Assembly: GCF_023091225.1 (NCBI RefSeq)
Contig: NZ_JAHWXM010000001.1
Span: forward strand, 1,736,001 to 1,800,000
Source: Microbacterium galbinum
Lineage (GTDB): Bacteria; Actinomycetota; Actinomycetes; Actinomycetales; Microbacteriaceae
DNA length: 64,000 bases
Reading direction: 5' to 3'
Below, in pieces: positions 1 through 64,000 of this stretch. The notes under the pieces are model-generated. The model was not told the DNA's origin, did not search any database, and worked only from the letters and a program-made list of their open reading frames with translations. The position numbers and the translations under genes are program-made. The first letter of the stretch is position 1. Every line of letters starts with the position of its first letter.

Positions 1-1223
1 CCGCCGTAGCCGATGAAGCGCGTCTGACGCTCCTTCTCGACGAGCTTGGGCGTCGTGCCGGAGGCGATCAGGGCGTGGAAGCCCGACAACGCTCCGCAGG
101 CGATGGTCACGAACAGGAAGGGGAAGAGCGGACCGGCGAACACCGGCCCCATGCCGTTCTCGCCGAAGATGCTGACGGCGGGCACCGTGATCTCGGGGCG
201 CACCAGGATGATCGCTCCGGCGAGCATCACGATCACACCGATCTTCATGAACGTCGAGAGGTAGTCGCGGGGAGCGAGCAGCAGCCACACCGGGAGCACC
301 GCCGCGATGAAGCCGTAGATGATGATGCCCCACGCGATCGTGGTGCGGTCGAGGTGGAAGATCGCCTGGCCCCACTCGGTGCCGGCGACCCAGCCGCCGC
401 CGATGATCGCGGCCATGAGCAGCACGAACCCGATGATCGAGACCTCGGTGACCTTGCCCGGGCGCAGGAAGCGCAGGTAGATGCCCATGAAGATCGCGAT
501 CGGGATGGTCATCGCCACCGAGAAGACGCCCCAGGGGCTCTCACCGAGGGCGTTGACGACGACGAGCGCGAGGATCGCGACGATGATCAGCATGATCAGC
601 AGCGAGGCGATGATCGCGGCGGTGCCGCCGATCCGCCCGAGTTCCTGGCGGGCCATCTGGCCGATGGTGCGGCCTCCGCGGCGCATCGAGAAGAACAGCA
701 CGGTGTAGTCCTGCACGGCGCCCGCGAGCACGACACCCACGATGATCCAGATCGTGCCGGGCAGGTAGCCCATCTGCGCGGCGAGCACGGGACCGACGAG
801 CGGGCCGGCGCCGGCGATCGCGGCGAAGTGGTGCCCGTAGAGCACGCGGCGGTCGGTGGGGACGTAGTCCTTGCCGTCCTGCTTGACCTCGGCCGGTGTC
901 GCGCGGCGGTCGTCGGGGCGGGTGATGTACTTCTCGATCACCTTCGAGTAGAAGCGGTAGCCGATCAGATAGGTGCAGACCGCGGCGAAGACGAACCAGA
1001 TCGCGTTCACGGTCTCGCCGCGCACGATCGCGAGCATCACCCAGGCGACACCGCCGAGCAGCGCGATCGCCGTCCAGATCAGGATCTTCGGGAGGGTCCA
1101 GCGCCGGCTCTTCTCCTCGTGCTCGGGAGAGAGGGCGACGGGTGGGAGTTTCGGGTCGGTGACGATGATGGGCTCGTCGTCGACGGTTCCGGCGCCGCGT
1201 CGGCGCGACGAAGGTGCGGTCAT
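1..1223 (-). CDS. cstA: Carbon starvation protein CstA, 5' part (runs off window)
   Basis: Integral membrane protein of the CstA family, which imports peptides or pyruvate when carbon is short. Only the first ~407 codons of a protein usually near 700-750 residues are present; the C-terminus lies beyond position 1. The start ATG (1223-1221) follows a GAGGAG Shine-Dalgarno. After a ~45-residue hydrophilic N-terminus come successive membrane helices, and the family hallmark GHHFAAIAGAGPLVGPVLAA is readable about residues 137-156, followed by AVQDYTVLFFSMRRGGR. It is divergent from the uvrA-like gene. Family assignment is secure; the exact substrate (peptide or pyruvate) cannot be told from sequence. 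Confidence 0.93.
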   Translation of the reverse strand, partial: MTAPSSRRRGAGTVDDEPIIVTDPKLPPVALSPEHEEKSRRWTLPKILIWTAIALLGGVAWVMLAIVRGETVNAIWFVFAAVCTYLIGYRFYSKVIEKYITRPDDRRATPAEVKQDGKDYVPTDRRVLYGHHFAAIAGAGPLVGPVLAAQMGYLPGTIWIIVGVVLAGAVQDYTVLFFSMRRGGRTIGQMARQELGRIGGTAAIIASLLIMLIIVAILALVVVNALGESPWGVFSVAMTIPIAIFMGIYLRFLRPGKVTEVSIIGFVLLMAAIIGGGWVAGTEWGQAIFHLDRTTIAWGIIIYGFIAAVLPVWLLLAPRDYLSTFMKIGVIVMLAGAIILVRPEITVPAVSIFGENGMGPVFAGPLFPFLFVTIACGALSGFHALIASGTTPKLVEKERQTRFIGYG

Positions 1224-1406
1224 GGGGTTCTCCTCGGGGTGCGCGTCATTGCGTTCCCCCACGCTAGGAAACGGGCGCGGGGGTCGAGGAGCGGGAGCGG
1301 ATGCCGTGCGACGAGCGGCATCGACGATGCGACGAACGGATGCCGCGGCATCCGTTCCTGAACGGCACCCAGGGCGATGTCCGACGTCGCGGATACACTC
1401 GCGACA

Positions 1407-3956
1407 ATGCCCTCCCCCTCTGAGAACGCACCCGACTCGTTCGTCCGCGTCCGCGGGGCGAACGAGAACAACCTCCGCTCCGTCGACGTCGACATGCCAC
1501 GCGATCGGATCGTCGCGTTCACCGGAGTCTCGGGATCGGGCAAGTCGTCGCTCGCGTTCGGCACCATCTTCACCGAAGCCCAGCGCCGATATCTCGAGTC
1601 GGTGGCGCCGTATGCGAGGCGGCTCATCCAGCAGGGCCACGATCCGCACGTCGAATCGATCTCGGGCCTGCCCCCGGCGGTCGCCCTGCAGCAGCGGCGC
1701 GGCGCGCCCAGCTCGCGATCGAGCGTCGGCACCGTGACGACGCTGTCGAACTCATTGCGCATGCTCTTCTCCCGGGCGGGCACCTTCCCGGAGGGTTTCA
1801 CGACCCGGCTCGACTCCGATGCGTTCTCTCCCAACACCGTCGCCGGAGCCTGCCCGGAGTGTCACGGCATCGGCGTCGCACACACCGTCACCGAGGACTC
1901 GCTCGTGCCCGACCCTTCGCTGAGCATCCGCGAAGGTGCGATCGCCGCCTGGCCGGGCGCGTGGCAGGCGAAGAACCTGCGCGACATCACGATCGCGCTC
2001 GGCTACGACGTCGACGTCCCCTGGCGGGATCTTCCCCGTGCCGATCGCGAGTGGCTGCTCTTCACCGACGAGCAGCCGGTCGTGCAGATCACCCCGCAGC
2101 GCGACCGCGTGGCCAAGCCCTACAACGGCATGTTCTGGAGCGCCAAGAAGTACGTCTTCCATACGCTCTCCGACTCGAAGAGCCAGATGATGCGCACCAA
2201 GGTGCTCCAGTTCGTGCGTTCCGGACCGTGCCCGCTGTGCGGGGGTACGGGGCTGCGGCGCGAGGCCCTGGCCGTCACGTTCGCCGGCCGATCGATCGCC
2301 GAGCTCAACGCTCTCCCGCTGACCGACCTCGCCGACGTCATCCGCCCGACGACGCAGCTCACCGAGGTCACGCCTGCGCTCCCCACCACTCTTTCGGGCG
2401 AGCGCACCGACGTCGCCGTCGCCCTCACGACCGATCTCCTCGCGCGCATCGAGGTGCTCACCGACCTGGGGCTCGGCTACCTGGGGCTGGGCCGAGCGAC
2501 GACCACCCTGTCCCCCGGTGAGATGCAGCGGCTCCGGCTCGCGACGCAGCTGCGGTCGGGACTCTTCGGGGTGGTCTACGTGCTCGACGAGCCCTCGGCC
2601 GGTCTGCATCCCGCCGACGCCGAGCAGCTGCTCGACGTGCTCGCACAGCTCAAACGCTCCGGGAACTCGGTCTTCGTGGTCGAGCACAACATGGACATCG
2701 TCCGGCACGCCGATTGGATCGTCGACGTCGGCCCCGGTGCCGGCGAAGGCGGTGGGCACGTGCTCTACAGCGGCGCGGTCCCGGGGCTCGCCGCTGTCGA
2801 GGCATCCGTCACCCGGCCGTTCCTGTTCCCCGACGCGCATGCGGCATCCGTGACGCGACGCGACCGCCGAGAGGCATCGGCGTGGCTCACTGTCGAGGGC
2901 GTGAGCCTGCACAACCTCGCCGACATCGATGCATCCGTCCCGCTCGGCACCCTCGTCGCCGTGACGGGTGTCTCGGGGTCGGGCAAGTCGACACTCGTCA
3001 GTCGGGTGCTCCCCGAAGTCGTGCGCGCGCACCTGCGCTCGGACGACACCCCCGACGAGATCGACGACACCCCGATCGATGCCGGAGGCGACGACTCCCG
3101 GCCGGCCGAGGCGACGGTGCCGGATGCGGGCGGCGACTCCCTGACCGTGCGCGACGTGCGCGGTCTCGAGCACATCGATCGTCTCGTACGGGTCGACCAG
3201 AAGCCGATCGGCCGCACACCGCGCTCGAACCTTGCGACCTACACGGGTCTGTTCGATGCCGTACGTGCCGTCTTCGCCCGCACCGACCTCGCTCGCGAGC
3301 GCGGGTACGGCGCCGGACGCTTCTCGTTCAACGTCGTCGGCGGGCGCTGCGAGACCTGCCTCGGCGAGGGATTCGTCTCGGTCGAGCTGCTGTTCCTCCC
3401 CGGCAGCTACGGGCGCTGCCCGACGTGCGACGGCGCGCGGTACAACGCCGAAACGCTCGAGGTCACCTACGACGGCCGGACCATCGCCGACGTGCTCGCC
3501 CTCACCGTCGAGCAGGCATCCGAGGCGCTGGCCTCGATTCCGGCGGCGGCGCGCAGCCTGCGTGCTCTCCTCGACGTCGGGCTCGGATACCTCCGCCTCG
3601 GCCAGCCCGCCACCGAGCTCTCCGGCGGCGAGGCGCAGCGCATCAAACTGGCGACCGAGCTGCAGCGCGTGCGCCGTGGCCACACTCTGTATCTGCTCGA
3701 CGAGCCGACCACCGGGTTGCACCCCGCCGACGTGCAACGGCTGCTCGCGCAGCTGCATGCGCTGGTCGACTCCGGCGACACCGTGGTCGTCGTCGAGCAC
3801 GAGATGGACGTCGTCGCCGCGTCGGACTGGGTCATCGACCTCGGGCCCGCCGGTGGCGACGCGGGGGGCCGCGTCATCGCGGCCGGAACCCCGGAGCAGG
3901 TCGCGCAGATTCCCGCGAGCCGCACGGCGCCCTACCTGGCCGAACGCCTGCGCTGA
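1407..3956 (+). CDS. UvrA-like ABC ATPase lacking the UvrB-binding domain (UvrA2 class)
   Basis: Duplex ABC ATPase of the UvrA family, about 849 residues against ~950 for canonical UvrA. Two Walker A motifs (GVSGSGKSS and GVSGSGKST), two signature/Walker B blocks (LSPGEMQRLRLA...DEPSAGLHPAD and LSGGEAQRIKLA...DEPTTGLHPAD) and zinc-module cysteines (CPECHG, CPLCGG, CETCLGEG, CPTCDG) are visible. Between LLFSRAG and GACPECHG there are only ~20 residues, whereas canonical UvrA carries the UvrB-binding domain there, so this is the UvrA2-type paralogue linked in other bacteria to damage or drug tolerance rather than core excision repair. I prefer ATG 1407, 7 nt after a TACACT -10 element (leaderless); an in-frame ATG at 1377 would add 10 residues. 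Confidence 0.88.
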   Translation: MPSPSENAPDSFVRVRGANENNLRSVDVDMPRDRIVAFTGVSGSGKSSLAFGTIFTEAQRRYLESVAPYARRLIQQGHDPHVESISGLPPAVALQQRRGAPSSRSSVGTVTTLSNSLRMLFSRAGTFPEGFTTRLDSDAFSPNTVAGACPECHGIGVAHTVTEDSLVPDPSLSIREGAIAAWPGAWQAKNLRDITIALGYDVDVPWRDLPRADREWLLFTDEQPVVQITPQRDRVAKPYNGMFWSAKKYVFHTLSDSKSQMMRTKVLQFVRSGPCPLCGGTGLRREALAVTFAGRSIAELNALPLTDLADVIRPTTQLTEVTPALPTTLSGERTDVAVALTTDLLARIEVLTDLGLGYLGLGRATTTLSPGEMQRLRLATQLRSGLFGVVYVLDEPSAGLHPADAEQLLDVLAQLKRSGNSVFVVEHNMDIVRHADWIVDVGPGAGEGGGHVLYSGAVPGLAAVEASVTRPFLFPDAHAASVTRRDRREASAWLTVEGVSLHNLADIDASVPLGTLVAVTGVSGSGKSTLVSRVLPEVVRAHLRSDDTPDEIDDTPIDAGGDDSRPAEATVPDAGGDSLTVRDVRGLEHIDRLVRVDQKPIGRTPRSNLATYTGLFDAVRAVFARTDLARERGYGAGRFSFNVVGGRCETCLGEGFVSVELLFLPGSYGRCPTCDGARYNAETLEVTYDGRTIADVLALTVEQASEALASIPAAARSLRALLDVGLGYLRLGQPATELSGGEAQRIKLATELQRVRRGHTLYLLDEPTTGLHPADVQRLLAQLHALVDSGDTVVVVEHEMDVVAASDWVIDLGPAGGDAGGRVIAAGTPEQVAQIPASRTAPYLAERLR

Positions 3957-3964
3957 CCACCGAC

Positions 3965-3982
3965 GCCGTGCTTTTGCACGGC
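3965..3982 (+). terminator. Short hairpin after the uvrA-like gene
   Basis: A perfect 7-bp stem (GCCGTGC / GCACGGC) with a TTTT loop lies 8 nt past the stop codon. There is no T-run after it, so it may be a weak terminator or an RNA-stabilising hairpin. Confidence 0.35.
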
Positions 3983-4013
3983 CCCCTCGGCATCCGCGCA
4001 TCGTGCGCGCAAG

Positions 4014-4019
4014 TAGGCT
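4014..4019 (+). promoter_or_regulatory. -10 element TAGGCT for a leaderless start at 4026
   Basis: TAGGCT lies 6 nt before the GTG start at 4026, the spacing expected when transcription begins at the start codon. The same arrangement recurs before 1407, 30537, 32967, 36389, 47839 and 55331. Confidence 0.5.
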
Positions 4020-4025
4020 GGAACC

Positions 4026-4571
4026 GTGGCCCGAACCTCTGTCCTGCCGACCCGCGTGCTGCTGATCTGCGCCGCGATCGGCGTCGCGACCGGCCTCATC
4101 GGAGGCATCGCCGGATGGGTCACGCCGATCCTGCTCGCAAGCCCCCTGCTCTTCCTCTACGGGCTCGTGCTCGGCTCGCACGTGCTGCCGGGGATCATCG
4201 CGCAGGAGGTGCTGCGGCGTCCGTTCGTGGCGCTCATCACGCACCTGATCGCCGCCCTCGTCTCGAGCGCGTTCAACCCGGCCTGGGCGCTGCGCTTCAT
4301 CGGCACGGCGCTGCTGTTCGGCGCGATCCAGGAGGGCGTCGCGGCCCTCACCCGCTACCGCGCCTGGGGCGCCTGGCGCTTCTTCATTTCGGCGGCGCTG
4401 ATCGGCGTCGTCGTGGCCGTCGCCGTGTTCTTCGCCGCGCACCTCGGCACGATGCCGCTGTGGGCGCAGATCACGTACCTCGCGATCTCGGTGCTCGGCC
4501 CCATCGCGTGGACCGCGATCGGCCTCGCGGTCGGCACGGCACTCAGCCGCGCCGGCGTCGCCCGTCGCTGA
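4026..4571 (+). CDS. ECF transporter S component, YkoE-like (first copy)
   Basis: Small polytopic membrane protein of 181 residues with about five to six hydrophobic segments, of the type annotated as ECF (energy-coupling factor) substrate-binding component related to YkoE. S components bind a small molecule such as a vitamin and associate with the EcfA ATPase and EcfT coupling protein, both encoded downstream. The GTG start sits 6 nt after a TAGGCT -10 element. It is separated from the ATPase gene by a strong palindrome and an iron-box-like site, so it may be transcribed separately. B. subtilis YkoE is linked to thiamine precursors, but no TPP riboswitch is visible upstream. Substrate unknown. 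Confidence 0.75.
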   Translation: MARTSVLPTRVLLICAAIGVATGLIGGIAGWVTPILLASPLLFLYGLVLGSHVLPGIIAQEVLRRPFVALITHLIAALVSSAFNPAWALRFIGTALLFGAIQEGVAALTRYRAWGAWRFFISAALIGVVVAVAVFFAAHLGTMPLWAQITYLAISVLGPIAWTAIGLAVGTALSRAGVARR

Positions 4572-4609
4572 GCGCGTCGTTCCCGGCATCCGTCGCGCTC
4601 GACTCTCCG

Positions 4610-4667
4610 TGAGGGGTCAAGACACGCCTCAGCGGATGCCGGGCGTGAGGCGTGTCTTGACCCCTTA
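4610..4667. repeat. Large intergenic palindrome, GGGGTCAAGACACGCC family
   Basis: Inverted repeat with 22-nt arms 4610-4631 and 4646-4667 (only one G-T wobble) and a 14-nt loop. The arm word GAGGGGTCAAGACACGCC recurs at 33514-33531 with an imperfect partner arm, so this is a dispersed repeat. It could also act as a bidirectional transcription terminator between the first S-component gene and the ATPase operon. Confidence 0.8.
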
Positions 4668-4693
4668 CGGACTCACGAATGCACGTCGCGAGG

Positions 4694-4712
4694 TCAGGTA
4701 AGGCTCGGCTAA
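4694..4712 (+). promoter_or_regulatory. DtxR/IdeR-like iron box upstream of the ECF ATPase operon
   Basis: TCAGGTAAGGCTCGGCTAA matches 14 of 19 positions of the DtxR/IdeR consensus (TTAGGTTAGGCTAACCTAA). It lies 54 nt before the GTG of the dual ATPase. A similar box with 16/19 matches precedes the heme genes at 61424. It suggests repression by iron; binding is not shown here. Confidence 0.6.
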
Positions 4713-4718
4713 GTTAGA

Positions 4719-4745
4719 GACGTACGTTCCACCGAAGACGTACGT
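4719..4745. promoter_or_regulatory. Two GACGTACGT palindromes 18 bp apart
   Basis: GACGTACGT occurs at 4719-4727 and 4737-4745, between the iron box and the start codon of the ATPase gene. Each core ACGTACGT is self-complementary, and the 18-bp spacing puts both on nearly the same helix face, which fits an operator for a second regulator. The regulator is unknown. Confidence 0.4.
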
Positions 4746-4766
4746 CCACCGACCCGGGGTCTCGCC

Positions 4767-6476
4767 GTGCGCCCATCCGCGCCTCTTCTCCGCGTGCGTG
4801 ATGTCTCTCTCACCCACGCGGATGCCGCGCACCCCTCCCCGCGCGACGTGACCTTCGACATCGACCCGGGCGAGGTCGTGCTGCTGCTCGGCCCCTCGGG
4901 CTCGGGCAAGTCGACGCTCACGCTCGCGCTGAACGGGCTCATCCCGCACGCGCTTCCCGCCACCATGACCGGCACGGTCGAGGCGGGCGGGGTCGGCACC
5001 GCCGACGCGCAGACCTCCGAGCTGAGCACGCGGGTCGCGATGGTCTTCCAAGACCCGGATGCCCAGATCGTCACCGGAACCCTCTACGACGAGGTCGCCT
5101 TCGGCCCCGAGAACCTGCGCCTGCCCGTCGCTGAAGTCACCGCCCGCACCGAAGACGCCCTGCGCCGCGTCGGGCTATGGGAGCGCCGCGACGACAACCC
5201 CGACCGGCTCTCGGGCGGCGGCCGCCAGCGCCTCGCGATCGCCTGCGCCCTCGCCATGGGGTCGCCGTTGATCGTGCTCGACGAGCCGACCGCGAACCTC
5301 GACCCGCAGGGCATCGATGACGTCTACGCCGCCCTCGCCGACGTGATCGCCGCGGGCGACCGGGCGATCCTCCTCGTCGAACACAACCTCGACGCCGCGA
5401 TGGGATTCGTCACCCGCACGATCGTGCTCGACCGCGAGGGGCGCGTCGCCTACGACGGCCCGGTCGCCGAGATCCTCCGTGCGCACACCGACGAGCTCGT
5501 CGCGATGGGGGTGTGGCTGCCCGCGGCGACGCTGGCGGCGCTGCGACTGCGCGACGACGGCATCCGTCTCGACCCCCTGCCCCTGACACCCGAGGAGCTG
5601 GCGGCGCAACTGCCCCCGGCATCCACCCCCGCGAGCGCGGCTGCGACCGCGACCGCGACCGACCCGACGACGGATGCCGCGCCCTCGGGCGAGGCGATCA
5701 TCCGGGCGCGCGGGCTCACCGTGCGCCGGGGCCGCACCGAGATCCTGCACGGCATCGACCTCGATCTCACGCCCGGCAGCCTCACCGCCATCGTCGGCGC
5801 CAACGGGGCCGGTAAGACCACGCTCATCCAGGCGCTCGCCGGCGTCGTTCCGCCGCCGAAGCGGCAGGTCGACGTCGACGGCATCGATCCCGGGCGGGCC
5901 GCTCCCCGCGACCTCGCCGCCCGCATCGGCTTCGTGTTCCAGAACCCCGAGCATCAGTTCATCGCGCACACGGTGTTCGACGAGCTCGCGCACGGGCTGA
6001 CCCTTCGACAGGCTCAGGGGCCGCAGGGCGAGCAGATCACGGATGCCGAGGTCACCGAGCGCGTGACCGAGATGCTCGAGCGCTTCGGCCTCGCGCACAA
6101 GGCCGACGTGCATCCGTTCCTGCTGTCGGGCGGCGAGAAGCGCCGCCTGTCGGTGGGCACCGCGCTGATCACCCGCCCCCGCGTTCTCGCGCTCGACGAG
6201 CCGACCTTCGGCCAGGATCGCGCGCGGGCGACCGAACTGCTCGCGCTGCTGCAGAGTCTGCGCGCCGAGGGCACGACGATCGTGATCGTCACCCACGACC
6301 TGCAGCTCGTCGCCGAGCACACGACGCACACCGTGATCCTCGCCGACGGGCGCGTGCACGCGAGCGGACGCACGGCCGATCTCTTCCGCGACGAGCAGAC
6401 GTTCACCTCGGCGGGGCTCCGCCTGCCCGCCCTGCAGCGGGTGCTCGCGGCGCACGCACGGGGGGCCGAGGCATGA
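4767..6476 (+). CDS. ECF transporter dual ATP-binding protein (EcfA-EcfA' fusion, YkoD-like)
   Basis: Fused double ATPase of 569 residues powering an ECF importer. First half: Walker A GPSGSGKST, Q-loop FQDPDAQIV, signature LSGGGRQRLAIA, Walker B LIVLDEPTANLDP, switch His in VEHNLD. An Ala/Thr-rich linker near residues 285-310 leads to the second half: GANGAGKTT, FQNPEHQF, LSGGEKRRLSVG, LALDEPTFGQD. The GTG start follows the DtxR-like box and the two GACGTACGT sites. Its stop overlaps the start of the T component by 4 nt (ATGA). Within the second half, 6001-6020 is a copy of the dispersed word CCCTTCGACAGGCTCAGGGG, read as LRQAQGP: a repeat insertion that keeps the frame. Confidence 0.88.
   Translation: MRPSAPLLRVRDVSLTHADAAHPSPRDVTFDIDPGEVVLLLGPSGSGKSTLTLALNGLIPHALPATMTGTVEAGGVGTADAQTSELSTRVAMVFQDPDAQIVTGTLYDEVAFGPENLRLPVAEVTARTEDALRRVGLWERRDDNPDRLSGGGRQRLAIACALAMGSPLIVLDEPTANLDPQGIDDVYAALADVIAAGDRAILLVEHNLDAAMGFVTRTIVLDREGRVAYDGPVAEILRAHTDELVAMGVWLPAATLAALRLRDDGIRLDPLPLTPEELAAQLPPASTPASAAATATATDPTTDAAPSGEAIIRARGLTVRRGRTEILHGIDLDLTPGSLTAIVGANGAGKTTLIQALAGVVPPPKRQVDVDGIDPGRAAPRDLAARIGFVFQNPEHQFIAHTVFDELAHGLTLRQAQGPQGEQITDAEVTERVTEMLERFGLAHKADVHPFLLSGGEKRRLSVGTALITRPRVLALDEPTFGQDRARATELLALLQSLRAEGTTIVIVTHDLQLVAEHTTHTVILADGRVHASGRTADLFRDEQTFTSAGLRLPALQRVLAAHARGAEA
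6001..6020 (+). repeat. Dispersed repeat word inside the ATPase gene
   Basis: CCCTTCGACAGGCTCAGGGG is the same word found in intergenic repeats at 9491, 14878 and 47735 (some inverted). Here it lies in frame in the second nucleotide-binding half, between the Q-loop and the ABC signature, and encodes LRQAQGP. Confidence 0.8.
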
Positions 6477-7294
6477 CCGCCACCGCGTTCGACCCGTACG
6501 CGACGATGACCGTCACCTCGCGGCATCAGTTCCTCTACGCCCTCAACCCGCTCGCGAAGGTGGCGGGATTCGCCCCGGCGATGATCTTCCTGGTGTTCGT
6601 GCGCGACCTCGCCACTCCGGCCGCGTTCCTGCTGCTCGCCTATGTGCTGCTGCTCGTCGGCGCCCGCCTCACCTGGCGTCTGCTCCTGCTGCTCGCGGTG
6701 CTGCCCGTCGGCATGGCCGTGATCGGCGTGAGCTTCTCGCTCTGGGTCGACACCGCGCTCGTCGGTGACACGACCCCGGTGCTGCGGATCGGCGACTGGA
6801 CCCTCTACAGCGGAGCACTGATGATCGGTTTCGCCACGGCGCTGCGCCTCGGCGCGATCATCTCGCTCGCCCTCATCGGCGGGCTCACCACCAGCGGACC
6901 CGACCTCGTGCGGGCGAGCGTGCAGCAGCTGCGGGTTCCGTACCGCATCGGCTACACGGCGTTGGCCGCGTTCCGCTTCGTGCCGCGCTTCGGCTACGAG
7001 CTCTCGGTGATCCGCGCAGCCCATCGCGTGCGAGGACACCATGGCGGCAACGGCCCCTTCTCGCGCATCGCACGCGGATGGGGGTACATCGTCCCGCTGC
7101 TCGCCGGGGCCATCCGGCACGCCGAGCGCGTCGCCCTCGCGATGGACTCCCGGGCCTTCGGCGCACACCCCACCCGCACCGAGCGGCACCTGGTGCCGTT
7201 CCGCACGCGAGACACGATCTTCGTCGCGCTGAGTCTCGCGGCATCCGCGGTGATCCTCCTCGTGTTCTCCCCCTGGCAACCGCCCTCCCTCTGA
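6473..7294 (+). CDS. ECF transporter T component (EcfT / YkoC-like)
   Basis: Transmembrane coupling protein of 273 residues linking the ATPase to the S components. Several hydrophobic helices occupy roughly residues 25-130 and 245-265. Cytoplasmic helices carry the Ala-Arg-Gly type signatures expected in EcfT: AAHRVRGHHGG near residue 185 and SRAFGAHPTRT near residue 226. It overlaps the ATPase by 4 nt (ATGA) and is followed after 10 nt by the siderophore-interacting protein. This supports one operon 4767-8803. Confidence 0.85.
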   Translation: MTATAFDPYATMTVTSRHQFLYALNPLAKVAGFAPAMIFLVFVRDLATPAAFLLLAYVLLLVGARLTWRLLLLLAVLPVGMAVIGVSFSLWVDTALVGDTTPVLRIGDWTLYSGALMIGFATALRLGAIISLALIGGLTTSGPDLVRASVQQLRVPYRIGYTALAAFRFVPRFGYELSVIRAAHRVRGHHGGNGPFSRIARGWGYIVPLLAGAIRHAERVALAMDSRAFGAHPTRTERHLVPFRTRDTIFVALSLAASAVILLVFSPWQPPSL

Positions 7295-7304
7295 AAGGCA
7301 CCCG

Positions 7305-8180
7305 ATGGCGTTCAGCAAGCTCGTCAAGCCCGAGACGCAGGAACTCGTGCACCTCACCGTGCTGCGCTCCGAGCGTCTCGCCCCGCACTGGATGCGCGTG
7401 ACCCTCGGTGGCGGTGAGATCGAGAAGTTCCGGCCGATGGGCTTCGATCAGTGGTTCCGCCTGTTCCTGCCGATCGGCGGTGACGCCGGACTCGACCGCG
7501 TGCCCGCCAAGGCCAACAAGATGTTCGGGTACCTGAAGTTCCTGCGCATCCCCGACGGCGAGCGCCCCGTGATGCGCAACTACAGCGTGCGCGCGTACCG
7601 ACCGGCCGAGGGCGATCGCGGCGCCGAGATCGACGTCGACTTCGTGCTGCACGGATCGGCCGCCGAGGGCACCGCCGGACCCGCATCGCGGTGGGCCGAG
7701 ACCTGCACCCCGGGCGAGCACGTGCTCATCATCGACGAGGGCCTCACCTTCAACCCCGAGCGCGGTGTCGACCGGGTGCTGCTCGTGGGCGACGAGACGG
7801 CCCTGCCGGCGATCGCCTCGATCGCGGCATCCGTTCCCGCGGGGGCCATCGGCACCGCGATCATCGAGGTGCCGTCGCTCGACGACGCCCTCGACTTCCC
7901 CCACCCCGAGGGGCTCTCGGTCGAGTGGGTGCTGCGCCCGCACGACGAGCAGCCGGGAGCCCTCGCGCTGCAGCGGGTCGCCGAGATCGACCTGCCGGCC
8001 GAGACGTTCCACACCTACGCGGCCGGAGAGCAGTCGCTCGCTTCGGGTGTGCGCAAGCTGCTCGTCGGCGAGCGCGGCGTCGACAAGAACACCGTCAGCT
8101 TCTGCGGCTACTGGAAGATCGGTGCCGCCTCCCCGACGTCGAAGGCCGCTCGCGAGGCCGCCGCGGAGCCGCTCGGATGA
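7305..8180 (+). CDS. Siderophore-interacting protein (FAD-dependent ferric reductase, ViuB/SIP family)
   Basis: Cytosolic flavoprotein of 291 residues that in this family reduces ferric siderophores or other ferric chelates to release Fe2+. The FAD-binding signature RNYSVRAYRP is near residue 89, followed by the GPASRWA phosphate-binding stretch. The NAD(P)H domain has VGDETALPAIASIAASVPAG, and the family C-terminal SFCGYWKIG is present. It sits in the ECF operon between the T component and the second S component (ATGA overlap with the latter). A ferric reductase in this place, plus the iron box in front, suggests that the ECF system imports an iron chelate, heme or a cofactor needed under iron starvation. 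Confidence 0.9.
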   Translation: MAFSKLVKPETQELVHLTVLRSERLAPHWMRVTLGGGEIEKFRPMGFDQWFRLFLPIGGDAGLDRVPAKANKMFGYLKFLRIPDGERPVMRNYSVRAYRPAEGDRGAEIDVDFVLHGSAAEGTAGPASRWAETCTPGEHVLIIDEGLTFNPERGVDRVLLVGDETALPAIASIAASVPAGAIGTAIIEVPSLDDALDFPHPEGLSVEWVLRPHDEQPGALALQRVAEIDLPAETFHTYAAGEQSLASGVRKLLVGERGVDKNTVSFCGYWKIGAASPTSKAAREAAAEPLG

Positions 8181-8803
8181 ACGGGGCGGATACCGGTTCG
8201 TCGGCTGCCGGTTCGGGCGCGGATGCGGCGACGGAAGTGGATGCCGTGGCGACGCGGCCCGCGCGCGGACGGGTGCGCTTCCCGACTGCCCTGCTGCTGA
8301 CCTGCGCGGCGCTCGGCGTCGCCGGGGCGGTTCTGCTCGCGCCGATGAACTGGCTCTCGACCCTGCTCACCGGACCACTGCCCTTCCTCGGGATGGGCCT
8401 CGCCGGACTGTGGCTGCTGCCCTCGGTGATCGCGCTGCGTTTGCTCAAGCGTCCGCTCGTCGGCTTGCTCGTCGCGCTGATCGCGGGGCTCGTCATGGTG
8501 CCGTTCTCGGGGTACGGCTTCGGCAGCGTCGCCACGAACCTCTGGTGGGCGGCGTTCACCGAGCTGCCGTTCCTGTTCGTGCTGTGGCGCTACTGGGGCA
8601 CCTGGATGCACTACGTCGGAGCGGTCGCCGTCGCGATCGTCTACCCGATCTCGGCGTGGGCCTGGTTCGACCTGGGCAGCTTCGGCCTCGGGTACCAGGC
8701 GGCGTTCTTCGCCGTCACGATGGCCAGCTGCGTCGCGGCGACGGCCCTCGGCATCCTGATCGCGGATCGCCTACGCCGCGCCGGCGTCGGCGGACGCCGC
8801 TGA
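8177..8803 (+). CDS. ECF transporter S component, YkoE-like (second copy)
   Basis: Membrane protein of 208 residues; its hydrophobic core (from about residue 35) resembles the S component at 4026-4571 in length, helix pattern and C-terminal LRRAGVGGRR (compare LSRAGVARR). It has an extra ~30-residue Ala/Thr/Asp-rich N-terminus. ATG 8177 overlaps the stop of the siderophore-interacting protein (ATGA), so it belongs to the iron-boxed operon and is the likelier partner for that import function. Substrate unknown. Confidence 0.75.
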   Translation: MNGADTGSSAAGSGADAATEVDAVATRPARGRVRFPTALLLTCAALGVAGAVLLAPMNWLSTLLTGPLPFLGMGLAGLWLLPSVIALRLLKRPLVGLLVALIAGLVMVPFSGYGFGSVATNLWWAAFTELPFLFVLWRYWGTWMHYVGAVAVAIVYPISAWAWFDLGSFGLGYQAAFFAVTMASCVAATALGILIADRLRRAGVGGRR

Positions 8804-8829
8804 CGCGCGGCGTTAATGCCGGACGACGA

Positions 8830-9201
8830 TCACAGTGCGAGGTGCATGCGAAGGCACTCGTCGACCTCTCCCATCAGTTCGGCAGGCACCCATCCCACCG
8901 GCCGAACAATGCGCGAGGTCGCGATCGTGCGGACTTGTTCGATCTGTACCTTCGAATCGACGCTGAGCCCGGTGCCCGCCGCAGGCAACAGAACCTGAAA
9001 TGGGAGGACTCGCGCGACATTGGACGTGACCGGCGCGACCGTTACCGTCGCGCGCGTACTGCGTACAGCCGCGGTGTTGGCCGTGTTGTTGCTGACGACA
9101 ACGGCAGGACGGGTCTTCGCGACCTCGGCCCCGACAACCGGGTCGAAGGCGACCAGCACGATCTGGCCGCGCCGCAGCAGCGTGGTCGACGGCGCACTCA
9201 C
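8830..9201 (-). CDS. MazF/PemK-type toxin (endoribonuclease)
   Basis: Small protein of 123 residues with the MazF/PemK fold signature: RRGQIVLVAFDPVVG at the N-terminus, KTRPAVVVSNN, then VAPVTSN, and a QIEQVRTIATSRI block before the C-terminus. Family members cleave mRNA at short sequences and are held by a cognate antitoxin. I start it at GTG 9201, which overlaps the antitoxin stop as GTGA; a longer frame upstream would run antisense-free but into the antitoxin gene. Base composition is lower in GC than its neighbours, which fits a mobile two-gene cassette. Confidence 0.85.
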   Translation of the reverse strand: MSAPSTTLLRRGQIVLVAFDPVVGAEVAKTRPAVVVSNNTANTAAVRSTRATVTVAPVTSNVARVLPFQVLLPAAGTGLSVDSKVQIEQVRTIATSRIVRPVGWVPAELMGEVDECLRMHLAL

Positions 9202-9419
9202 GCTGAGGCGAGTCCGTCGCTGGCAGCCGTGTCCCATTCGTCGTCGTAGCCTTCAGCGAATGCTTCGGCGTAGGCATCTGCCAGACGGCTCTCGCGCAAG
9301 AGCGACACAGCATCCTGAACCGCCGCCGACCGGGTGGCGTATTTTCCCATCAAGACCTCCGCGTCGAGGAACGCTACGTCACTCGCACTGAGGCTGAGGC
9401 TGACCTTGCTGTTCGTCAT
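9198..9419 (-). CDS. Antitoxin of the MazF-like toxin (ribbon-helix-helix type)
   Basis: Seventy-three residues: an N-terminal beta-strand and helices (KVSLSLSASDVAFLDA, then YATRSAAVQDAVSLLRES) as in ribbon-helix-helix DNA-binding antitoxins, and an acidic C-terminal tail (AEAFAEGYDDEWD) that would occupy the toxin. It is first in the pair and overlaps the toxin by 4 nt. It probably represses its own promoter, in the 9420-9470 region where AT-rich sequence (TAGCAAGGATATTGCC) is seen. Confidence 0.8.
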   Translation of the reverse strand: MTNSKVSLSLSASDVAFLDAEVLMGKYATRSAAVQDAVSLLRESRLADAYAEAFAEGYDDEWDTAASDGLASA

Positions 9420-9484
9420 GCTTCAATGCTACTCGGGTAGCAAGGATATTGCCACCTCCTAGCATTCGCGCTTGAGACGTCGCG

Positions 9485-9578
9485 CGGGGCCCTTCGACAG
9501 GCTCAGGGACCCAGCTCGAGGGACCGGGGCGGCCCTTCGTCTCGTCGCTGCGCTCCTCGCTCAGGAACCGGCCGAGGG
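9485..9578. repeat. Dispersed repeat cluster between antitoxin and acyl-CoA dehydrogenase
   Basis: Holds one CCCTTCGACAGGCTCAGGGACC word (9491-9511) and one half of the larger palindrome family, CCCTTCGTCTCGTCGCTGCG followed by CTCCTCGCTCAGGAACCGG (9533-9571). Both families recur at 14701-15144, 44985-45229 and 56387-56480. Confidence 0.75.
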
Positions 9579-10742
9579 TCAGCGCTTGCCGGCGATCTGG
9601 CGGCCGACGATCTCGCGCATGATCTCGTTCGTGCCGCCGTAGATGCGGTGCACGCGGGCGTCGAGGAACGCGCGGGCGATCGGGTATTCGGTGATGTAGC
9701 CGTAGCCGCCGTGCAGCTGCACGCCCTGATCGAGCACCTCCCACTCGCGCTCGGTGGCCCAGAACTTGACCTTCGCGGCCTCCTCGGCCGACAGCTTGCC
9801 CTGAGAGTACGCGAGCAGCGCCCGATCGATGTACGCCCACAGCGCGTCGACCGTCGTGGCCATGTCGGCGATCGCGAAGCGGCTGTTCTGGAAGTCGATG
9901 ATCCGCTCGCCGAACGCTTCGCGGTCCTTCGTGTAGGCGACGGTCCAGTCGAGGGCGGCCTGCGCGGCCGCGGCACCCGCGACGCCGATCGACAGGCGCT
10001 CGAGCGGCAGGTTCATCATGAGCTGCACGAAGCCCTTGCCCTCGACTCCGCCGATGAGGTTCTCGTCGGGAACGAACACGTCGCTGAACGACAGCTCTGC
10101 CGTGTCGTGGCCCTGGAAGCCCATCTTGTGCAGCTTCTTGCCGTGGTCGAAGCCCTCCATGCCGTTCTCGATGAGCACGAGGCTGAAGGCATCCGGTCGG
10201 TTGCCCTCACCGGTCTTCACGAACGTGACGACCAGGTCGGCAGTCGCGCCCGACGAGATGAACGTCTTGGCACCGTTGACGATGTACCCGCCGTCGACCT
10301 TCTTGGCAGTGGTCTTGATGCCGCGCAGGTCGCTTCCCGCGCCGGGCTCGGTCATCGCGAGCGCGCCGACGACCTCGCCGGTCGCCATCCGCGGCAGCCA
10401 TTTCGACTTCTGCTCCTGGGTGCCCATGTGCACGAGGTACGGAACCGCCAGGTCGTCCTGGATGCCGAAGGCCCCGGCGAGCGAGCCCGCGCCGGCGGCG
10501 ATGACCTCTTCGTTCACGACCGCGCGGAAGCGGTAGTCCTGCAGCATCCCGGCCCCGCCGAACTCCTCGGGAACCGACAGGCCGATGATCCCGGCCTCGC
10601 CGGCCGCGCGCATGGTGTCGCGGTCGACCTCGCCCGCGGCATCCCACCGCTCGATGTCCGCACCCGTCACGTGGCGCTTGACGAAGTCCTTGACGAGGTC
10701 GCGGAAGGCCTCGTGATCCTCTTCATAGATGTCGCGTTCCAT
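9579..10742 (-). CDS. Acyl-CoA dehydrogenase (long-chain type layout)
   Basis: Flavoenzyme of 387 residues introducing the alpha,beta double bond in acyl-CoA. Family blocks: GALAMTEPGAGSDLRGI (FAD/substrate), INGAKTFISSG-like VNGAKTFISSGATADL, QLHGGYGYITEYPIARAFLD and IYGGTNEIMREIVGRQI. The MCAD-type catalytic Glu of the YEGT motif is Gly here (IYGGTNE). As in long-chain and isovaleryl enzymes the base is expected in the earlier helix, and NLPLERLS offers that Glu. Start ATG 10742 follows a GGAGGACGCGC Shine-Dalgarno. It stands alone; its substrate chain length is not decided by the context. Confidence 0.92.
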   Translation of the reverse strand: MERDIYEEDHEAFRDLVKDFVKRHVTGADIERWDAAGEVDRDTMRAAGEAGIIGLSVPEEFGGAGMLQDYRFRAVVNEEVIAAGAGSLAGAFGIQDDLAVPYLVHMGTQEQKSKWLPRMATGEVVGALAMTEPGAGSDLRGIKTTAKKVDGGYIVNGAKTFISSGATADLVVTFVKTGEGNRPDAFSLVLIENGMEGFDHGKKLHKMGFQGHDTAELSFSDVFVPDENLIGGVEGKGFVQLMMNLPLERLSIGVAGAAAAQAALDWTVAYTKDREAFGERIIDFQNSRFAIADMATTVDALWAYIDRALLAYSQGKLSAEEAAKVKFWATEREWEVLDQGVQLHGGYGYITEYPIARAFLDARVHRIYGGTNEIMREIVGRQIAGKR

Positions 10743-10883
10743 TGCGCGTCCTCCTGAACGTGTCGGCGTCTTTGCTCCCGCGATTCTAGGGCGATGACGG
10801 ATGCCGCGACAGGACGTTGTGGGAATGCATCCCGCGTTTCGTGGTACTGGGTACCGCGATTGTGGGATGCCTCCGAGCGTCGC

Positions 10884-11825
10884 TCAGGGCAGGTAGTCGG
10901 GCGCGGCAGGAAGCCCGAAGAACTCCTCGAGCGTGTGGAACCCGCCCGCCTGGTAGGCCGCGGCGAGGTCGCGCCCCACGTAGCGCAGGTGCCACGGCTC
11001 GGGAGCGTAGCCGGTGATGCCGGAGCCCCCGTCCTCGTAGCGCACGATGAACCCGTACTCCCAGGCGTGGGCGGCGACCCAGTCGCTCTGCGTGGTGCCG
11101 CCGAACCCGTCGAGCCCGCCGCACCCCAGACCGCACGCGACGACGTCGACCGCGAGGCCGGTCTGGTGCTCCGAGTGTCCGGGGCGCGCGGATCCGGCAT
11201 CCGCCCCGGCCTGCCCCTGGTCGCGCACGTGCGACTCGTAGGTCGTGACCTGCAGGCCGTACGAGCGGTAGCCGTTGTTCGCACCGAGGCGCCCGACCCC
11301 GGCCTCGATGGCCGCGTTAGCCATGTCGCCGACCGCGGTCGCGACGTCGGTGCGCACCTGCCCGGATGCCGTGGTCATCTGCAGCGGCACGTCGGCGAGG
11401 GCGCCGGGCGCGTAGTCGGCGGGGTCGAGCGGTCGCGCCTTGTTGACGACGACCCACACCCGCGCGGGGTCGGAGAGCGAGATGCACGGCGCGTTGCCCG
11501 CCACGACGGCGGCGCGGAACGCCTCGCCCCCACCGAAGCCGGCGATGGTGGCCGCGTCGTCTCCGGCGGCGAGCGACTCCTGCACGGATGCCTCGGCGCA
11601 CGGGTCGGCGGCCGGGGTGGAGCCGACGTCGACCGAGGGCACCTGCACGACCGCGACCGGCTCGGGCATCCGCGAGGCTTCGGGCGTCGAGGATGCCGGC
11701 GCCGAAGCGAGAGAGAGGAGGATGCCGATGGCGGTCACCGCGACGCCGATCGGCAGGGCGGGACCACGGATCGGGGAGCGCGGAGCCGCATGCTGAGCGT
11801 GCGGCGATTCGGGCATGATCTCCAT
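10884..11825 (-). CDS. D-alanyl-D-alanine carboxypeptidase, VanY family (M15B)
   Basis: Zinc peptidase of 313 residues trimming peptidoglycan stem peptides outside the membrane. The metal/catalytic motifs are readable: PGHSEHQTGLAVDV (first His and the Asp) and EPWHLRYVG (Glu and His). NNGYRSYGLQV precedes them as in VanY/DacB. A hydrophobic stretch at about residues 27-45 (GVAVTAIGILLSLASA) is a signal peptide or anchor. Alternative start ATG 11816 would remove three residues. An Ala-rich ~130-residue region lies between anchor and catalytic domain. Confidence 0.88.
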   Translation of the reverse strand: MEIMPESPHAQHAAPRSPIRGPALPIGVAVTAIGILLSLASAPASSTPEASRMPEPVAVVQVPSVDVGSTPAADPCAEASVQESLAAGDDAATIAGFGGGEAFRAAVVAGNAPCISLSDPARVWVVVNKARPLDPADYAPGALADVPLQMTTASGQVRTDVATAVGDMANAAIEAGVGRLGANNGYRSYGLQVTTYESHVRDQGQAGADAGSARPGHSEHQTGLAVDVVACGLGCGGLDGFGGTTQSDWVAAHAWEYGFIVRYEDGGSGITGYAPEPWHLRYVGRDLAAAYQAGGFHTLEEFFGLPAAPDYLP

Positions 11826-11876
11826 TCTGCCCCGATCGCCGCGCGGTCACCGATATGCATTCACAGGCAGGTGGAG

Positions 11877-11898
11877 ATTCATCATACGTATGAGTAAT
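11877..11898. promoter_or_regulatory. Operator-like dyad A, before the dehydrogenase operon
   Basis: TCATACGTATGA (11882-11893) is a perfect 12-bp palindrome with further ATT...AAT matches at the flanks. It lies 35 nt before the GTG at 11928. It resembles, in position and in CAT/ATG arms, dyads near 24302 and 25185, which suggests one GntR-type regulator. Confidence 0.55.
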
Positions 11899-11927
11899 CT
11901 GGAACTCTGCGAGAAGAGGAGCAATCA

Positions 11928-12950
11928 GTGCTGACTGTGAATTACGTAGGCGATCGCACGCTGGACGTGCGCACGGCCGATCAGACCGAACCGCGCGACG
12001 GAGAGGTGCGGATCCGCGTCGCCTACACCGGTCTCTGCGGCACCGACCTGCACATCCTGCACGGCGACATGGACGCCCGCGTCGAGCGCCCGCTCGTCTT
12101 CGGACACGAGATGAGCGGCACTATCGACGCCCTCGGCGCCGGGGTCACCGGTTGGAGCGTCGGCGACAAGGTCACCGTCATGCCCCTCGACTGGGACGGC
12201 ACCTGCCCCGCCTGCCTCGCCGGCAACGAGCACATCTGCCAGAACCTGAACTTCATCGGCATCGACTCCCCCGGCTCGCTGCAGGGGCTGTGGAACGTTC
12301 CGGCCGAGACCCTCCTCGCACTTCCCGCCGACATCCCCCTCGATGACGCCGCGCTCGTCGAACCGGTCGCCGTCGCGGTGCACGACGTGCGGCGCTCCGA
12401 CCTCACCGCCGGGCAGAAGGCCGTCGTGATCGGCGGCGGCCCGATCGGCACGCTCATCGCCACCGTCGCCCGGCACACCGGTGCCGAGGTCGTCGTGATC
12501 GAGATCGATGCGCAGCGCCGCGCCCAGGCCGAAGATCTCGGATTCACGACGCTCGACCCCTCGGCATCCGACCAGGTCGCCTGGGTCGAGGAGTGGACCG
12601 CGGGCACCGGGGCCGACGTCGTGTTCGAGGTCTCGGGCGCGGCCACCGCAGTGCGCGGCATGACGGCGCTCGCGAAGGTGCGCGGCACGATCGTCGTCGT
12701 CGCCATCCACCCCACCCCGCGCGAGGTCGACCTGCAGCGCGTGTTCTGGCGCGAGCTGCGCCTGCTCGGCGCACGGGTCTACCAGCGCGCCGACTTCGAG
12801 ACCGCGATCGAGCTCCTCGCCGACGGCGTGATCCCCACCGACCGGGTCATCACGCGCATCGTGCCGCTCGCCGAGACCGCCGACGCCTTCGCCGAGCTCG
12901 AAGCGGGGCGCGCGATGAAGATCCTCGTCGACGTGCAGGCCGGCGCATGA
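11928..12950 (+). CDS. Zinc-dependent medium-chain sugar/polyol dehydrogenase
   Basis: MDR-superfamily oxidoreductase of 340 residues, close in layout to threonine, sorbitol and idonate dehydrogenases. Catalytic zinc ligands: Cys in GLCGTDLH, the GHEMSG His-Glu block; structural-zinc cysteines are reduced (CPACLAGNEHICQN retained). The nucleotide fold is VVIGGGPIGTLIA with acidic residue in VVVIEID, favouring NAD. GTG start with GAGGAG upstream. First of three genes (SDR and aldo-keto reductase follow with ATGA and TGATG overlaps), under operator dyad A. It probably oxidises a sugar, polyol or sugar acid of the island's pathway; substrate not determinable. Confidence 0.85.
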   Translation: MLTVNYVGDRTLDVRTADQTEPRDGEVRIRVAYTGLCGTDLHILHGDMDARVERPLVFGHEMSGTIDALGAGVTGWSVGDKVTVMPLDWDGTCPACLAGNEHICQNLNFIGIDSPGSLQGLWNVPAETLLALPADIPLDDAALVEPVAVAVHDVRRSDLTAGQKAVVIGGGPIGTLIATVARHTGAEVVVIEIDAQRRAQAEDLGFTTLDPSASDQVAWVEEWTAGTGADVVFEVSGAATAVRGMTALAKVRGTIVVVAIHPTPREVDLQRVFWRELRLLGARVYQRADFETAIELLADGVIPTDRVITRIVPLAETADAFAELEAGRAMKILVDVQAGA

Positions 12951-13705
12951 GCGGGCTCTTCGACCTCACCGGTCAGCGCGCCGTCGTCACGGGCGCGAAC
13001 CGCGGCATCGGCTTCGGAATCGCCACGGCGCTCGCCGACGCGGGCGCCGACATCATCGCGGTCAGCACGAGCATCGAGCCCTCCGGCAGCGACATCGAGC
13101 AGGCCGTCACCGCACGCGGGCGCGGGTTCCGCGCGATCCGGTGCGATCTGTCGGATGCCGACGCCGTCTCCGAGCTCGGCGCGGAACTGCGCGCAGCCGA
13201 GGTCGACATCCTCGTCAACAACGCCGGCACCATTCTGCGCGCGCCGGCGGCGGAGCATCCGATGGAGTGGTTCGAGCGCGTGCTGCGCATCAACCTCACC
13301 AGCCAGTTCGCTCTCGCGCAGGCCGTGGGCGGATCGATGCTCGAGCGCGGACGCGGCAAGATCGTGTTCACCGCGTCGCTCCTCAGCTTCCAGGGCGGCA
13401 TCAACGTCCCCGGATACGCGGCGGCGAAGTCGGGTCTCACGGGCGTCGTCAAGGCGCTGTCGAACGAGTGGGCGGGTCGCGGCGTGAACGTCAACGCGAT
13501 CGCCCCCGGCTACATCGCCACCGACAACACGCAAGCCCTCCGCGACGACCCCGAGCGCTCGGAGTCGATCCTCGCCCGCATCCCGGCGGGGCGGTGGGGC
13601 GCGGCATCCGATCTCGGCGGAGCCGCCGTGTTCCTGTCGTCGGCGGCCTCGGACTACGTCGACGGAATCGTGCTGCCGGTCGACGGCGGATGGCTCGGGC
13701 GCTGA
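12947..13705 (+). CDS. Short-chain dehydrogenase/reductase (2-keto-3-deoxy sugar acid DH-like)
   Basis: Classical SDR of 252 residues: cofactor motif TGANRGIGFG, NNAG, catalytic Ser (FTASLLSFQGG), YAAAK Tyr/Lys pair, and the C-terminal DGIVLPVDGGWLGR typical of gluconate 5-dehydrogenase, KduD and 2-keto-3-deoxy-L-fuconate dehydrogenases. ATG 12947 overlaps the preceding stop. In this setting it could oxidise a 2-keto-3-deoxy-sugar acid or a uronate derivative. Function beyond the family is inference. Confidence 0.87.
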   Translation: MSGLFDLTGQRAVVTGANRGIGFGIATALADAGADIIAVSTSIEPSGSDIEQAVTARGRGFRAIRCDLSDADAVSELGAELRAAEVDILVNNAGTILRAPAAEHPMEWFERVLRINLTSQFALAQAVGGSMLERGRGKIVFTASLLSFQGGINVPGYAAAKSGLTGVVKALSNEWAGRGVNVNAIAPGYIATDNTQALRDDPERSESILARIPAGRWGAASDLGGAAVFLSSAASDYVDGIVLPVDGGWLGR

Positions 13706-14700
13706 TGCCCCCGGTCACGATGGAGAGCGCGCGCCTGCGCACCGGCACCCCGCTCACCCGCTTCGGACTCGGCGGCGCGCAGCTCGGCAACCTCGGCCGC
13801 GTCACCACCGACGAGCAGGCGAGGGGTGCGGTCGAGGAGGCATGGGCGCGCGGATCGCGCCTGTTCGACACGGCCCCGCACTACGGTCTCGGCTACTCCG
13901 AGCGGCGACTGGGCGAACTGCTCGCCGAGCATCCGCGCGACGAGTACGTGCTCTCGACCAAGGCGGGGCGCACGCTCGTGCCGCAGGTGTACTCGGCCGG
14001 TCAGCTCGACGACGGCGGCTTCGCGGTGCCCGCGGCGTACCGCCGCGAGTTCGACTTCTCGCGCGGCGCGATCCTGCGCGGAGTGGAGCAGAGCCTCGAC
14101 CGGCTCGGCGTCGACCGGCTCGACATCGTCTACCTGCACGACCCCGACCACCACTGGGAGCAGGCATCGACCGAGGGCATCGGGGCGCTCATCGAGCTGC
14201 GCGAGCAGGGCGTCGTCGCCTCGATCGGTGTGGGCATGAACCAGTCGGCCCTGCCGGCGCGGTTCGTGCGCGAGACCGACATCGACGTGGTCATGCTGGC
14301 CGGGCGGTTCACCCTGCTCGAACAGGGGCCGCTGGCCGACCTGCTGCCCGCGGCGCTCGCGGCGGGCGTGGGCATCGTGAACGTCGGTGTCTACAACTCC
14401 GGCCTGCTGGCCCGACCGCGGGTCGCCGCGGACGCGACCTACGACTACGTGCAGGCCCCGGCCGCGCTCATCGCCCGGGCGAACGCGATCGCCGAGGTGT
14501 GCGAGGAGTTCGGCACCGACCTGCCGACCGCCGCCATGCAGTTCAGCCTGCGGCATCCGGCCGTCACCTCGGTGGTTCTCGGATGCCGCGACGCGCGCCA
14601 GGTCGTCGAAGGGGTCGAGCGTATGGATGCCGTGGTCGACGAGGGCCTCTGGGACGCGCTGATCTCGCGCGGGCTGCTGCCCGAGGGCATCCTCGGCTGA
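13705..14700 (+). CDS. Aldo/keto reductase, D-threo-aldose 1-dehydrogenase type
   Basis: AKR-fold protein of 331 residues. Conserved features: GLGGAQLGN, FDTAPHYGLGYSERRLGELL (catalytic Asp and Tyr), the Lys in STKAGR, VYLHDPDHHWEQ (active-site His region), and a C-terminal QFSLRHPAVTSVVLGCRD cofactor block. This branch contains L-fucose/D-threo-aldose 1-dehydrogenases, which oxidise a free sugar to a lactone, the first step of non-phosphorylative sugar catabolism. Start ATG 13705 overlaps the SDR stop (TGATG); ATG 13720 is a shorter alternative. The matching lactone hydrolase candidate is the MBL-fold protein at 22146. Confidence 0.85.
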   Translation: MPPVTMESARLRTGTPLTRFGLGGAQLGNLGRVTTDEQARGAVEEAWARGSRLFDTAPHYGLGYSERRLGELLAEHPRDEYVLSTKAGRTLVPQVYSAGQLDDGGFAVPAAYRREFDFSRGAILRGVEQSLDRLGVDRLDIVYLHDPDHHWEQASTEGIGALIELREQGVVASIGVGMNQSALPARFVRETDIDVVMLAGRFTLLEQGPLADLLPAALAAGVGIVNVGVYNSGLLARPRVAADATYDYVQAPAALIARANAIAEVCEEFGTDLPTAAMQFSLRHPAVTSVVLGCRDARQVVEGVERMDAVVDEGLWDALISRGLLPEGILG

Positions 14701-15144
14701 GGGCCCTTCGTCTCGTCACTGCGCTCGCTCAGGGACCGGTTCCTGAGCGAGCGCAGCGAGACGAAGGGCCCTCGCCCTCACCCAACGGAGGAGAACACAC
14801 GCTCCGCAGGAGGCATCCGCCGTTTCGATCCTCCCGAACGCGAGAACTCCTCCTCAACGGATGCCGCGGGGCGGGGCCCTTCGACAAGCTCAGGGACCCA
14901 GTGGCAAACACCGGGACCCAGTTTCAGACGCTGGGTCGCTGAGCCTGTCGAAGCGTCCCCACGCGCGACTCGGGCGGAGAACTCCGCGTTGGGCGGAAGA
15001 ATCCGCGCGAAAACTCCGCCCAACGGCAAGAACTCCTCCTCAACGGATGCCGCGGGGCGGGGTCCTTCGTCTCGTCGCCGCGCTCCTCGCTCAGGAACCG
15101 GTTCCTGAGCGAGCGCAGCGAGACGAAGGGTCCCGACGAGAGGG
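14701..15144. repeat. Intergenic cluster of dispersed palindromic repeats (no gene seen)
   Basis: This 444-bp gap between convergent genes is built from repeat words. 14701-14769: near-perfect hairpin of GGCCCTTCGTCTCGTC...GACGAAGGGCC arms. 14785-14873 and 14968-15060: GGAGGAGAAC...GAACTCCTCC elements ending in AACGGATGCCGCGGGGCGG. 14878-14899 and 14931-14955: CCTTCGACAAGCTCAGGGACCC words in opposite orientation. 15062-15128: a second large hairpin of the CTTCGTCTCGTC family. The paired hairpins could also terminate transcription from both sides. Confidence 0.85.
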
Positions 15145-16659
15145 TCAGGCGCCGGCCAACTCCAGCACGCCGTCGACGCGGCGGGGCACATCGACCGCAC
15201 CGTCGCGCAGCTCGGCGGGGAGCACGTCGGCCGGGGCATCCTGCCAGGCGAGCGGGCGCAGGAACCGCCGCAGCGCCGTCACGCCCACCGAGGTGTGCTG
15301 CGTGTTGGTCGCGGGCCAGGGGCCGCCGTGGTTCATGGCCCACGACACCCGCACCCCCGTGGGGTATCCGTCGTAGACGATGCGGCCGACGAGGTCGCGC
15401 GCGGCGTCGGTGAGCTCGCCGCGCACCTCGGCCTCCTCGGGCTGCGAGTGGATCGTGGCGGTCAGCGAGTGCGGCACGGCTTGCAGGGCCGCCGTGATCT
15501 CGCCCGTCGAGGCGTACCGCACGAGCACCACGAGGGGGCCGAACGCCTCCTCGGCGACCGCCGGAGTGACATCCGTCGCCGCGATCTCGAGCACCGCGGG
15601 CGTCAGCGAGAAACCGTCGGCTCCGGCGTGCGGGGTAACGAGGCTGCGCGCCCCGCCCTCGGCGATCAGCCGCTCACGGATCTCGTCGAACGCCCCGTGG
15701 ATGCGCGAGTTCAGGAGGGTCTGCGCCGCGGAATCCTGCGCCCTCGTCACCACATCGGCGACGAGCGCGTCACCCTCGGCCCCGGCCGGCACGAAGGCGA
15801 TGCCGGGCTTCGTGCACAGCTGCCCGGCCGATCCCGTGACCGACCCGAACAGACCCTCGCCGAGGGCCGCGGTGCGCGCGGACGCCGCCCCCGGCGTGAT
15901 GACGAGCGGATTCAGGCTCGACAGCTCGCCGTAGAACGGGATGGGCGTCTCGCGCTCGTCGATGATCGCCTGCAGGATCTTGCCGGTCGACAGCGACCCC
16001 GTGAACCCGACGGCCGTGATGACCGGGTCGGCGACGAGAACGGCTCCCGCCTGCTGGCCGTAGACGATCCCGAACGTGCCCTCCGGCGCCCCGTACGCCG
16101 CGGCCGCGCGCACGAGCGACTCGAACGAGCGCTGCGAGGTCACCGGGTGCGAACTGTGCGCCTTGACGACGACCGGGTTGCCCGCGGCGAGCGCCGAGGC
16201 GGTGTCGCCGCCGATGACCGAGAACGCGAAGGGGAAGTTGCTGGCGCCGAAGACGGCGACGGGGCCGATCGGCACGAGCATCCGCCGCACATCCGGGCCC
16301 GGGCCGAGCGGTGTGTGGCCGGAGTGGTCGATGATCGCCTCGAGGTAGCCGCCCTCGTCGACGGCGTCGGCGAAGAGACGGAACTGGAAGGCGCTGCGCG
16401 AGAGCTCGCCGTTCAGGCGCGCCTCGGGCAGCCCGGTCTCGGCGAGAGCGGCGTCGACGAGCGCGGCGCGGTCGGCCTCGAGCCCGTCGGCGAGCGCGCG
16501 CAGGAGCCCGGCCCGCCAGGCGCGCGGACGCGAGCGCAGGTCGGCGAAGGCGGATGCCGCAGCGGCGGTGGTCGCAGCGACGACCGCGGCATCCGTCGCT
16601 TCGATGCCGGTGTCGGAGTGTGCGCCGGTGCGGGGATCGGTGGTCGTCAGGGTGGTCAT
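15145..16659 (-). CDS. Aldehyde dehydrogenase, alpha-ketoglutaric semialdehyde dehydrogenase type
   Basis: NAD(P)-dependent ALDH of 504 residues. The catalytic Cys is in GSAGQLCTKPGIAF, the general-base Glu in FYGELSSLNPL, and GFTGSLSTGKILQ matches the cofactor-binding turn. NPVVVKAHSSHP and the C-terminal SWAMNHGGPWPATN are typical of the KGSADH branch, which oxidises 2,5-dioxopentanoate to 2-oxoglutarate in Weimberg-type pentose and galactarate/glucarate pathways. ATG 16659 overlaps the stop of the FAH-family gene. It is last of the eight-gene minus operon, feeding the pathway's product into the TCA cycle. Confidence 0.88.
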   Translation of the reverse strand: MTTLTTTDPRTGAHSDTGIEATDAAVVAATTAAAASAFADLRSRPRAWRAGLLRALADGLEADRAALVDAALAETGLPEARLNGELSRSAFQFRLFADAVDEGGYLEAIIDHSGHTPLGPGPDVRRMLVPIGPVAVFGASNFPFAFSVIGGDTASALAAGNPVVVKAHSSHPVTSQRSFESLVRAAAAYGAPEGTFGIVYGQQAGAVLVADPVITAVGFTGSLSTGKILQAIIDERETPIPFYGELSSLNPLVITPGAASARTAALGEGLFGSVTGSAGQLCTKPGIAFVPAGAEGDALVADVVTRAQDSAAQTLLNSRIHGAFDEIRERLIAEGGARSLVTPHAGADGFSLTPAVLEIAATDVTPAVAEEAFGPLVVLVRYASTGEITAALQAVPHSLTATIHSQPEEAEVRGELTDAARDLVGRIVYDGYPTGVRVSWAMNHGGPWPATNTQHTSVGVTALRRFLRPLAWQDAPADVLPAELRDGAVDVPRRVDGVLELAGA

Positions 16660-17846
16660 GCGCTGGCCTTTCCGAGCAGTCCCCGCTGAGCGAGGCTGGT
16701 GATGAGCGCGCCGATGCCGACGCTCCAGGGGGCGAGATCCTCGCTGTGCTGCACCCGGTTGACGAGCGCGCCGAGGTACGGCGACGAGATGCGCACGACG
16801 TCGCCGAGGTGGTGGGTGAAGCCGTGGCCGGGCTCGTCGCGGTCGTCGGTGGGCGCGAACATCGTTCCCAAGTAGAGCACGAAGCCGTCGGGGTAGGCGT
16901 GGTGGTCGCCCGACGCCTGCCGCACGAGATCGGCGGGGTCGCGGCTGATCTGCGCCATGTGCGATTCGGCCCGCATACCGAAGCCGTCGTCGCCCTCGAC
17001 CGAGAGCGTGACCGATTCGGCGCGCACGTCGTCGAGCGAGAACCCTCCATCGAAGAGGCGGATGAACGGGCCGACGGATGCCGAGGCGTTGTTGTCCTTC
17101 GCGCGTCCGAGCAGCAGGGCCGAGCGCCCTTCGATGTCGCGCAGGTTGACGTCGTTGCCGAGCGTCGCCCCGACGATGTCGCCGCGCGAGGAGACGACGA
17201 GCACGACCTCGGGCTCGGGGTTGTTCCATCGGGATTCGGCGAGCACGCCGACGTCGGATCCACCGCCGACCGTGGCGAGCACGGGCGCCTTCGTGAAGAT
17301 CTCGGCGTCGGGGCCGATGCCGACCTCGAGGTATTGGCTCCACAGTCCCGCGGTGATGAGCACCTGCTTGAGGCGGGCGGCCTCGGGCGATCCGGGCACG
17401 AGGTCGCGCACGTCACCGTCCAGCGCGTCGAGGATCGTGGCGCGGATGCCGTCGGCGGACTCGGCCTCGCCGCGCGCCTTCTCCTCGATGATGCGCTCGA
17501 GCATCGATACGGGGAAGGTCACGCCCGAGGCCTTGACGACCTGCAGGTCGATCGGCGAGAGCAGCCACGGGTGGGCATCGTCGCGGGTGTCGGGCGCGGT
17601 GTTCGCCCAGACGTCGGCGAACGCACCGAGTGACGGCCCGTCGGCGGCACGCGCGGCGGCTGCCGGGTCGGCGCTCTCGGTGAGCGCGGTCATCGTCGGG
17701 AAGGTGGCTGACAGGTCACGCAGGATGCCGTCGCGCAGCACCACCACGCTCGGGCCTGCCGGCGTCTGCACACGCCCGACGAGCAGGGCGTCGCTCGCAT
17801 CGGCGGGAAGGATGCCGGCGGCGTCTCCGGTCCAGGTGTCGCTCAT
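16656..17846 (-). CDS. FAH-family enzyme, probable 2-keto-3-deoxy sugar acid dehydratase (XylX-like)
   Basis: Fumarylacetoacetate-hydrolase superfamily protein of 396 residues. Metal ligands are suggested by the Glu residues of NNPEPEVVLVVSS and Asp of GATLGNDVNLRD, followed by KDNNASASVGPFI. Its length fits the long XylX-type group (2-keto-3-deoxy-pentonate dehydratases) better than the ~285-residue diketo-acid hydrolases. Next to a KGSADH-type dehydrogenase this gives the last two steps of a Weimberg-type route. The alternative is a 2,4-diketo-3-deoxy-acid hydrolase as in L-fucose or L-rhamnose catabolism. Both readings are inference. Confidence 0.78.
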   Translation of the reverse strand: MSDTWTGDAAGILPADASDALLVGRVQTPAGPSVVVLRDGILRDLSATFPTMTALTESADPAAAARAADGPSLGAFADVWANTAPDTRDDAHPWLLSPIDLQVVKASGVTFPVSMLERIIEEKARGEAESADGIRATILDALDGDVRDLVPGSPEAARLKQVLITAGLWSQYLEVGIGPDAEIFTKAPVLATVGGGSDVGVLAESRWNNPEPEVVLVVSSRGDIVGATLGNDVNLRDIEGRSALLLGRAKDNNASASVGPFIRLFDGGFSLDDVRAESVTLSVEGDDGFGMRAESHMAQISRDPADLVRQASGDHHAYPDGFVLYLGTMFAPTDDRDEPGHGFTHHLGDVVRISSPYLGALVNRVQHSEDLAPWSVGIGALITSLAQRGLLGKASA

Positions 17847-17903
17847 GTCTCTCCTCGGGAGGTCGGTCGGGAGCTCGGTCGATATCGGCGGGATCGCCGG
17901 GCG

Positions 17904-18692
17904 TCAGCGCCGGTGGAAGACGCCGGGGCGCTTCTCGGCGAAGGCGGCGCGCCCCTCGGCGGCATCCTCGGTGGCGAAGGTGATGCCCTGCATCTCGCGC
18001 TCGTAGGCGATGGCCTGGTCCTGGGGCAGGTTGAACGCGGCGCGCAGATTGGCCTTCGCGGTCTCGGCCGCGATCGGAGGACGCGCGGCGATCGTCGCAG
18101 CGAGCTCCTGCGCCCGGGCGAGCAGATCATCGGCGGGCACGACCTCGCTGACGAGACCCCAGGCGAGGGCGCGTTGCGCGTCGATCGGGTCGCCGCTGAG
18201 CAGCATGAGGGCGGCGTTGCTCGCCCCGATGGAGTTAGCCAGCAGCACCGACATCCCTCCCCCGCCGATCCAGCCGAGCTTGATCTCGGGGGCGGCGAAG
18301 CTCGCCGTCTCGGCGGCGATGCGGATGTCGCACGTCAGCGACGCCTCGAGCCCTCCCCCGAACGCGTACCCGTTGATCGCGGCGATCACGGGCTTGCGCA
18401 GGTCGCGCAGTGCGTCGCAGTAGTCACGGCGGTTGCGGAACTCCCACGGCGTCTCGTACCGGTCGAGGGTCGAGATGTCACTGCCGGCGCTGAACGCGCG
18501 ACCCGTGCCGGTGTAGACCACGGCCCGCACCTCGGGGTCGTCGTTGAGGCGGCGCACGATGCCCACGAGCTCGTCGCTCATGGCCTGGGTGACGGCGTTG
18601 AGCTTGGCGGGGCGGTTCAGGCGCACGGTCGCGACGTGCCCCTCTCGTGTGACGACGATCAACGGCTCGTCGGTGATGGCCGAGTCGGTCAT
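17904..18692 (-). CDS. Enoyl-CoA hydratase/isomerase (crotonase family)
   Basis: Crotonase-fold protein of 262 residues. The oxyanion-hole and catalytic blocks are intact: AFSAGSDIS, GYAFGGGLEASLTCDIRIA (first catalytic Glu) and PEIKLGWIGGGG (second Glu). ATG 18692 overlaps the stop of the solute-binding-like gene. It is encoded together with a CaiB-type CoA-transferase, as are CaiD and CaiB in carnitine metabolism, so a CoA thioester intermediate is expected in the pathway. The substrate is unknown, and a CoA-dependent branch inside a sugar-acid operon is unusual. Confidence 0.87.
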   Translation of the reverse strand: MTDSAITDEPLIVVTREGHVATVRLNRPAKLNAVTQAMSDELVGIVRRLNDDPEVRAVVYTGTGRAFSAGSDISTLDRYETPWEFRNRRDYCDALRDLRKPVIAAINGYAFGGGLEASLTCDIRIAAETASFAAPEIKLGWIGGGGMSVLLANSIGASNAALMLLSGDPIDAQRALAWGLVSEVVPADDLLARAQELAATIAARPPIAAETAKANLRAAFNLPQDQAIAYEREMQGITFATEDAAEGRAAFAEKRPGVFHRR

Positions 18693-19825
18693 GCGGTCTC
18701 CTTCTGCAGGCGGTCGTCGGCGGTCGCGGCATCGGGAGAAAGAGCGGCGAACCGCGCTTCGATCTCGTCGAGCACGTCGCCGGCATGTCGGCGCCCGGCG
18801 ACGGCATCGCGCACGAGAGCGGATGCCGCGGACTGGAACGGGATGTACCCGGCGATCCGGGGTCGCACCCACGACGCCTCGATGCTCGAGAGGGTGCGCG
18901 AGTAGAAGCCGTACGCGGCCTCGTCGACCGCGGCATCCGTCCACGCCGCGCGCAGGCCGGGCTGACCGTCGTGCGCGGGGATGAACCCGCGCTGCGCGTC
19001 GTCGCTGAGCAGGTGCTCCAGGTGCGCGAGCAGGGCGGGCGAGGGCGCGGAGCGACGGGTGACCGCGATGCCGGTGCCGCCGATCGTTGATCCGAGGCGT
19101 CCCGCGTGCGCCGGTGCGCGGTCGAAGGCGACGACCGGCGAGCTGTAGTTCACGTAGCCGTAGACGAGCGGGATGTACCCGATGTCGCCGCGGTCGCGCA
19201 TCCGGTCGAGCAGACCGATCGGGTTGAGCAGTTCGGTGCCCGCGGGGGCGTGCACCGAGAGGCGGGCGAGCAGATCGAGCGCCCGCCGCGCGACGGCGCG
19301 GTCGAACAGTCCCTCTCCGCGTCCCGGGTCGTCGCCGAGCGACACCGCGATCGAGCAGAGCGACAGGAACGCGTGGGGGCCGGCCAGGCTCGTCGCGACG
19401 AGCCCGCGCTCGGCGAGAGCGAGAGCGTCGTCCCAGGTCTCGGGCGCCTCGGCGACGAGATCGCGGCGGCGCACCGACACCTGCGTCGCGGCATCCAGCG
19501 GCAGAGCCCACAGCCGCCCGTCGAGCGTGTACGAGGCGATGCTCGGCCCCACCGCGGCATCCGCCCATGCCGCGATCCGTGCGGTGTCGAACAGCTCGTC
19601 GAGAGGACGGATGCCGCCGCTCACGAGCGCGTCGCCGAGGTGCGGATGATCGAGCACGAGCAGGTCGTAGCGGCGGGCGAGCTCGTCGATCGGCGCGGAC
19701 TCGAACCCCTCGAGCGACTGCACCTCCCAGCGCAGGGTGTCGCCGTCGCCGAGGTCGCCGGCCGCTGCCTCCAGAGCGTGACGGCCGCGCGGGTGATCCC
19801 AGGTCAGGCCGACGTAGTCGGTCAC
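18689..19825 (-). CDS. Solute-binding-protein-like protein without signal peptide
   Basis: Protein of 378 residues whose sequence resembles family 1 extracellular binding proteins of ABC transporters (RYDLLVLDHPHLGDAL, DGRLWALPLDAATQVSVRRRD, TWDDALALAERG, GGTGIAVTRRSAPSPALLAHLEHLLSDDAQRGFIP). It begins MTDYVGLTWDHPRGRHALEA with no hydrophobic leader or lipobox, so it should stay in the cytosol. It overlaps the CoA-transferase upstream and the crotonase downstream by 4 nt each, so it is co-translated with two CoA enzymes rather than with permeases. It may bind a pathway intermediate, or be a redesigned enzyme. Function unknown. Confidence 0.7.
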   Translation of the reverse strand: MTDYVGLTWDHPRGRHALEAAAGDLGDGDTLRWEVQSLEGFESAPIDELARRYDLLVLDHPHLGDALVSGGIRPLDELFDTARIAAWADAAVGPSIASYTLDGRLWALPLDAATQVSVRRRDLVAEAPETWDDALALAERGLVATSLAGPHAFLSLCSIAVSLGDDPGRGEGLFDRAVARRALDLLARLSVHAPAGTELLNPIGLLDRMRDRGDIGYIPLVYGYVNYSSPVVAFDRAPAHAGRLGSTIGGTGIAVTRRSAPSPALLAHLEHLLSDDAQRGFIPAHDGQPGLRAAWTDAAVDEAAYGFYSRTLSSIEASWVRPRIAGYIPFQSAASALVRDAVAGRRHAGDVLDEIEARFAALSPDAATADDRLQKETA

Positions 19826-21066
19826 GACGGCACCGCACTCGAACCCACGGGCACCGGCACGGCGGTCTGCGCCACCGCCCCGGCATCGAGCAGCTCCTGC
19901 GTGCGCTCGGGCGAGACGCCCAGCTCGGCGAGGATCTCGGCCGTGTGCTCACCGGTCAGCGGGGCGCCGCGGTCGATGCGGGCGGGCGTCTTCGCGAACC
20001 GGTACGGGAACCCGGGTGTCTTGATGCGCCCCTCGGTGGGGTGGTCGTACTCGACGAACGTGCCGTTGTGGATGATCTGCGGGTCGGCCACGAGGTCTTC
20101 GTAACCGTAGACCGGACCCACCCACATGCCGGCGGGCAGCAGCGTGTCGAGCCAGTGCTGCGTGGAACGCTCACGCAGGTGACGGGCCACCGTCGCATAC
20201 AGCTCGTCGCGGTGCGTCCAGCCGTGCACCTCGGGGTCGAGACCCGCGAACGAGGGCTCGTCGAGCACCTCGCCGAGCTTCTCGAGGTCGGCGAACCCGA
20301 GCGCGAGGTAGCCGTCGCTCGTCGCGAAGACGCCGTAGGGGGCGCGGATGTAGACGTGCGCGTTCGGCTCGCTGCCGCGCTTCTGCGGCACCCCGCCGAC
20401 CGTGTAGACGCTCAGCTCCTGCATCTGCAGGGTGGTGAGCGCGTCGAGCATGTTGACGGTCACGAGCTGCCCCTCACCGGTGCGCTCGCGGTGCAGCAGC
20501 GCCGCGAGCACGGCTTCGAACGCGGTCGATGCGGTGACGGCGTCCGCCAGGTACTGACCCGCCGGAGTCGGCGGCTCGCCCGCACGCCCGGCCGACAGCA
20601 TCGCGCCGCTCATGGCCTGCAGGATGAGGTCCTGGCCCGGACGGTCCTTGTAGGGCCCGTCCTCGCCGTAGCCCGACATCGAGACGTACACGAGCGAGGG
20701 GTTGATCGCCGCCAGACTCTCGTAGTCGAGGCCGAGACGCGCGGCGACCCCCGGGCGGTAGTTCTGCAGGAACACGTCGGCCCCGGCGATGAGGTCGCGC
20801 ACGACCTCGCGCCCGGCATCCGACTTCAGGTCGACGGCCAGCGAACGCTTGTTGCGGTTGAGGGAGAGGAACGAGACGTTGATCTCGTTGCCCTGCGCGC
20901 CACCGGCCGAGGCGAAGCGCTGCCATTCGCCGGCGGTCGGCTCGACCTTGATGACGTCGGCGCCCAGGTCGCCGAGGCGCTGCGCGGCGAAGGGCCCGGC
21001 CATCGCGATCGAGCAGTCGATGACGCGGTATCCGTCGAGGATTCCGCGGGTGGGGGTGTCGGACAT
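19822..21066 (-). CDS. CaiB/BaiF family (class III) CoA-transferase
   Basis: Class III CoA-transferase of 414 residues. Family blocks: DCSIAMAGPFAAQRLGDLGA at the N-terminus with VIKVEP, SLNRNKRSLAVDLK, FLQNYRPGVAARLGLDYE, and RPGQDLILQAMSG where the Asp is the expected acyl-enzyme nucleophile. The C-terminal HTAEILAELG is typical. It moves CoA between carboxylic acids (formyl-CoA, carnitine, succinyl-CoA type reactions). The TGA overlaps the next start by 4 nt; a 30-bp gap separates it from the Gfo-type oxidoreductase. The donor/acceptor pair is not deducible. Confidence 0.88.
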   Translation of the reverse strand: MSDTPTRGILDGYRVIDCSIAMAGPFAAQRLGDLGADVIKVEPTAGEWQRFASAGGAQGNEINVSFLSLNRNKRSLAVDLKSDAGREVVRDLIAGADVFLQNYRPGVAARLGLDYESLAAINPSLVYVSMSGYGEDGPYKDRPGQDLILQAMSGAMLSAGRAGEPPTPAGQYLADAVTASTAFEAVLAALLHRERTGEGQLVTVNMLDALTTLQMQELSVYTVGGVPQKRGSEPNAHVYIRAPYGVFATSDGYLALGFADLEKLGEVLDEPSFAGLDPEVHGWTHRDELYATVARHLRERSTQHWLDTLLPAGMWVGPVYGYEDLVADPQIIHNGTFVEYDHPTEGRIKTPGFPYRFAKTPARIDRGAPLTGEHTAEILAELGVSPERTQELLDAGAVAQTAVPVPVGSSAVPS

Positions 21067-21096
21067 GTCGTTCCTCTGGTTGTCAGACGGGCGTGA

Positions 21097-22149
21097 TCAG
21101 ACGGCCGTGTCGGCGCCGCCGGCGGCCGACGAGCGCAGGAGCGCATCGATCAGCTCGACCGAGCGGGCGGCGACGGTCACGTCGGAGTTGTTCTCGCGGC
21201 TCGCACCGGTGATCAGCTCGATGAAGCGGGCCGGCGGCACGAGGCATTCGTACTCGCCCTCCCCCTCGGGGATCACGACCTCCTCGCGGCGGCCGTCGTA
21301 GCGGCTGAGGGTCACGCGCTCGCGCTCGACGTCGATCATGAGCACGCCCTCGGTGCCGAACAGGCGGATGTCGACCTGGTACTTGTCGCCGTCGGCGAGC
21401 GTCGCGGCCCCCGATAGCGACCCCAGCGCCCCGCCCTCGAAGCGGATCACTCCCGCGTCGAACAGGTCGACCGGCGCCCCGGCGGTGATCGCACGACCGG
21501 CGACGGATGCCGCGCGCAGCCCCGTGAGCCAGAACAGCAGCGCCGAGGAGTGGGTGATCTGGCCGTGCGCATACCCGCCGCCGTGCTCGGGGCTCGACCA
21601 CGTGGTCGGGTCGGGAGCGGTGTCGGAGTTCCAGCGCTCGAGCATGTGCGTCGGGTCGGTGCCGAACAGTCCGCGCGTGGGGGACGCCATATGGCACAGG
21701 GCGTACTGGATCTCGCCGACCGCCCCGGCATCGAGCATCCGCTTGGCCGCCACCGTGAACGGCTTGTAGTTCCAGCCGTAGGGCACGAGGAAGACGGTGC
21801 CGGCGCGCCCGGCGCGGGCGGCGAGATCCCACGCCTCGTCGGCGTGCAGGGTCATCGGCTTCTCGCACAGCACGTGCAGTCCACGGTCGAGCGCTTGTGC
21901 GGCGAGCGGGTGGTGCAGATCGTGCGGGGTGGAGATCACGACCGCGTCGATGTCGGCATCCAGCAGTTCCGTCGCGTCCTCCGTCGCGAACCCGAAGCCG
22001 AACTTCTCGCGCACGGCTTCGAGCCCGTCGCCCTTGCCGCAGACGCCCACGAGCTCGACGTCGTCGCGCGCCGCGAACAGCGGGAAGTGATTGCTCGTCG
22101 CCCACCAGCCGGCACCGATCGCGCCGAGGCGCACCGTCGCGGCGGTCAT
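21097..22149 (-). CDS. Gfo/Idh/MocA-family oxidoreductase
   Basis: NAD(P)-dependent sugar oxidoreductase of 350 residues with the Rossmann motif GAIGAGWWATSNHFP, acceptor loop, and the family signature CEKPMTLHADEAW containing the catalytic Lys of EKP. The C-terminal domain includes HGQITHSSALLFWLTG with the conserved His. ATG 22149 overlaps the stop of the MBL-fold gene (ATGA). Enzymes of this family act on free sugars, inositols or sugar acids, so it may interconvert the sugar taken up by the neighbouring ABC importer. Confidence 0.88.
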   Translation of the reverse strand: MTAATVRLGAIGAGWWATSNHFPLFAARDDVELVGVCGKGDGLEAVREKFGFGFATEDATELLDADIDAVVISTPHDLHHPLAAQALDRGLHVLCEKPMTLHADEAWDLAARAGRAGTVFLVPYGWNYKPFTVAAKRMLDAGAVGEIQYALCHMASPTRGLFGTDPTHMLERWNSDTAPDPTTWSSPEHGGGYAHGQITHSSALLFWLTGLRAASVAGRAITAGAPVDLFDAGVIRFEGGALGSLSGAATLADGDKYQVDIRLFGTEGVLMIDVERERVTLSRYDGRREEVVIPEGEGEYECLVPPARFIELITGASRENNSDVTVAARSVELIDALLRSSAAGGADTAV

Positions 22150-23105
22150 ACGACCCACCGCCAGGTGCGGATGCCGTCGCGATCACCCTCGGCGACACGG
22201 CCCTGCTGCGCGAGGCGCTCGAGATTGCCGGTCATCGGGAAGATCAGATACTCGGCCGCAGCTGCGGGCCACGGCCCCAGATCGGCTGCCGCGCGCCAGA
22301 TGAGTTCGAGCGAGGTGAGCTCCTCCCCGCCGGCGAGAACCTGTTCGATCACCCGGTCGACGCGCTCGACGTACGCGAGCGAGTCGTCGAGGAACCCGGC
22401 CACCGCCGCGCCCTCGTACACCGGGTAGTGGGCCGTGAGCAGCAGCTCGGCGTCGAGGGCGCGCAACCGACGGATGCTGTCGACGTACCGGGCCGTGTCG
22501 CGATAGGTGGGCGGGAACGCGGCCCGACCGTCGGCCGTCGGCACCGTCTCGCCGAGCACGGCATCCGAGATGAGGAGGGTGCCGTTCGCGGCATCCCACA
22601 GTGCCAGGTGCCCCGGGGAGTGCCCCGGCACCGCGAGCACCTCGATCGTGCGGTCGCCGAGATCGAACGTCTCGCCGCCGTCGAGGGCTCGCGCCACCGG
22701 CACGAGACCGGTCGAACGCCGCACCTCGGCGGTCGTCTCGGGCGGGTCGTCGAAGCCGTCGCGGACGGCGAACTCGCCGTAGCGCCCGGCGATGAGCGCC
22801 TCGACGTCCTCGGTCATGGCGACATCGGCGCGCCCGGCCAGGAACTCGGCATGCGGAGCGGCCGCGGCGAGCGCCGCGTTGCCGCCCGTGTGGTCGAAGT
22901 CGCAGTGCGAGCTGACCACCCAGCGCAGGTCGGCGAGATCGAACCCGATCTCCTCCAGCGTCGGCAGCAGGGTGCCGGGCACGGAGTCGGCGACACCGGT
23001 GTCGAACAGCAGGGCGCCCTCAGGGCCGGTGAGCAGGTACATCGCGATGAAGCGCTCGCCGAGCGGCGCCTGGATGCGGTGGATGCCGTGACGCACCTGC
23101 ATCAT
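22146..23105 (-). CDS. MBL-fold metallohydrolase with HxDxDH centre (possible lactonase)
   Basis: Metallo-beta-lactamase-fold protein of 319 residues. The first metal motif is SHCDFDHTGG, so the second His of HxHxDH is replaced by Asp. Further ligands are in VPGHSPGHLALW and LLISDAVLGE, and LTAHYPVYEG is near the C-terminus. ATG 23105 overlaps the dehydratase stop, and its own stop overlaps the oxidoreductase start. Members hydrolyse thioesters or lactones; in this pathway a sugar lactonase step is needed and no classic lactonase is present, so that role is plausible but unproved. A CoA-thioester hydrolase is the main alternative. Confidence 0.85.
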   Translation of the reverse strand: MMQVRHGIHRIQAPLGERFIAMYLLTGPEGALLFDTGVADSVPGTLLPTLEEIGFDLADLRWVVSSHCDFDHTGGNAALAAAAPHAEFLAGRADVAMTEDVEALIAGRYGEFAVRDGFDDPPETTAEVRRSTGLVPVARALDGGETFDLGDRTIEVLAVPGHSPGHLALWDAANGTLLISDAVLGETVPTADGRAAFPPTYRDTARYVDSIRRLRALDAELLLTAHYPVYEGAAVAGFLDDSLAYVERVDRVIEQVLAGGEELTSLELIWRAAADLGPWPAAAAEYLIFPMTGNLERLAQQGRVAEGDRDGIRTWRWVV

Positions 23106-24256
23106 TCGCTCCAGGTGCCGTGGTCGATCAGGCGGAGTCCGGCGCGCTTCGAGCGCACATGGGGCCCGGCCGGCTCCTGCCAGGTGGCCTCGCTGCGGGC
23201 CTTGAGGATGAGCGCCTCGTCGACCTCGATGCCGACGCCCGGACGGTCCCCGAGCACGACGCCGCCGTCGGCGAACTCCTGATCGAGCACGAGACCGAAC
23301 GGCGCCCCGAGATCCTGCACCTCGGCCGACAGGTGATTCGGCACGGCCGCCGCGGCCGCCGTCACGGTGTGGTTCGCGGTGAGCCCGACGGGGCTGACGG
23401 GCAGATCGCGGGCGTGCGCGGCGATCGCCACGCGCAGGAAGTGCGTGACGCCCCACACCGCCCCCGCCTGCACGATGTCGGCACCGCCGGCGTCGAGAAG
23501 GGGACGGTACTGCTCGAGCCCGGTGAGGTTCTCGCCGGTGGCGACGGAGGCCTTGATCGCCGCGCTCAGGCGCGCATGCCCCGCGGCATCCCACCGCCGC
23601 AGCGGCTCCTCGACCCAGGTGAGGTCGATGCGCTCCTCGAGCGCGCTGACGTGCCGGACGGCCTGCTTGAGGTTCCACGACTCGTTGGCGTCGAGCATGA
23701 GCGCAGGCGCCGCGCCGCCGGCCTGGAGCACGTCGGTGAGGATGCCGAAGCGGCGCAGATCCGCCTCGACGTTTCGCCCGCCCTTGAGCTTGGCGGCGGT
23801 GTAGCCGCGCTCGCCGAAGCGGCGGTAGAGGGCGGCGAGCTGCTCGTCGTCGAGTGCGGCGTCGAGGCCCGAGGCGTAGCCGGGCACGAAGCGGTCGCCC
23901 GCTCCGAGCAGACGCCACAGCGGCTCACCCGCGAGCTTGGCCTTGATGTCCCACAGCGCGGTGTCGAAGGCGCCGATGCCACCGAAGGTCGCGCCCCCGT
24001 GCGACGACTTGAACACCCGCGCGAGCATGGCGTCGTAGAGGGTGGTGACGGCGCGGGGGTCCTGCCCCTCGAGGGCGGGGAACAGGCGCTCGAGGTCGGC
24101 GTGCGACCCCATGCCGACACCCTCGATGCCCTCGTCGGTCTCGAGGATCACGAGCGGCACGTCGGTGACGCCGGATGCGATGAACCCGTTGACGTCGCCG
24201 ACGGGGCGCCCCCAGTCGTGGACGGTGCGCAGCGTGCGGTAGCCGGTGATCTTCAT
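23102..24256 (-). CDS. Enolase-superfamily (MR/MLE) sugar acid dehydratase
   Basis: Mandelate racemase/muconate lactonizing enzyme family member of 384 residues. The KxK pair is K156/K158 (AAKLKGG). Metal ligands are expected at D189 (LDANESW), E216 or E217 (VEEPL) and E242 (GENLTG), and the general acid/base at H296 (TANHTV). The Asp that usually pairs with this His in the sixth strand (PD motif) is absent: the sequence reads IVQAGAVWG. ATG 24256 follows AAGGGCGAC. It is the first gene of the minus operon, reading away from the GntR-type regulator with dyad B between them. It probably dehydrates an aldonate to a 2-keto-3-deoxy acid. Confidence 0.86.
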   Translation of the reverse strand: MKITGYRTLRTVHDWGRPVGDVNGFIASGVTDVPLVILETDEGIEGVGMGSHADLERLFPALEGQDPRAVTTLYDAMLARVFKSSHGGATFGGIGAFDTALWDIKAKLAGEPLWRLLGAGDRFVPGYASGLDAALDDEQLAALYRRFGERGYTAAKLKGGRNVEADLRRFGILTDVLQAGGAAPALMLDANESWNLKQAVRHVSALEERIDLTWVEEPLRRWDAAGHARLSAAIKASVATGENLTGLEQYRPLLDAGGADIVQAGAVWGVTHFLRVAIAAHARDLPVSPVGLTANHTVTAAAAAVPNHLSAEVQDLGAPFGLVLDQEFADGGVVLGDRPGVGIEVDEALILKARSEATWQEPAGPHVRSKRAGLRLIDHGTWSE

Positions 24257-24286
24257 GTCGCCCTTGAGTGTGAGAGATCGAATGTG

Positions 24287-24317
24287 AAAACAACATACAT
24301 CATATGTCTGTCGTTTC
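24287..24317. promoter_or_regulatory. Operator-like dyad B between dehydratase operon and regulator gene
   Basis: Extended dyad centred at 24302: ACATCATATGT (ACAT, 3-nt centre, ATGT) with outer matching ACA/TGT and AAAC/GTTT flanks. It lies in the 100-bp divergent promoter region, so one bound regulator could control both the catabolic operon and the GntR-type gene itself. Confidence 0.55.
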
Positions 24318-24356
24318 GCGAGTGTCCCCTGCCGCCCCATTCCGGAGGTCAATAGA

Positions 24357-25112
24357 GTGTCAGGCATGACCCCGCCCGCAGACGCCACCACCGCCGGTCG
24401 CGCACGCACCCCCATCGATCGCATCGGCGCGACCGTGCTGAACGAGCTCGTCCAGTCGATCGTCACCGGGGAGTACGCACCGGGCGACCTGCTGCCGCCC
24501 GAGAGCGTCATCAGCGTGCAGTTCGGCGTGAGCCGAACCGTCATCCGCGAGACGATGAAGCGCCTGCAGGAGAAGGGCATGGTCACGGTCGCCCAGGGGC
24601 GCGGCACGCACGTGAATCCCTCCACGAGCTGGAACGTGCTCGACCCCTCGGTGCTCACCGCCATGATCGAGAACGACTCGACCCTCGGCGTGCTCGACGA
24701 CCTCAGCGTGGTGCGCGGGGCGCTCGAAGCGGCGATGGCCGCCGCCGCCGCCCGCGCGGTCGACGACGACGCCCGCACCCGCCTGCGCGAGAGCCTGGAG
24801 ACGATGGAGGCTCACGTCGACGACTCGGCGGCATTCCGCGAGGCCGACGTGAAGTTCCACCTCGCCGTGATGGAGCTCGCCGACAACGGTCTCGCCGAGA
24901 ACATCGCGCGCGTGCTCATCGCTCATGCGGTGGGCAGCGACCGCTTCACCGGTGTCGACCCCGCGCATGCGTTCGAGCTGACCCTCGCCGAGCACACCGC
25001 GATCCTCGAGGCGATCTCGGCCGGCGACGCCGAGGCCGCGCGCCTCGCGATGAGCGAGCACATCCTCGGCTCGTGGTCGCGCCGCCGCCTGCCGTCGAAG
25101 AAGCGTTCCTGA
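24357..25112 (+). CDS. GntR-family regulator, FadR/FCD subfamily
   Basis: Transcription factor of 251 residues. The N-terminal winged helix reads VQSIVTGEYAPGDLLPPESV, FGVSRTVIRETMKRLQEKGM and VAQGRGTHVNP. An all-helical FCD effector domain follows, with metal/ligand residues in READVKFHLAVMELADNG and LTLAEHTAILEAI. GTG 24357 follows GGAGG by 9 nt. This subfamily binds sugar acids and similar carboxylates (e.g. gluconate, galactonate), fitting control of the surrounding island through dyads A, B and C. Effector unknown. Confidence 0.9.
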   Translation: MSGMTPPADATTAGRARTPIDRIGATVLNELVQSIVTGEYAPGDLLPPESVISVQFGVSRTVIRETMKRLQEKGMVTVAQGRGTHVNPSTSWNVLDPSVLTAMIENDSTLGVLDDLSVVRGALEAAMAAAAARAVDDDARTRLRESLETMEAHVDDSAAFREADVKFHLAVMELADNGLAENIARVLIAHAVGSDRFTGVDPAHAFELTLAEHTAILEAISAGDAEAARLAMSEHILGSWSRRRLPSKKRS

Positions 25113-25175
25113 CGGAGGCGCCGGGGCCCTCCTCCGCCGCGCAACCCTTCGCACGACCCTCAGCACGACCTAAAG

Positions 25176-25195
25176 AACATCAGTCATGTGATGTT
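25176..25195. promoter_or_regulatory. Operator-like dyad C upstream of the ABC importer
   Basis: AACATCA (25176-25182) and TGATGTT (25189-25195) form a perfect 7-bp inverted repeat with a 6-nt spacer. Its right arm touches the putative -35 TTGCTT (25195-25200), so binding would block polymerase. Confidence 0.55.
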
Positions 25196-25224
25196 TGCTT
25201 GATCGTTTTCGTAAGACGTAGTAT
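25195..25224 (+). promoter_or_regulatory. Putative promoter of the ABC importer operon
   Basis: TTGCTT (25195-25200) and TAGTAT (25219-25224) are 18 nt apart, in a locally AT-rich stretch. The start codon at 25293 is preceded by GAGAGGA at suitable spacing. Confidence 0.5.
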
Positions 25225-25292
25225 GTTTCGACGCAAGGCCTGCACCCTCGGGTCCCTGCAGCAACTTCCCTATCAATGTTGAGAGGATCGCA

Positions 25293-26558
25293 ATGAAGCG
25301 AAGGATCGCCATCCCCGCCGCCATCGGCGTGGCGGCACTGGCACTCACCGGATGCGGTGGAGCATCGCCGAACGGATCGACCGGCGGAGGCTCGGGCACG
25401 AGCGACAAGCTCGTCGTCTGGAACTGGGGCGACGCCGACGAGGCCGCGGCCGCATACACCGAAGACGTCAAGGCGGCGTTCGCCGAGAAGCACCCCGACG
25501 TCGAGGTCGAGATCGTCAACCAGCCGTTCGACCAGTACTACACGCTGCTCGGCAGCGCGATCGAGGCCGGCACCGGCCCCGACGTCGCCCTGTTCAACGG
25601 CGGCACGCAGCTCAAGAGCCGCGCCGACTCCCTCATCCCCGTCACCGACGAGCTCGCCGACCTCGAGGACACCCTCGCCGGCTGGCCCGCTTTCCAGGCC
25701 GACGGCGAGACCTATTCCGCCCCGATGTTCCTCCAGGGCTTCCCGATCTACTACAACAAGGCCCTCTTCACCGAAGCCGGCCTCGACGCCGACAACCCGC
25801 CCCAGACCTGGGACGAGCTGGCGGCCGCCTGCACCTCGATCACCGAGAAGACGGATGCCTCGTGCTTCGCGCTCGGCAACAAGGAGGGCCTCGGCATCGA
25901 GTTCTTCCTCTCGGGCTTCGGCTCGGGCGTCTTCACCCCCGAGGAGTACGACGCCTGGATCGACGGCGACCGCGACTGGACGAGCGAGCATGCGGTGCAG
26001 GTCTTGCAGATGTGGGCCGACACCGCTGCCGACGGCTGGTACAACGAGGGCGCGAACTCCACCGCGATGTTCAACGACTCGTTCGACCTGTTCTCGGGCG
26101 GCAAGTCGGCCATGGTCATCGGACTCATGAGCGGCACGGCGCACTGGAAGCAGTTCGACGAGTTCCTCGGCGAGGATCTCGGGTTCATGATGCCGGTCAC
26201 CGTCAACGACGGCACCACCCTGGCCCTCCCGGCCGAGGGCGGCATCGGATACGGCGTGCTCAACGAGGACAAGAAGGAGCTCGGCGTCGACTGGATCAAG
26301 GCCACGGTCGACCACGACGCCCTCGCCGCCTACTCGCTCGCGGGCGGTCAGATCACGTCCGACACGACCATCGAGCTCGACACCGACATCGTGTCGGCGA
26401 ACGACATCGTCGCGGAGTCGGCGGGCAGCAAGCCGCTGCTCCACACCGCCCTCGAGGCCGAGACGCTCGACCTGCTGCACCGCCTCGGCCAGCAGCTGCT
26501 CGGCGGCGAGGTCACCGTGCAGGACGCCGCAGCCCAGCTGGCAGCGTCGGAGGGCTGA
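25293..26558 (+). CDS. ABC sugar importer, solute-binding lipoprotein (CUT1 type)
   Basis: Secreted binding protein of 421 residues. The signal peptide ends with lipobox LTGC (Cys21), so it is anchored as a lipoprotein. The mature part has family 1 (MalE-like) blocks: VVWNWGDADEAAAAY, IEAGTGPDVALFNGG, YSAPMFLQGFPIYYNKALF, PQTWDELAAAC, and GKSAMVIGLMSG. It is followed by two permeases and a cytosolic beta-helix enzyme, which indicates uptake of an oligosaccharide or glycoside. Dyad C and a -35/-10 pair precede it. Confidence 0.92.
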   Translation: MKRRIAIPAAIGVAALALTGCGGASPNGSTGGGSGTSDKLVVWNWGDADEAAAAYTEDVKAAFAEKHPDVEVEIVNQPFDQYYTLLGSAIEAGTGPDVALFNGGTQLKSRADSLIPVTDELADLEDTLAGWPAFQADGETYSAPMFLQGFPIYYNKALFTEAGLDADNPPQTWDELAAACTSITEKTDASCFALGNKEGLGIEFFLSGFGSGVFTPEEYDAWIDGDRDWTSEHAVQVLQMWADTAADGWYNEGANSTAMFNDSFDLFSGGKSAMVIGLMSGTAHWKQFDEFLGEDLGFMMPVTVNDGTTLALPAEGGIGYGVLNEDKKELGVDWIKATVDHDALAAYSLAGGQITSDTTIELDTDIVSANDIVAESAGSKPLLHTALEAETLDLLHRLGQQLLGGEVTVQDAAAQLAASEG

Positions 26559-26562
26559 TCCC

Positions 26563-27537
26563 TTGGCGATCGACACCACCTCGACCCGGACCCTCGTTCT
26601 CGCGAACAAGGGTCCGGGCCGCGGCCGCCGGGAACGCGGCGCACGCCGCGATCTCGGCCAGCCGCTGCGCAAGAAGCCGTGGACGTCCGAACGGCTCGCG
26701 CCCTACCTCATGGTGCTGCCGGTCATCCTCATCCTCGCGGTCTTCCGCCTCTACCCCCTCCTGCTCGGCGTGAACTTCTCGTTCACGGGAGACAAGGAGC
26801 TCAACGGGCAGTTCGTCGGCCTCGACAACTACCTCACCCTCCTCGGCGACGCCCGGTTCCAGGCATCCGCCCGCAACGTGCTGGTCGTGCTGCTGTTCGT
26901 GCCGATCCAGGTCTTCGTCGCCGGCATCCTCGCTACCTTCGTCTTCCTGAAGATCCCGGGCCACCGCTTCTACCGCAGCGTGTACTTCCTGCCGGTGGTG
27001 CTCTCGCCGATCATCATCGGCGCGATCTTCAACATCCTGCTCGCCGCGAACGGTCCGATCAACGGCGCCCTGAACACCATCAACATCCCGGGCGTCGACT
27101 GGCTCGGCCTCCCCACCACGGCGTTGCCCTCGGTGCTCGTCGTGCACATCTGGGCGACGTTCGGCATGGCGTTCACGATCTTCCTCGCCGGTTTCGCGAC
27201 CCTCGACGCCGAGCTGCTCGACGCCGCGAAGATCGACGGCGCCAACCTCTGGCAGCAGATCGTGCACGTCATCATCCCGAGTCTCAGCCAGACCATCCAG
27301 TTCGTGTTCGTCACGACCACGATCGGCATGCTCACCGGCCTCTTCGGCCTGCTGTACACGATGACCGCCGGCGGTCCGGGGGCGGCGAGCTACCTGCCCG
27401 AGTTCCTCATCTGGAAGCTCAACGGCGAGGCCCGCCCGGCGCTCGCGTCCGCGGCATCCGTCTTCCTGCTGCTGATCGTGCTCGTCATCGGCCTGATCCA
27501 GATCCGCGTGCTGCGTCGCGCCACGAAGGAGGCATGA
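26563..27537 (+). CDS. ABC sugar importer, permease 1 (MalF/UgpA type)
   Basis: Inner-membrane permease of 324 residues with about six helices after a basic N-terminus (RGRRERGARRD). The EAA-like loop for contact with the ATPase is LLDAAKIDGANLWQQIVHVI near residue 220. TTG start at 26563, four nt after the binding-protein stop. The stop overlaps permease 2 (ATGA). No ATPase gene is linked, so a shared MsmK/UgpC-type ATPase elsewhere is expected. Confidence 0.92.
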   Translation: MAIDTTSTRTLVLANKGPGRGRRERGARRDLGQPLRKKPWTSERLAPYLMVLPVILILAVFRLYPLLLGVNFSFTGDKELNGQFVGLDNYLTLLGDARFQASARNVLVVLLFVPIQVFVAGILATFVFLKIPGHRFYRSVYFLPVVLSPIIIGAIFNILLAANGPINGALNTINIPGVDWLGLPTTALPSVLVVHIWATFGMAFTIFLAGFATLDAELLDAAKIDGANLWQQIVHVIIPSLSQTIQFVFVTTTIGMLTGLFGLLYTMTAGGPGAASYLPEFLIWKLNGEARPALASAASVFLLLIVLVIGLIQIRVLRRATKEA

Positions 27538-28364
27538 TGCGCCGCGAACGCCTGGGCAAGTGGATCATCGCCGTACCGATGATGCTGCTCGCGATCGCCA
27601 CGATCGCACCGATGCTCTACGGCCTGAACATCTCGCTCAAGACGCGCAAGGACTACGTCCTCGATCGTCTCGGGGTCACGCAGACCTTCAACGTGCAGAA
27701 CTTCTTCGACGCGTGGAACAACGCCGACATGGGCCGCTACTTCGCGAACACGATCATCGTCACCGTGTTCTCGGTCGCGATCCTGCTCGTGCTCGCGTCG
27801 ATGTGCGGCTATGCGCTCAGCCACCTCACCTTCCGCGGCAGCAAGGTCGCGTTCCTCATCATCCTCGCGATGATGATGATCCCGTTCCAGGTGATCATGG
27901 TGCCGACGATCAAGGTGCTCAGCGACATGGGACTGATCAACACCTTCCCCGGTCTGATCGCCGCGTACGTGGCGCAGTTCCTGCCGTTCACCGTGTTCTT
28001 CATGACCTCCTACTACTCGGGCATCCCGAAGGAGCTCACCGAGGCGGCGCGCGTCGACGGCAACGGCCTGTTCGGCGTGTGGGCGCGCATCATGATCCCG
28101 GTCGGCAAGCCGGCGCTGATCTCGATGGGCATCCTGAACGCGCTGTTCGTCTGGAACGACATCCTCATCGCACTGCTGATCATGCAGTCGCCGCAGAACC
28201 GCACCGTCATGGTCGGCGTGAGCGCGCTGCGCGGCCAGTACCCCGACAACGTGCCGACGTACATCGCCGGCGTGCTGCTGGCGGTGCTGCCGATCATCAT
28301 CGTGTACCTGGTCTTCCAGCGGCAGATCTCGGCCGGCGTCACGGCCGGAGCCACGAAGGGCTGA
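27534..28364 (+). CDS. ABC sugar importer, permease 2 (MalG/UgpE type)
   Basis: Second permease, 276 residues, six helices; the EAA loop is ELTEAARVDGNGLFGVWARI near residue 180. GGAGG precedes the ATG by a few nt, and the start overlaps the stop of permease 1. It forms the heterodimeric channel with permease 1 and is followed after 4 nt by the beta-helix enzyme gene. Confidence 0.92.
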   Translation: MMRRERLGKWIIAVPMMLLAIATIAPMLYGLNISLKTRKDYVLDRLGVTQTFNVQNFFDAWNNADMGRYFANTIIVTVFSVAILLVLASMCGYALSHLTFRGSKVAFLIILAMMMIPFQVIMVPTIKVLSDMGLINTFPGLIAAYVAQFLPFTVFFMTSYYSGIPKELTEAARVDGNGLFGVWARIMIPVGKPALISMGILNALFVWNDILIALLIMQSPQNRTVMVGVSALRGQYPDNVPTYIAGVLLAVLPIIIVYLVFQRQISAGVTAGATKG

Positions 28365-28368
28365 TCCC

Positions 28369-30513
28369 ATGAGCACCGACCGGATCGAGGTGTACGTCGA
28401 CCCGGAGGGGTCGCCTTACGCCGACGGCTCGCACGGCTACCCCGCGAACGACCTGGCGCACGGCCTCGCCCTCGTGCGGGCACGGCGCGAGCCTGGTCAA
28501 CGGGCCGTGATCTGGATGGCCGGAGGCGAGTACCGGCATCACGAGCCCGTCTCGTTCACGGCATCCGACTCCTTCACCGCGGTGGTGGCGACGGATGCCG
28601 CGAACCCGCCGGTGCTGCGCGGATCCGTGCGACTGACGGGCTGGCGTCCGGTGACGGTGAACGGGGTCGCGGCCTACGCCGCGCCTTCGCCGCGGGCGGC
28701 GGCCCGGCGGCTCTACGTCGACGGCGTCGCGGCGGAGCGCCCCCGGCATCCGCGCGAGGGATTCCTGCGGGTCGAGCAGCAGGAGGGCCTCGACCCGGCG
28801 GGCAGCTTCGTCGGCACGCTGTTCGACGGGGCGGCGTCGTTCCGCTTCGCCGAGGGCGACATCCCCGAGCTCGCGCAGGAGCGCGCGGTCGAGGTCGTCG
28901 TGCCGCACTACTGGGTGCAGGAGCGGATGCCGATCACCGCGATTGACCGCGACACCCGCACCCTCACGAGCTCGCTGCGCAGCATCTTCGCGCTGCGCGA
29001 CGATGCCGCGAAGCTCTTCGCGCGCTACTGGCTCGACAACGTCGCCGAGCGCTTCGGCGAGGTCGCCGGCGAGTGGTACCTCGACGCGACCGGCGAGCTG
29101 GTCGGCGCGTCGGGTCCGCACGTGCTCTACCTGCCGGAGCCCGGCGTCGACATCGACGCGCTCGACGTGCGGATGCCCGTGACCGACGCCTTCGTGACGC
29201 TCGACGGCACCGCCGACGCGCCCGTACGCGAGGTGCGGTTCGAAGGTGTGCACTTCGCGGAGGCGGACTTCGAGGTCGTGCCGCCCGCGGTGCCGCCGTT
29301 CGGGGTACGCGAGGACCCGCAGTTGCCGTCGGCTGGCCGGTACGCGGCCGACGTGCAGGCGGCGAGCACCGTCCCCGCCGCCGTACGATTCGACTTCGCC
29401 CGCTCGTGCGCGCTCATCGGCGGCGGCATCGCACGCGTCGGCGGCTACGGCGTGAGCCTCGGCCCCGGCACGCGCGGGGCGCTCATCAGCGGTGTCTCGT
29501 TCAGCGATCTGGGGGCCGGGGCCGTGCGCTCGGGCGGAGGGATCGATGCCCTGGCGGCGGAGTACAACCGCGCGAACGAGGTCTCCGACTGCACGATCGC
29601 GCGCGGCGGTCAGGTCTATCCCAACGCCGTCGCCGTGCTCTTCCAGCACGGATCGCACAACGTGATCGCGCACAACGAGATCAGCGATCTCCTCTACTCC
29701 GGCATCTCGGTCGGCTGGATGTGGGACTATCTGCACAGCCCGTCCGAGGGCAACCTCATCGAGGGCAACCACATCCACCACCTCGGCCAGGGGCTGCTCA
29801 ACGACATGGGCGGCGTCTACCTGCTCGGCATCGCGCCGGGCACGGTCGTGCGCGGCAACCACATCCACGACATCGAGTGCGCGAACTACGGCGGCTGGGG
29901 GATCTACCTCGATGAGGGCTCGTCGCACGTGGTGATCGAGCAGAACGTGGTGCACGACGTGTCGAGCCAGGCCTACCACCAGCACTACGGGCGCGAAGTG
30001 ATCATCCGCGACAACGTGTGGGCGTTCGGTCGCAACGGGCAGGTGTCGATCACCCGCCCCGAAGAGCACGTGTCGTTCACGTTCCACCGCAACATCGTGG
30101 TGGGCGAGGGCATGCCCGCGTTCATCGGCTACCCCGACCACCGCGACCTGCGGCGCTTCGGGATCGACAGCGACCTGAATCTGTTCTGGGATGCGACGCC
30201 GCTCGACGGAGCGGTGCGGGCGGCGAACGCCGATCGCTCGACGGGACCGGATGGGCGGGTCGGTTTCGAGATCGTCGAGCGCCTCGACGACGAGTGGGCG
30301 GCACTCGGTCACGACCGGCACTCGATCACCGCCGATCCGCTGTTCATGGATGCCGCAGCGCGCGATCTGCGCGTGCGGGAGGGGTCGCCGGCGGAGGGTC
30401 TCGGCATCCGGGTGCCGGATGTGCGCGGCGCCGGGCCGCGACCGGTGTCGGAGCGACGGCATCCGCTGGGTGCGCCGACCGGCATCGACCCGTTCCTGCC
30501 GACCCGGGGGTAG
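28369..30513 (+). CDS. Right-handed beta-helix carbohydrate-active protein (GH141-like)
   Basis: Cytosolic protein of 714 residues without signal peptide. The N-terminal block (VDPEGSPYADGSHGYPANDL, then AVIWMAGGEYRHHEPVSFTA) and the later array of helix coils (NRANEVSDCTIARGGQVYP, HNVIAHNEISDLLYSGIS, NLIEGNHIHHLGQ, VVRGNHIHDIE, HVVIEQNVVHDVSS) match parallel beta-helix enzymes such as family GH141 (alpha-L-fucosidase, xylanase) and related lyases. Placed last in the importer operon, it should cut the imported oligosaccharide inside the cell. Specific bond and sugar are unknown. Confidence 0.75.
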   Translation: MSTDRIEVYVDPEGSPYADGSHGYPANDLAHGLALVRARREPGQRAVIWMAGGEYRHHEPVSFTASDSFTAVVATDAANPPVLRGSVRLTGWRPVTVNGVAAYAAPSPRAAARRLYVDGVAAERPRHPREGFLRVEQQEGLDPAGSFVGTLFDGAASFRFAEGDIPELAQERAVEVVVPHYWVQERMPITAIDRDTRTLTSSLRSIFALRDDAAKLFARYWLDNVAERFGEVAGEWYLDATGELVGASGPHVLYLPEPGVDIDALDVRMPVTDAFVTLDGTADAPVREVRFEGVHFAEADFEVVPPAVPPFGVREDPQLPSAGRYAADVQAASTVPAAVRFDFARSCALIGGGIARVGGYGVSLGPGTRGALISGVSFSDLGAGAVRSGGGIDALAAEYNRANEVSDCTIARGGQVYPNAVAVLFQHGSHNVIAHNEISDLLYSGISVGWMWDYLHSPSEGNLIEGNHIHHLGQGLLNDMGGVYLLGIAPGTVVRGNHIHDIECANYGGWGIYLDEGSSHVVIEQNVVHDVSSQAYHQHYGREVIIRDNVWAFGRNGQVSITRPEEHVSFTFHRNIVVGEGMPAFIGYPDHRDLRRFGIDSDLNLFWDATPLDGAVRAANADRSTGPDGRVGFEIVERLDDEWAALGHDRHSITADPLFMDAAARDLRVREGSPAEGLGIRVPDVRGAGPRPVSERRHPLGAPTGIDPFLPTRG

Positions 30514-30536
30514 GCGGACGTCCGTAGGCTGAGGAG

Positions 30537-30680
30537 ATGGACGCGCACGTGCCGAACCCCCTGGTCTGCCCGACCTGCGGTGGAGCACTGACGTTCGAGA
30601 TCCTCGACGACGAGCGCTTCCTCGTCGTGTGGTCGTGCGTGGAGTGCGGGTTGATCCGGGCGACCGAACCGACGGGATAG
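30537..30680 (+). CDS. Mini zinc-ribbon protein (47 residues)
   Basis: Forty-seven codons encode a compact protein with two CxxC knuckles, CPTCGG and CVECGL, 23 residues apart, as in stand-alone zinc ribbons. A TAGGCT -10 element ends 6 nt before ATG 30537, the leaderless pattern seen at other starts here. A GTG at 30549 with GAGGAG 12 nt upstream is an alternative. Function unknown; possible RNA/DNA or protein contact module. Confidence 0.55.
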   Translation: MDAHVPNPLVCPTCGGALTFEILDDERFLVVWSCVECGLIRATEPTG

Positions 30681-30742
30681 CCTCTTCGTCATTTTCTTCG
30701 AACCTCGCTTGCATTAATTTCGGATGCATGTTCGAATGAAGC

Positions 30743-32905
30743 ATGCGTTGGCAGGGACAGAAGCTCGGAGAGACGGATGCCGCGGCACTCCCCGGTCTCG
30801 AAGACCGGTCGAGCGTGCTGCGGTCGGTGACGACCCCCGAGTTCGCCGGGGTGACCTTCCACGAGGTGCTCTCGAAGTCGGCGCTCAACCACGTTCCCGG
30901 CGCATCGCGCATGCCGTTCGCCTGGACGATCAACCCCTATCGGGGATGCAGTCATGCGTGCGTCTACTGCGTCTCGCCGGACACGTTGATCCTCTGCGCC
31001 GACGGGCGCCAGCGCCCCCTACGCGACCTGGAGATCGGTGACCAGATCATCGGCACCGAGCGCGAGGGCGCGTACCGCCGCTATGTGCCTACCGAAATCC
31101 GCGCCAAGTGGTCGACCCGCAAGGCGGCGTATCGGGTGACGCTGGCCGACGGCACCGAGATCATCGCGAGCGGGGATCACCGATTCCTGACCGAGCGCGG
31201 ATGGAAGCACGTCACCGACGCAGAGTCCGGGCAGAGACCACACCTCACCACGAACAACCGGTTGTTGGGGTTTGGCATCGGGCCGGCGGGGGCAGACATC
31301 GATCAGACGAGCACCGATTATCGACGCGGTTACCTGGCCGGGATGATTCGTGGAGACGGAATGATCTTCCACGGCACCTATCCCAGCCCGGAGCGGGTGC
31401 GGAAGGTACACATGTTCCGCCTGGCGCTGGTCGATCCGGAGGCTCTCGACCGGACTCGGGAGTTCCTCGAAGCTGAGGATGTGCCGACGAGGACCAGACC
31501 ATTCGCCGCTCAGACCGAGACTCGGAGCGCGGCGAACGCGATTCACACGGCGGCTCGGGCGGGAGTCGAGCGGATCGAGCAACTCATCCTCTCGCCCGAG
31601 GAACCGAACGAGAGCTGGTTCGCTGGATTCCTCGGCGGCATCTTTGATGCGAAAGGGAGTTGTTCGCGCGGAGTGCTCCGCATCTCGAATGGGGATCCCG
31701 AACTCATCCGCCTGATCGAGCAGGGCATGCGCGCCTTCGACGTTCCCCACATCGTCGAAGGCGCGCGCGCTAACGGAGTCCGCGACGTGCGCGTGACGGG
31801 CGGGCTACCCAGCCGCCAGAGGTTCTTCGCGATCGCCTCACCTGCCATCACGCGAAAACTCGACATCATCGGAACCGCTGTGAAAACGGCATCCGATCTC
31901 CGGGTCGTGTCGATCGAACCCCTCGGTGAAGTGCAGGACCTCCTCGACATCACGACCGGGACCGGCGATTTCGTCGCCAACGGAGTCATCAGCCACAATT
32001 GCTTCGCCCGCGGGACGCACGAGTACCTCGACCTCGACGGCGGGTCGGACTTCGACTCTCAGATCGTGGTCAAGGTGAACGTCGTCGAGGTGCTCGAGCG
32101 CGAACTGCGCAAGGGCAGCTGGCAGCACGAGACCGTGGCTCTCGGCACGAACACCGATCCCTACCAGCGGGCCGAGGGGCGCTACAAGCTCATGCCCGGG
32201 ATCATCGAGGCGCTCGCGGCATCCGGCACCCCGATCTCGATCCTCACGAAGGGCACGCTGATCCGTCGCGACATCCCTCTGCTCGTGAAGGCTGCGCAGC
32301 GCGTGCCGATCGACGTGCAGATGTCGATCGCGATGTACGACGACGAGCTGCAGAAGGCGATCGAACCGGGAACCCCGAGCACGCAGGCGAGGCTCGACAC
32401 GGTGAAGGCGCTGTCGGATGCCGGTTTCCCCGTCACCGTCTTCCTGATGCCGATCCTGCCGCACATGACCGACTCGGTCGACGCGATCGCGCATGCGCTC
32501 GAGCGCATCAAAAAGGCGGGCGCGCGCACGGTGATCTACGGAGCGTTGCACCTGCGGCCGGGTGTGAAGCCGTGGTTCTTCCAGTGGCTCGGAGAGCACC
32601 GGCCCGACCTCGTCTCGTCGTACCGCGGCCTCTACCCGGGAGCGTCCGCCGAGGCGCCGAAGCCCTATCGGCAGTGGCTCGCGAAACGGGTCAAACCGCT
32701 GATCCGGCTGCACGGCCTCGACGCGCGCCACGAAGACGACTACCCCCGGCGCGGATTCCGTCCGGGACAGGGCCACGTCGAGTCGATCTGGCGTCAGGAC
32801 GGAGCGCCGACGACGGGGCGGGCACCGGGCAGTCCGAGCCCGGCCGTCACCTTCCGGACCACCGGTTCGGCGACCTCGGCCGCCGCGCAGCCCATGCTCT
32901 TCTGA
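30743..32905 (+). CDS. Rv2578c-family radical SAM protein interrupted by an intein
   Basis: Precursor of 720 residues; after splicing the mature protein would be 376 residues, normal for this actinobacterial radical SAM family. The [4Fe-4S]-binding motif is CSHACVY|C: Cys69, Cys73 and, after removal of the intein, Cys420 (start of CFARGTHEYLD). SPL-like downstream blocks include GTNTDPYQRAEGRYKLMPGI, ISILTKGTLIRRDIPLL and VTVFLMPILPHMTDS. Because the third cluster cysteine is the +1 residue after the intein, the enzyme cannot form its cluster before splicing. Start ATG with weak GAAGC upstream. The physiological reaction of the family is not established to my knowledge. Confidence 0.92.
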   Translation: MRWQGQKLGETDAAALPGLEDRSSVLRSVTTPEFAGVTFHEVLSKSALNHVPGASRMPFAWTINPYRGCSHACVYCVSPDTLILCADGRQRPLRDLEIGDQIIGTEREGAYRRYVPTEIRAKWSTRKAAYRVTLADGTEIIASGDHRFLTERGWKHVTDAESGQRPHLTTNNRLLGFGIGPAGADIDQTSTDYRRGYLAGMIRGDGMIFHGTYPSPERVRKVHMFRLALVDPEALDRTREFLEAEDVPTRTRPFAAQTETRSAANAIHTAARAGVERIEQLILSPEEPNESWFAGFLGGIFDAKGSCSRGVLRISNGDPELIRLIEQGMRAFDVPHIVEGARANGVRDVRVTGGLPSRQRFFAIASPAITRKLDIIGTAVKTASDLRVVSIEPLGEVQDLLDITTGTGDFVANGVISHNCFARGTHEYLDLDGGSDFDSQIVVKVNVVEVLERELRKGSWQHETVALGTNTDPYQRAEGRYKLMPGIIEALAASGTPISILTKGTLIRRDIPLLVKAAQRVPIDVQMSIAMYDDELQKAIEPGTPSTQARLDTVKALSDAGFPVTVFLMPILPHMTDSVDAIAHALERIKKAGARTVIYGALHLRPGVKPWFFQWLGEHRPDLVSSYRGLYPGASAEAPKPYRQWLAKRVKPLIRLHGLDARHEDDYPRRGFRPGQGHVESIWRQDGAPTTGRAPGSPSPAVTFRTTGSATSAAAQPMLF
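30968..31999 (+). mobile_element. Intein with LAGLIDADG homing endonuclease
   Basis: Residues 76-419 of the radical SAM precursor (344 residues). It starts with Cys1 (CVSPDTLILCADG), has block B ASGDHRFLT with the His, and ends VANGVISHN followed by Cys+1. Two dodecapeptide endonuclease motifs, YLAGMIRGDG (Asp205) and FAGFLGGIFDAKGS (Asp302), keep their acidic residues, so the endonuclease may be active. The DNA is visibly less GC-rich than the exteins, in line with horizontal acquisition. Splice residues all look intact. Confidence 0.92.
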
Positions 32906-32966
32906 GGGTGGGCTGCGGCATCCGCTGGTCGGGGCGGAGCGCCGCAGGCCCGTAGGCTCGGTGACT

Positions 32967-33506
32967 ATGGCTACCGGCTCCACCATCCACACGTTCGACG
33001 TGCAACTCGCAGACACCGACCGCGGGGTCTACGAGGACTATTCGCTGCGCGTGGCGAGGCATCCGTCCGAGACCGACGCCTACATGATCACCCGCATCCT
33101 CGCCTACGGCCTCGAGCTCGCCGAGGGCATCGGATTCAGCGAGGGCATCTCGAAGACCGATGAGCCGGCCGTTCTCGTCCGCGACCTCACCGGCGCGATC
33201 ACCGCCTGGATCGAAGTCGGCGCCCCCGATGCCGAGCGCCTGCACTACGGCAGCCGCCTCGCCGAGCGCACCGTGGTCTACACGCACCGCGACCCCGAGA
33301 AGGTCATGCTCCCGTGGGCCGGCAAGCGCATCCACCGCTCCGACGACCTGCGCGTGTTCAGCTTCGACCCCGGCTTCATCGACCAGGTCACGCCGCACAT
33401 CGAGCGCCGCAACACGCTCACCCTCACGGTCACCGAACAGGTGCTCTACCTCGACCTCAACGGCGCCAACCTCACCACCGCGATCCACGAGCACGAGCTC
33501 GGGTAG
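32967..33506 (+). CDS. YaeQ family protein
   Basis: Protein of 179 residues of the YaeQ family, whose fold is related to PD-(D/E)XK nucleases. Conserved stretches: YSLRVARHPSETDAYMITRI, LAYGLELAEGIGFSEGISK, DEPAVLVRDLTG, WIEVGAPDAERLHY and VTEQVLYLDLNG. ATG 32967 lies 8 nt after TAGGCT (leaderless); GTG 32961 is too close to that element. The biological role is unclear. Confidence 0.9.
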   Translation: MATGSTIHTFDVQLADTDRGVYEDYSLRVARHPSETDAYMITRILAYGLELAEGIGFSEGISKTDEPAVLVRDLTGAITAWIEVGAPDAERLHYGSRLAERTVVYTHRDPEKVMLPWAGKRIHRSDDLRVFSFDPGFIDQVTPHIERRNTLTLTVTEQVLYLDLNGANLTTAIHEHELG

Positions 33507-33875
33507 CCCCCCTGAGGGGTCAAGACACGCCGCAGCCCCGGCATCCGATACGGCGTGTCTCGACCCTCGCGGTGCCGCACCGTCCGCGCCCTGGGGAGGA
33601 GATCTCTCGTTCCACAGGAGCCTCTCGCGGATCCGCTCCTGCGCATCGTGCGCTCTCCTCCGTTACGCGCACCCGCCCGCCCGGCCCGCACAACTTCGGA
33701 GATCGGACGAGACACCCCGCGCCGGCAGCCCTGCAGTCCGGCGTGTCGCCTCAGAACTCCGAAGTTGTGCCGCGGCTCACGCGCGAGGGGTCGAAAAAGG
33801 CCGGGTCGGATGCTTCCGACCCGGCCTTTCGTGACCCCTCAGGTCACGCGACCCTCAGCGGCGCACGCCCGCGGC
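33507..33875. repeat. Intergenic block of nested inverted repeats (no gene seen)
   Basis: Three structures fill this gap. (1) 33514-33568: GAGGGGTCAAGACACGCCG paired imperfectly with CGGCGTGTCTCGACCCTC, the same family as 4610-4667. (2) 33688-33770: outer arms GCACAACTTCGGAG and CTCCGAAGTTGTGC (perfect 14 bp) around inner arms CGAGACACC / GGCGTGTCG. (3) 33796-33829: terminator of the helicase gene, listed separately. The word GAGGGGTCG / GTGACCCCTC frames the third. Confidence 0.85.
33796..33829 (-). terminator. Rho-independent terminator of the DEAD-box helicase gene
   Basis: Perfect 15-bp stem AAAGGCCGGGTCGGA / TCCGACCCGGCCTTT with a 4-nt loop, followed on the minus strand by a run of five T. 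It lies 46 nt beyond the helicase stop. Confidence 0.85.
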
Positions 33876-36134
33876 TCAGCGGGTGAGCGCCTCGGCGGTG
33901 GGGGTGCGACCGGTGATCTCGTCGATGATGTCGTCGTCGATGCGCGCGTTCTCGAACGGCGCGTCGATCTCGGCCCGGTCGAGCAGCTCGGTCATACGAC
34001 GCTGACGCTGACGCGTGATGAGCGTGACGACGCGGCCCGAGCGACCGGCGCGGCCGGTACGGCCCGAACGGTGCAGGTACGTCTTGTACTCGTCGGGAGC
34101 GTCGGCCTGCACGACGAGATCGATGTCGTCGACGTGGATGCCGCGGGCGGCGACATCGGTGGCGACGAGCACGTTCACGCGGCCCGAGGTCAGACGCTCG
34201 AGGTTACGCGTGCGCTTGGCCTGGTTCAGGTCTCCGTGCAGCGAGACCGCGGGGATGCCGGCGTCGTCGAACTGCTCGGCGAGCATGTCGGCGTAAGCGC
34301 GGGTGCGGGCGAAGACCAGCGTCTTGCCCTCGCGGTCGACGAGTGAGGTGAGGATCTCGGCCTTATCGCGGTGCTCGATCACGAGCACGCGGTGCTCGAT
34401 CGTGCTGGACTCCTGGTCTTCACCGGCGACCTCGTAGACGGCCGGGTCGACGAGGAACTCGTCGACGAGAGCCGCGACCTCGCGGTCGAGCGTCGCCGAG
34501 AACAGCAGCTTCTGGCTGCCGTCGGCGGTGTGACGCAGGATGCGCTGCACGGGCTCGACGAATCCGAGCTCGCACATGTGGTCGGCCTCGTCGAGCACCG
34601 CGATGCGGCAGTCCGAGAGGTCGAGCTTGCCCTGGCTGATGAGGTCCTCGACGCGACCGGGGGTGCCGATCACGATGTCGACGCCCTTCTTGAGCGCGCC
34701 CACCTGGCGACCCTGCGGCACGCCGCCGTAGATCTGGGTGGTGAAGAGACCCACGCTGCGGGCGATCGGCTGGATCGTGCGGTCGATCTGCAGGGCGAGC
34801 TCACGAGTCGGAGCGAGGATGATCGCGCGCGGCGAACGACCGAACTCACGACGCTTGCCGGCCTGCGACTGCAGCACGCGCTCGACGAGCGGGGCGCCGA
34901 AGGCGATCGTCTTGCCGGAGCCGGTGCGTCCACGGGCGAGCACGTCGCGCCCGCCGAGCACGGCCGGGATGCTGGCCGCCTGGATCGGGAACGGCGTCGC
35001 CGCGCCCATGCCGGCGAGGGTCTCGACGATGTTCGAGCCGAGGCCCAGGTCGCCGAAGCTCACCCCGTCGACCTCGACGGCTGCGACGGACTTCGCCTCG
35101 AGGCGCTCGTGCACGACGTCGTCGGTCGGCTCGAAGGCCGCCTTCGGCTTGGCGTTCCAGTCGTTGCGGCCGGGGCGCGCGTCACGGCTCGGACGCTCGT
35201 CGCGGCGCGGGCGGTCGGTGCGGTACGCGCCACCGGTCGAGGGACGGCTGCGCTCGCCCGGTGCGTCGTAGGAGCGCTGCGTGCGGTCGCGGTCGAAGGC
35301 GCGGCGGGCGCGGTCGGCATCGTACGAACGCTCGGGGCGATCGGATGCCGCACGGTCGTTGAAACGAGGGCGCTCGGCGCCACGGTCGTTGTACCGAGGG
35401 CGCTCGGCGCCACCACGGTCGTCACGACGCGGACGCTCGTCACGATCGAAACGGGGACGCTCGGCGCCACGGTCGTTGAACCGGGGGCGCTCGGCGCCAC
35501 CACGGTCGTCACGACGCGGACGCTCGTCACGGTCGAAGCGAGGACGGTCGGCACCGCGGTCGTTGAACCGGGGACGCTCGGCACCCCCACGGTCGTCACG
35601 ACGCGGACGCTCGTCACGGTCGAAACGAGGACGGTCGGCACCCCGATCGTTGAACCGCGGACGCTCGGCACCCCCACGGTCGTCACGACGCGGACGGTCG
35701 TCGAAGCGGCGGCCGGCCGAGGGGCGGTCGTTGTAGCGGGGACGCTCGGAGCCGCCCTCGAAACGGGGACGCTCGTCGCGACGGTGCGGCGCCTCACGGC
35801 GGCCCGACTCGGCGCGGTTGCGGATGCTGCGGGCCTCGTCGCGACCGGCGCGCTCCTGCGCACCCCAGCGCTGCTTCGGGGCGCCCGACTCGGCCTCGGC
35901 CGGACGGTATCCGCGGTGGCCGGCGCTACGGCTTCCGGGACGACGGTCGTACCCACCGGCGGCGGGAGCGGAGCGGCGGTCGCCGGCATCCGATCGTCCG
36001 CCGCGCTCGTCGCGGCCGCCGTCACGCGACGATGCGCCGTGGTGACGGTCGTGGAAGGAGGTCTTGTTCGCGCCGTAGCGCGGCTCGAAGTTGCGAGCGG
36101 CGCGGCCGCCCTGGGGCTTCTTGTTCTTCGGCAT
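33876..36134 (-). CDS. DEAD-box RNA helicase with long Arg/Asp/Gly-rich N-terminus
   Basis: ATP-dependent RNA helicase of 752 residues. Core motifs from about residue 370: Q-motif region FGDLGLGSNIVETLAGMGA...PFPIQAASIP, Walker A RGRTGSGKT, PTRELALQI, TPGRVEDL, DEADHM, FSATLD, VFARTRAYAD, ATDVAARGIHVDDIDLV and HRSGRTGRAG. The unusual part is a ~340-residue disordered N-terminus rich in R, D and G, with a 29-residue unit (RPRRDDRGGAERPRFNDRGA...) repeated about four times at residues ~149-264. Such tails bind RNA and promote condensate formation in other helicases. Start ATG 36134 (MPKNKKPQGG); an upstream ATG lacks support. Confidence 0.92.
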   Translation of the reverse strand: MPKNKKPQGGRAARNFEPRYGANKTSFHDRHHGASSRDGGRDERGGRSDAGDRRSAPAAGGYDRRPGSRSAGHRGYRPAEAESGAPKQRWGAQERAGRDEARSIRNRAESGRREAPHRRDERPRFEGGSERPRYNDRPSAGRRFDDRPRRDDRGGAERPRFNDRGADRPRFDRDERPRRDDRGGAERPRFNDRGADRPRFDRDERPRRDDRGGAERPRFNDRGAERPRFDRDERPRRDDRGGAERPRYNDRGAERPRFNDRAASDRPERSYDADRARRAFDRDRTQRSYDAPGERSRPSTGGAYRTDRPRRDERPSRDARPGRNDWNAKPKAAFEPTDDVVHERLEAKSVAAVEVDGVSFGDLGLGSNIVETLAGMGAATPFPIQAASIPAVLGGRDVLARGRTGSGKTIAFGAPLVERVLQSQAGKRREFGRSPRAIILAPTRELALQIDRTIQPIARSVGLFTTQIYGGVPQGRQVGALKKGVDIVIGTPGRVEDLISQGKLDLSDCRIAVLDEADHMCELGFVEPVQRILRHTADGSQKLLFSATLDREVAALVDEFLVDPAVYEVAGEDQESSTIEHRVLVIEHRDKAEILTSLVDREGKTLVFARTRAYADMLAEQFDDAGIPAVSLHGDLNQAKRTRNLERLTSGRVNVLVATDVAARGIHVDDIDLVVQADAPDEYKTYLHRSGRTGRAGRSGRVVTLITRQRQRRMTELLDRAEIDAPFENARIDDDIIDEITGRTPTAEALTR
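35343..35690. repeat. 87-bp coding tandem repeat in the helicase gene
   Basis: Unit boundaries marked by CGGACGCTCGTCACG fall at 35430, 35517, 35604 and (variant) 35691, exactly 87 bp apart, with a further degenerate unit before 35430. Each unit encodes 29 residues, so copy-number changes keep the frame. Confidence 0.9.
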
Positions 36135-36388
36135 GTGTGTCTTTCGTTCTCGCACGAGAACAGCACGGCGCACGCGGAGAAGCACCCGTGGATCAGGGGT
36201 GCCGGACGCTCAAGGGCCGGGGCCATTCATGTGATGGTTGAATGCGCGTCGATGGACGCTCACCATCGGCCCCTGGACTCACACTTCAAACAGGTAAAAC
36301 GTCCGCGCGCTGCGCGGGTGTCCGAAGCCGACTTCCCCAGTGTACCCGCCGCACCTGAAAGACTCCCCCGCGGCCATACGATGGCGAG

Positions 36389-37276
36389 GTGAATCCCACC
36401 GGCATCCAGGTCTCCCTCCGTCGTGGCGACGTCACCGCGCAGATCGCCCAGGTCGGCGCCTCGCTGCGCGCGCTGCGCATCGGCGACGTCGACCTGATCT
36501 CCCCGTATCCGCTCGATCGGCCGACTCCGGGGTGCTCGGGCGTCGTTCTCGCACCCTGGCCCAACCGCATCCGCGATGGGCGATGGAACGACGAGGGCAC
36601 TGACCGTCAGCTCGCGATCACCGAGCCGAAGTTCGGCAACGCCAGCCACGGACTCCTGCGGTTCACCGCCTACGAGATCGAGCAGACGGATGCCGCTGCC
36701 ACCCTGCGCGCGACGATCGTGCCGCAGACCGGCTACCCGTACCTCATCGAGACCTCGGTCACCTACGCCCTCACCGACGACGGCGTCGCGGTGACGCACA
36801 CCCTCACGAACCGATCGGAAACCGCGGCCCCCGTCGCCCTCGGAACGCACCCGTACGTGACCATCGGCGATGTCGACGCGCACGACCTCGTGCTGCGAGT
36901 GCCGGCGTCGACCGCTTTCGAGACCGACGAGCGGATGCTGCCCACCGGCACCCGTCCGGTCGAGGCGGCCCTGCGCGACGGCATCCGCCTGGGCGATGCG
37001 AAGCTCGACACCGGTTTCACCGATCTCGCGCGCGACCCCGACGGACGCGTGCGGCACTCGCTGACCGCGCCCGATGGCCGCCGCCTCACGCTCTGGCAGG
37101 GTGAGGGTTTCGATTTCGTGCAGGTCTACACGGCGACGAACTACCCCGGCCACGATCTGGCCGTCGCGATCGAACCGATGACCGCACCCGCCGATGCGTT
37201 CAACAGCGGCCTCGGCGTCCGTCGCCTCGCTCCGGGCGAGACCTGGACCCTCGACTGGGGCATCTCGCTGGGCTGA
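36389..37276 (+). CDS. Aldose 1-epimerase family protein
   Basis: Mutarotase-fold protein of 295 residues. GalM-like blocks: GVVLAPWPNRIRDGRW, NASHGLLRFTAYE (catalytic His region), VALGTHPYVTIGD (second His), and a late Glu in VAIEPMTAPADAF. GTG start 6 nt after a TACGAT -10 element (leaderless). It would interconvert alpha and beta anomers of a sugar, or be a glucose-6-phosphate 1-epimerase relative. Divergent from the helicase across a 254-bp spacer with no further gene visible. Confidence 0.87.
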   Translation: MNPTGIQVSLRRGDVTAQIAQVGASLRALRIGDVDLISPYPLDRPTPGCSGVVLAPWPNRIRDGRWNDEGTDRQLAITEPKFGNASHGLLRFTAYEIEQTDAAATLRATIVPQTGYPYLIETSVTYALTDDGVAVTHTLTNRSETAAPVALGTHPYVTIGDVDAHDLVLRVPASTAFETDERMLPTGTRPVEAALRDGIRLGDAKLDTGFTDLARDPDGRVRHSLTAPDGRRLTLWQGEGFDFVQVYTATNYPGHDLAVAIEPMTAPADAFNSGLGVRRLAPGETWTLDWGISLG

Positions 37277-37297
37277 CTCTCCGGCAGACGCGTGCAA

Positions 37298-37373
37298 TAA
37301 CTCAGGACGATCAACCAGAAAGGCCCCGGATCCGACGCTTTCGCGTGGATTCGGGGCCTTTCGTCCTGAGTTA
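37298..37373. terminator. Bidirectional terminator with double stem
   Basis: Between convergent genes. Outer arms TAACTCAGGACGA and TCGTCCTGAGTTA (perfect 13 bp) enclose an inner stem AAAGGCCCCGGATCC / GGATTCGGGGCCTTT (one wobble pair). T-runs follow the inner stem on both strands. Confidence 0.85.
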
Positions 37374-37384
37374 GGGACAGCGCA

Positions 37385-40300
37385 TCACTGCGACAGCCAG
37401 GGGCGCTCGCGCAGTTCCCGGCGGCTGAGCGTCGCTCCGTGCGCAACGACCGACACCTCGGCCTCGGTGAGCTCCAGCTCGTCCACCGCCACCGCGGACC
37501 CCGCCGAACCCGCATCCGGACCCTCCGGCGCATCCGGGGCGGAGTCCGTCGGCGCGGCATCCGCTCCCCCGCCCTTGCGGGCCTGGCGCCGCTCCTTCGC
37601 ACCCTCGACGAGGTTGTAGAGCGTCGGCAGCACGATCAGCGTGAGCACGGTCGACGAGATGAGTCCACCGATCACGACGATCGCGAGCGGCTGCGAGATG
37701 AACCCTCCGTGCCCGGTGATGCCGAGCGCCATCGGGGTGAGGGCGAGGATCGTCGCGAGCGCCGTCATGAGGATCGGCCGCAGACGCTTCTCCGATCCGG
37801 CCTGCACGGCGGCGACCGTCGACAGACCCTTCTCCCGATACTGGTTGACGAGGTCGACGAGCACGATCGCATTCGTCACCACGATGCCGATGAGCATCAG
37901 CACACCGATCAGCGAGGCGACACCGAGCGGCACGCCCGTGATGATCTGCAGCAGGATCGCACCGGTGGCCGCGAACGGCACTGACACGAGCAGCAGCAGC
38001 GGCTGGCGCAGCGACTTGAAGGTCGCGACCATCACCACGTAGACGATGAGGATCGCGGCGAGCATCGCCAGACCCAGCTGCGAGAACGAGTCGGCCTGCT
38101 GCGAGGCGACGCCGCCGATCTCGGCGGACGCGCCCGCGGGCAGGTCGACCGCGGCGAGCGCAGCGGAGACGGATGCCGTCGCCACGGCGAGATCGTCGGA
38201 TGCCGGGGGCACGGTGATCGTGGCAGTGCGCTGCCCCTGCTCGGTGGTGATCGAGGTGGGGCCGTTGCGCTGCTCGACCGTGGCGATATCGCTGAGCGCG
38301 ACCGGGCCGAGCGGCGTCGGGATCGTCAGGTCGCGCAGCGCCTCGACCGTGGCCGGCGGCTCGGAGGTGACGAGGTACACGGTGAGTGCGGTGTCGTCGA
38401 TCTCGACCGAGCCGAGCTGCTGCGGGCGCATCGTGTTCGACACGATCGCTCCGACGGCGACCTCCGAGAGCCCGCGCTGGGCGGCGGCCTCACGGTCGAC
38501 GACCACGGCGATGTAGGGCAGGGCGGCGGCGAGGTTGTCGCTCACCTGATCGATGCCATCGCGACCGTCGAGCTCGTCCATCACGGCGGTGGTCGCCGTG
38601 GAGAGGTCGTCGCCGTTCGACGCCGAGACCGTGATCTCGATGTCGCTCGAGCCGAACCCGGCCGACGAGGCCACCGACACGTCGCCCACGTCGGAGAGAC
38701 CGTCGATCGCGTCCTGCACATCGGCGCGCAGCTTCTCCTGGTCGGCGCTCTCATCGGTGAGCACCGAGTAGGTCACGCCCGAGGAGCCGCCCGAGAACGC
38801 GTCGCGCACCGAGGAGCCGCTCGACCCGATCGAGGCCTGCACGTGCTCGATGCCGTCGATGCCGCTGAGCGCGTCCTCGACCTTGATCGCGGCATCGGAC
38901 TTGGTCTCGAGGCTGGCCGTCGGGCCGAGGTCCTGCGTGATGGTCATGGTGTTCTGCCCCGAGTCGCCGAGGAAGTTCTGCTTCATGAACGGAGCTGCGG
39001 CGAGGGTCGCACCGAGCACGACCACGGCCAGCACGACGGTGACGCCCGAGTGCTTGAGCGTCCAGCCGAGGATCGGGCGGTACGCCTTCTGCAGGCGGGT
39101 GGGCGGAGCATCCTGGTGCTCGGGGTCGATGGCTGCGCCACTCTCGTCGAGCAGCGGCTTGCCGGGCTTGAGGAACCAGTACGCGAGCACCGGCACGATC
39201 GTCAGCGAGACGAGGAGCGAGGCGATCATCGCGATCGACACGGTCATCGCGAACGGCCGGAAGAGCTCGCCGACCATGTCGCCGACGAACACGATCGGCA
39301 GGAAGACAGCGACCGTGGTGATGGTGGATGCCGTGATCGCCATCGCGACCTCGCGCACCGCGAGCCGGATCGCATCACCCTTGTCGGCGTCGCCGACGTA
39401 GTGCCTCTTGATGTTCTCGATCACCACGATGGAGTCGTCGACCACGCGGCCGATCGCGATCGTGAGCGCGCCCAGGGTGAGGATGTTCAGCGAGTACCCG
39501 AAGGCCTGCAGACCGATGAAGGTGACGAGCACCGAGGTCGGGATCGAGATCGCGGTGACGAGCGTCGAGCGCACCGACATCAGGAACAGCAGGATGACGA
39601 GCACGGCCATCACGAGTCCGAGCAGGCCCTCGACCGCGAGCGTCTCGATGGACTGCTCGATGAACGGCGCCTGGTCGAAGATCACGGTGAACGTGGCGTC
39701 GGGGAACGCCTCGCCGATCTCGTCGAGCGCGGCGATGACCCCGGCCGACACCTCGACGGTGTTCGCGGCGGGGAGCTTCGTGATCGAGATCGACAGCGCA
39801 TCCTGGCCGTCGACGCGCGAGATCGAGCTGACCGGGTCGGACTCCTGGACGACGGTCGCGACGTCGCCGACGGTGAGGTCGGTGCCGACGAGCGGCAGGG
39901 CGGCGATCTCGTCGACCGAGGCGATCTTCGCGCCGGTCTGCACGGTGAGCGTCTCGCCGTTCTCGGTGATGTCGCCGCCGGGGAACAGCGTGCCGTTCTG
40001 TTCGAGCGCGTCGCTGATCGCCTGGGTGCTCTGACCTGCGGCGGCGAGCGCCGCGACGTCCGGGGTGATGGTGATGCGCTGGCCGACCCCGCCGACGATC
40101 TCGGCGGCGTTCACGCCATCGACGTCTTCGAGCTCGGGGATCGCGACGGTCTCGAGCTCGGCCTGCGCGTTGTCGGCGTCGTCGAAGCCCGACACGGCGA
40201 CCTGGATCACCGGGAGGTCGTTGATCGAGATCGCGAGCACCTGCGGGTCGATGTCTTCGGGCAGCGTCGACGAGATGCGGTTGATCGCCTGCTGCATCTT

Positions 40301-40621
40301 CTGCTCGGCGGTCGCGAGGTTCGTGCCGTACGTGAAGCTCGCCTGGATGATCGAGGCGTTGGTGGTGCTCGTGGCGGTGGTCGACTCGAGGTCGGGCACG
40401 CCCTGGATCGCCGCCTCGATCGGCGTCGAGACGTCGTTCTCGACGACCTCCGGCGAGGCGCCGGGGTAGGTGGTCATCACGACGAGCGCGGGCAGCTCCA
40501 GCGAGGGGATGAGTTCCTGCTTGAGGTTCGTGAGCGCGAGCCCACCGAAGACCGCGGCGACGATCGTGATCAGGGCGATGAGCGCGCGGTTCTTGAGGCT
40601 CAGGACGGCGAGTTTCGACAA
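37385..40621 (-). CDS. RND-type efflux permease (AcrB/HAE1-like)
   Basis: Proton-driven exporter of 1078 residues with the RND duplicated architecture: TM1, a large periplasm-equivalent loop (about residues 35-330), a TM2-6 block, then a second half. The proton-relay motif GRVVDDSIVVIENI is in TM4, and PNVQELIPSLELPALVVMTTYPGASPEVVE-like text near the N-terminus is typical of HAE1 proteins. A hydrophilic ~60-residue C-tail follows TM12. TTG start, with AGGA 8 nt upstream inside the end of the TetR gene, so the two are co-transcribed. No membrane-fusion or outer-membrane partner is present, as expected in a monoderm. Confidence 0.92.
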   Translation of the reverse strand: MSKLAVLSLKNRALIALITIVAAVFGGLALTNLKQELIPSLELPALVVMTTYPGASPEVVENDVSTPIEAAIQGVPDLESTTATSTTNASIIQASFTYGTNLATAEQKMQQAINRISSTLPEDIDPQVLAISINDLPVIQVAVSGFDDADNAQAELETVAIPELEDVDGVNAAEIVGGVGQRITITPDVAALAAAGQSTQAISDALEQNGTLFPGGDITENGETLTVQTGAKIASVDEIAALPLVGTDLTVGDVATVVQESDPVSSISRVDGQDALSISITKLPAANTVEVSAGVIAALDEIGEAFPDATFTVIFDQAPFIEQSIETLAVEGLLGLVMAVLVILLFLMSVRSTLVTAISIPTSVLVTFIGLQAFGYSLNILTLGALTIAIGRVVDDSIVVIENIKRHYVGDADKGDAIRLAVREVAMAITASTITTVAVFLPIVFVGDMVGELFRPFAMTVSIAMIASLLVSLTIVPVLAYWFLKPGKPLLDESGAAIDPEHQDAPPTRLQKAYRPILGWTLKHSGVTVVLAVVVLGATLAAAPFMKQNFLGDSGQNTMTITQDLGPTASLETKSDAAIKVEDALSGIDGIEHVQASIGSSGSSVRDAFSGGSSGVTYSVLTDESADQEKLRADVQDAIDGLSDVGDVSVASSAGFGSSDIEITVSASNGDDLSTATTAVMDELDGRDGIDQVSDNLAAALPYIAVVVDREAAAQRGLSEVAVGAIVSNTMRPQQLGSVEIDDTALTVYLVTSEPPATVEALRDLTIPTPLGPVALSDIATVEQRNGPTSITTEQGQRTATITVPPASDDLAVATASVSAALAAVDLPAGASAEIGGVASQQADSFSQLGLAMLAAILIVYVVMVATFKSLRQPLLLLVSVPFAATGAILLQIITGVPLGVASLIGVLMLIGIVVTNAIVLVDLVNQYREKGLSTVAAVQAGSEKRLRPILMTALATILALTPMALGITGHGGFISQPLAIVVIGGLISSTVLTLIVLPTLYNLVEGAKERRQARKGGGADAAPTDSAPDAPEGPDAGSAGSAVAVDELELTEAEVSVVAHGATLSRRELRERPWLSQ

Positions 40622-40630
40622 GGTTGTTCC

Positions 40631-41248
40631 TCAGGGTGCTGTCTGTGCGGGTGCGAGGGAAGGTGCTGCGGGTGCGGATGCTGCGGGTGCGGTGCTGCCC
40701 GGGGTGAGTATCCCGGCGAGGCCGTCTCGGATGAGGCGCTCCTCGAGGGGGTCGTCGCTGATCTGGGCGTGCCAGAGTACGCCGTCGATGAAGACGGCTG
40801 CGGCCTTGGCCCTGTCCAGTCCGTGAACGGAGGCGATGAATTCGACGACCTGGTCGGACCAGCGCCGAGCCAGTTCGCGCACGCGCGGATCGTGCACGGC
40901 GGCGGTCACGACGGCCCGATCGGTCTCGAGGGCGCGGGCGTCGGCGAGGCTCTCGGTGATGAGCCGGGCCAGCGCCTCGGGCGTCACACCGACCGATTCG
41001 ACGGCCTGACGGGTGGCCTCGATGCGCAGTTCGATCTCGCGCACGAGGAAGCCGAGAGCGGCATCGCGCAGGTCGTCGAGAGTATCGAAGTACTGGGTGG
41101 TCGCCCCGAGCGGAACGCACGCCCGGGCGGCGACCTTGCGGTGGGTGAGGGCGTCGACGCCGATCTCGACGATCAGCTCGGCGGCGGCTTCGACGATCTC
41201 GCGGCGGCGCGCTTCAGGGTCGCGTCTGCGCCGCGCTTTCGTCACCAT
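40631..41248 (-). CDS. TetR-family regulator of the RND exporter
   Basis: Repressor of 205 residues with an N-terminal TetR helix-turn-helix: RREIVEAAAELIVEIGVDAL, THRKVAARACVPLGATTQYF. The ligand domain is helical and ends in an Ala/Pro-rich tail. ATG 41248 is preceded by GGAGGAC. It is immediately upstream of the exporter (9-bp gap) and has a GTAC-rich dyad in front, so autoregulation and exporter control are likely. Inducer unknown. Confidence 0.9.
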   Translation of the reverse strand: MVTKARRRRDPEARRREIVEAAAELIVEIGVDALTHRKVAARACVPLGATTQYFDTLDDLRDAALGFLVREIELRIEATRQAVESVGVTPEALARLITESLADARALETDRAVVTAAVHDPRVRELARRWSDQVVEFIASVHGLDRAKAAAVFIDGVLWHAQISDDPLEERLIRDGLAGILTPGSTAPAASAPAAPSLAPAQTAP

Positions 41249-41260
41249 CGGAGTCCTCCC

Positions 41261-41286
41261 GTACGTCCGTACATGTACATTTGTAC
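41261..41286. promoter_or_regulatory. Four-GTAC operator upstream of tetR-RND
   Basis: GTAC occurs at 41261, 41269, 41275 and 41283, with spacers of 4, 2 and 4 nt, which makes the whole arrangement symmetric around GTACATGTAC (41269-41278). It lies 13 nt before the TetR start, the usual place of a self-operator. Confidence 0.6.
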
Positions 41287-41323
41287 ATTTTTGGGGTGGG
41301 AGGAAGCTGGGAGCGGATGCCGT

Positions 41324-41686
41324 CTACCGCAGCGCCGCGCCGAGCGCGAGCCCCGCACCGGCGGCGAGGAGCCCCAGCACGAGCATCCCGACGGCGTTGA
41401 AGGCCGCCGCCCGACGTGCGCCGCCCCGCTGCAGTGCGACGGTGTCGAGCATCGCCGTACTGAAGGTCGTGTAGCCGCCGATCAACCCGGCCCCGATGAG
41501 GAAGAGCTGCTCCGGAAGCGCCGTCGTCACGAGCCCGAGCGCGAACGAGCCGGTGAGGTTGATGAGCAGGATGCCCCACGGGTAGCGACGGCCCGCGAAG
41601 CGGGCGACGCCCTGATCGACGACGTATCGCAGCACGCTGCCCGCACCTCCCGCGAGCGCGGCCGCGACGAACAGCAGCGGGCTCAT
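41324..41686 (-). CDS. crcB: Fluoride channel CrcB/Fluc subunit 1
   Basis: Small four-helix membrane protein of 120 residues. Fluc signatures: GGAGSVLRYVV, the pore Asn in LLINLTGSFALG and the TTFST track in GGYTTFSTAML. ATG 41686 overlaps the stop of the second subunit. Paired genes of this kind form antiparallel heterodimers that expel fluoride. Confidence 0.92.
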   Translation of the reverse strand: MSPLLFVAAALAGGAGSVLRYVVDQGVARFAGRRYPWGILLINLTGSFALGLVTTALPEQLFLIGAGLIGGYTTFSTAMLDTVALQRGGARRAAAFNAVGMLVLGLLAAGAGLALGAALR

Positions 41687-42078
41687 GACGGGGCTCCCGC
41701 ATCACGCACTCCCGCATCACGTCGGGGACGGCCGATGCGCAGCCCGGCCGCCGCGGCGACGAGGCCGAACACGAGCGACCCCACGGCGTACGCGGCACCC
41801 ACGAGCGGAGCATCCGCCCAGAGCGCCAGCGCGCCCGTCATGAAGGTGCTGTACGTCGTGAAACCGCCCAGGATGCCGGTGGCGAGGAACACGCGCAGAT
41901 CCCTCGACGCGGGCAACCGCGCCGCGACGACGCCGATGAGGAACGCCCCGACGATGTTGGCGATGAGGATCGCGAAGGGGAATCCGCCGTGATCGGGGAT
42001 CAGCAGCATCAGGGCCAACCGTGCCGCCGTACCGATCGTGCCGCCGGCCAGCACGAGGAGCAGGCGGCGGAGGGTCAC
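41683..42078 (-). CDS. crcB: Fluoride channel CrcB/Fluc subunit 2
   Basis: Second Fluc subunit, 131 residues: GGTIGTAARLALM, ANIVGAFLIG with the pore Asn, GGFTTYSTFMTGAL. GTG start. It is translationally coupled to subunit 1 (ATGA). No fluoride riboswitch was recognised in the 85-bp divergent spacer. Confidence 0.9.
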   Translation of the reverse strand: MTLRRLLLVLAGGTIGTAARLALMLLIPDHGGFPFAILIANIVGAFLIGVVAARLPASRDLRVFLATGILGGFTTYSTFMTGALALWADAPLVGAAYAVGSLVFGLVAAAAGLRIGRPRRDAGVRDAGAPS

Positions 42079-42163
42079 GGCATCACGCTACTCCTCGCGA
42101 GGGCGCGCCGAGCACTTGTCAAGGGCGTGGGCGGTGCGGTGCGGGGCGCGTTGACTGGCCCGC

Positions 42164-43693
42164 ATGAAGCCCCTGTGGAAGTCCGACGCCCCCGCTCCCC
42201 TCGGCACTCCCTTCGAGCCGGGCGCGCGTCACGACGTGGTGATCGTCGGCGCCGGGATCACGGGTCTCTCGACCGCCGTGATGCTCAGCCGCGCCGGCCT
42301 CGACGTCGCCGTCATCGAATCGGGCGATGTCGCCGAGCTCGCGACCGGCGGCAACACCGGCAAGCTCTCCCTGCTGCAGGGGAAGCGCCTGGCCGAGATC
42401 CGCGAGCACCATCCGGCCGCGCTCGTGCGCGCGTACGTCGAATCGAACCGGGCGGGGATGGACTGGCTCACCGCCTTCGCCGACGGCGCCGACGTCTCGT
42501 ACCTCCACCGCACCGACCACTCGTACGCCCAGGGCCGCAGCGGACTCGAGACCCTCGAGGCGCAGCACGCCGCCGCGCAGGAAGCCGGCCTGCCGACGCG
42601 GATGCTCGCGGCCGGCGACCTCGGCGCACTTCCGTTCGCCGTCGCCGGGGCGGTCGCCCTCGACGATCAGGTGACGATCGATCCCGTCGAGCTCGCGGAT
42701 GCCCTGGCCCGCGTCTTCCTCGCCGCGGGCGGCACGCTGCACACCGGCATCCGCGCCACCGGGGTGCGGGTGATCCCCGAGACGCACGTGAAGACCGCCG
42801 CCGGACCCATCTTCGCCAAGGACGTCGTGCTGGCGACCGGCAGCGCGATCCTCGACCGCGGGCTGTATTTCACGAAGACGAGCGGCATGCGGTCGTACTG
42901 CGTCTCGTTCCGCGTGCCGGGCGAGGTGCCCGCCGAGACGTTCCTCTCGGTGGACTCGCCCAGCCGATCGATCCGTCCGGTGGCGGATGCCGACGGCCCG
43001 GGCGGGATCGCCCAGCTCGTGGTGGGCGGGAACGGGCATCCGGTCGGACGATCCGACAGCGAAGAGGCGGCGGTCGAAGACCTCGTGCGGTGGACGCAGG
43101 AGCACTTCCCCGGCGCCGAGGAGACGCACCGCTGGTCGGCGCAGGACTACCAATCGCACAACCGGATCCCCTTCGTCGGCGCAATGCCGCGCGGCCTCGG
43201 CCGCATCCGCTTCGCGACCGGCTACGCGAAGTGGGGTCTGTCGAACGGCCCGGCGGCGGCGATCCGCCTGTCGTCCGAGATCCTCGGCACGCCGTGGCGC
43301 GAGCGGCCGCACTGGATGACGACGATCGCCACGCGCATGACGGTTCCCGCCGATCTCGCCCAGGGTGCGCAGGAGGGCCTCGAGGTCGGCAAGGAGGCGG
43401 TGAAGGGATGGACGGATGCCGAGACCCATCCCGTGCCGGTACCGCGCCCCGCCGAGGGCGAGGGGGTCATCGCGAACCGCGCCGGTCTCCCGGTCGGCGT
43501 CTCGACCGTCGACGGCGTCACGCGCGCGGTCGACGCCGTCTGCACGCACCTGGGCGGCGTGCTCGCCTGGAACGACGCCGAGTGCACGTGGGACTGCCCG
43601 CTGCACGCCTCGCGCTTCGCCGCCGACGGCACGCGCATCGAGGGCCCGGCACTGAAGGACCTCCGCGAACTCCCCCGCACCGGCCGGCGCTGA
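42164..43693 (+). CDS. FAD-dependent oxidoreductase with C-terminal Rieske domain
   Basis: Fusion protein of 509 residues. The N-terminal DAO/glycine-oxidase type FAD domain has VVIVGAGITGLSTAVMLSRA and a C-terminal FAD contact GYAKWGLSNGPAAA. The last ~110 residues are a Rieske [2Fe-2S] domain with CTHLGG and CPLHASRF (Cys-x-His and Cys-x2-His ligands). Such fusions are common in actinobacteria and Bacillus as putative oxidoreductases of unknown substrate. It is divergent from the fluoride channel genes. Confidence 0.9.
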   Translation: MKPLWKSDAPAPLGTPFEPGARHDVVIVGAGITGLSTAVMLSRAGLDVAVIESGDVAELATGGNTGKLSLLQGKRLAEIREHHPAALVRAYVESNRAGMDWLTAFADGADVSYLHRTDHSYAQGRSGLETLEAQHAAAQEAGLPTRMLAAGDLGALPFAVAGAVALDDQVTIDPVELADALARVFLAAGGTLHTGIRATGVRVIPETHVKTAAGPIFAKDVVLATGSAILDRGLYFTKTSGMRSYCVSFRVPGEVPAETFLSVDSPSRSIRPVADADGPGGIAQLVVGGNGHPVGRSDSEEAAVEDLVRWTQEHFPGAEETHRWSAQDYQSHNRIPFVGAMPRGLGRIRFATGYAKWGLSNGPAAAIRLSSEILGTPWRERPHWMTTIATRMTVPADLAQGAQEGLEVGKEAVKGWTDAETHPVPVPRPAEGEGVIANRAGLPVGVSTVDGVTRAVDAVCTHLGGVLAWNDAECTWDCPLHASRFAADGTRIEGPALKDLRELPRTGRR

Positions 43694-43718
43694 CGCGCCC
43701 CCTGCATCCGCTGAGGGG

Positions 43719-44528
43719 TCAGTCCGCGTGCGGGGGCGCGGCATCCCACCCCTGTTGCGGTGTCTCGCAGTCCTCGCGGAAGACGTACTGCGAGGCGAGC
43801 TTTCGCTGACTGCTCGACCAGTCGATCGCCGGGCGGCGCTGCTCGGGCGGCAGGTAGCCGAGCCGGTACACGGCCATGAGCTCGAGCTCGTCGGGCACGC
43901 GCAGCAGCCGCACGATCTCGCCCCACCGCCCCGGAACCTCCATCGGGAACGAGATGAACTGGATACCCATCCCCAGCTCGACCGTCGTGAGCCAGATGTT
44001 CTCCATCGCGGCGCCCATGCTGAACACCGAGTAGAACGACGAGAGCTGCCCGGGTCGGTACTCGCTGCGGTCGAGCATCACGCCCAGCAGCAGCGGCGAC
44101 CCGGCGACGAGCTTGCGGTTCTCCTCGCCCAGCGTCTTCGGAACGCCGAACGTGTTCATGAGTTTCTGCCCGCGCTTGGTGAACACCTGGCTCGTGAAGG
44201 GGCGCAGCGCCGCGGGCAGCTTGTCGAACAGCATCCCGCTGCGCTTCTCGTCCATCTCGGCCTGGCTGAAACGGAAGTACGGCTTGTAGCGCTCGAAGAA
44301 CGTGCCGTTCGACATCGCCTCGGTCATGCTCTCGCCCGAGATGCGCGAGATCTGCGCGATCGTGTCGGGGTTCTCGATCACGACGAACCGCCACGGCTGG
44401 CTGTTCAGCTGCGAGGGCGCACGCCCGGCGGCCTCGAGCAGGATGCGCTGGTGCTCCTCGCTCACCGGATCGGGCATGAATCCGCCGTTGGTGGTCTTGC
44501 GGCGGCGGATGGCGTCGAGCAGTTCCAT
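43719..44528 (-). CDS. Nitroreductase-family flavoprotein
   Basis: FMN-dependent reductase fold of 269 residues. [20 protein letters not shown] at the N-terminus with the Arg contacts to [18 protein letters not shown], and late [21 protein letters not shown] are family blocks. Start ATG 44528. It is followed closely upstream by a small membrane protein gene (4-bp gap), suggesting one transcript. Substrate unknown. Confidence 0.88.
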
Positions 44529-44532
44529 GGGG

Positions 44533-44916
44533 TCACTTCCGGTCGGCGGACGGCACGCGCGAGCACACGACGCCCGCGACGATGAAGGGGGCGGCGGCGA
44601 GCGCCACGAGCGGATGCCGTGCGCTGTGCGTGCCGAGGTAGAGGATCGCCGCGAGCGGCGCGGCAGCGGGGAGGAGGGCGAGGGCGGCGCGACGGCTCGC
44701 TCGGCGCGGGCGCGCCCACAGACCGGCGGCGATGGCTCCGCCGGTGGTGACGCACGTCGCGATGTAGAGGGCGTGGTGCACCCAGCGGAAGTTCCGCGTG
44801 TCGATGACCTTCGCGGCCACGGCGGTGCCGAGCGCGGCATTGGCCCCGTAAGCGGATGCTGCGACGACGAACAGCGGTGCGGCCGTGCTTCGCCGCCGCC
44901 TTCGCCTCCACGTCAT
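44533..44916 (-). CDS. Small membrane protein, unknown function
   Basis: A 127-residue protein with a basic start (TWRRRRRRS) and about four hydrophobic segments ([60 protein letters not shown]). I do not recognise a family. Its gene is 4 bp upstream of the nitroreductase start. Confidence 0.65.
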
Positions 44917-45229
44917 GCCCCGACCTTACGCCCGCGCCCCCTCCGCCGAACCACCCCTTGCGCGCGAAACACCCTGTGAGTACGGCACCTCCCGGTTCCT
45001 GAGCGAGCGCAGCGAGACGAAGGGCCCCCGCGCGCAGCAGCGGAGGAGAACTCGCCCTCCGCAGGAAGCATCCGCCGTTTCGATCCTGCCGAACGCGAGA
45101 AATCCTCCCGAACGGATGCCGCGGGGCGGCCCTTCGTCTCGTCTCATCTCGTCTCGTCGATTCGCTCCTCGGTCAGGGACCGGCTGGTGAAACCGGTCCC
45201 TGAGCGAGCGGAGCGAGACGAAGGGCGGC
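44917..45229. repeat. Intergenic cluster of dispersed palindromic repeats (no gene seen)
   Basis: 44993-45029 holds GGTTCCTGAGCGAGCGCAGC..GACGAAGGG; 45049-45127 a GGAGGAGAACTCGC...AACGGATGCCGCGGGGCGG element; 45129-45227 a large hairpin whose arms are GCCCTTCGTCTCGTCTC.. and ..GAGCGAGACGAAGGGC. Same families as 14701-15144 and 56387-56700. Confidence 0.85.
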
Positions 45230-46075
45230 CTACAGATTCGCCTCCGCGTACACGCGGAGCGCGTCGCGGACGAACTCCGCGCCGTGAGTGCCACCCGATG
45301 AGGTGGCGTAGTTCGCGCCGAAGCGCGGGTCGGCGACGTACATCTCGCCGAGTCCGAGCACGTACGCCTTCGCGTCACCGTCGGGGGCGGATGCCGGAGT
45401 CCCCGGCACTCCCGTCAGCCACTCGACGTGGCGGCGGGCGAGGGCCTGCGCCTCATCGGATGCCGGGTCGATGCCGCTCTCGGCGGCGGCGATCCAGTCG
45501 CGACCGAGGTCGGCGACCCTCTGCTTCCAGTCGATGCGCTCGGCATCCGTCATGCTCCGCCACCAGCGGTCGCCGTCGGCGTAGGCCTTCGCGCCCCAGC
45601 GCTGCTCGACCTCGTCCCTGTACTGCGTGTGGTCGAAGCCGTCGAACATGTTCTCTGCCATGAGTTCTTCACCTCCTCTCAGAGCGTCGATGGTGGATTC
45701 GACCGACGCGATCTGTCGCGCCAGCCGGGTCTGCTCCTCGCGCAGCAGCGCGAGGTGGGTTTCGAGAGCGGATGCCTCCGCGCGCTTGGTTCCTGCACCC
45801 TCGGCCCCCTGGATCCCTGCACCCTCGGCACCCTGGGTCCCTGAGCCTGTCGAAGGGCCCAACACCTCCGCGATCTGCGGCAGCCCGAGTCCGAGCTCGC
45901 GCAGCAGCAGGATGCGCTGGAGGCGCACGAGGGCGGTCTCGTCGTAGTGGCGGTAGCCGTTCGCCGCGATGCGCGTCGGCGCCAGCAGTCCGATGTCGTC
46001 GTAGTGACGCAGGGTTCTGCTGGTCGTGCCGGCGAGGCGGGCGATCTCCTGGATCGACCAGTCCCGACTGCTCAT
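45230..46075 (-). CDS. MerR-family regulator with TipAS-type C-terminal domain
   Basis: Transcription factor of 281 residues. The N-terminal MerR helix-turn-helix is SIQEIARLAGTTSRTLRHYD, followed by YRHYDETALVRLQRILLLRE. The C-terminal ~145 residues (MFDGFDHTQYRDEVEQRWG, DAERIDWKQRVADLG) resemble the TipA drug-binding domain. Between HTH and coiled coil is an insertion, GPSTGSGTQGAEGAG plus a near-repeat, derived from a CCCTGAGCCTGTCGAAGGGC repeat word (45838-45858) and three short tandem units at 45790-45835. The frame is kept. Its promoter has the classic 19-bp spacer of MerR-controlled promoters. Confidence 0.87.
   Translation of the reverse strand: MSSRDWSIQEIARLAGTTSRTLRHYDDIGLLAPTRIAANGYRHYDETALVRLQRILLLRELGLGLPQIAEVLGPSTGSGTQGAEGAGIQGAEGAGTKRAEASALETHLALLREEQTRLARQIASVESTIDALRGGEELMAENMFDGFDHTQYRDEVEQRWGAKAYADGDRWWRSMTDAERIDWKQRVADLGRDWIAAAESGIDPASDEAQALARRHVEWLTGVPGTPASAPDGDAKAYVLGLGEMYVADPRFGANYATSSGGTHGAEFVRDALRVYAEANL
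45788..45860. repeat. Repeat insertion inside the merR gene
   Basis: About three CCTGCACCCTCGGCNCCCTGG-type units, followed by GGGTCCCTGAGCCTGTCGAA, the inverse form of the dispersed CTTCGACAGGCTCAGGGACC word. Encodes the low-complexity linker between DNA-binding and coiled-coil parts. Confidence 0.75.
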
Positions 46076-46103
46076 GCGCTTCTCCTTCCGTGTGGATGTC
46101 TCC

Positions 46104-46134
46104 ACCGTAGAAGTTGACGTTGCGTCAATGTCAA
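46104..46134 (-). promoter_or_regulatory. MerR-type promoter with 19-bp spacer
   Basis: On the minus strand TTGACA (46134-46129) and TACGGT (46109-46104) are separated by 19 nt. The spacer contains the palindrome TTGACGCAACGTCAA (46128-46114). This overlong spacer with a central dyad is the hallmark of promoters remodelled by MerR proteins, here most likely the MerR-TipAS gene's own. Confidence 0.75.
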
Positions 46135-46164
46135 GCGGCGCGAACCCGAGAGTTTCCCGACCTC

Positions 46165-46216
46165 TTGACAATTTCGAGATATATCGTGTTATCTTTCTCG
46201 AACACGATATATCTCG
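46165..46216 (+). promoter_or_regulatory. Promoter with overlapping PadR operator
   Basis: Perfect 16-bp inverted repeat CGAGATATATCGTGTT (46175-46190) / AACACGATATATCTCG (46201-46216), 10-nt spacer. A -35 TTGACA (46165-46170) sits just before it and a -10-like TTATCT (46189-46194) inside it. Binding by the downstream PadR protein would block the promoter of the two-gene operon. Confidence 0.75.
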
Positions 46217-46240
46217 ATCCTCGACCCAGGAGAAGCAGAC

Positions 46241-47086
46241 ATGACCGAGAAGTGGCTCATCGCCCCCGGCGAAGAACGCGTCATCGACATCGAATCCGTG
46301 ACGCGCCTCAAGGTCGGCCTCGTCGGCGGACAGGTCGACGTGATCGCGCACGACGAACCCGGCATCCGCATCGAGGTCCACGGCGTCACCACCAAGGACC
46401 TCCGCATCGAATCCCACGACGGCGAGGTCGAGATCGACCACCCGCAGCTCGGCTGGGACAACTTCCTCGAGGTGTTCCGCAACTTCGGCAGCGGCGGTCC
46501 TCGCGCCGAGGTGAGCGTGGCCGTGCCCCGCTCGATCGCGCTGAACCTCGGCGTCGTCAGCGCCGGCGCCCTCGTCTCCGGCATCCGCAATGATGCTCGC
46601 CTCAGCACCGTCTCGGGCGACCTCATCGTCGACACCCTGATCGGCGACCTCACCGTCAACACCGTCTCGGGCGACGTGCAGGTGCGCGGTCTCACCGGCT
46701 CGATCAACGCGAACAGCGTGTCGGGCGACGTGGCCGTCACCGGCGTCGTGCGCAAGGCGACCGTCGACATCGTCTCGGGCTCGACGACCGTCGACGCCGC
46801 CGGTGATGTGAACACCATCTCGGTGAACTCGGTCTCGGGCGGCACCACGGTGCGCCTCGACGAGTCGCTCGCCGCGAACTACGTCATCCGTTCGCTCAGC
46901 GGCCGCCTGCTCATCGACGGCATCGAGCGCAGCTCCTCGGGGCCGAGCAACTACACCGGCACCAAGGGCGAGCTCGCCGGGCGCTTCGTCGATCTGCGGG
47001 TGAACTCCGTCTCGGGCGGCGTCACGGTTCTGCGCCGCACCCCCGAGTCGATCACGAACGACGCGGAATGGGAGGAAGAGGCATGA
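46241..47086 (+). CDS. DUF4097-family beta-strand-repeat protein
   Basis: Protein of 281 residues composed of repeated short strands with the recurrent VSGD/VSGG step (STVSGDLIVDTLIGDLTVN, TVSGDVQVRGLTGSINANS, SVSGDVAVTG, IVSGSTTVDA, SVSGGTTVRL, SVSGGVTVLR), the pattern of adhesin-like DUF4097 domains. No signal peptide or membrane segment is visible, so it is probably cytosolic. It is in one operon with a PadR regulator (ATGA overlap), a very common actinobacterial and firmicute pairing. Function unknown; an envelope-stress or sensing role is sometimes suggested. Confidence 0.88.
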   Translation: MTEKWLIAPGEERVIDIESVTRLKVGLVGGQVDVIAHDEPGIRIEVHGVTTKDLRIESHDGEVEIDHPQLGWDNFLEVFRNFGSGGPRAEVSVAVPRSIALNLGVVSAGALVSGIRNDARLSTVSGDLIVDTLIGDLTVNTVSGDVQVRGLTGSINANSVSGDVAVTGVVRKATVDIVSGSTTVDAAGDVNTISVNSVSGGTTVRLDESLAANYVIRSLSGRLLIDGIERSSSGPSNYTGTKGELAGRFVDLRVNSVSGGVTVLRRTPESITNDAEWEEEA

Positions 47087-47706
47087 CCCCCGCCGTCTTC
47101 TCGCACGGCGACCTGCGCCTGTACCTGCTGTCGCTGCTCGCCGAGTCACCGCAGCACGGCTACGGCATCATCCAGGCGCTCACCGATCGCACCGGCGGCA
47201 CCTACACCCCGAGCGCCGGCACCATCTACCCGCGCCTCGCGAAGCTCGAGGAAGAGGGGCTCGTCACCAAGACGGTCGACGGGCGCACCACGATCTACGC
47301 GATCACCGACGAGGGCCGCGCCGAACTCGCCTCCCGCGAGAACGACCTGGCCGGGATCGAGTCCGGGCTCGCCGACTCGGTGCGCCTCATCGCCAACGAG
47401 GTGCGTCAGAGCGTGCAGGACGCGATGAAGACCCTCCGCGCCGACCTCGCCTCGGCCGCGCACGACGAACGCCAGTCGGCGAAGAGCCGCCCGCGCTCGG
47501 CATCCGATGACACTCGGGTGACGAGCCGCGAGGAGATGCACCGGGCGGATGCCGTGATCAACGCGTTCCGTGCACGCATCCGCACCGATCTGCGCACGCA
47601 CGTGGCGCAGGGCGGCGCGCTCCCCGCGAACGTCGTGACCGATCTCGAGAACGCCCTCGACGCCGCCGCCCGCGCGGTGACGGTCGGCATCTCGACGACC
47701 CGCTAG
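47083..47706 (+). CDS. PadR-family transcriptional regulator
   Basis: Regulator of 207 residues with a winged-helix PadR domain: LRLYLLSLLAESPQHGYGII, YTPSAGTIYPRLAKLEEEGL, TTIYAITDEGRAEL. A long helical C-terminus follows, with a charged linker (SAKSRPRSASDDTR). ATG 47083 overlaps the DUF4097 stop, with GGAGGAAGAGGC before it. It probably binds the perfect dyad at 46175-46216 and so controls its own operon. Confidence 0.9.
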   Translation: MTPAVFSHGDLRLYLLSLLAESPQHGYGIIQALTDRTGGTYTPSAGTIYPRLAKLEEEGLVTKTVDGRTTIYAITDEGRAELASRENDLAGIESGLADSVRLIANEVRQSVQDAMKTLRADLASAAHDERQSAKSRPRSASDDTRVTSREEMHRADAVINAFRARIRTDLRTHVAQGGALPANVVTDLENALDAAARAVTVGISTTR

Positions 47707-47734
47707 GCCGCCTACCAGGTCGACAGGATCAGCG

Positions 47735-47760
47735 CCGGGTCGCTGAGCCTGTCGAAGCGC
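47735..47760. repeat. Dispersed repeat word
   Basis: One GGGTCGCTGAGCCTGTCGAAG unit, inverse form of the CTTCGACAGGCTCAG family, in the spacer after the PadR gene. Confidence 0.7.
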
Positions 47761-47783
47761 CGCGCCCCGCATCACCCGCCCCG

Positions 47784-47822
47784 AGAAGGTCCCGGTATCG
47801 CCCGCCGATATCGGGACCTTCT
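47784..47822 (+). terminator. Hairpin terminator after padR
   Basis: AGAAGGTCCCGGTATCG pairs with CGATATCGGGACCTTCT (one wobble) around a 5-nt loop. It ends 5 nt before the -10 element of the next gene. Confidence 0.65.
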
Positions 47823-47838
47823 GCGCTACTGTCACCCC

Positions 47839-48414
47839 ATGAGCATCGCTCGTCCGCTGCGCCGCAGCACCGCAGTCGCCGCTACGGTGGCGCTCTCGGT
47901 CATCGCCCTCACCGCATGCGTTCCCAGCATCACAGACATCCTTCAGCGTTCGACCGCCTCGTCCGTCGAGCAGATTCAGGACGACCTCTGGCCCTACCGT
48001 GCGGACATCGTCGCTGATCCTGAACAAGCGATCGTCGCGCTCGGATTCATCGCGGACGCCCGTCACGGTGTGCCACTGGAGGACAACCGCGGAGGAACGC
48101 TCCTTCTGAACATGAGCGATGGCGAGGACGGCCCGGCTCTCTCTCTGCTCGCATCGGGTGGGGCGCAGACGGGAGGCGGGTGGACGTACGACCAACAATC
48201 CGCCGCGGTCTGCGTCACGTTGACCTTCCCGCAGACTCGGGATCGCATCGTCACCACGCCCGCGAGGTGCCCTGACATCCCTCAGCTCGAGCACTTCGAC
48301 CGCGTCTACTCCCTCGACGATCTCGACGTGCGCCGTGAAGTCACTGACGCTGACTACCCGGCGCCCGTGTGCCAGTGCTACAGCGGCAGCGCGTGCGACT
48401 GCCCGGGAGGCTAG
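47839..48414 (+). CDS. Putative lipoprotein, unknown function
   Basis: Protein of 191 residues with a lipoprotein signal peptide (STAVAATVALSVIALTAC, lipobox LTAC). The mature part has no recognised domain; its C-terminus is Cys-rich (CQCYSGSACDCPGG), and further Cys occur in AAVCVTL and PARCPD. ATG 47839 lies 6 nt after TACTGT (leaderless). The DNA is slightly less GC-rich than the neighbourhood. Confidence 0.75.
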   Translation: MSIARPLRRSTAVAATVALSVIALTACVPSITDILQRSTASSVEQIQDDLWPYRADIVADPEQAIVALGFIADARHGVPLEDNRGGTLLLNMSDGEDGPALSLLASGGAQTGGGWTYDQQSAAVCVTLTFPQTRDRIVTTPARCPDIPQLEHFDRVYSLDDLDVRREVTDADYPAPVCQCYSGSACDCPGG

Positions 48415-48515
48415 GAGTACCGGCCGAAGCTTTCGACTTCAGCGCTGAGTCTCACGATGGAATCGGACCAGTCAGGTCCCTCGCTCACCGCGGGGACCGA
48501 TGAGAGGATGGCGGC

Positions 48516-49169
48516 ATGAGCACTCTCCGCCCGATCGATGTCGATTCGTGGCCGCGCGCCGAGCACTTCCGGCACTACTCCACCGCCGTGCCGTGCAGCT
48601 ACGCCCTCACGGTCGAGCTCGATGCGACGCGGCTCACGGCGGCGATCCGCAACGCCGCGCGCAAGACATATCCGACACAGATCTGGGCCCTTGCTGATGC
48701 GGTCAACCGTCACGAGCAGTTCCGGATGGGCCTGACCGCCGACGGCGCACCCGGCATCTGGGACGTCGTGCACCCTGCGTTCACCGTGTTCAACCCCGAA
48801 CGCGAGACGTTCGCGAGCGTGTGGACGCCGTACGATCCCGACTTCGCGACCTTCCAAGAGCACGCCGTCGACCTCCTGAGCACGCACCGCTCAGCGACGG
48901 AGATGTTCCCGCAGTCCGATACGCCGCCCAACACCTTCGACGTCTCGAGCCTGCCGTGGACGACGTTCACCGCGTTCTCACTGCAGATCAAGGATGCCGG
49001 GACGCATCTCCCGCCCATCTTCACCCTCGGCCGCTACGTCGAGCGCGCGGGCCAAGTGATCCAGCCCCTCGCGATCCAGATCCACCACGCCGCAGCGGAC
49101 GGCTTCCACACCGGCCGCCTCGTCGATGACCTCCAGCGGCTGTTCGACGACCCGAGCTGGGTCGGCTGA
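48516..49169 (+). CDS. Chloramphenicol acetyltransferase-like protein (CatA type)
   Basis: Trimeric-CAT family protein of 217 residues. It starts with PRAEHFRHYS, the conserved RxxHFxxY of CatA enzymes, and has the active-site motif QIHHAAADGFHTGRLVDDL with the catalytic His (HHxxxDG). NTFDVSSLPWTTFTAFSLQI is the mid-protein family block. GAGAGGA lies 8 nt before ATG. It would acetylate chloramphenicol or a related substrate; chromosomal homologues do not always confer resistance. Convergent with the uspA gene. Confidence 0.88.
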   Translation: MSTLRPIDVDSWPRAEHFRHYSTAVPCSYALTVELDATRLTAAIRNAARKTYPTQIWALADAVNRHEQFRMGLTADGAPGIWDVVHPAFTVFNPERETFASVWTPYDPDFATFQEHAVDLLSTHRSATEMFPQSDTPPNTFDVSSLPWTTFTAFSLQIKDAGTHLPPIFTLGRYVERAGQVIQPLAIQIHHAAADGFHTGRLVDDLQRLFDDPSWVG

Positions 49170-49184
49170 GACGACCCCGGAGAC

Positions 49185-49736
49185 CTACTCCGCCGCCTCC
49201 GGCCAGATCTCCTTCTGGGAGTCGGGCACGAGGTCGCCGAGCGGCACGACGAGGATCGACCGGTGCTGGCGATGCGCCAGGCGAGCGGCGACCGATCCGG
49301 TGAAGAATTCTCGGATGCTCTCGCCGATGCCCCGCTTGCGGGTGCCGATCACGATCAACTGAGCGTCGAGCTTGTGCGCCAGCTGCTTGATCGCGAGCGC
49401 CGGGTCGCCGACGAGCTGACGGGCGGTCCAGGTGATGCCCGAGGCGTCGAGGGCCGGGGCGACCGCCGCCTGCACGGCCTCGAATTCGGCCGCACCGGCG
49501 TCGAAGTTGATGTCGATGGGGGCCGAGTGCACGTAGCCGTCGGGGTCCTCGTAGGTGACGAAACGCGTCACGTCGACGTGGGCGACCACGAGGGGCACAC
49601 CGAGTAGTCGGGCGTAGCGCACGGCCTCGTCGACCACGCGGCCGTCTTGATGGGGCTGCACTCCGACGATCACGGCCTTCTGCAGAGCCGCGTTCTGTGC
49701 GGCCTCGTCGGACGGAGTGGAGGTGTTCTCGGTCAT
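49185..49736 (-). CDS. Universal stress protein (UspA family)
   Basis: Single-domain Usp of 183 residues. The N-terminal strand KAVIVGVQPHQDGRVVDEAV and the C-terminal ATP-binding loop VIGTRKRGIGESIREFFTGS followed by VAARLAHRQHRSILVVP fit the ATP-binding subgroup. ATG 49736 is chosen because GGGAG is 9 nt upstream; ATG 49754 would add six residues. It stands alone after the CAT-like gene, on the opposite strand. Confidence 0.88.
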   Translation of the reverse strand: MTENTSTPSDEAAQNAALQKAVIVGVQPHQDGRVVDEAVRYARLLGVPLVVAHVDVTRFVTYEDPDGYVHSAPIDINFDAGAAEFEAVQAAVAPALDASGITWTARQLVGDPALAIKQLAHKLDAQLIVIGTRKRGIGESIREFFTGSVAARLAHRQHRSILVVPLGDLVPDSQKEIWPEAAE

Positions 49737-49884
49737 GATGATCGCTCCCTTCACCAGCCTGGCATCAGCCAGAGGGTATTACCCGCGTGCTATTCTGAAT
49801 GCTACTCTTACCGGCTGCGCGCCGGTGTCGTGAATGCCGCGGGTCCTGACCACCCGCCGCTTAACTCGTGAGGGGGTCTCGCGC

Positions 49885-50070
49885 ATGGGCCGTGGCCGTC
49901 AGAAGGCGAAGCACACAAAGATCGCCCGCGAACTCAAGGCGTACAGTCCGTCGGTGAACTACTCCGCGCTCGAGCGCGAGCTGGGTCACCCGACCGACGA
50001 AGACGCCTACGTCGATAAGTGGGCGGACGATTATGCCGACGAAGACGAGGACGAACTAGAGAAGGCCTGA
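49885..50070 (+). CDS. DUF3073 protein
   Basis: Sixty-one residues beginning MGRGRQKAKHTKIARELKAY, the signature of the small, highly conserved actinobacterial DUF3073 family, with an acidic tail (YADEDEDELEKA). Function unknown. In many actinobacteria this gene lies close to purM/purF, as here a few kb away. Confidence 0.9.
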   Translation: MGRGRQKAKHTKIARELKAYSPSVNYSALERELGHPTDEDAYVDKWADDYADEDEDELEKA

Positions 50071-50153
50071 CCGCCCCTCTGTTCGACTTCTCCCCCGTAT
50101 GACCTACGGGGGTTTCGTCGTACCCGGGCGACACGATCTGCGAGGATCGACGC

Positions 50154-50969
50154 ATGCCCCATGTCGTCGCTCTCTACCGTCACCCGATCAAGGGCTTCAC
50201 TCCGGAGTCGGTCGGGTCCCTGACCGTGCAGGCCGACGGACGGGCCGCGGGAGATCGCGTGCTCGCGTTCCGTTTCGCGGATGCCGCGACACCGGAAGAG
50301 CGCGACGGCCTCGAGCACTGGCCGAAGGCGAAGGGTCTCGCCCTGCAGGACTTCCCGGCGCTGGCCGCCCTGCGCACGCACTACGACGACGCCCGTGCAC
50401 GAGTGCGGATCGAGCACGACGGCGCTGTGCTCGCGGAGGCGGGTCTCGACGACGACGGACGCGCAGAGCTGACGGATGCCGTCACCGCGTTCGTGCGCGC
50501 GACGCGGGAGGGTCGACGCCTCGAGCGTCCCGGGCGTCTCCCCCTCGTGCTGGTCGGTGACGGCGAGACCTCGCGCTTCCAGGACCGAGCCCGAGGCTAC
50601 GTTTCTCTGCACAGCCGCGGCAGCGCGGAGGCATTGGGCGAGGCGGTGGGAACGGGGATCGACGATCGACGCTTCCGCTCGAACATCGTCATCGATGGGG
50701 TCGATGCGTGGGCCGAGCTGGACTGGGACGGCGAGGTACGGATCGGCGACGTCACGCTGACCACGGAGGGACCGATCGTGCGCTGCCTCGCGACCCACGC
50801 GAACCCCGACACCGGCGAACGCGACGTCAAGGTGCTCACGACCCTCACCGGTGCGCTCGGACAGGACGAGCCGACGCTCGGACGGCTGTTCCTCCCGGTC
50901 ACCCCTCAGAGCGATGAGCACGCGCCGGCGGGAGTCATCCGCGTGGGCGACGAGGTGCACGTGCTCTGA
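50154..50969 (+). CDS. MOSC-domain protein
   Basis: Protein of 271 residues with an N-terminal MOSC beta-barrel (VVALYRHPIKGFTPESV) and a C-terminal MOSC core; the conserved Cys is in PIVRCLATHANPDTGERDVKVL. MOSC proteins carry sulfur or the molybdenum cofactor, e.g. mARC/YiiM-type reductases. Start ATG 50154. Converges on the MFS transporter. Exact role unknown. Confidence 0.88.
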   Translation: MPHVVALYRHPIKGFTPESVGSLTVQADGRAAGDRVLAFRFADAATPEERDGLEHWPKAKGLALQDFPALAALRTHYDDARARVRIEHDGAVLAEAGLDDDGRAELTDAVTAFVRATREGRRLERPGRLPLVLVGDGETSRFQDRARGYVSLHSRGSAEALGEAVGTGIDDRRFRSNIVIDGVDAWAELDWDGEVRIGDVTLTTEGPIVRCLATHANPDTGERDVKVLTTLTGALGQDEPTLGRLFLPVTPQSDEHAPAGVIRVGDEVHVL

Positions 50970-50978
50970 GCGTCGAGC

Positions 50979-52292
50979 TCACCAGCGGCCGTGCCGCGCC
51001 TCCCACTCGTCTTCGATCGTGCGGCGGCGCCCGGCCACGAGACCCGCGGGGATCGACACGACGAGCACGCCGATGACGACCATCAACGGCACCTGCCAGC
51101 TCCCGGTGGTCTCGTGCAGCAGACCGATCAGCAGCGGGAAGACCGCGGCGATGCCGTAGCCGATGCTCTGCACGAATCCGCTCAGCGCGACGGCGCTCTC
51201 GGGCGTGCGCGCACGGATGCTGAGCAGCACGAGGCTGAGCGGGAACAGGATCGCCGTGAGCCCGTAGATGATCGCCCACAGCGCCGGGGCGACCGTCGGC
51301 ACGAGCAGCAGACCACCGAGACCCACGACCCCGCAGGCGACCGCGAACAGGAACAGCGGCCGCGTCGCCTGGAAACGCACGATGAGGATCGGCACCAGCA
51401 GCCCGCACGGGAGACCGGCGAGTGCGAAGAGCGAGAGCAGGAATCCGGCCGTCGCGGGGGTGACGCCGGCGATGTCGACCAGCATGGTCGGCAGCCAGGC
51501 GAAGGCGACGTAGGCCATGGTCGATGACGTGCCGAACACCAGCGCCAGCGCCCACGGCAACGGCATCCGCCACAACCGGCCGAACACGCGCGGGCTGGCC
51601 GGCACCGTGGCGATGGGTCCGGTGGCGACGGCCGCGGCATCCGTCAGGTCGTCGACCCCGTCGGTCGGGTCGAGCACAACGTCGGCGGCACGAGCGGATG
51701 TCGTCGACGCGCGCCCGCGTTCACCGATCAGCAGCGCGATCCACGGCAGCAGCGCGAGCACCGCGAACCCGCCCCAGAGCCCGAGCGACACCCGCCAGCC
51801 GAGCGAGTCGGCGACCGGCACGGCGACGAGCGGCGGCACGAAGGTCGAGACCGCCATCATGGTGGAGTACAGCGTCATCATGACGCCGAGACGGTCGGGG
51901 AAGTACTTCTTCACCAGCGGCGGCAGCAGCACGTTGCCCGCGCCGACACCGGCGAACACGACCACGGTCGCGGCGAGCAGGCTCGTCGAGTCGCCCGCGA
52001 AGCCGCGCAGCAGGAGTCCGAGAGACATCAGGGCGAGGGCGCCGACCGCGACACGCTCGAGCCCGAAGCGGCGTTCGACGAGCGGGGTGACCAGCCCGAA
52101 CACGGCGAAGCACACCGGCGGCGCGGCGCCGATGAGGCCGACGATCACGGGCGACACCGGGAAGTCGCGGGAGATGTGGTCGATCACCGGTGACAGCGAG
52201 GCGACCGCCGAACGCAGCGAGAACGCCACGAGCACGATCCCGATCAGCGCGAGAGCCCGCCCCTGCCAGAGCGGGCGGCCCTCCGCGATCAT
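50979..52292 (-). CDS. MFS transporter (CynX/NimT-like)
   Basis: Twelve-helix transporter of 437 residues, with a ~60-residue loop between helices 6 and 7 (SARAADVVLDPTDGVDDL). FSLRSAVASLSPVIDHI in helix 1 and FAGVGAGNVLLPPLVKKYFPDR are typical of the CynX/NimT branch (cyanate, 2-nitroimidazole). ATG 52292 overlaps the purF stop by 4 nt, so translation is coupled to a purine-biosynthesis enzyme. That suggests, but does not prove, transport of a purine-related compound. Confidence 0.9.
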   Translation of the reverse strand: MIAEGRPLWQGRALALIGIVLVAFSLRSAVASLSPVIDHISRDFPVSPVIVGLIGAAPPVCFAVFGLVTPLVERRFGLERVAVGALALMSLGLLLRGFAGDSTSLLAATVVVFAGVGAGNVLLPPLVKKYFPDRLGVMMTLYSTMMAVSTFVPPLVAVPVADSLGWRVSLGLWGGFAVLALLPWIALLIGERGRASTTSARAADVVLDPTDGVDDLTDAAAVATGPIATVPASPRVFGRLWRMPLPWALALVFGTSSTMAYVAFAWLPTMLVDIAGVTPATAGFLLSLFALAGLPCGLLVPILIVRFQATRPLFLFAVACGVVGLGGLLLVPTVAPALWAIIYGLTAILFPLSLVLLSIRARTPESAVALSGFVQSIGYGIAAVFPLLIGLLHETTGSWQVPLMVVIGVLVVSIPAGLVAGRRRTIEDEWEARHGRW

Positions 52293-53761
52293 GAGGTCTG
52301 CGAGCTCTCCACCCAGGCCAGGTACTCGTCGCTCACGGTTCCGGTGACGTACCGGCCGTCGAAGCAGCTCATGTCGAGGTCGTCGACGACCGAGCCCTCG
52401 GTGATCGCGGCCTTCAGGTCGTCGACCTCCTGGTAGACCAGGTGGTCGCAGCCCAGCACCTCGGCGATCTCGGGGATCGTGCGACCGTGCGCGATGAGCT
52501 CGTGACGCGACGGCATGTTGATGCCGTAGACGTGCGGGTGCCGCACGGGCGGCGCCGCCGAGGCGAAGGTCACCGAGATCGCGCCGGCATCCCGCGCCAT
52601 CTGGATGATCTCCTTCGACGTCGTGCCGCGCACGATCGAGTCGTCGATGAGCAGCACGTTCTTGCCCTGGAACTCGGTCGACATCGCGTTGAGCTTCTGG
52701 CGCACGCTCTTCTTGCGCACCGCCTGCCCCGGCATGATGAAGGTGCGGCCGACGTAGCGGTTCTTGTAGAAGCCCTCGCGGTACTCGATGCCGAGCTTGC
52801 GGGCGACCTCCATCGCGGCGGGGCGCGACGAGTCGGGGATGGGCATGACGACGTCGATCTTGTTCATCGGCACGTGCTTCGCGATGGTGTCGGCGAGACG
52901 GTCGCCCATGCGCAGACGCGACTCGTAGACCGAGATGCCGTTCATGACCGAGTCGGGACGCGCGAGGTAGACGTACTCGAACGCGCACGGCGAGAGCTGC
53001 GTCTCGGCGGCGCACTGCTTGGTGTGCAGCTCGCCCTCGGTCGTGATGAAGACGGCCTCACCGGGCTCGACCTCGCGCACGACCTCGTAGTCGCCGTTCT
53101 CGAGCACCAGCGACTCGCTCGCGACGACCCACTCGTCCTTGCCCTCGTTGCCGGGCACGGTCGACGGGCGACGCCCCAGGATCAGCGGGCGGATGCCGAA
53201 CGGATCGCGGAAGGCGAGCAGACCGTAGCCGGCGATCACGGCGATGACGGCGTACGCGCCCTCGATGCGCTCGTGCGTGCGCTCGACGGCCTCGAAGACC
53301 CGCTCGGGGTCGAGGTCGACCGTCGAGGTGGTGTTCTGCAGCTCGCCCGCGAGCACGTTGAGCAGCAGCTCGGTGTCGCTCGACGAGTTGAGGTGGCGGC
53401 GATCGCGCTTCGCCATCTCGGCGGTGAGCTCACGCGTGTTGGTGAGGTTGCCGTTGTGGATGAGGATGATGCCGTACGGCGCGTTCACGTAGAACGGCTG
53501 CATCTCCTCTTCGTTCGATGCCGTGCCCTTGGTCGCGTAGCGCACGTGACCGAGACCGACGTTGCCGAGCAGCGCACGCATGTCGCGGGTACGGAACGCC
53601 TCGCGCACCATCCCCTGCGCCTTGGCGTTGTGCATGACGCCGTTCGCCTCTGCCGTGGCGATGCCCGTCGCATCCTGGCCGCGATGCTGCAGCAGGAGGA
53701 GAGCGTCGTAGATGTCCTGGTTGACCGGGGCCGTCCCCACCATTCCGACGATGCCGCACAT
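52289..53761 (-). CDS. purF: Amidophosphoribosyltransferase
   Basis: First committed enzyme of purine synthesis, forming 5-phosphoribosylamine from PRPP and glutamine; 490 residues. The glutaminase nucleophile is Cys2 (MCGIVGMVG), exposed directly after removal of Met, with no longer propeptide. The PRPP motif is VLLIDDSIVRGTTS. purM is 6 bp upstream on the same strand; an MFS gene overlaps downstream. Confidence 0.97.
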   Translation of the reverse strand: MCGIVGMVGTAPVNQDIYDALLLLQHRGQDATGIATAEANGVMHNAKAQGMVREAFRTRDMRALLGNVGLGHVRYATKGTASNEEEMQPFYVNAPYGIILIHNGNLTNTRELTAEMAKRDRRHLNSSSDTELLLNVLAGELQNTTSTVDLDPERVFEAVERTHERIEGAYAVIAVIAGYGLLAFRDPFGIRPLILGRRPSTVPGNEGKDEWVVASESLVLENGDYEVVREVEPGEAVFITTEGELHTKQCAAETQLSPCAFEYVYLARPDSVMNGISVYESRLRMGDRLADTIAKHVPMNKIDVVMPIPDSSRPAAMEVARKLGIEYREGFYKNRYVGRTFIMPGQAVRKKSVRQKLNAMSTEFQGKNVLLIDDSIVRGTTSKEIIQMARDAGAISVTFASAAPPVRHPHVYGINMPSRHELIAHGRTIPEIAEVLGCDHLVYQEVDDLKAAITEGSVVDDLDMSCFDGRYVTGTVSDEYLAWVESSQTS

Positions 53762-53767
53762 GGGGTT

Positions 53768-54883
53768 TTACTTCGCTCCGTCCGCGTAGGCGCCCACGAG
53801 GCGCACCGCTCCGCCGTCGACGCCCTTGGCGCCCTGTTCGAACTCTCCTGCCGGACGCCCGTCGAAACGCACCGTGCCGACCTGCCACGCGGGCATGCCC
53901 TCGGCCTGGAGCGCCGCGATCGCGGCATCCTTCGCGCTGTCGGAGACCACCGCGAGGAACCCGATACCCAGGTTCCAGGTGCCCTCCGCCGACTCGAGCG
54001 ACGAACCGGCGATGTCGCTGAGCACGCGGAAGACCGGGCTCGGCGACCACGTGCTGCGGTCGACCTCGGCCCAGCTGCCCTGCGGGAGCACGCGGGCGAG
54101 GTTCGCCGCGATGCCGCCGCCGGTGACGTGGCTGAGCGCGTGCACCGCGCCCGGGATGGCGTCGATGAGACGCAGCAGGGGAAGCGTGTAGAGGCGGGTC
54201 GGCTCGAGCAGGGCCTCGCCCCACGTGCCGCCGAGGTCGGCCGAGTTGTCGCCGTACGAGATGCCGGCGCCCGTGATGATGTGACGCACGAGCGAGTAGC
54301 CGTTGGAGTGCAGACCGCTCGAGGCGATCGCGAGCACCGCGTCGCCGTCGGTCACGCGGTCGGCGCCGAGGATCGCATCGGCCTCGACGACACCGGTCGC
54401 GGCACCCGCGACGTCGTAGTCGCGCGGACCCAGCAGACCCGGGTGCTCGGCCGTCTCGCCGCCCACCAGCGCGGTGCCCGTCGCGGCGCACGCCTCGGCG
54501 ATGCCGCGCACGATGTCGGCGATGCGCTGGGGGAAGACCTTGCCGCAGGCGATGTAGTCGGTCATGAAGAGCGGCTTCGCTCCCACCACGACGATGTCGT
54601 CGACGACCATGCCGACCAGGTCCTGGCCGATCGTGTCGTGCTTGTCGATCGCCTGGGCGATCGCGACCTTCGTGCCGACGCCGTCGGTGCTGGTCGCGAG
54701 CAGCGGGCGGCGGAAGTCGCGCAGCGCGCTCGCGTCGAAGAGACCGGCGAATCCGCCGACGCCTCCGAGCACTTCGGGGCCGTGCGTCGCCCGCACGGAC
54801 GACTTCATCAGCTCGACGGCGAGGTCGCCGGCAGCGGTATCGACGCCGGCTTCGGAATAGGGATTGGTGGGGGAGGCAGCCAC
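53768..54883 (-). CDS. purM: Phosphoribosylformylglycinamidine cyclo-ligase
   Basis: AIR synthetase, fifth step of purine synthesis, 371 residues. Typical blocks: NPYSEAGVDTAAGD, GGFAGLFDAS, STDGVGTKVAIAQ, GQDLVGMVVDDIVVVGAKPL, and SSGLHSNGYSLVR. Start ATG 54883. Forms an operon with purF. Confidence 0.97.
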   Translation of the reverse strand: MAASPTNPYSEAGVDTAAGDLAVELMKSSVRATHGPEVLGGVGGFAGLFDASALRDFRRPLLATSTDGVGTKVAIAQAIDKHDTIGQDLVGMVVDDIVVVGAKPLFMTDYIACGKVFPQRIADIVRGIAEACAATGTALVGGETAEHPGLLGPRDYDVAGAATGVVEADAILGADRVTDGDAVLAIASSGLHSNGYSLVRHIITGAGISYGDNSADLGGTWGEALLEPTRLYTLPLLRLIDAIPGAVHALSHVTGGGIAANLARVLPQGSWAEVDRSTWSPSPVFRVLSDIAGSSLESAEGTWNLGIGFLAVVSDSAKDAAIAALQAEGMPAWQVGTVRFDGRPAGEFEQGAKGVDGGAVRLVGAYADGAK

Positions 54884-54962
54884 GCGTCCAGCCTACCGCC
54901 CGCCGGGCGTGCCGAGATGCGATCGGCTCCTGCGGAGGGAGGCGATCGCATCGGCGTCACCG

Positions 54963-55175
54963 TCAGCGCTGAGCGTCGTCAGCCCCGTCGACATCGTCGG
55001 CCGTGTCGCGTTCTCCTCCGGCATCCGCGGCGTCGCCGTGCCGCGCGTCGCCTTCGCCGGTCACACCCCAGGGCGCGGTCCCCGTCTCCATCCCGCTCAT
55101 CGCTCCGGACTCTCCGTCGGCACCGTCGGCGGCCGGGCCCTCGCCCGTGCGTTCGTTCTCCTGATTGCGCATCAT
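54963..55175 (-). CDS. Small hydrophilic acidic protein, unknown
   Basis: Seventy residues, rich in G, D, E and A, no hydrophobic segment (GEGPAADGADGESGAMSG). ATG 55175 is preceded by AGAGGAAGAG, a good Shine-Dalgarno, which supports translation. It lies upstream of purM on the same strand. I recognise no family. Confidence 0.5.
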   Translation of the reverse strand: MMRNQENERTGEGPAADGADGESGAMSGMETGTAPWGVTGEGDARHGDAADAGGERDTADDVDGADDAQR

Positions 55176-55330
55176 CTCTTCCTCTCGTCCGCGGGCAGCG
55201 GATGGCCCACTTCCCCCGGTCTACGCCTCGACGGTCGAAAGGGCGCGCGGGTTGACGCGGCGAGCGGCAGCGGTTAGCACTGCTTCCCGGATTCTCACCC
55301 CGAGCGCGGCCACAGCCCTACGATGGGGCC

Positions 55331-55936
55331 ATGGCCGACAAGCCGCAGTGGCTCATCCGCGAAGACGCGAGCGTTCCGGTGCTCGTCGCGCTCGCGCTGC
55401 GCCAGGCCCTCGGCATCCGCGTTCCCGACGATCTGCCGACTCTGCGCGATCTGCCGGTGCGCGCGCCGGATGCCGCCGACGCCACGTCGGCCATCGAGAA
55501 GCAGTGGCGCGACTACTGGGACATGACGGTCGAGCCGCGCGCTCACCCCTCCGGTGTTCCCCTCGAACTGATCGACGGTTTCGACACGCTCGTGGCGCTG
55601 CCCGCCTCCGGCGCGGAAGAGCTCGGGGCGGGGATCGCCGCGCACGCGGCATCCGCTCTGCGCTACGCGCGCGCCGCGCACGACCGCTACGTGAAGTCGA
55701 TGAAGAGCCACACCGGCGGCGACGCCTACCGGGCGTACGCCAGCGCGATCGCCGAGTTCGAGCGCGACATCGGCCGGCGGGCCCATTCGTTCGAGCTGAA
55801 CGTGCAGGTGCTGCCGTTCTCGCAGCGCGGCATCTGGTGGATCGGTGATCTGACCGTCGCGGTGACCGACGGTCTGCGCCGAGACATCGTGGCGTTCGAC
55901 TCGGCCATCCGGCCGGTCATCGCCGAACTGGCCTGA
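55331..55936 (+). CDS. Hypothetical protein, 201 residues
   Basis: Soluble alpha-helical-looking protein with no recognised domain (QWLIREDASVPVLVALALRQ at the N-terminus, AIEKQWRDYWDMTVEPRAHP later). ATG 55331 is 6 nt after a TACGAT -10 element (leaderless), which favours a real gene, as does normal high-GC codon bias. Converges with the small membrane protein gene downstream. Confidence 0.75.
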   Translation: MADKPQWLIREDASVPVLVALALRQALGIRVPDDLPTLRDLPVRAPDAADATSAIEKQWRDYWDMTVEPRAHPSGVPLELIDGFDTLVALPASGAEELGAGIAAHAASALRYARAAHDRYVKSMKSHTGGDAYRAYASAIAEFERDIGRRAHSFELNVQVLPFSQRGIWWIGDLTVAVTDGLRRDIVAFDSAIRPVIAELA

Positions 55937-55939
55937 GGG

Positions 55940-56347
55940 TCAGTCGCGCTCGGGGGCGTGTGCGTCGGCGTCGGATGCCGCGGCTTCGGGTGCCGCCTGC
56001 GCTCCGGGTGCCGTCTGCGCTCCGGGTGCCTCGTCGTGGATCTCGATGATCGTCTCGCGGTCGACGCGCACGACCCGGTCGTGCCGGCGGCCGGTGCGCT
56101 CCAGGATCAGCGCGACGACACCGCCGAGGGCGATCCCGATCGGCACCGTCCACAGCAGCAGGAATCCGAAGACCTGCCCGGGCGGGTAGACGACGTCGAG
56201 GGCCTGCGACTCCTCGAAGCTGCCGGTGAAGGTGAGGATGCCGGCGGCGATCACACCCAGCACGACACCGATACCCATGAACACGCCGTACCGCGGCACG
56301 TGGCGCACGGTCGCTTCGACGGTCTGCGGGGTCTCGGAGGAGGACAT
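55940..56347 (-). CDS. Small two-helix membrane protein
   Basis: Protein of 135 residues with two hydrophobic helices (YGVFMGIGVVLGVIAAGILTF; GFLLLWTVPIGIALGGVVAL) and a charged C-terminal tail with QTAPGAQAAPEAA repeats. ATG 56347 has GGGGGT and GGGAG upstream; extension of the frame would run into the repeat block. Family unknown to me. Confidence 0.7.
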   Translation of the reverse strand: MSSSETPQTVEATVRHVPRYGVFMGIGVVLGVIAAGILTFTGSFEESQALDVVYPPGQVFGFLLLWTVPIGIALGGVVALILERTGRRHDRVVRVDRETIIEIHDEAPGAQTAPGAQAAPEAAASDADAHAPERD

Positions 56348-56750
56348 ACCCCCATTCTCCCACCGTTCCCTGCGGGCCGCGGCACGTCCTTCGTCTCGTC
56401 GCTCCGCTCCTCGCTCAGGAGCCGGGTGTCTGCGGCCCCTGAGACCCGGCTCCTGAGCGAGCGGAGCGAGACGAACGGCCACACGCAGCGGAGGAGAACT
56501 CGCGCTCCGCAGGAAGCATCCGCCGTTCTGATCCTGCGGAAGGCGAGATCTCCTCCGCTGGGAAGGCGAGATCTCCTCCGTCACGGGAGGAGAACTCCGC
56601 GTCGGGCGGATGCTTCGCCCAGAAGCCTCCGCCCATCACCGAGAACTCCGCCCATCGCCGCGTCGCTCCGCCCGTCACGGAGCCCTCCGCCCGACGCCCC
56701 GACGACGAACCGCCCTCCCGCGCGATGCGGAAGGGCGGTTCGATCGGGTG
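56348..56750. repeat. Intergenic cluster of dispersed repeats (no gene seen)
   Basis: 56387-56480: hairpin with arms CCTTCGTCTCGTCGCTCCGC... and ...GCGGAGCGAGACGAACGG around CAGGAGCCGGGTGTC / GACCCGGCTCCTG. 56490-56700: a series of GGAGGAGAACTCGCGC..., GGCGAGATCTCCTCCG (twice) and CGGAGGAGAACTCCGC... words, i.e. tandem variants of the third repeat family. 56707-56741 is the terminator of the HtaA gene. Confidence 0.8.
56707..56741 (-). terminator. Hairpin behind the HtaA-family gene
   Basis: GAACCGCCCT and AGGGCGGTTC form a perfect 10-bp stem with a 15-nt loop, 10 nt after the stop. No clear T-run follows. Confidence 0.5.
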
Positions 56751-59700
56751 TCAGACCTCGGTGGTCGTGACGGACGACTCGGCCGTCGAGCGGCTGCGGC
56801 GTCCGATGAGCACGCCGCCCGTGCCGACGAGGGCCACGACCACGAGTCCGCCGACGATCCAGACCCAGACCGGCACGCCGCCCTGCTCGTCGGCGACCTC
56901 GGTGACGGCGGTGACCGCGGTGGTCGCCTCCGACTCGGTCTCCTCGTCGTCGGCCGGGGCCGCGACTCCGCAGTCCGCACCGACGGGGATGACGGCGCTG
57001 ACCGGGTCGAGCGCCTCGCCCGCGGCGTAGGTGCCGAAGGCGGCGGCACCGGCCTCGGTGAGCGTCGACGGGATGCCGTCGAGCGTGATCACTCCGTCGA
57101 CCGCGCTGACGTCGGCCAGCGGGAACTCGGCGAACCGCACGTCCTTCAGGTCGATGGCCTCGCCGGACTGCGTGGTGCCGGTGACGTCGACCACGATGTA
57201 GCCGGTGTCGCCCGCGAGCTCGAGGCGGAAGTTCGCCAGCGTCGTGTTCAGCGCGCCGTCGTGGCCCGTGAAGTTGATGCTGCCGCCGTAGGTCACGAGG
57301 CCCGCGTCGCTCTCGTCGTCGTACGAGCCGGAGCCGTTCGACCACACGAAGTCGGGGTACTGGTAGACCACGTCGGTGAGCGTCCAGCCGCCCTTCGCGA
57401 TGCCCTCGATGTAGGTGCGGAACGACTCCTTGTATCCCCAGTTCAGGCTCGCGCCCTCGACGGTGCAGGCGCCGATCACGACGGTCTCACGGGCCAGCGT
57501 GAAGACGAGTCCGCGGGTCACCGAGCCCTGGAGGGTGAGCGTGTGCTCACCGTTCTCGAGCGTGGCGGGCAACGTGCCGGTCCACGTGGCGACACCGTTG
57601 GCGTCGGCATCCACCGTGCCGAGCAGGACGGGCGTCGAATACACGACGACCTGGATGTCCTTCTCGTTCGGCTCGAAACCGGATGCCGTGATCGTCGCCG
57701 TCTTGCCCGACTGCAGGGCGGTGAGGTTCTCGTCGTCGATCTCGATACCGGTGGTCGCCGGAGGCGTGGCCGGGAGGGCCGCCTTCTTGACGACCGCCGC
57801 GGCCGCCGCGACGGTGCCGGTCGATCCGCTCGGAGCCGCGGCTGCGGAACCGATCGTGAACGTGACCGGGCTCAGAGTCGTCGAGTACCCCTGGAACACC
57901 TGGTTGACGCCGGCGGAGGTGATGGATGCCGGGGCCGACGTGTAGGTGACCGCGCCGTTCGCCGTGGTCTTGCCCGCACGCGACAGGTCGAGCGTCGCGA
58001 ACGGCACCTGGCTTCCGCCGTTGGTCACGTAGAGCGTCGCCGCATTCGCCGAGGTGAAGCGGATCTGCGGGTTGGCGACCGTGACATCGAGGATGCCGCC
58101 GTGACCGGTGAACCGGACCGCGCCCACGTACGAGACCGCGCCGAGGCCGGTCGCGGGGTCGTAGGTGCTGCCGGTCGCCTGTCCGAACTGGAACAGTCCG
58201 TCGGCGCGCGTGGCACCACCGGTGACCTCGATCGCGCCCTTGGCGATGTTGCCCGTGATGTAGCTCAGGAACGAGCTCGACACGTCCCAGCGCAGCGATC
58301 CACCGGGGACGGTCGCGACCGGAGCGGTCGGAGTGACCGGGGGCTTCGGGGGCTTCGGGGGCTGCGGCGGCTTCGGGCCGAAGATCTTGTCCCACTGCGC
58401 CTCGGTGACCGTCACCGTGCTGCGGGCGTAGATCGTCGATGCGGTCGGCATCGTGTGCTGCTGCCAGCTGATGACCTCGTACGTCTTGGTGCGGTCGAGC
58501 GCGCTCGCCGCCGCCGTGAGGTCGACCGAGTAGCCGCCGCCCGAGACGCTGCGCACGAACTGCATCGCGATGAAGCCGCCCTCGGCGGTGACGTCCGCCT
58601 CGGTGCCCTTCTCGATGAGCGCGACGTACGCACCCGTGATCGAGCCGTGCTTCGAACCGGTCGCCGTGACGGTCAGGCCGTTCTGGGCGGTCGCGGACGT
58701 CACCGCGGTCGTCACCTTCGGGCCGTCCAGGGGACCGAACACCGCATCCCACTGCGCATCCGTCACGTTCACGGCCTGACGCGCGTAGATCGTCGACGCG
58801 GTCGGGAGGGTGTGCTGCTGCCAGACGATCACCTCATACGACTTCGACCGGTCAAGACCCGCCTTCGCCGCCACCAGATCGACACTGAACGCACCACCGG
58901 ACACGTTGCGCACGAACTGCATCGCCGCGAACCCACCACCGGCGGTCACATCCGCCTCGGTACCCGCTTCGATCAGCGCCACATACGCACCCGTGATCGG
59001 CCCCAGGTTCGATCCCGACGCAGCGACCGTCAGACCCTCGGTCGACGCCACCGACACCGCACCCGACACGGTCGGGCTGCTCGGTGGGAACACCGTGTTC
59101 CACTGAGCATCCGTCACGTTCACGGCCTGACGCGCGTAGATCGTCGACGCGGTCGGGAGGGTGTGCTGCTGCCAGACGATGACCTCATACGACTTCGACC
59201 GGTCAAGACCCGCCTTCGCCGCCACCAGATCAACGCTGAACGCACCACCGGACACGTTGCGCACGAACTGCATCGCCGCGAACCCACCACCGGCGGTCAC
59301 ATCCGCCTCGGTACCCGCCTCGATCAGCGCCACATACGCACCCGTGATCGAACCCAGCTGGGAGCCTCCGGCCGTGACGGTCAGACCGTCCTCGGTCGCC
59401 GTCTTCACCGTCGCGGTCGCGACGGGTGCCTCGGCGTAGTTCAGGGCGACGCTGCGCTCCTGCTCGGCGTTCACGACGCCGCCGGCGGCGTAGGTGTAGA
59501 CACCGTACGCACCGGGCTTGGCCGCGGAGTCCTTCAGCGTGAGCGTCGCGGTGAACGTGCCGTCCGCCGCGATGTCGACCCACTGACTGCGGATGGTCGG
59601 CTGGAATGCCTCCGGAACCTGGTTCAGCACGGTCTCGGAGAGCGCCCAGAGCTGAGAGCCGATCGAGCGGTTCGCAGAAGGAGCGGATGCCGACGGCTTC

Positions 59701-61352
59701 CAGTTCTCGGCGAAGTTGCCGAACACGACGTACGTGCCCTGGGGCAGGTTCGCGGGGATCGGCACGCCTCGGCCGCCGACGTTCGCGGTCGGGCTGTATC
59801 CCGAGCCCTTCACGACGACCTTGTCACCGGTCTTGAGAGCGGTGCCCTCGACCGGGGTCACGCCGTCGGCCAGGAAGACCGAGATCGACGGGGCAGCCGG
59901 AACCGGCTTGACGATGTCCCACTGCGCCGTCGAGATCGTGACGGGCGTGCGCGCGAGCATGGTCTGCGCGTTCGGCAACGTGTGCTGCGTCCAGACGATG
60001 ACCTCGTAGGTCTTCGTGCGGTCGAGAGCGGAGGCCGGAGCCGCGAGCGCGACCGAGAAGGCTCCACCCGAGACGTTGCGCACGAACTGCATCGCCGCGA
60101 ATCCGCCGCCGGCGGTGACGCTCGCCTCGGTGCCGGTCTCGATGATCGCGGCGTAGACGCCGGTCGCGGCGCCGAACAGCGTGCCGGTGACATTCGCCGT
60201 GATGCCCGCATCGCTGACGGCGAGGTCGGAGACGGCGACCTTCGGGGCCGGCGCGTAGTTGAGGGCGACGCTGCGCTCCTGGTCGGCGTTGCTCACGCCA
60301 CCGGCACCGTAGGTGTAGACGCCGTACGAGCCGGGGGTCGCCGTGGTGTCCTTGAGCGTCAGGGTCGCCGTGAACGAACCGTCGGCCGCGAGGGGCACCC
60401 ACTGGCCGCGCACGGCGGCCTGGTACTGCGAGGGAACCTGGTCGAGCACGCTCTCGGCGAGCGCCCACGCCTGCACCGAACCCGAGCGGGTCGCGGCTGC
60501 GGCACCGGCGGACGGCTTCCAGTTCTCGGCGAAGTTGCCGAAAACGACGTACGTGCCCTGGGGCAGGTTCGCGGGGATCGGCACGCCACGGCCGCCGACG
60601 TTCGCGGTCGGGTCGTAGCCCGTGCCCTTCACGACGACCTTGTCGCCCGCCTTGAGCGCGGTGTCGGCCGCGGGCGTGGTGCCGTCGGCGAGGAAGACGG
60701 AGATCGCGGCGGAAGCCGGAACCTCGGGCTCGGTCGGCGTCTCGGGCTCAGCGGGGGTCTCCGGCTCGGTCGGCGTCTCCGGCTCAGCGGGCGTCTCCGG
60801 CTCAGCGGGCGTCTCCGGCTCAGCGGGCGTCTCCGGCTCGGCCGGGGTCTCCGGCTCAGCGGGGGTCTCCGGCTCGGTCGCGGGCGGGAAGACGGCATCC
60901 CACTGCTCCGCGCTGATGGCGACATCGGCGCGGGCGTAGATGTTGGTGGCGTCCGGGATCGTGTGCTGCTGCCAGACGATGACCTCGTACACCTTGGTGC
61001 GGTCGAAGGCGGATGCCGCCCCCGCGAGGTCGACCGTGAAGCCGCCGTCGGTAACGGTGCGCACGAACTGCATGGCCGCGAATCCGCCACCCGCGGTCAC
61101 GCCGCTCTCGCTGCCCTTCTCGATGACGGCGGCGTAGGCGCCGGCCGTTCCCTCGGGAAGAGCGGATGCCGTGGCCCGCACCGTCACGCCGGATGTGTCG
61201 GCCGCGGTGACGCTGGTGGTGACGACGGTATCGGCCGCGAGCGCGGGCTGAGCGACCGTGAGGCCGGTCACGACGAGGAAGAGCGATATCAGGGCAGCTA
61301 TCGCCGCGCGGACGCGGCCTGTCGCTGTGGTGCTGGGTGCTGTGGAGTTCAC
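56751..61352 (-). CDS. Giant HtaA-domain heme-binding surface protein with five repeat modules
   Basis: Membrane-anchored, exported protein of 1533 residues. Signal peptide 1-40; five ~115-residue modules (about 44-156, 371-484, 644-757, 763-873, 878-992) sharing GAYVALIEAGTEADVTAGGG, FVRNVSGGAFSVDL and VIVWQQHTLPTASTIYAR; a PETPAE hexapeptide stalk (159-211); two other modules (214-369, 487-642) with NVGGRGVPIPANLPQGTYVV; two HtaA domains (1017-1170, 1297-1463) with the Tyr (Y1031, Y1314) and His (H1084, H1364) corresponding to heme ligands in Corynebacterium HtaA; a C-terminal helix (1495-1517) and basic tail. GTG 61352 with GGAGAG is chosen; an ATG at 61439 would overlap the iron box. Divergent from hmuTUV. 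Confidence 0.9.
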   Translation of the reverse strand: MNSTAPSTTATGRVRAAIAALISLFLVVTGLTVAQPALAADTVVTTSVTAADTSGVTVRATASALPEGTAGAYAAVIEKGSESGVTAGGGFAAMQFVRTVTDGGFTVDLAGAASAFDRTKVYEVIVWQQHTIPDATNIYARADVAISAEQWDAVFPPATEPETPAEPETPAEPETPAEPETPAEPETPAEPETPTEPETPAEPETPTEPEVPASAAISVFLADGTTPAADTALKAGDKVVVKGTGYDPTANVGGRGVPIPANLPQGTYVVFGNFAENWKPSAGAAAATRSGSVQAWALAESVLDQVPSQYQAAVRGQWVPLAADGSFTATLTLKDTTATPGSYGVYTYGAGGVSNADQERSVALNYAPAPKVAVSDLAVSDAGITANVTGTLFGAATGVYAAIIETGTEASVTAGGGFAAMQFVRNVSGGAFSVALAAPASALDRTKTYEVIVWTQHTLPNAQTMLARTPVTISTAQWDIVKPVPAAPSISVFLADGVTPVEGTALKTGDKVVVKGSGYSPTANVGGRGVPIPANLPQGTYVVFGNFAENWKPSASAPSANRSIGSQLWALSETVLNQVPEAFQPTIRSQWVDIAADGTFTATLTLKDSAAKPGAYGVYTYAAGGVVNAEQERSVALNYAEAPVATATVKTATEDGLTVTAGGSQLGSITGAYVALIEAGTEADVTAGGGFAAMQFVRNVSGGAFSVDLVAAKAGLDRSKSYEVIVWQQHTLPTASTIYARQAVNVTDAQWNTVFPPSSPTVSGAVSVASTEGLTVAASGSNLGPITGAYVALIEAGTEADVTAGGGFAAMQFVRNVSGGAFSVDLVAAKAGLDRSKSYEVIVWQQHTLPTASTIYARQAVNVTDAQWDAVFGPLDGPKVTTAVTSATAQNGLTVTATGSKHGSITGAYVALIEKGTEADVTAEGGFIAMQFVRSVSGGGYSVDLTAAASALDRTKTYEVISWQQHTMPTASTIYARSTVTVTEAQWDKIFGPKPPQPPKPPKPPVTPTAPVATVPGGSLRWDVSSSFLSYITGNIAKGAIEVTGGATRADGLFQFGQATGSTYDPATGLGAVSYVGAVRFTGHGGILDVTVANPQIRFTSANAATLYVTNGGSQVPFATLDLSRAGKTTANGAVTYTSAPASITSAGVNQVFQGYSTTLSPVTFTIGSAAAAPSGSTGTVAAAAAVVKKAALPATPPATTGIEIDDENLTALQSGKTATITASGFEPNEKDIQVVVYSTPVLLGTVDADANGVATWTGTLPATLENGEHTLTLQGSVTRGLVFTLARETVVIGACTVEGASLNWGYKESFRTYIEGIAKGGWTLTDVVYQYPDFVWSNGSGSYDDESDAGLVTYGGSINFTGHDGALNTTLANFRLELAGDTGYIVVDVTGTTQSGEAIDLKDVRFAEFPLADVSAVDGVITLDGIPSTLTEAGAAAFGTYAAGEALDPVSAVIPVGADCGVAAPADDEETESEATTAVTAVTEVADEQGGVPVWVWIVGGLVVVALVGTGGVLIGRRSRSTAESSVTTTEV
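58749..59348. repeat. Near-identical 351-bp tandem duplication within the HtaA gene
   Basis: Segments 59100-59348 and 58749-58997 encode the same 83 residues and are almost identical in DNA, offset by exactly 351 bp (117 codons). The other three modules are diverged, so this is a recent duplication or gene conversion. Confidence 0.88.
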
Positions 61353-61423
61353 GGTTTCTCTCCGGGCCCCGGGGTGCGCGGGCACGCACGCCGGCGGTGC
61401 CGCTATGCAGTCGGGCGAAGGGA

Positions 61424-61442
61424 TTAGGTTAGGCTGCACTAA
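61424..61442 (-). promoter_or_regulatory. DtxR/IdeR-like box 1 between htaA-like gene and hmuT
   Basis: TTAGGTTAGGCTGCACTAA matches 16 of 19 positions of the DtxR/IdeR consensus. It lies 72 nt before the HtaA-protein start and 68 nt before hmuT, so it probably serves the HtaA promoter. Confidence 0.8.
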
Positions 61443-61491
61443 GCAGCTACCGTTTCTGAGCGTAGGCTGTGCGCGAGGCTCGCGTCAAGTT

Positions 61492-61510
61492 TTAGGATAG
61501 CCTTGCCTTA
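61492..61510 (+). promoter_or_regulatory. DtxR/IdeR-like box 2 abutting the hmuT start
   Basis: TTAGGATAGCCTTGCCTTA matches 15 of 19 consensus positions and ends on the first base of the hmuT start codon. It contains TAGGAT, a likely -10 element, so repressor binding would cover the promoter. Confidence 0.75.
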
Positions 61511-62625
61511 TGCGCCGCGTCTTTGCCGTCTTCCTCGCTGCCTCGCTCGCGATCGGACTCGCCGGTTGCGCACAGCCCGGCGCGGATGCCGCAACCCCCG
61601 ACGCCTCGGCAACGCCCGCGGACGATTGCCCCCAGGCATCCGTCGCTCTCGCCGATCTCGACCTCGTCGATGACGTCCGCGCCGTCAAGGGCGGATCGAC
61701 CGCCTGCCTGTCGAGCCATGCCATCACCCCCATCGACGACGACACCGCGCCCGAGCTGCCGGTCACGGTGACCGACAGCGAAGACCGCGAGGTCACGATC
61801 ACCTCGGCCGACCGCATCCTGCCGATCGACATCTCGGGCACCATCGCCTCGACCGTCTTCGCCCTGGGCCTCGGCGACCAGGTCGTCGGGCGGGATGCCT
61901 CGACCCAGTTCGCCGGCACCGAAGACCTCCCCGTCGTCACGCAGAGCGGGCACAGCCTGAACGCCGAGGCGATCCTCGAGCTCGCCCCCACCGTCGTGCT
62001 CACCGACACGACCATCGGGCCCAAGGAGGTGCGCCAGCAGTTGCGCGACGCGGGCATCGCGGTCGTCGTCATCTCGAGCGACCGCCGCATCGACACCACC
62101 GACGAACTCGTCACCGAGATCGCCGCCGCCCTGGGAGTGCCCACCCGCGGAGCTGCCCTCATCGAACGCCTCGCGGGCGAGCTCGACGACGCCGAGGCCG
62201 AGATCGCCGAGATCGTGCCCGCCGACGAGGCCGATCGCGCCCGCATGCTCTTCCTCTACGTGCGCGGCAGCGCGAACGTCTACTACATCTTCGGCGAGGA
62301 CTCCGGCGCCGATTCCCTCATCGACGCGGTCGGCGGCGTCGACGTCGCCGAGGAGATCGGCTGGGAGGGCATGAAGCCCATGACCGCCGAAGCCCTCGTC
62401 GCCGCGAAGCCCGACGTGCTCGTGATGATGACCGACGGACTCGAATCGGTCGGGGGCATCGACGGTCTGATCGAACGCGTACCCGCCGTCGCCCAGACGC
62501 CCGCCGGAACCAACCGCCGCGTGATCGACATGGCCGACAGCGAGATCCTGAGCTTCGGGCCGCGCTCGGCCGAGATCATCAGCGCCCTCGCCCGCGCCCT
62601 CTACGCGCCCGAGCCCGCGAAATGA
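61510..62625 (+). CDS. hmuT: Heme ABC importer, substrate-binding lipoprotein HmuT
   Basis: Heme-binding protein of 371 residues with a lipoprotein signal (LAGC, Cys20). The hemin-receptor fold is visible in DRILPIDISGTIASTVFALG, VVGRDASTQFAGT, and LNAEAILELAPTVVL. His148 (TQSGHSLN) and Tyr250/Arg252 (LYVRGS) correspond in spacing to the His, Tyr and Arg used by Corynebacterium HmuT for heme. It receives heme from HtaA-type proteins and hands it to HmuU. Little or no 5' leader: the iron box touches the ATG. Stop overlaps hmuU. Confidence 0.93.
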   Translation: MRRVFAVFLAASLAIGLAGCAQPGADAATPDASATPADDCPQASVALADLDLVDDVRAVKGGSTACLSSHAITPIDDDTAPELPVTVTDSEDREVTITSADRILPIDISGTIASTVFALGLGDQVVGRDASTQFAGTEDLPVVTQSGHSLNAEAILELAPTVVLTDTTIGPKEVRQQLRDAGIAVVVISSDRRIDTTDELVTEIAAALGVPTRGAALIERLAGELDDAEAEIAEIVPADEADRARMLFLYVRGSANVYYIFGEDSGADSLIDAVGGVDVAEEIGWEGMKPMTAEALVAAKPDVLVMMTDGLESVGGIDGLIERVPAVAQTPAGTNRRVIDMADSEILSFGPRSAEIISALARALYAPEPAK

Positions 62626-63695
62626 CCTCGGAGGTCGTCACCCCGACGCCGACCACGCGCCGGGGGCTGCGCTTCGCGCTGGTCGTCATCGGCCTGCTCG
62701 CAGCGCTCGTGATCACCTGCATCGCATCGATCACGAGCGGCCAGTACGACCTCTCCCCCACCGATCTCGTCGGCGTGCTGCTGCACGGCATCGGCATCGA
62801 CACCGCCTGGGCGCCGTCGAACGCCACCGATTACGGCGTCATCAACAGCATCCGGATGCCGCGGCTGGTGCTCGGCCTGCTCGTCGGCGCCGCACTCGCG
62901 GTGTCGGGCGTGCTCATGCAGGCGATCTTCGGCAACCCGCTGGCGGATGCCGGTGTCGTCGGCGTCTCGTCGGGTGCCGCCCTCGGCGCGGCCTCGAGCA
63001 TCACCCTGGGACTCGCCTCGTTCGGGATGTGGACGACCCCCGCGTTCGCCTTCATCGGCGGACTCGTGGCGGTGCTCTCCGTCTACTTCATCAGCCGTTC
63101 GGGCGGGCGCACCGAGGTCGTCACGCTCCTGCTCACGGGTATTGCGATCAACGCGATCGCGGGCGCCGGGATGGCGTTCCTCACGTTCATCGGCACGACC
63201 TCGACGCGCGAGCAGATCGTGTTCTGGCAGCTCGGATCACTCAACGGCGCGCTGTGGCAGAACGTCGCCCTCGTCGCACCGCTGGTCGCGATCGGCATCG
63301 TCGTGGCGTTGATCGTCGCTCCGAGCCTCGACCTCTTCGCCCTCGGCGAGCGCACCGCACGTCACCTCGGGCTCAACGTCGAACTGCTGCGCATCACGGT
63401 CATCGTCACCGTGGCGCTGCTGGTGTGCGCGGCCGTCGCGTTCGCCGGGATCATCGGGTTCGCGGGCCTCGTCGTGCCCCACCTGATGCGCATGATCATC
63501 GGCCCCGCGCACCTGCCGCTCGTGATCGCCTCGGCTCTCGGCGGCGCGCTGCTCATCGCCGTGGCCGATCTCGTCGCCCGCACCGCCGTGCCCCTCGCCG
63601 ACCTGCCGATCGGCATGATCACCTCGCTCGTCGGCGGCCCCTTCTTCCTCTGGCTGCTCGTGCGCACGCGCCGCCGGGCGGGAGGCTGGGCATGA
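62622..63695 (+). CDS. hmuU: Heme ABC importer, permease HmuU
   Basis: FecCD-family permease of 357 residues with about ten helices. Family blocks: RMPRLVLGLLVGAALAVSGV, MQAIFGNPLADAGVVGVSSG, FWQLGSLNGALW, and GFAGLVVPHLMRMIIGPAHL. It overlaps hmuT and hmuV by 4 nt each. Dimerises in the membrane to carry heme. Confidence 0.93.
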   Translation: MTSEVVTPTPTTRRGLRFALVVIGLLAALVITCIASITSGQYDLSPTDLVGVLLHGIGIDTAWAPSNATDYGVINSIRMPRLVLGLLVGAALAVSGVLMQAIFGNPLADAGVVGVSSGAALGAASSITLGLASFGMWTTPAFAFIGGLVAVLSVYFISRSGGRTEVVTLLLTGIAINAIAGAGMAFLTFIGTTSTREQIVFWQLGSLNGALWQNVALVAPLVAIGIVVALIVAPSLDLFALGERTARHLGLNVELLRITVIVTVALLVCAAVAFAGIIGFAGLVVPHLMRMIIGPAHLPLVIASALGGALLIAVADLVARTAVPLADLPIGMITSLVGGPFFLWLLVRTRRRAGGWA

Positions 63696-64000
63696 CCGTC
63701 CGCCTGCGGGGCACCGGGCTCACCGTGCGCGTCGGCGACGGTCGCGCGATCCTCGACGACGCCTCGATCGACATCCACGCCGGGCAGATCCACGCCCTCG
63801 TCGGCCCCAACGGCGCCGGCAAATCGACCCTGTTCGGCGTGCTCGCCGGCGACGTGACGGCCCAGACCGGACGGGTCGAGCTCGACGGGGCGCCGGTCAC
63901 CGGCATCCGTTCGCGCACCCTCGCGCAGCAGCGGGCGGTGCTGCTGCAGGAGAACACCGTCACGTTCCCGTTCACGGCCGAGCAGGTCGTGCGCATGGGG
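63692..64000 (+). CDS. hmuV: Heme ABC importer, ATPase HmuV, 5' part (runs off window)
   Basis: First 103 codons of the ATPase: Walker A GPNGAGKSTLFGVLAG is complete, then the Q-loop region LAQQRAVLLQENTVTFPFT as in FecE/HmuV proteins. The signature and Walker B parts lie beyond the window. ATG 63692 overlaps hmuU. Confidence 0.93.
   Translation, partial: MTVRLRGTGLTVRVGDGRAILDDASIDIHAGQIHALVGPNGAGKSTLFGVLAGDVTAQTGRVELDGAPVTGIRSRTLAQQRAVLLQENTVTFPFTAEQVVRMG

Follow-up and report, generated by a model that had tools for sequence, protein, structure and literature searches.

Energy-coupling factor (ECF) transporters are known for vitamins, for nickel and cobalt and, recently, for heme. A well-described example is YkoEDC of Bacillus subtilis, a group I ECF transporter for thiamine/HMP with the gene order ykoE-D-C, whose S component YkoE is available as PDB entry 5edl. 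Others have come under the control of iron. SiaFGH of Streptococcus pyogenes carries heme. The siaFGH genes are annotated as ECF S, T and A components and are derepressed together with the regulon of MtsR, a protein of the DtxR family (PMC6593403). LhaSTA of Staphylococcus lugdunensis is iron-regulated and heme-specific (PMC7299338), and for chloroplasts, too, an ECF module that takes up metal has been proposed (PMC6828968).

Here we analyze a related operon in a stretch of 64,000 nucleotides from Microbacterium galbinum, referred to as the window, which spans G000:C1:1736001-1800000 of the own genome. It encodes a YkoE-type ECF module together with a siderophore-interacting protein (SIP) and is preceded by an iron box. 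We propose, with a probability of roughly 0.55, that the iron-starvation regulon has acquired a YkoEDC-type group I transporter, which brings in a small molecule carrying iron; a ferric chelate or xenosiderophore is the most likely candidate.

Organization of the operon

The window contains a complete group I ECF set, with two PF09819 proteins, one PF02361 protein and the domains TIGR04520 and TIGR04521 encoded together. On the forward strand, a YkoE-like S component (S1, 4026-4571, PF09819) is followed by a DtxR/IdeR-type iron box of two overlapping 19-mers (4694-4717) and by a dual ECF ATPase with two ABC domains in one protein (4767-6476; TIGR04520 with 352 bits and TIGR04521 with 351.6 bits, both above cut-off). 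Then come, on the same strand, an EcfT/CbiQ/YkoC-like T component (6473-7294; PF02361, 7.7e-25), the SIP, a siderophore-interacting FAD protein and probable cytoplasmic ferric-chelate reductase (7305-8180), and a second YkoE-like S component (S2, 8177-8803; PF09819, 6.6e-10). The original prediction had these genes joined by overlaps, which holds for ATPase/T and SIP/S2 (4 bases each), while T and SIP are separated by a 10-base gap. It had also taken 8177-8803 as the only S component and must be corrected on this point, as S1 lies just outside the range it covered.

Relatives of the operon were collected through SIP, yielding 80 closely related Microbacterium loci (the best 80 of 97), a sample that by its ascertainment is uninformative on how often SIP is present. 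ATPase, T and SIP are found by tblastn in all 80, in several pieces in one of them (L097). S1 occurs in 74/80 and S2 in 58/80, counting one S2 that is a 28-residue fragment and including L046 and L087, the two loci whose contigs end inside the operon. Three loci have S2 without S1 (L064, L069, L073) and one has neither (L068).

A UvrA-like gene (1377-3956) lies directly 5' of S1 and has a non-overlapping best match in L035 only, among the 80 loci with 6 kb flanks. Just 3' of S2, on the minus strand, a PemK/MazF-like toxin gene (8830-9237) has relatives in 16/80 Microbacterium loci. Between S1 and the iron box sits a near-perfect hairpin (4608-4672, -52.2 kcal/mol), a member of a dispersed palindromic repeat family with 25 matches in the genome, counting itself and both strands.

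A conserved iron box upstream of the ECF genes

The box TCAGGTAAGGCTCGGCTAA at 4694-4712 matches 14 of the 19 positions of TTAGGTTAGGCTAACCTAA, which we take to be the DtxR consensus, and overlaps a 13/19 match starting at 4699; the predicted 14/19 box before the dual ATPase gene is thus recovered as described. A matrix was built from 27 sites picked by their match to the consensus. Of these, 4 come from the own genome and 23 from SIP loci (other genera, together with the second site of L149 and with L153); no ECF-SIP operon contributed a site. With this matrix the operon box reaches 21.0 bits and ranks third among the 19-mers of the window, the fourth reaching 9.8 bits. The top two (27.7 and 24.3 bits) are the boxes at 61424 and 61492, located between an htaA-type heme-binding gene on the minus strand and the divergent Peripla_BP_2 and FecCD importer genes hmuT and hmuU (56751-63695). 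Since HtaA, the Peripla_BP_2 protein and FecCD were all confirmed by Pfam, this locus is a fair in-window positive control, even though both of its boxes contributed to the 27-site matrix. With as many as 3 mismatches allowed, the genome contains the exact box sequence of the strain a single time.

Conservation was scored in the 78 Microbacterium loci that include the region upstream of the ATPase, as the contigs of L046 and L087 do not reach it. A box of at least 13/19 precedes the ATPase in 74/78 loci and one of at least 14/19 in 63/78; among the 934,696 other positions in these loci, the corresponding numbers are 4 and 0. The best score is 12 in 4 loci, 13 in 11, 14 in 17, 15 in 34, and 16 in 12. 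In the box-anchored alignment of these related loci, the 24 box columns carry 1.25 bits per column and the two flanks 0.27 and 0.33. Conservation in related genomes, which had been suggested as a check of the box, is therefore borne out.

A second sample was ascertained through the T protein instead. Searching 345 genomes of the class gave 17 genomes. Ten of them, counting the own one, are Microbacterium and 5 belong to a second genus of the family, while one represents a different family of the order and one is more distant. Around and before the ATPase start, the box scores 10 bits or more in 14/17 and 15 bits or more in 12/17, whereas none of 210,478 other positions reaches 10 bits; the three genomes below this value are L187 (6.8 bits), L191 and the distant L183 (none in either). 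An adjacent SIP is present in 7/17 genomes, and of the 10 without it 7 carry a box that scores 17 bits or higher. An iron link owed to SIP alone can thus be set aside, and it is the ECF genes to which the link pertains. A chance box is likewise ruled out, by the Microbacterium conservation against background and by the T-ascertained sample.

The genome has two DtxR-family genes, one of which adjoins Nramp, the other being located at G000:C2:230135. A manganese box was also considered. In the Nramp/MntR region, however, the best match scores a mere 8.3 bits (L175) against 21.0 for the operon box, and the latter is therefore retained as an iron box. At the level of sequence comparison, it is confirmed as a genuine conserved operator-type site upstream of the ECF operon, and we consider it very probable that the unit ATPase-T-SIP-S2 is regulated by iron.

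The upstream region of S1 looks different. The scan for an iron box in the 250 bases upstream of S1 gave at best 11/19 in 74 loci, with L064, L069, L073 and L087 left out because S2 was matched there instead of S1. As S1 precedes the box and has none of its own, this more widely kept S gene may be expressed independently of iron, with ATPase-T-SIP-S2 being induced by starvation. At about -146 to -169 of S1, a TTGCGT-spacer-ACGCTA motif was observed in 8 of up to 74 S1 loci (L039, L040, L053, L057, L058, L066, L075, L110), a possible operator of another regulator.

The siderophore-interacting protein and its partners

The SIP family works on ferric siderophores, from which it removes the iron. 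The protein of the window is 99% identical to a SIP of M. galbinum. It has both family domains, FAD_binding_9 (PF08021) and SIP (PF04954), and its best sequence relatives in the PDB are 2gpj and ViuB (8c4l), the SIP domain of IrtA being more distant. Five SIP matches are found in the own genome. Four of them were examined, including that of the window, and the other three (L138, L152, L153) each adjoin a FecCD permease. Because these three are paired with FecCD importers, the ECF of the window probably does the same job, namely import of a ferric chelate followed by its reduction in the cytoplasm.

Looking beyond the genus, we fetched 31 SIP loci of other genera (L119-L137, L140-L151). ATPase, T and S lie beside SIP in four of them (L123, L129, L135, L136), and 26/31 have no adjacent ATPase, T or S. 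L119 contains an S2-SIP pair only, without adjacent ATPase, T or box. Within about 150 bases upstream of SIP, a box of 13/19 or better is present in 24 of the 26 loci lacking the ECF (background 4 in 320,202 positions), and the remaining two (L124, L125) reach 12. In L135 (genome G127, 1830-3593), three PF09819 YkoE-like S genes adjoin one ECF module and SIP, and a single iron box (16/19) is located between two divergent S genes. The box of L136, before the S gene, is weaker (13/19, 15.8 bits).

Two S components with the fold of YkoE

The S component at 8177-8803 had been called YkoE-like, in agreement with its PF09819 match and with its predicted structure. The model of S2 (pLDDT 93.8) has 5edl as best PDB match with a TM score of 0.84, and in the fold search YkoE 5edl comes first for both S1 and S2. 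No other match has an E-value of 0.001 or below, the weaker ones including other ECF S components as well as unrelated membrane proteins. A PDB sequence search gave no match for S2 up to E 10 and for S1 only 5edl at E 3.6.

The binding site was compared in YkoE numbering. The thiamine contacts of YkoE are Tyr46, Trp49, Glu77, Gln95 and Asp131; S1 retains 0/5 of them (75 rows) and S2 1/5, namely Trp49, which is present in 58/59 rows. Position 95 of S2 is Trp in 57/59 rows, and a change to Trp at this position abolished thiamine binding in YkoE (PMC5037267). S1 has His at positions 49 and 70 in 75/75 rows (His52 and His73 of the window protein), residues that could ligate heme or hold a metal chelate. 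In the proteins of other genera, position 49 is Trp or Tyr.

What is transported?

Among iron, heme and chelate, the neighbourhood favours a ferric chelate, a choice that sequence alone cannot narrow. The arguments are that SIPs take iron off siderophores, that the other SIPs of the genome are paired with FecCD, and that heme has its own genes. On this basis we place a ferric chelate as substrate somewhat above even odds. The earlier proposal of an importer for iron, heme or a ferric chelate accordingly stands in its first part, as the box is conserved and stays with the ECF genes, and its choice of substrates is not narrowed further. A search of the genome for an IucA/IucC (NIS) siderophore synthetase gave no match, which fits the use of siderophores made by others; NRPS products remain compatible. 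Against the proposed reading count the adjacency of SIP in just 7/17 T-sample genomes, the 3/17 without a 10-bit box, the S2-SIP pair of L119 that stands without ATPase, T or box, the location of S1 ahead of the box, by which the more conserved S gene may escape iron control, and the fact that known iron-regulated ECFs carry heme.

This last point makes heme a live rival, as iron regulates the ECF in the case of both LhaSTA and SiaFGH. The operon could accordingly encode an importer for heme or another iron porphyrin, functionally like these two, with SIP serving general cytoplasmic iron reduction. The invariant histidines of S1 would suit such a ligand and a heme oxygenase is encoded in the genome (G000:C1:2459254), but the SIP family acts on ferric siderophores, the HtaA/HmuTU genes with their own iron boxes are already present about 53 kb away, the operon includes neither a heme-degrading enzyme nor heme-locus neighbours, and S2 as well as the proteins of other genera have an aromatic residue where S1 has His49. 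We consider heme an unlikely substrate on balance. Improbable as well is an ECF under iron control that would carry some other metal or a cofactor, such as cobalt, nickel, manganese or a flavin, and be needed more when iron is short. The known substrates of ECF transporters speak for it, as do the 10/17 T-sample genomes without adjacent SIP, from which it follows that SIP is not obligatory; the recurrence of SIP adjacency in several genera and the weak match of the Nramp/MntR region speak against it.

Thiamine/HMP was rejected as the main reading. S1-ATPase-T corresponds to ykoE-D-C in gene types and their order, the S fold is that of YkoE, and S2 keeps Trp49. The genome, however, has a separate YkoEDC elsewhere under a TPP riboswitch (RF00059, 56.1 bits), while no TPP riboswitch was detected in positions 1-12000 of the window, as had been noted before, or in the 11 of 80 relatives checked. 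The own riboswitch-controlled YkoE itself keeps 2/5 contacts, Trp49 and Gln95, so that residue loss alone is not decisive. With the separate YkoEDC and most contacts lost in S1 and S2 taken together, an importer of thiamine or HMP whose iron regulation is incidental is highly improbable. Apart from riboswitches, an HDV-like (CPEB3) ribozyme match was seen at L118:155-234 (G000:C1, near 2664155); its 27 bits (E 0.00089) fall short of the gathering score, which is 35.

Proposed mechanism

For the import of a ferric chelate, the following path can be envisaged. With iron, a DtxR/IdeR-type repressor would bind the box at 4694-4717 and shut off ATPase-T-SIP-S2; without iron, these genes would be expressed. 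S1 or S2 would then bind the ferric chelate outside and dock on T and the dual ATPase, and ATP hydrolysis would carry the chelate inward, as expected from the mechanism of the ECF family. In the cytoplasm, SIP would reduce Fe(III) in keeping with its family function and iron would be freed. In loci with two or three S genes, the S proteins probably confer different specificities on the module. The full picture would be that of an ECF-type ferric-siderophore importer, a vitamin ECF of YkoEDC type converted into an iron-regulated module. It would take up intact ferric chelates, using between one and three YkoE-like S proteins that can replace one another, and would have a cytoplasmic reductase in the operon. 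This picture is a tentative one to which we give slightly less than an even chance.

If true, an ECF that carries chelates and comes with its own reductase would extend the range of these transporters by a further class of substrates and illustrate how an S fold for vitamin binding can be put to a new use. It would also provide a defined iron-uptake route for Microbacterium, including the siderophore-requiring strain JG-9. Where PF09819 proteins of this group are labelled with cobalt or thiamine, the label probably names the wrong substrate.

Comparison with known systems

Within the open-licence PMC literature, the matches listed include neither an ECF transporter for siderophores nor a YkoE-derived, iron-regulated ECF with a siderophore reductase in its operon. 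One paper among them, on Alteromonas, mentions a siderophore-interacting protein, energy-coupling factor and iron.

With YkoEDC of B. subtilis the operon shares the YkoE S fold, but it differs in having an iron box in place of the TPP riboswitch, a SIP, a second S gene, and thiamine contacts that are mostly lost. With LhaSTA and SiaFGH, compared here by their excerpted descriptions only, it has in common an ECF under the control of iron; as described there, those systems differ in being governed by a Fur box or MtsR, in having heme-locus neighbours and in the absence of SIP from the operon. The FecCD-type importers with SIP (L138, L152, L153) resemble it in that an importer is paired with an FAD-binding SIP protein, and mycobacterial IrtAB is an importer of exporter fold with a SIP domain. 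Unlike these, the ECF of the window has membrane-embedded S components, rather than a binding protein and FecCD permease or an importer with exporter fold. Iron-regulated ECFs are hence already known, and what appears to be new, judged from sequence and within the open-licence PMC literature, is a YkoE-derived ECF that has a siderophore reductase in its operon.
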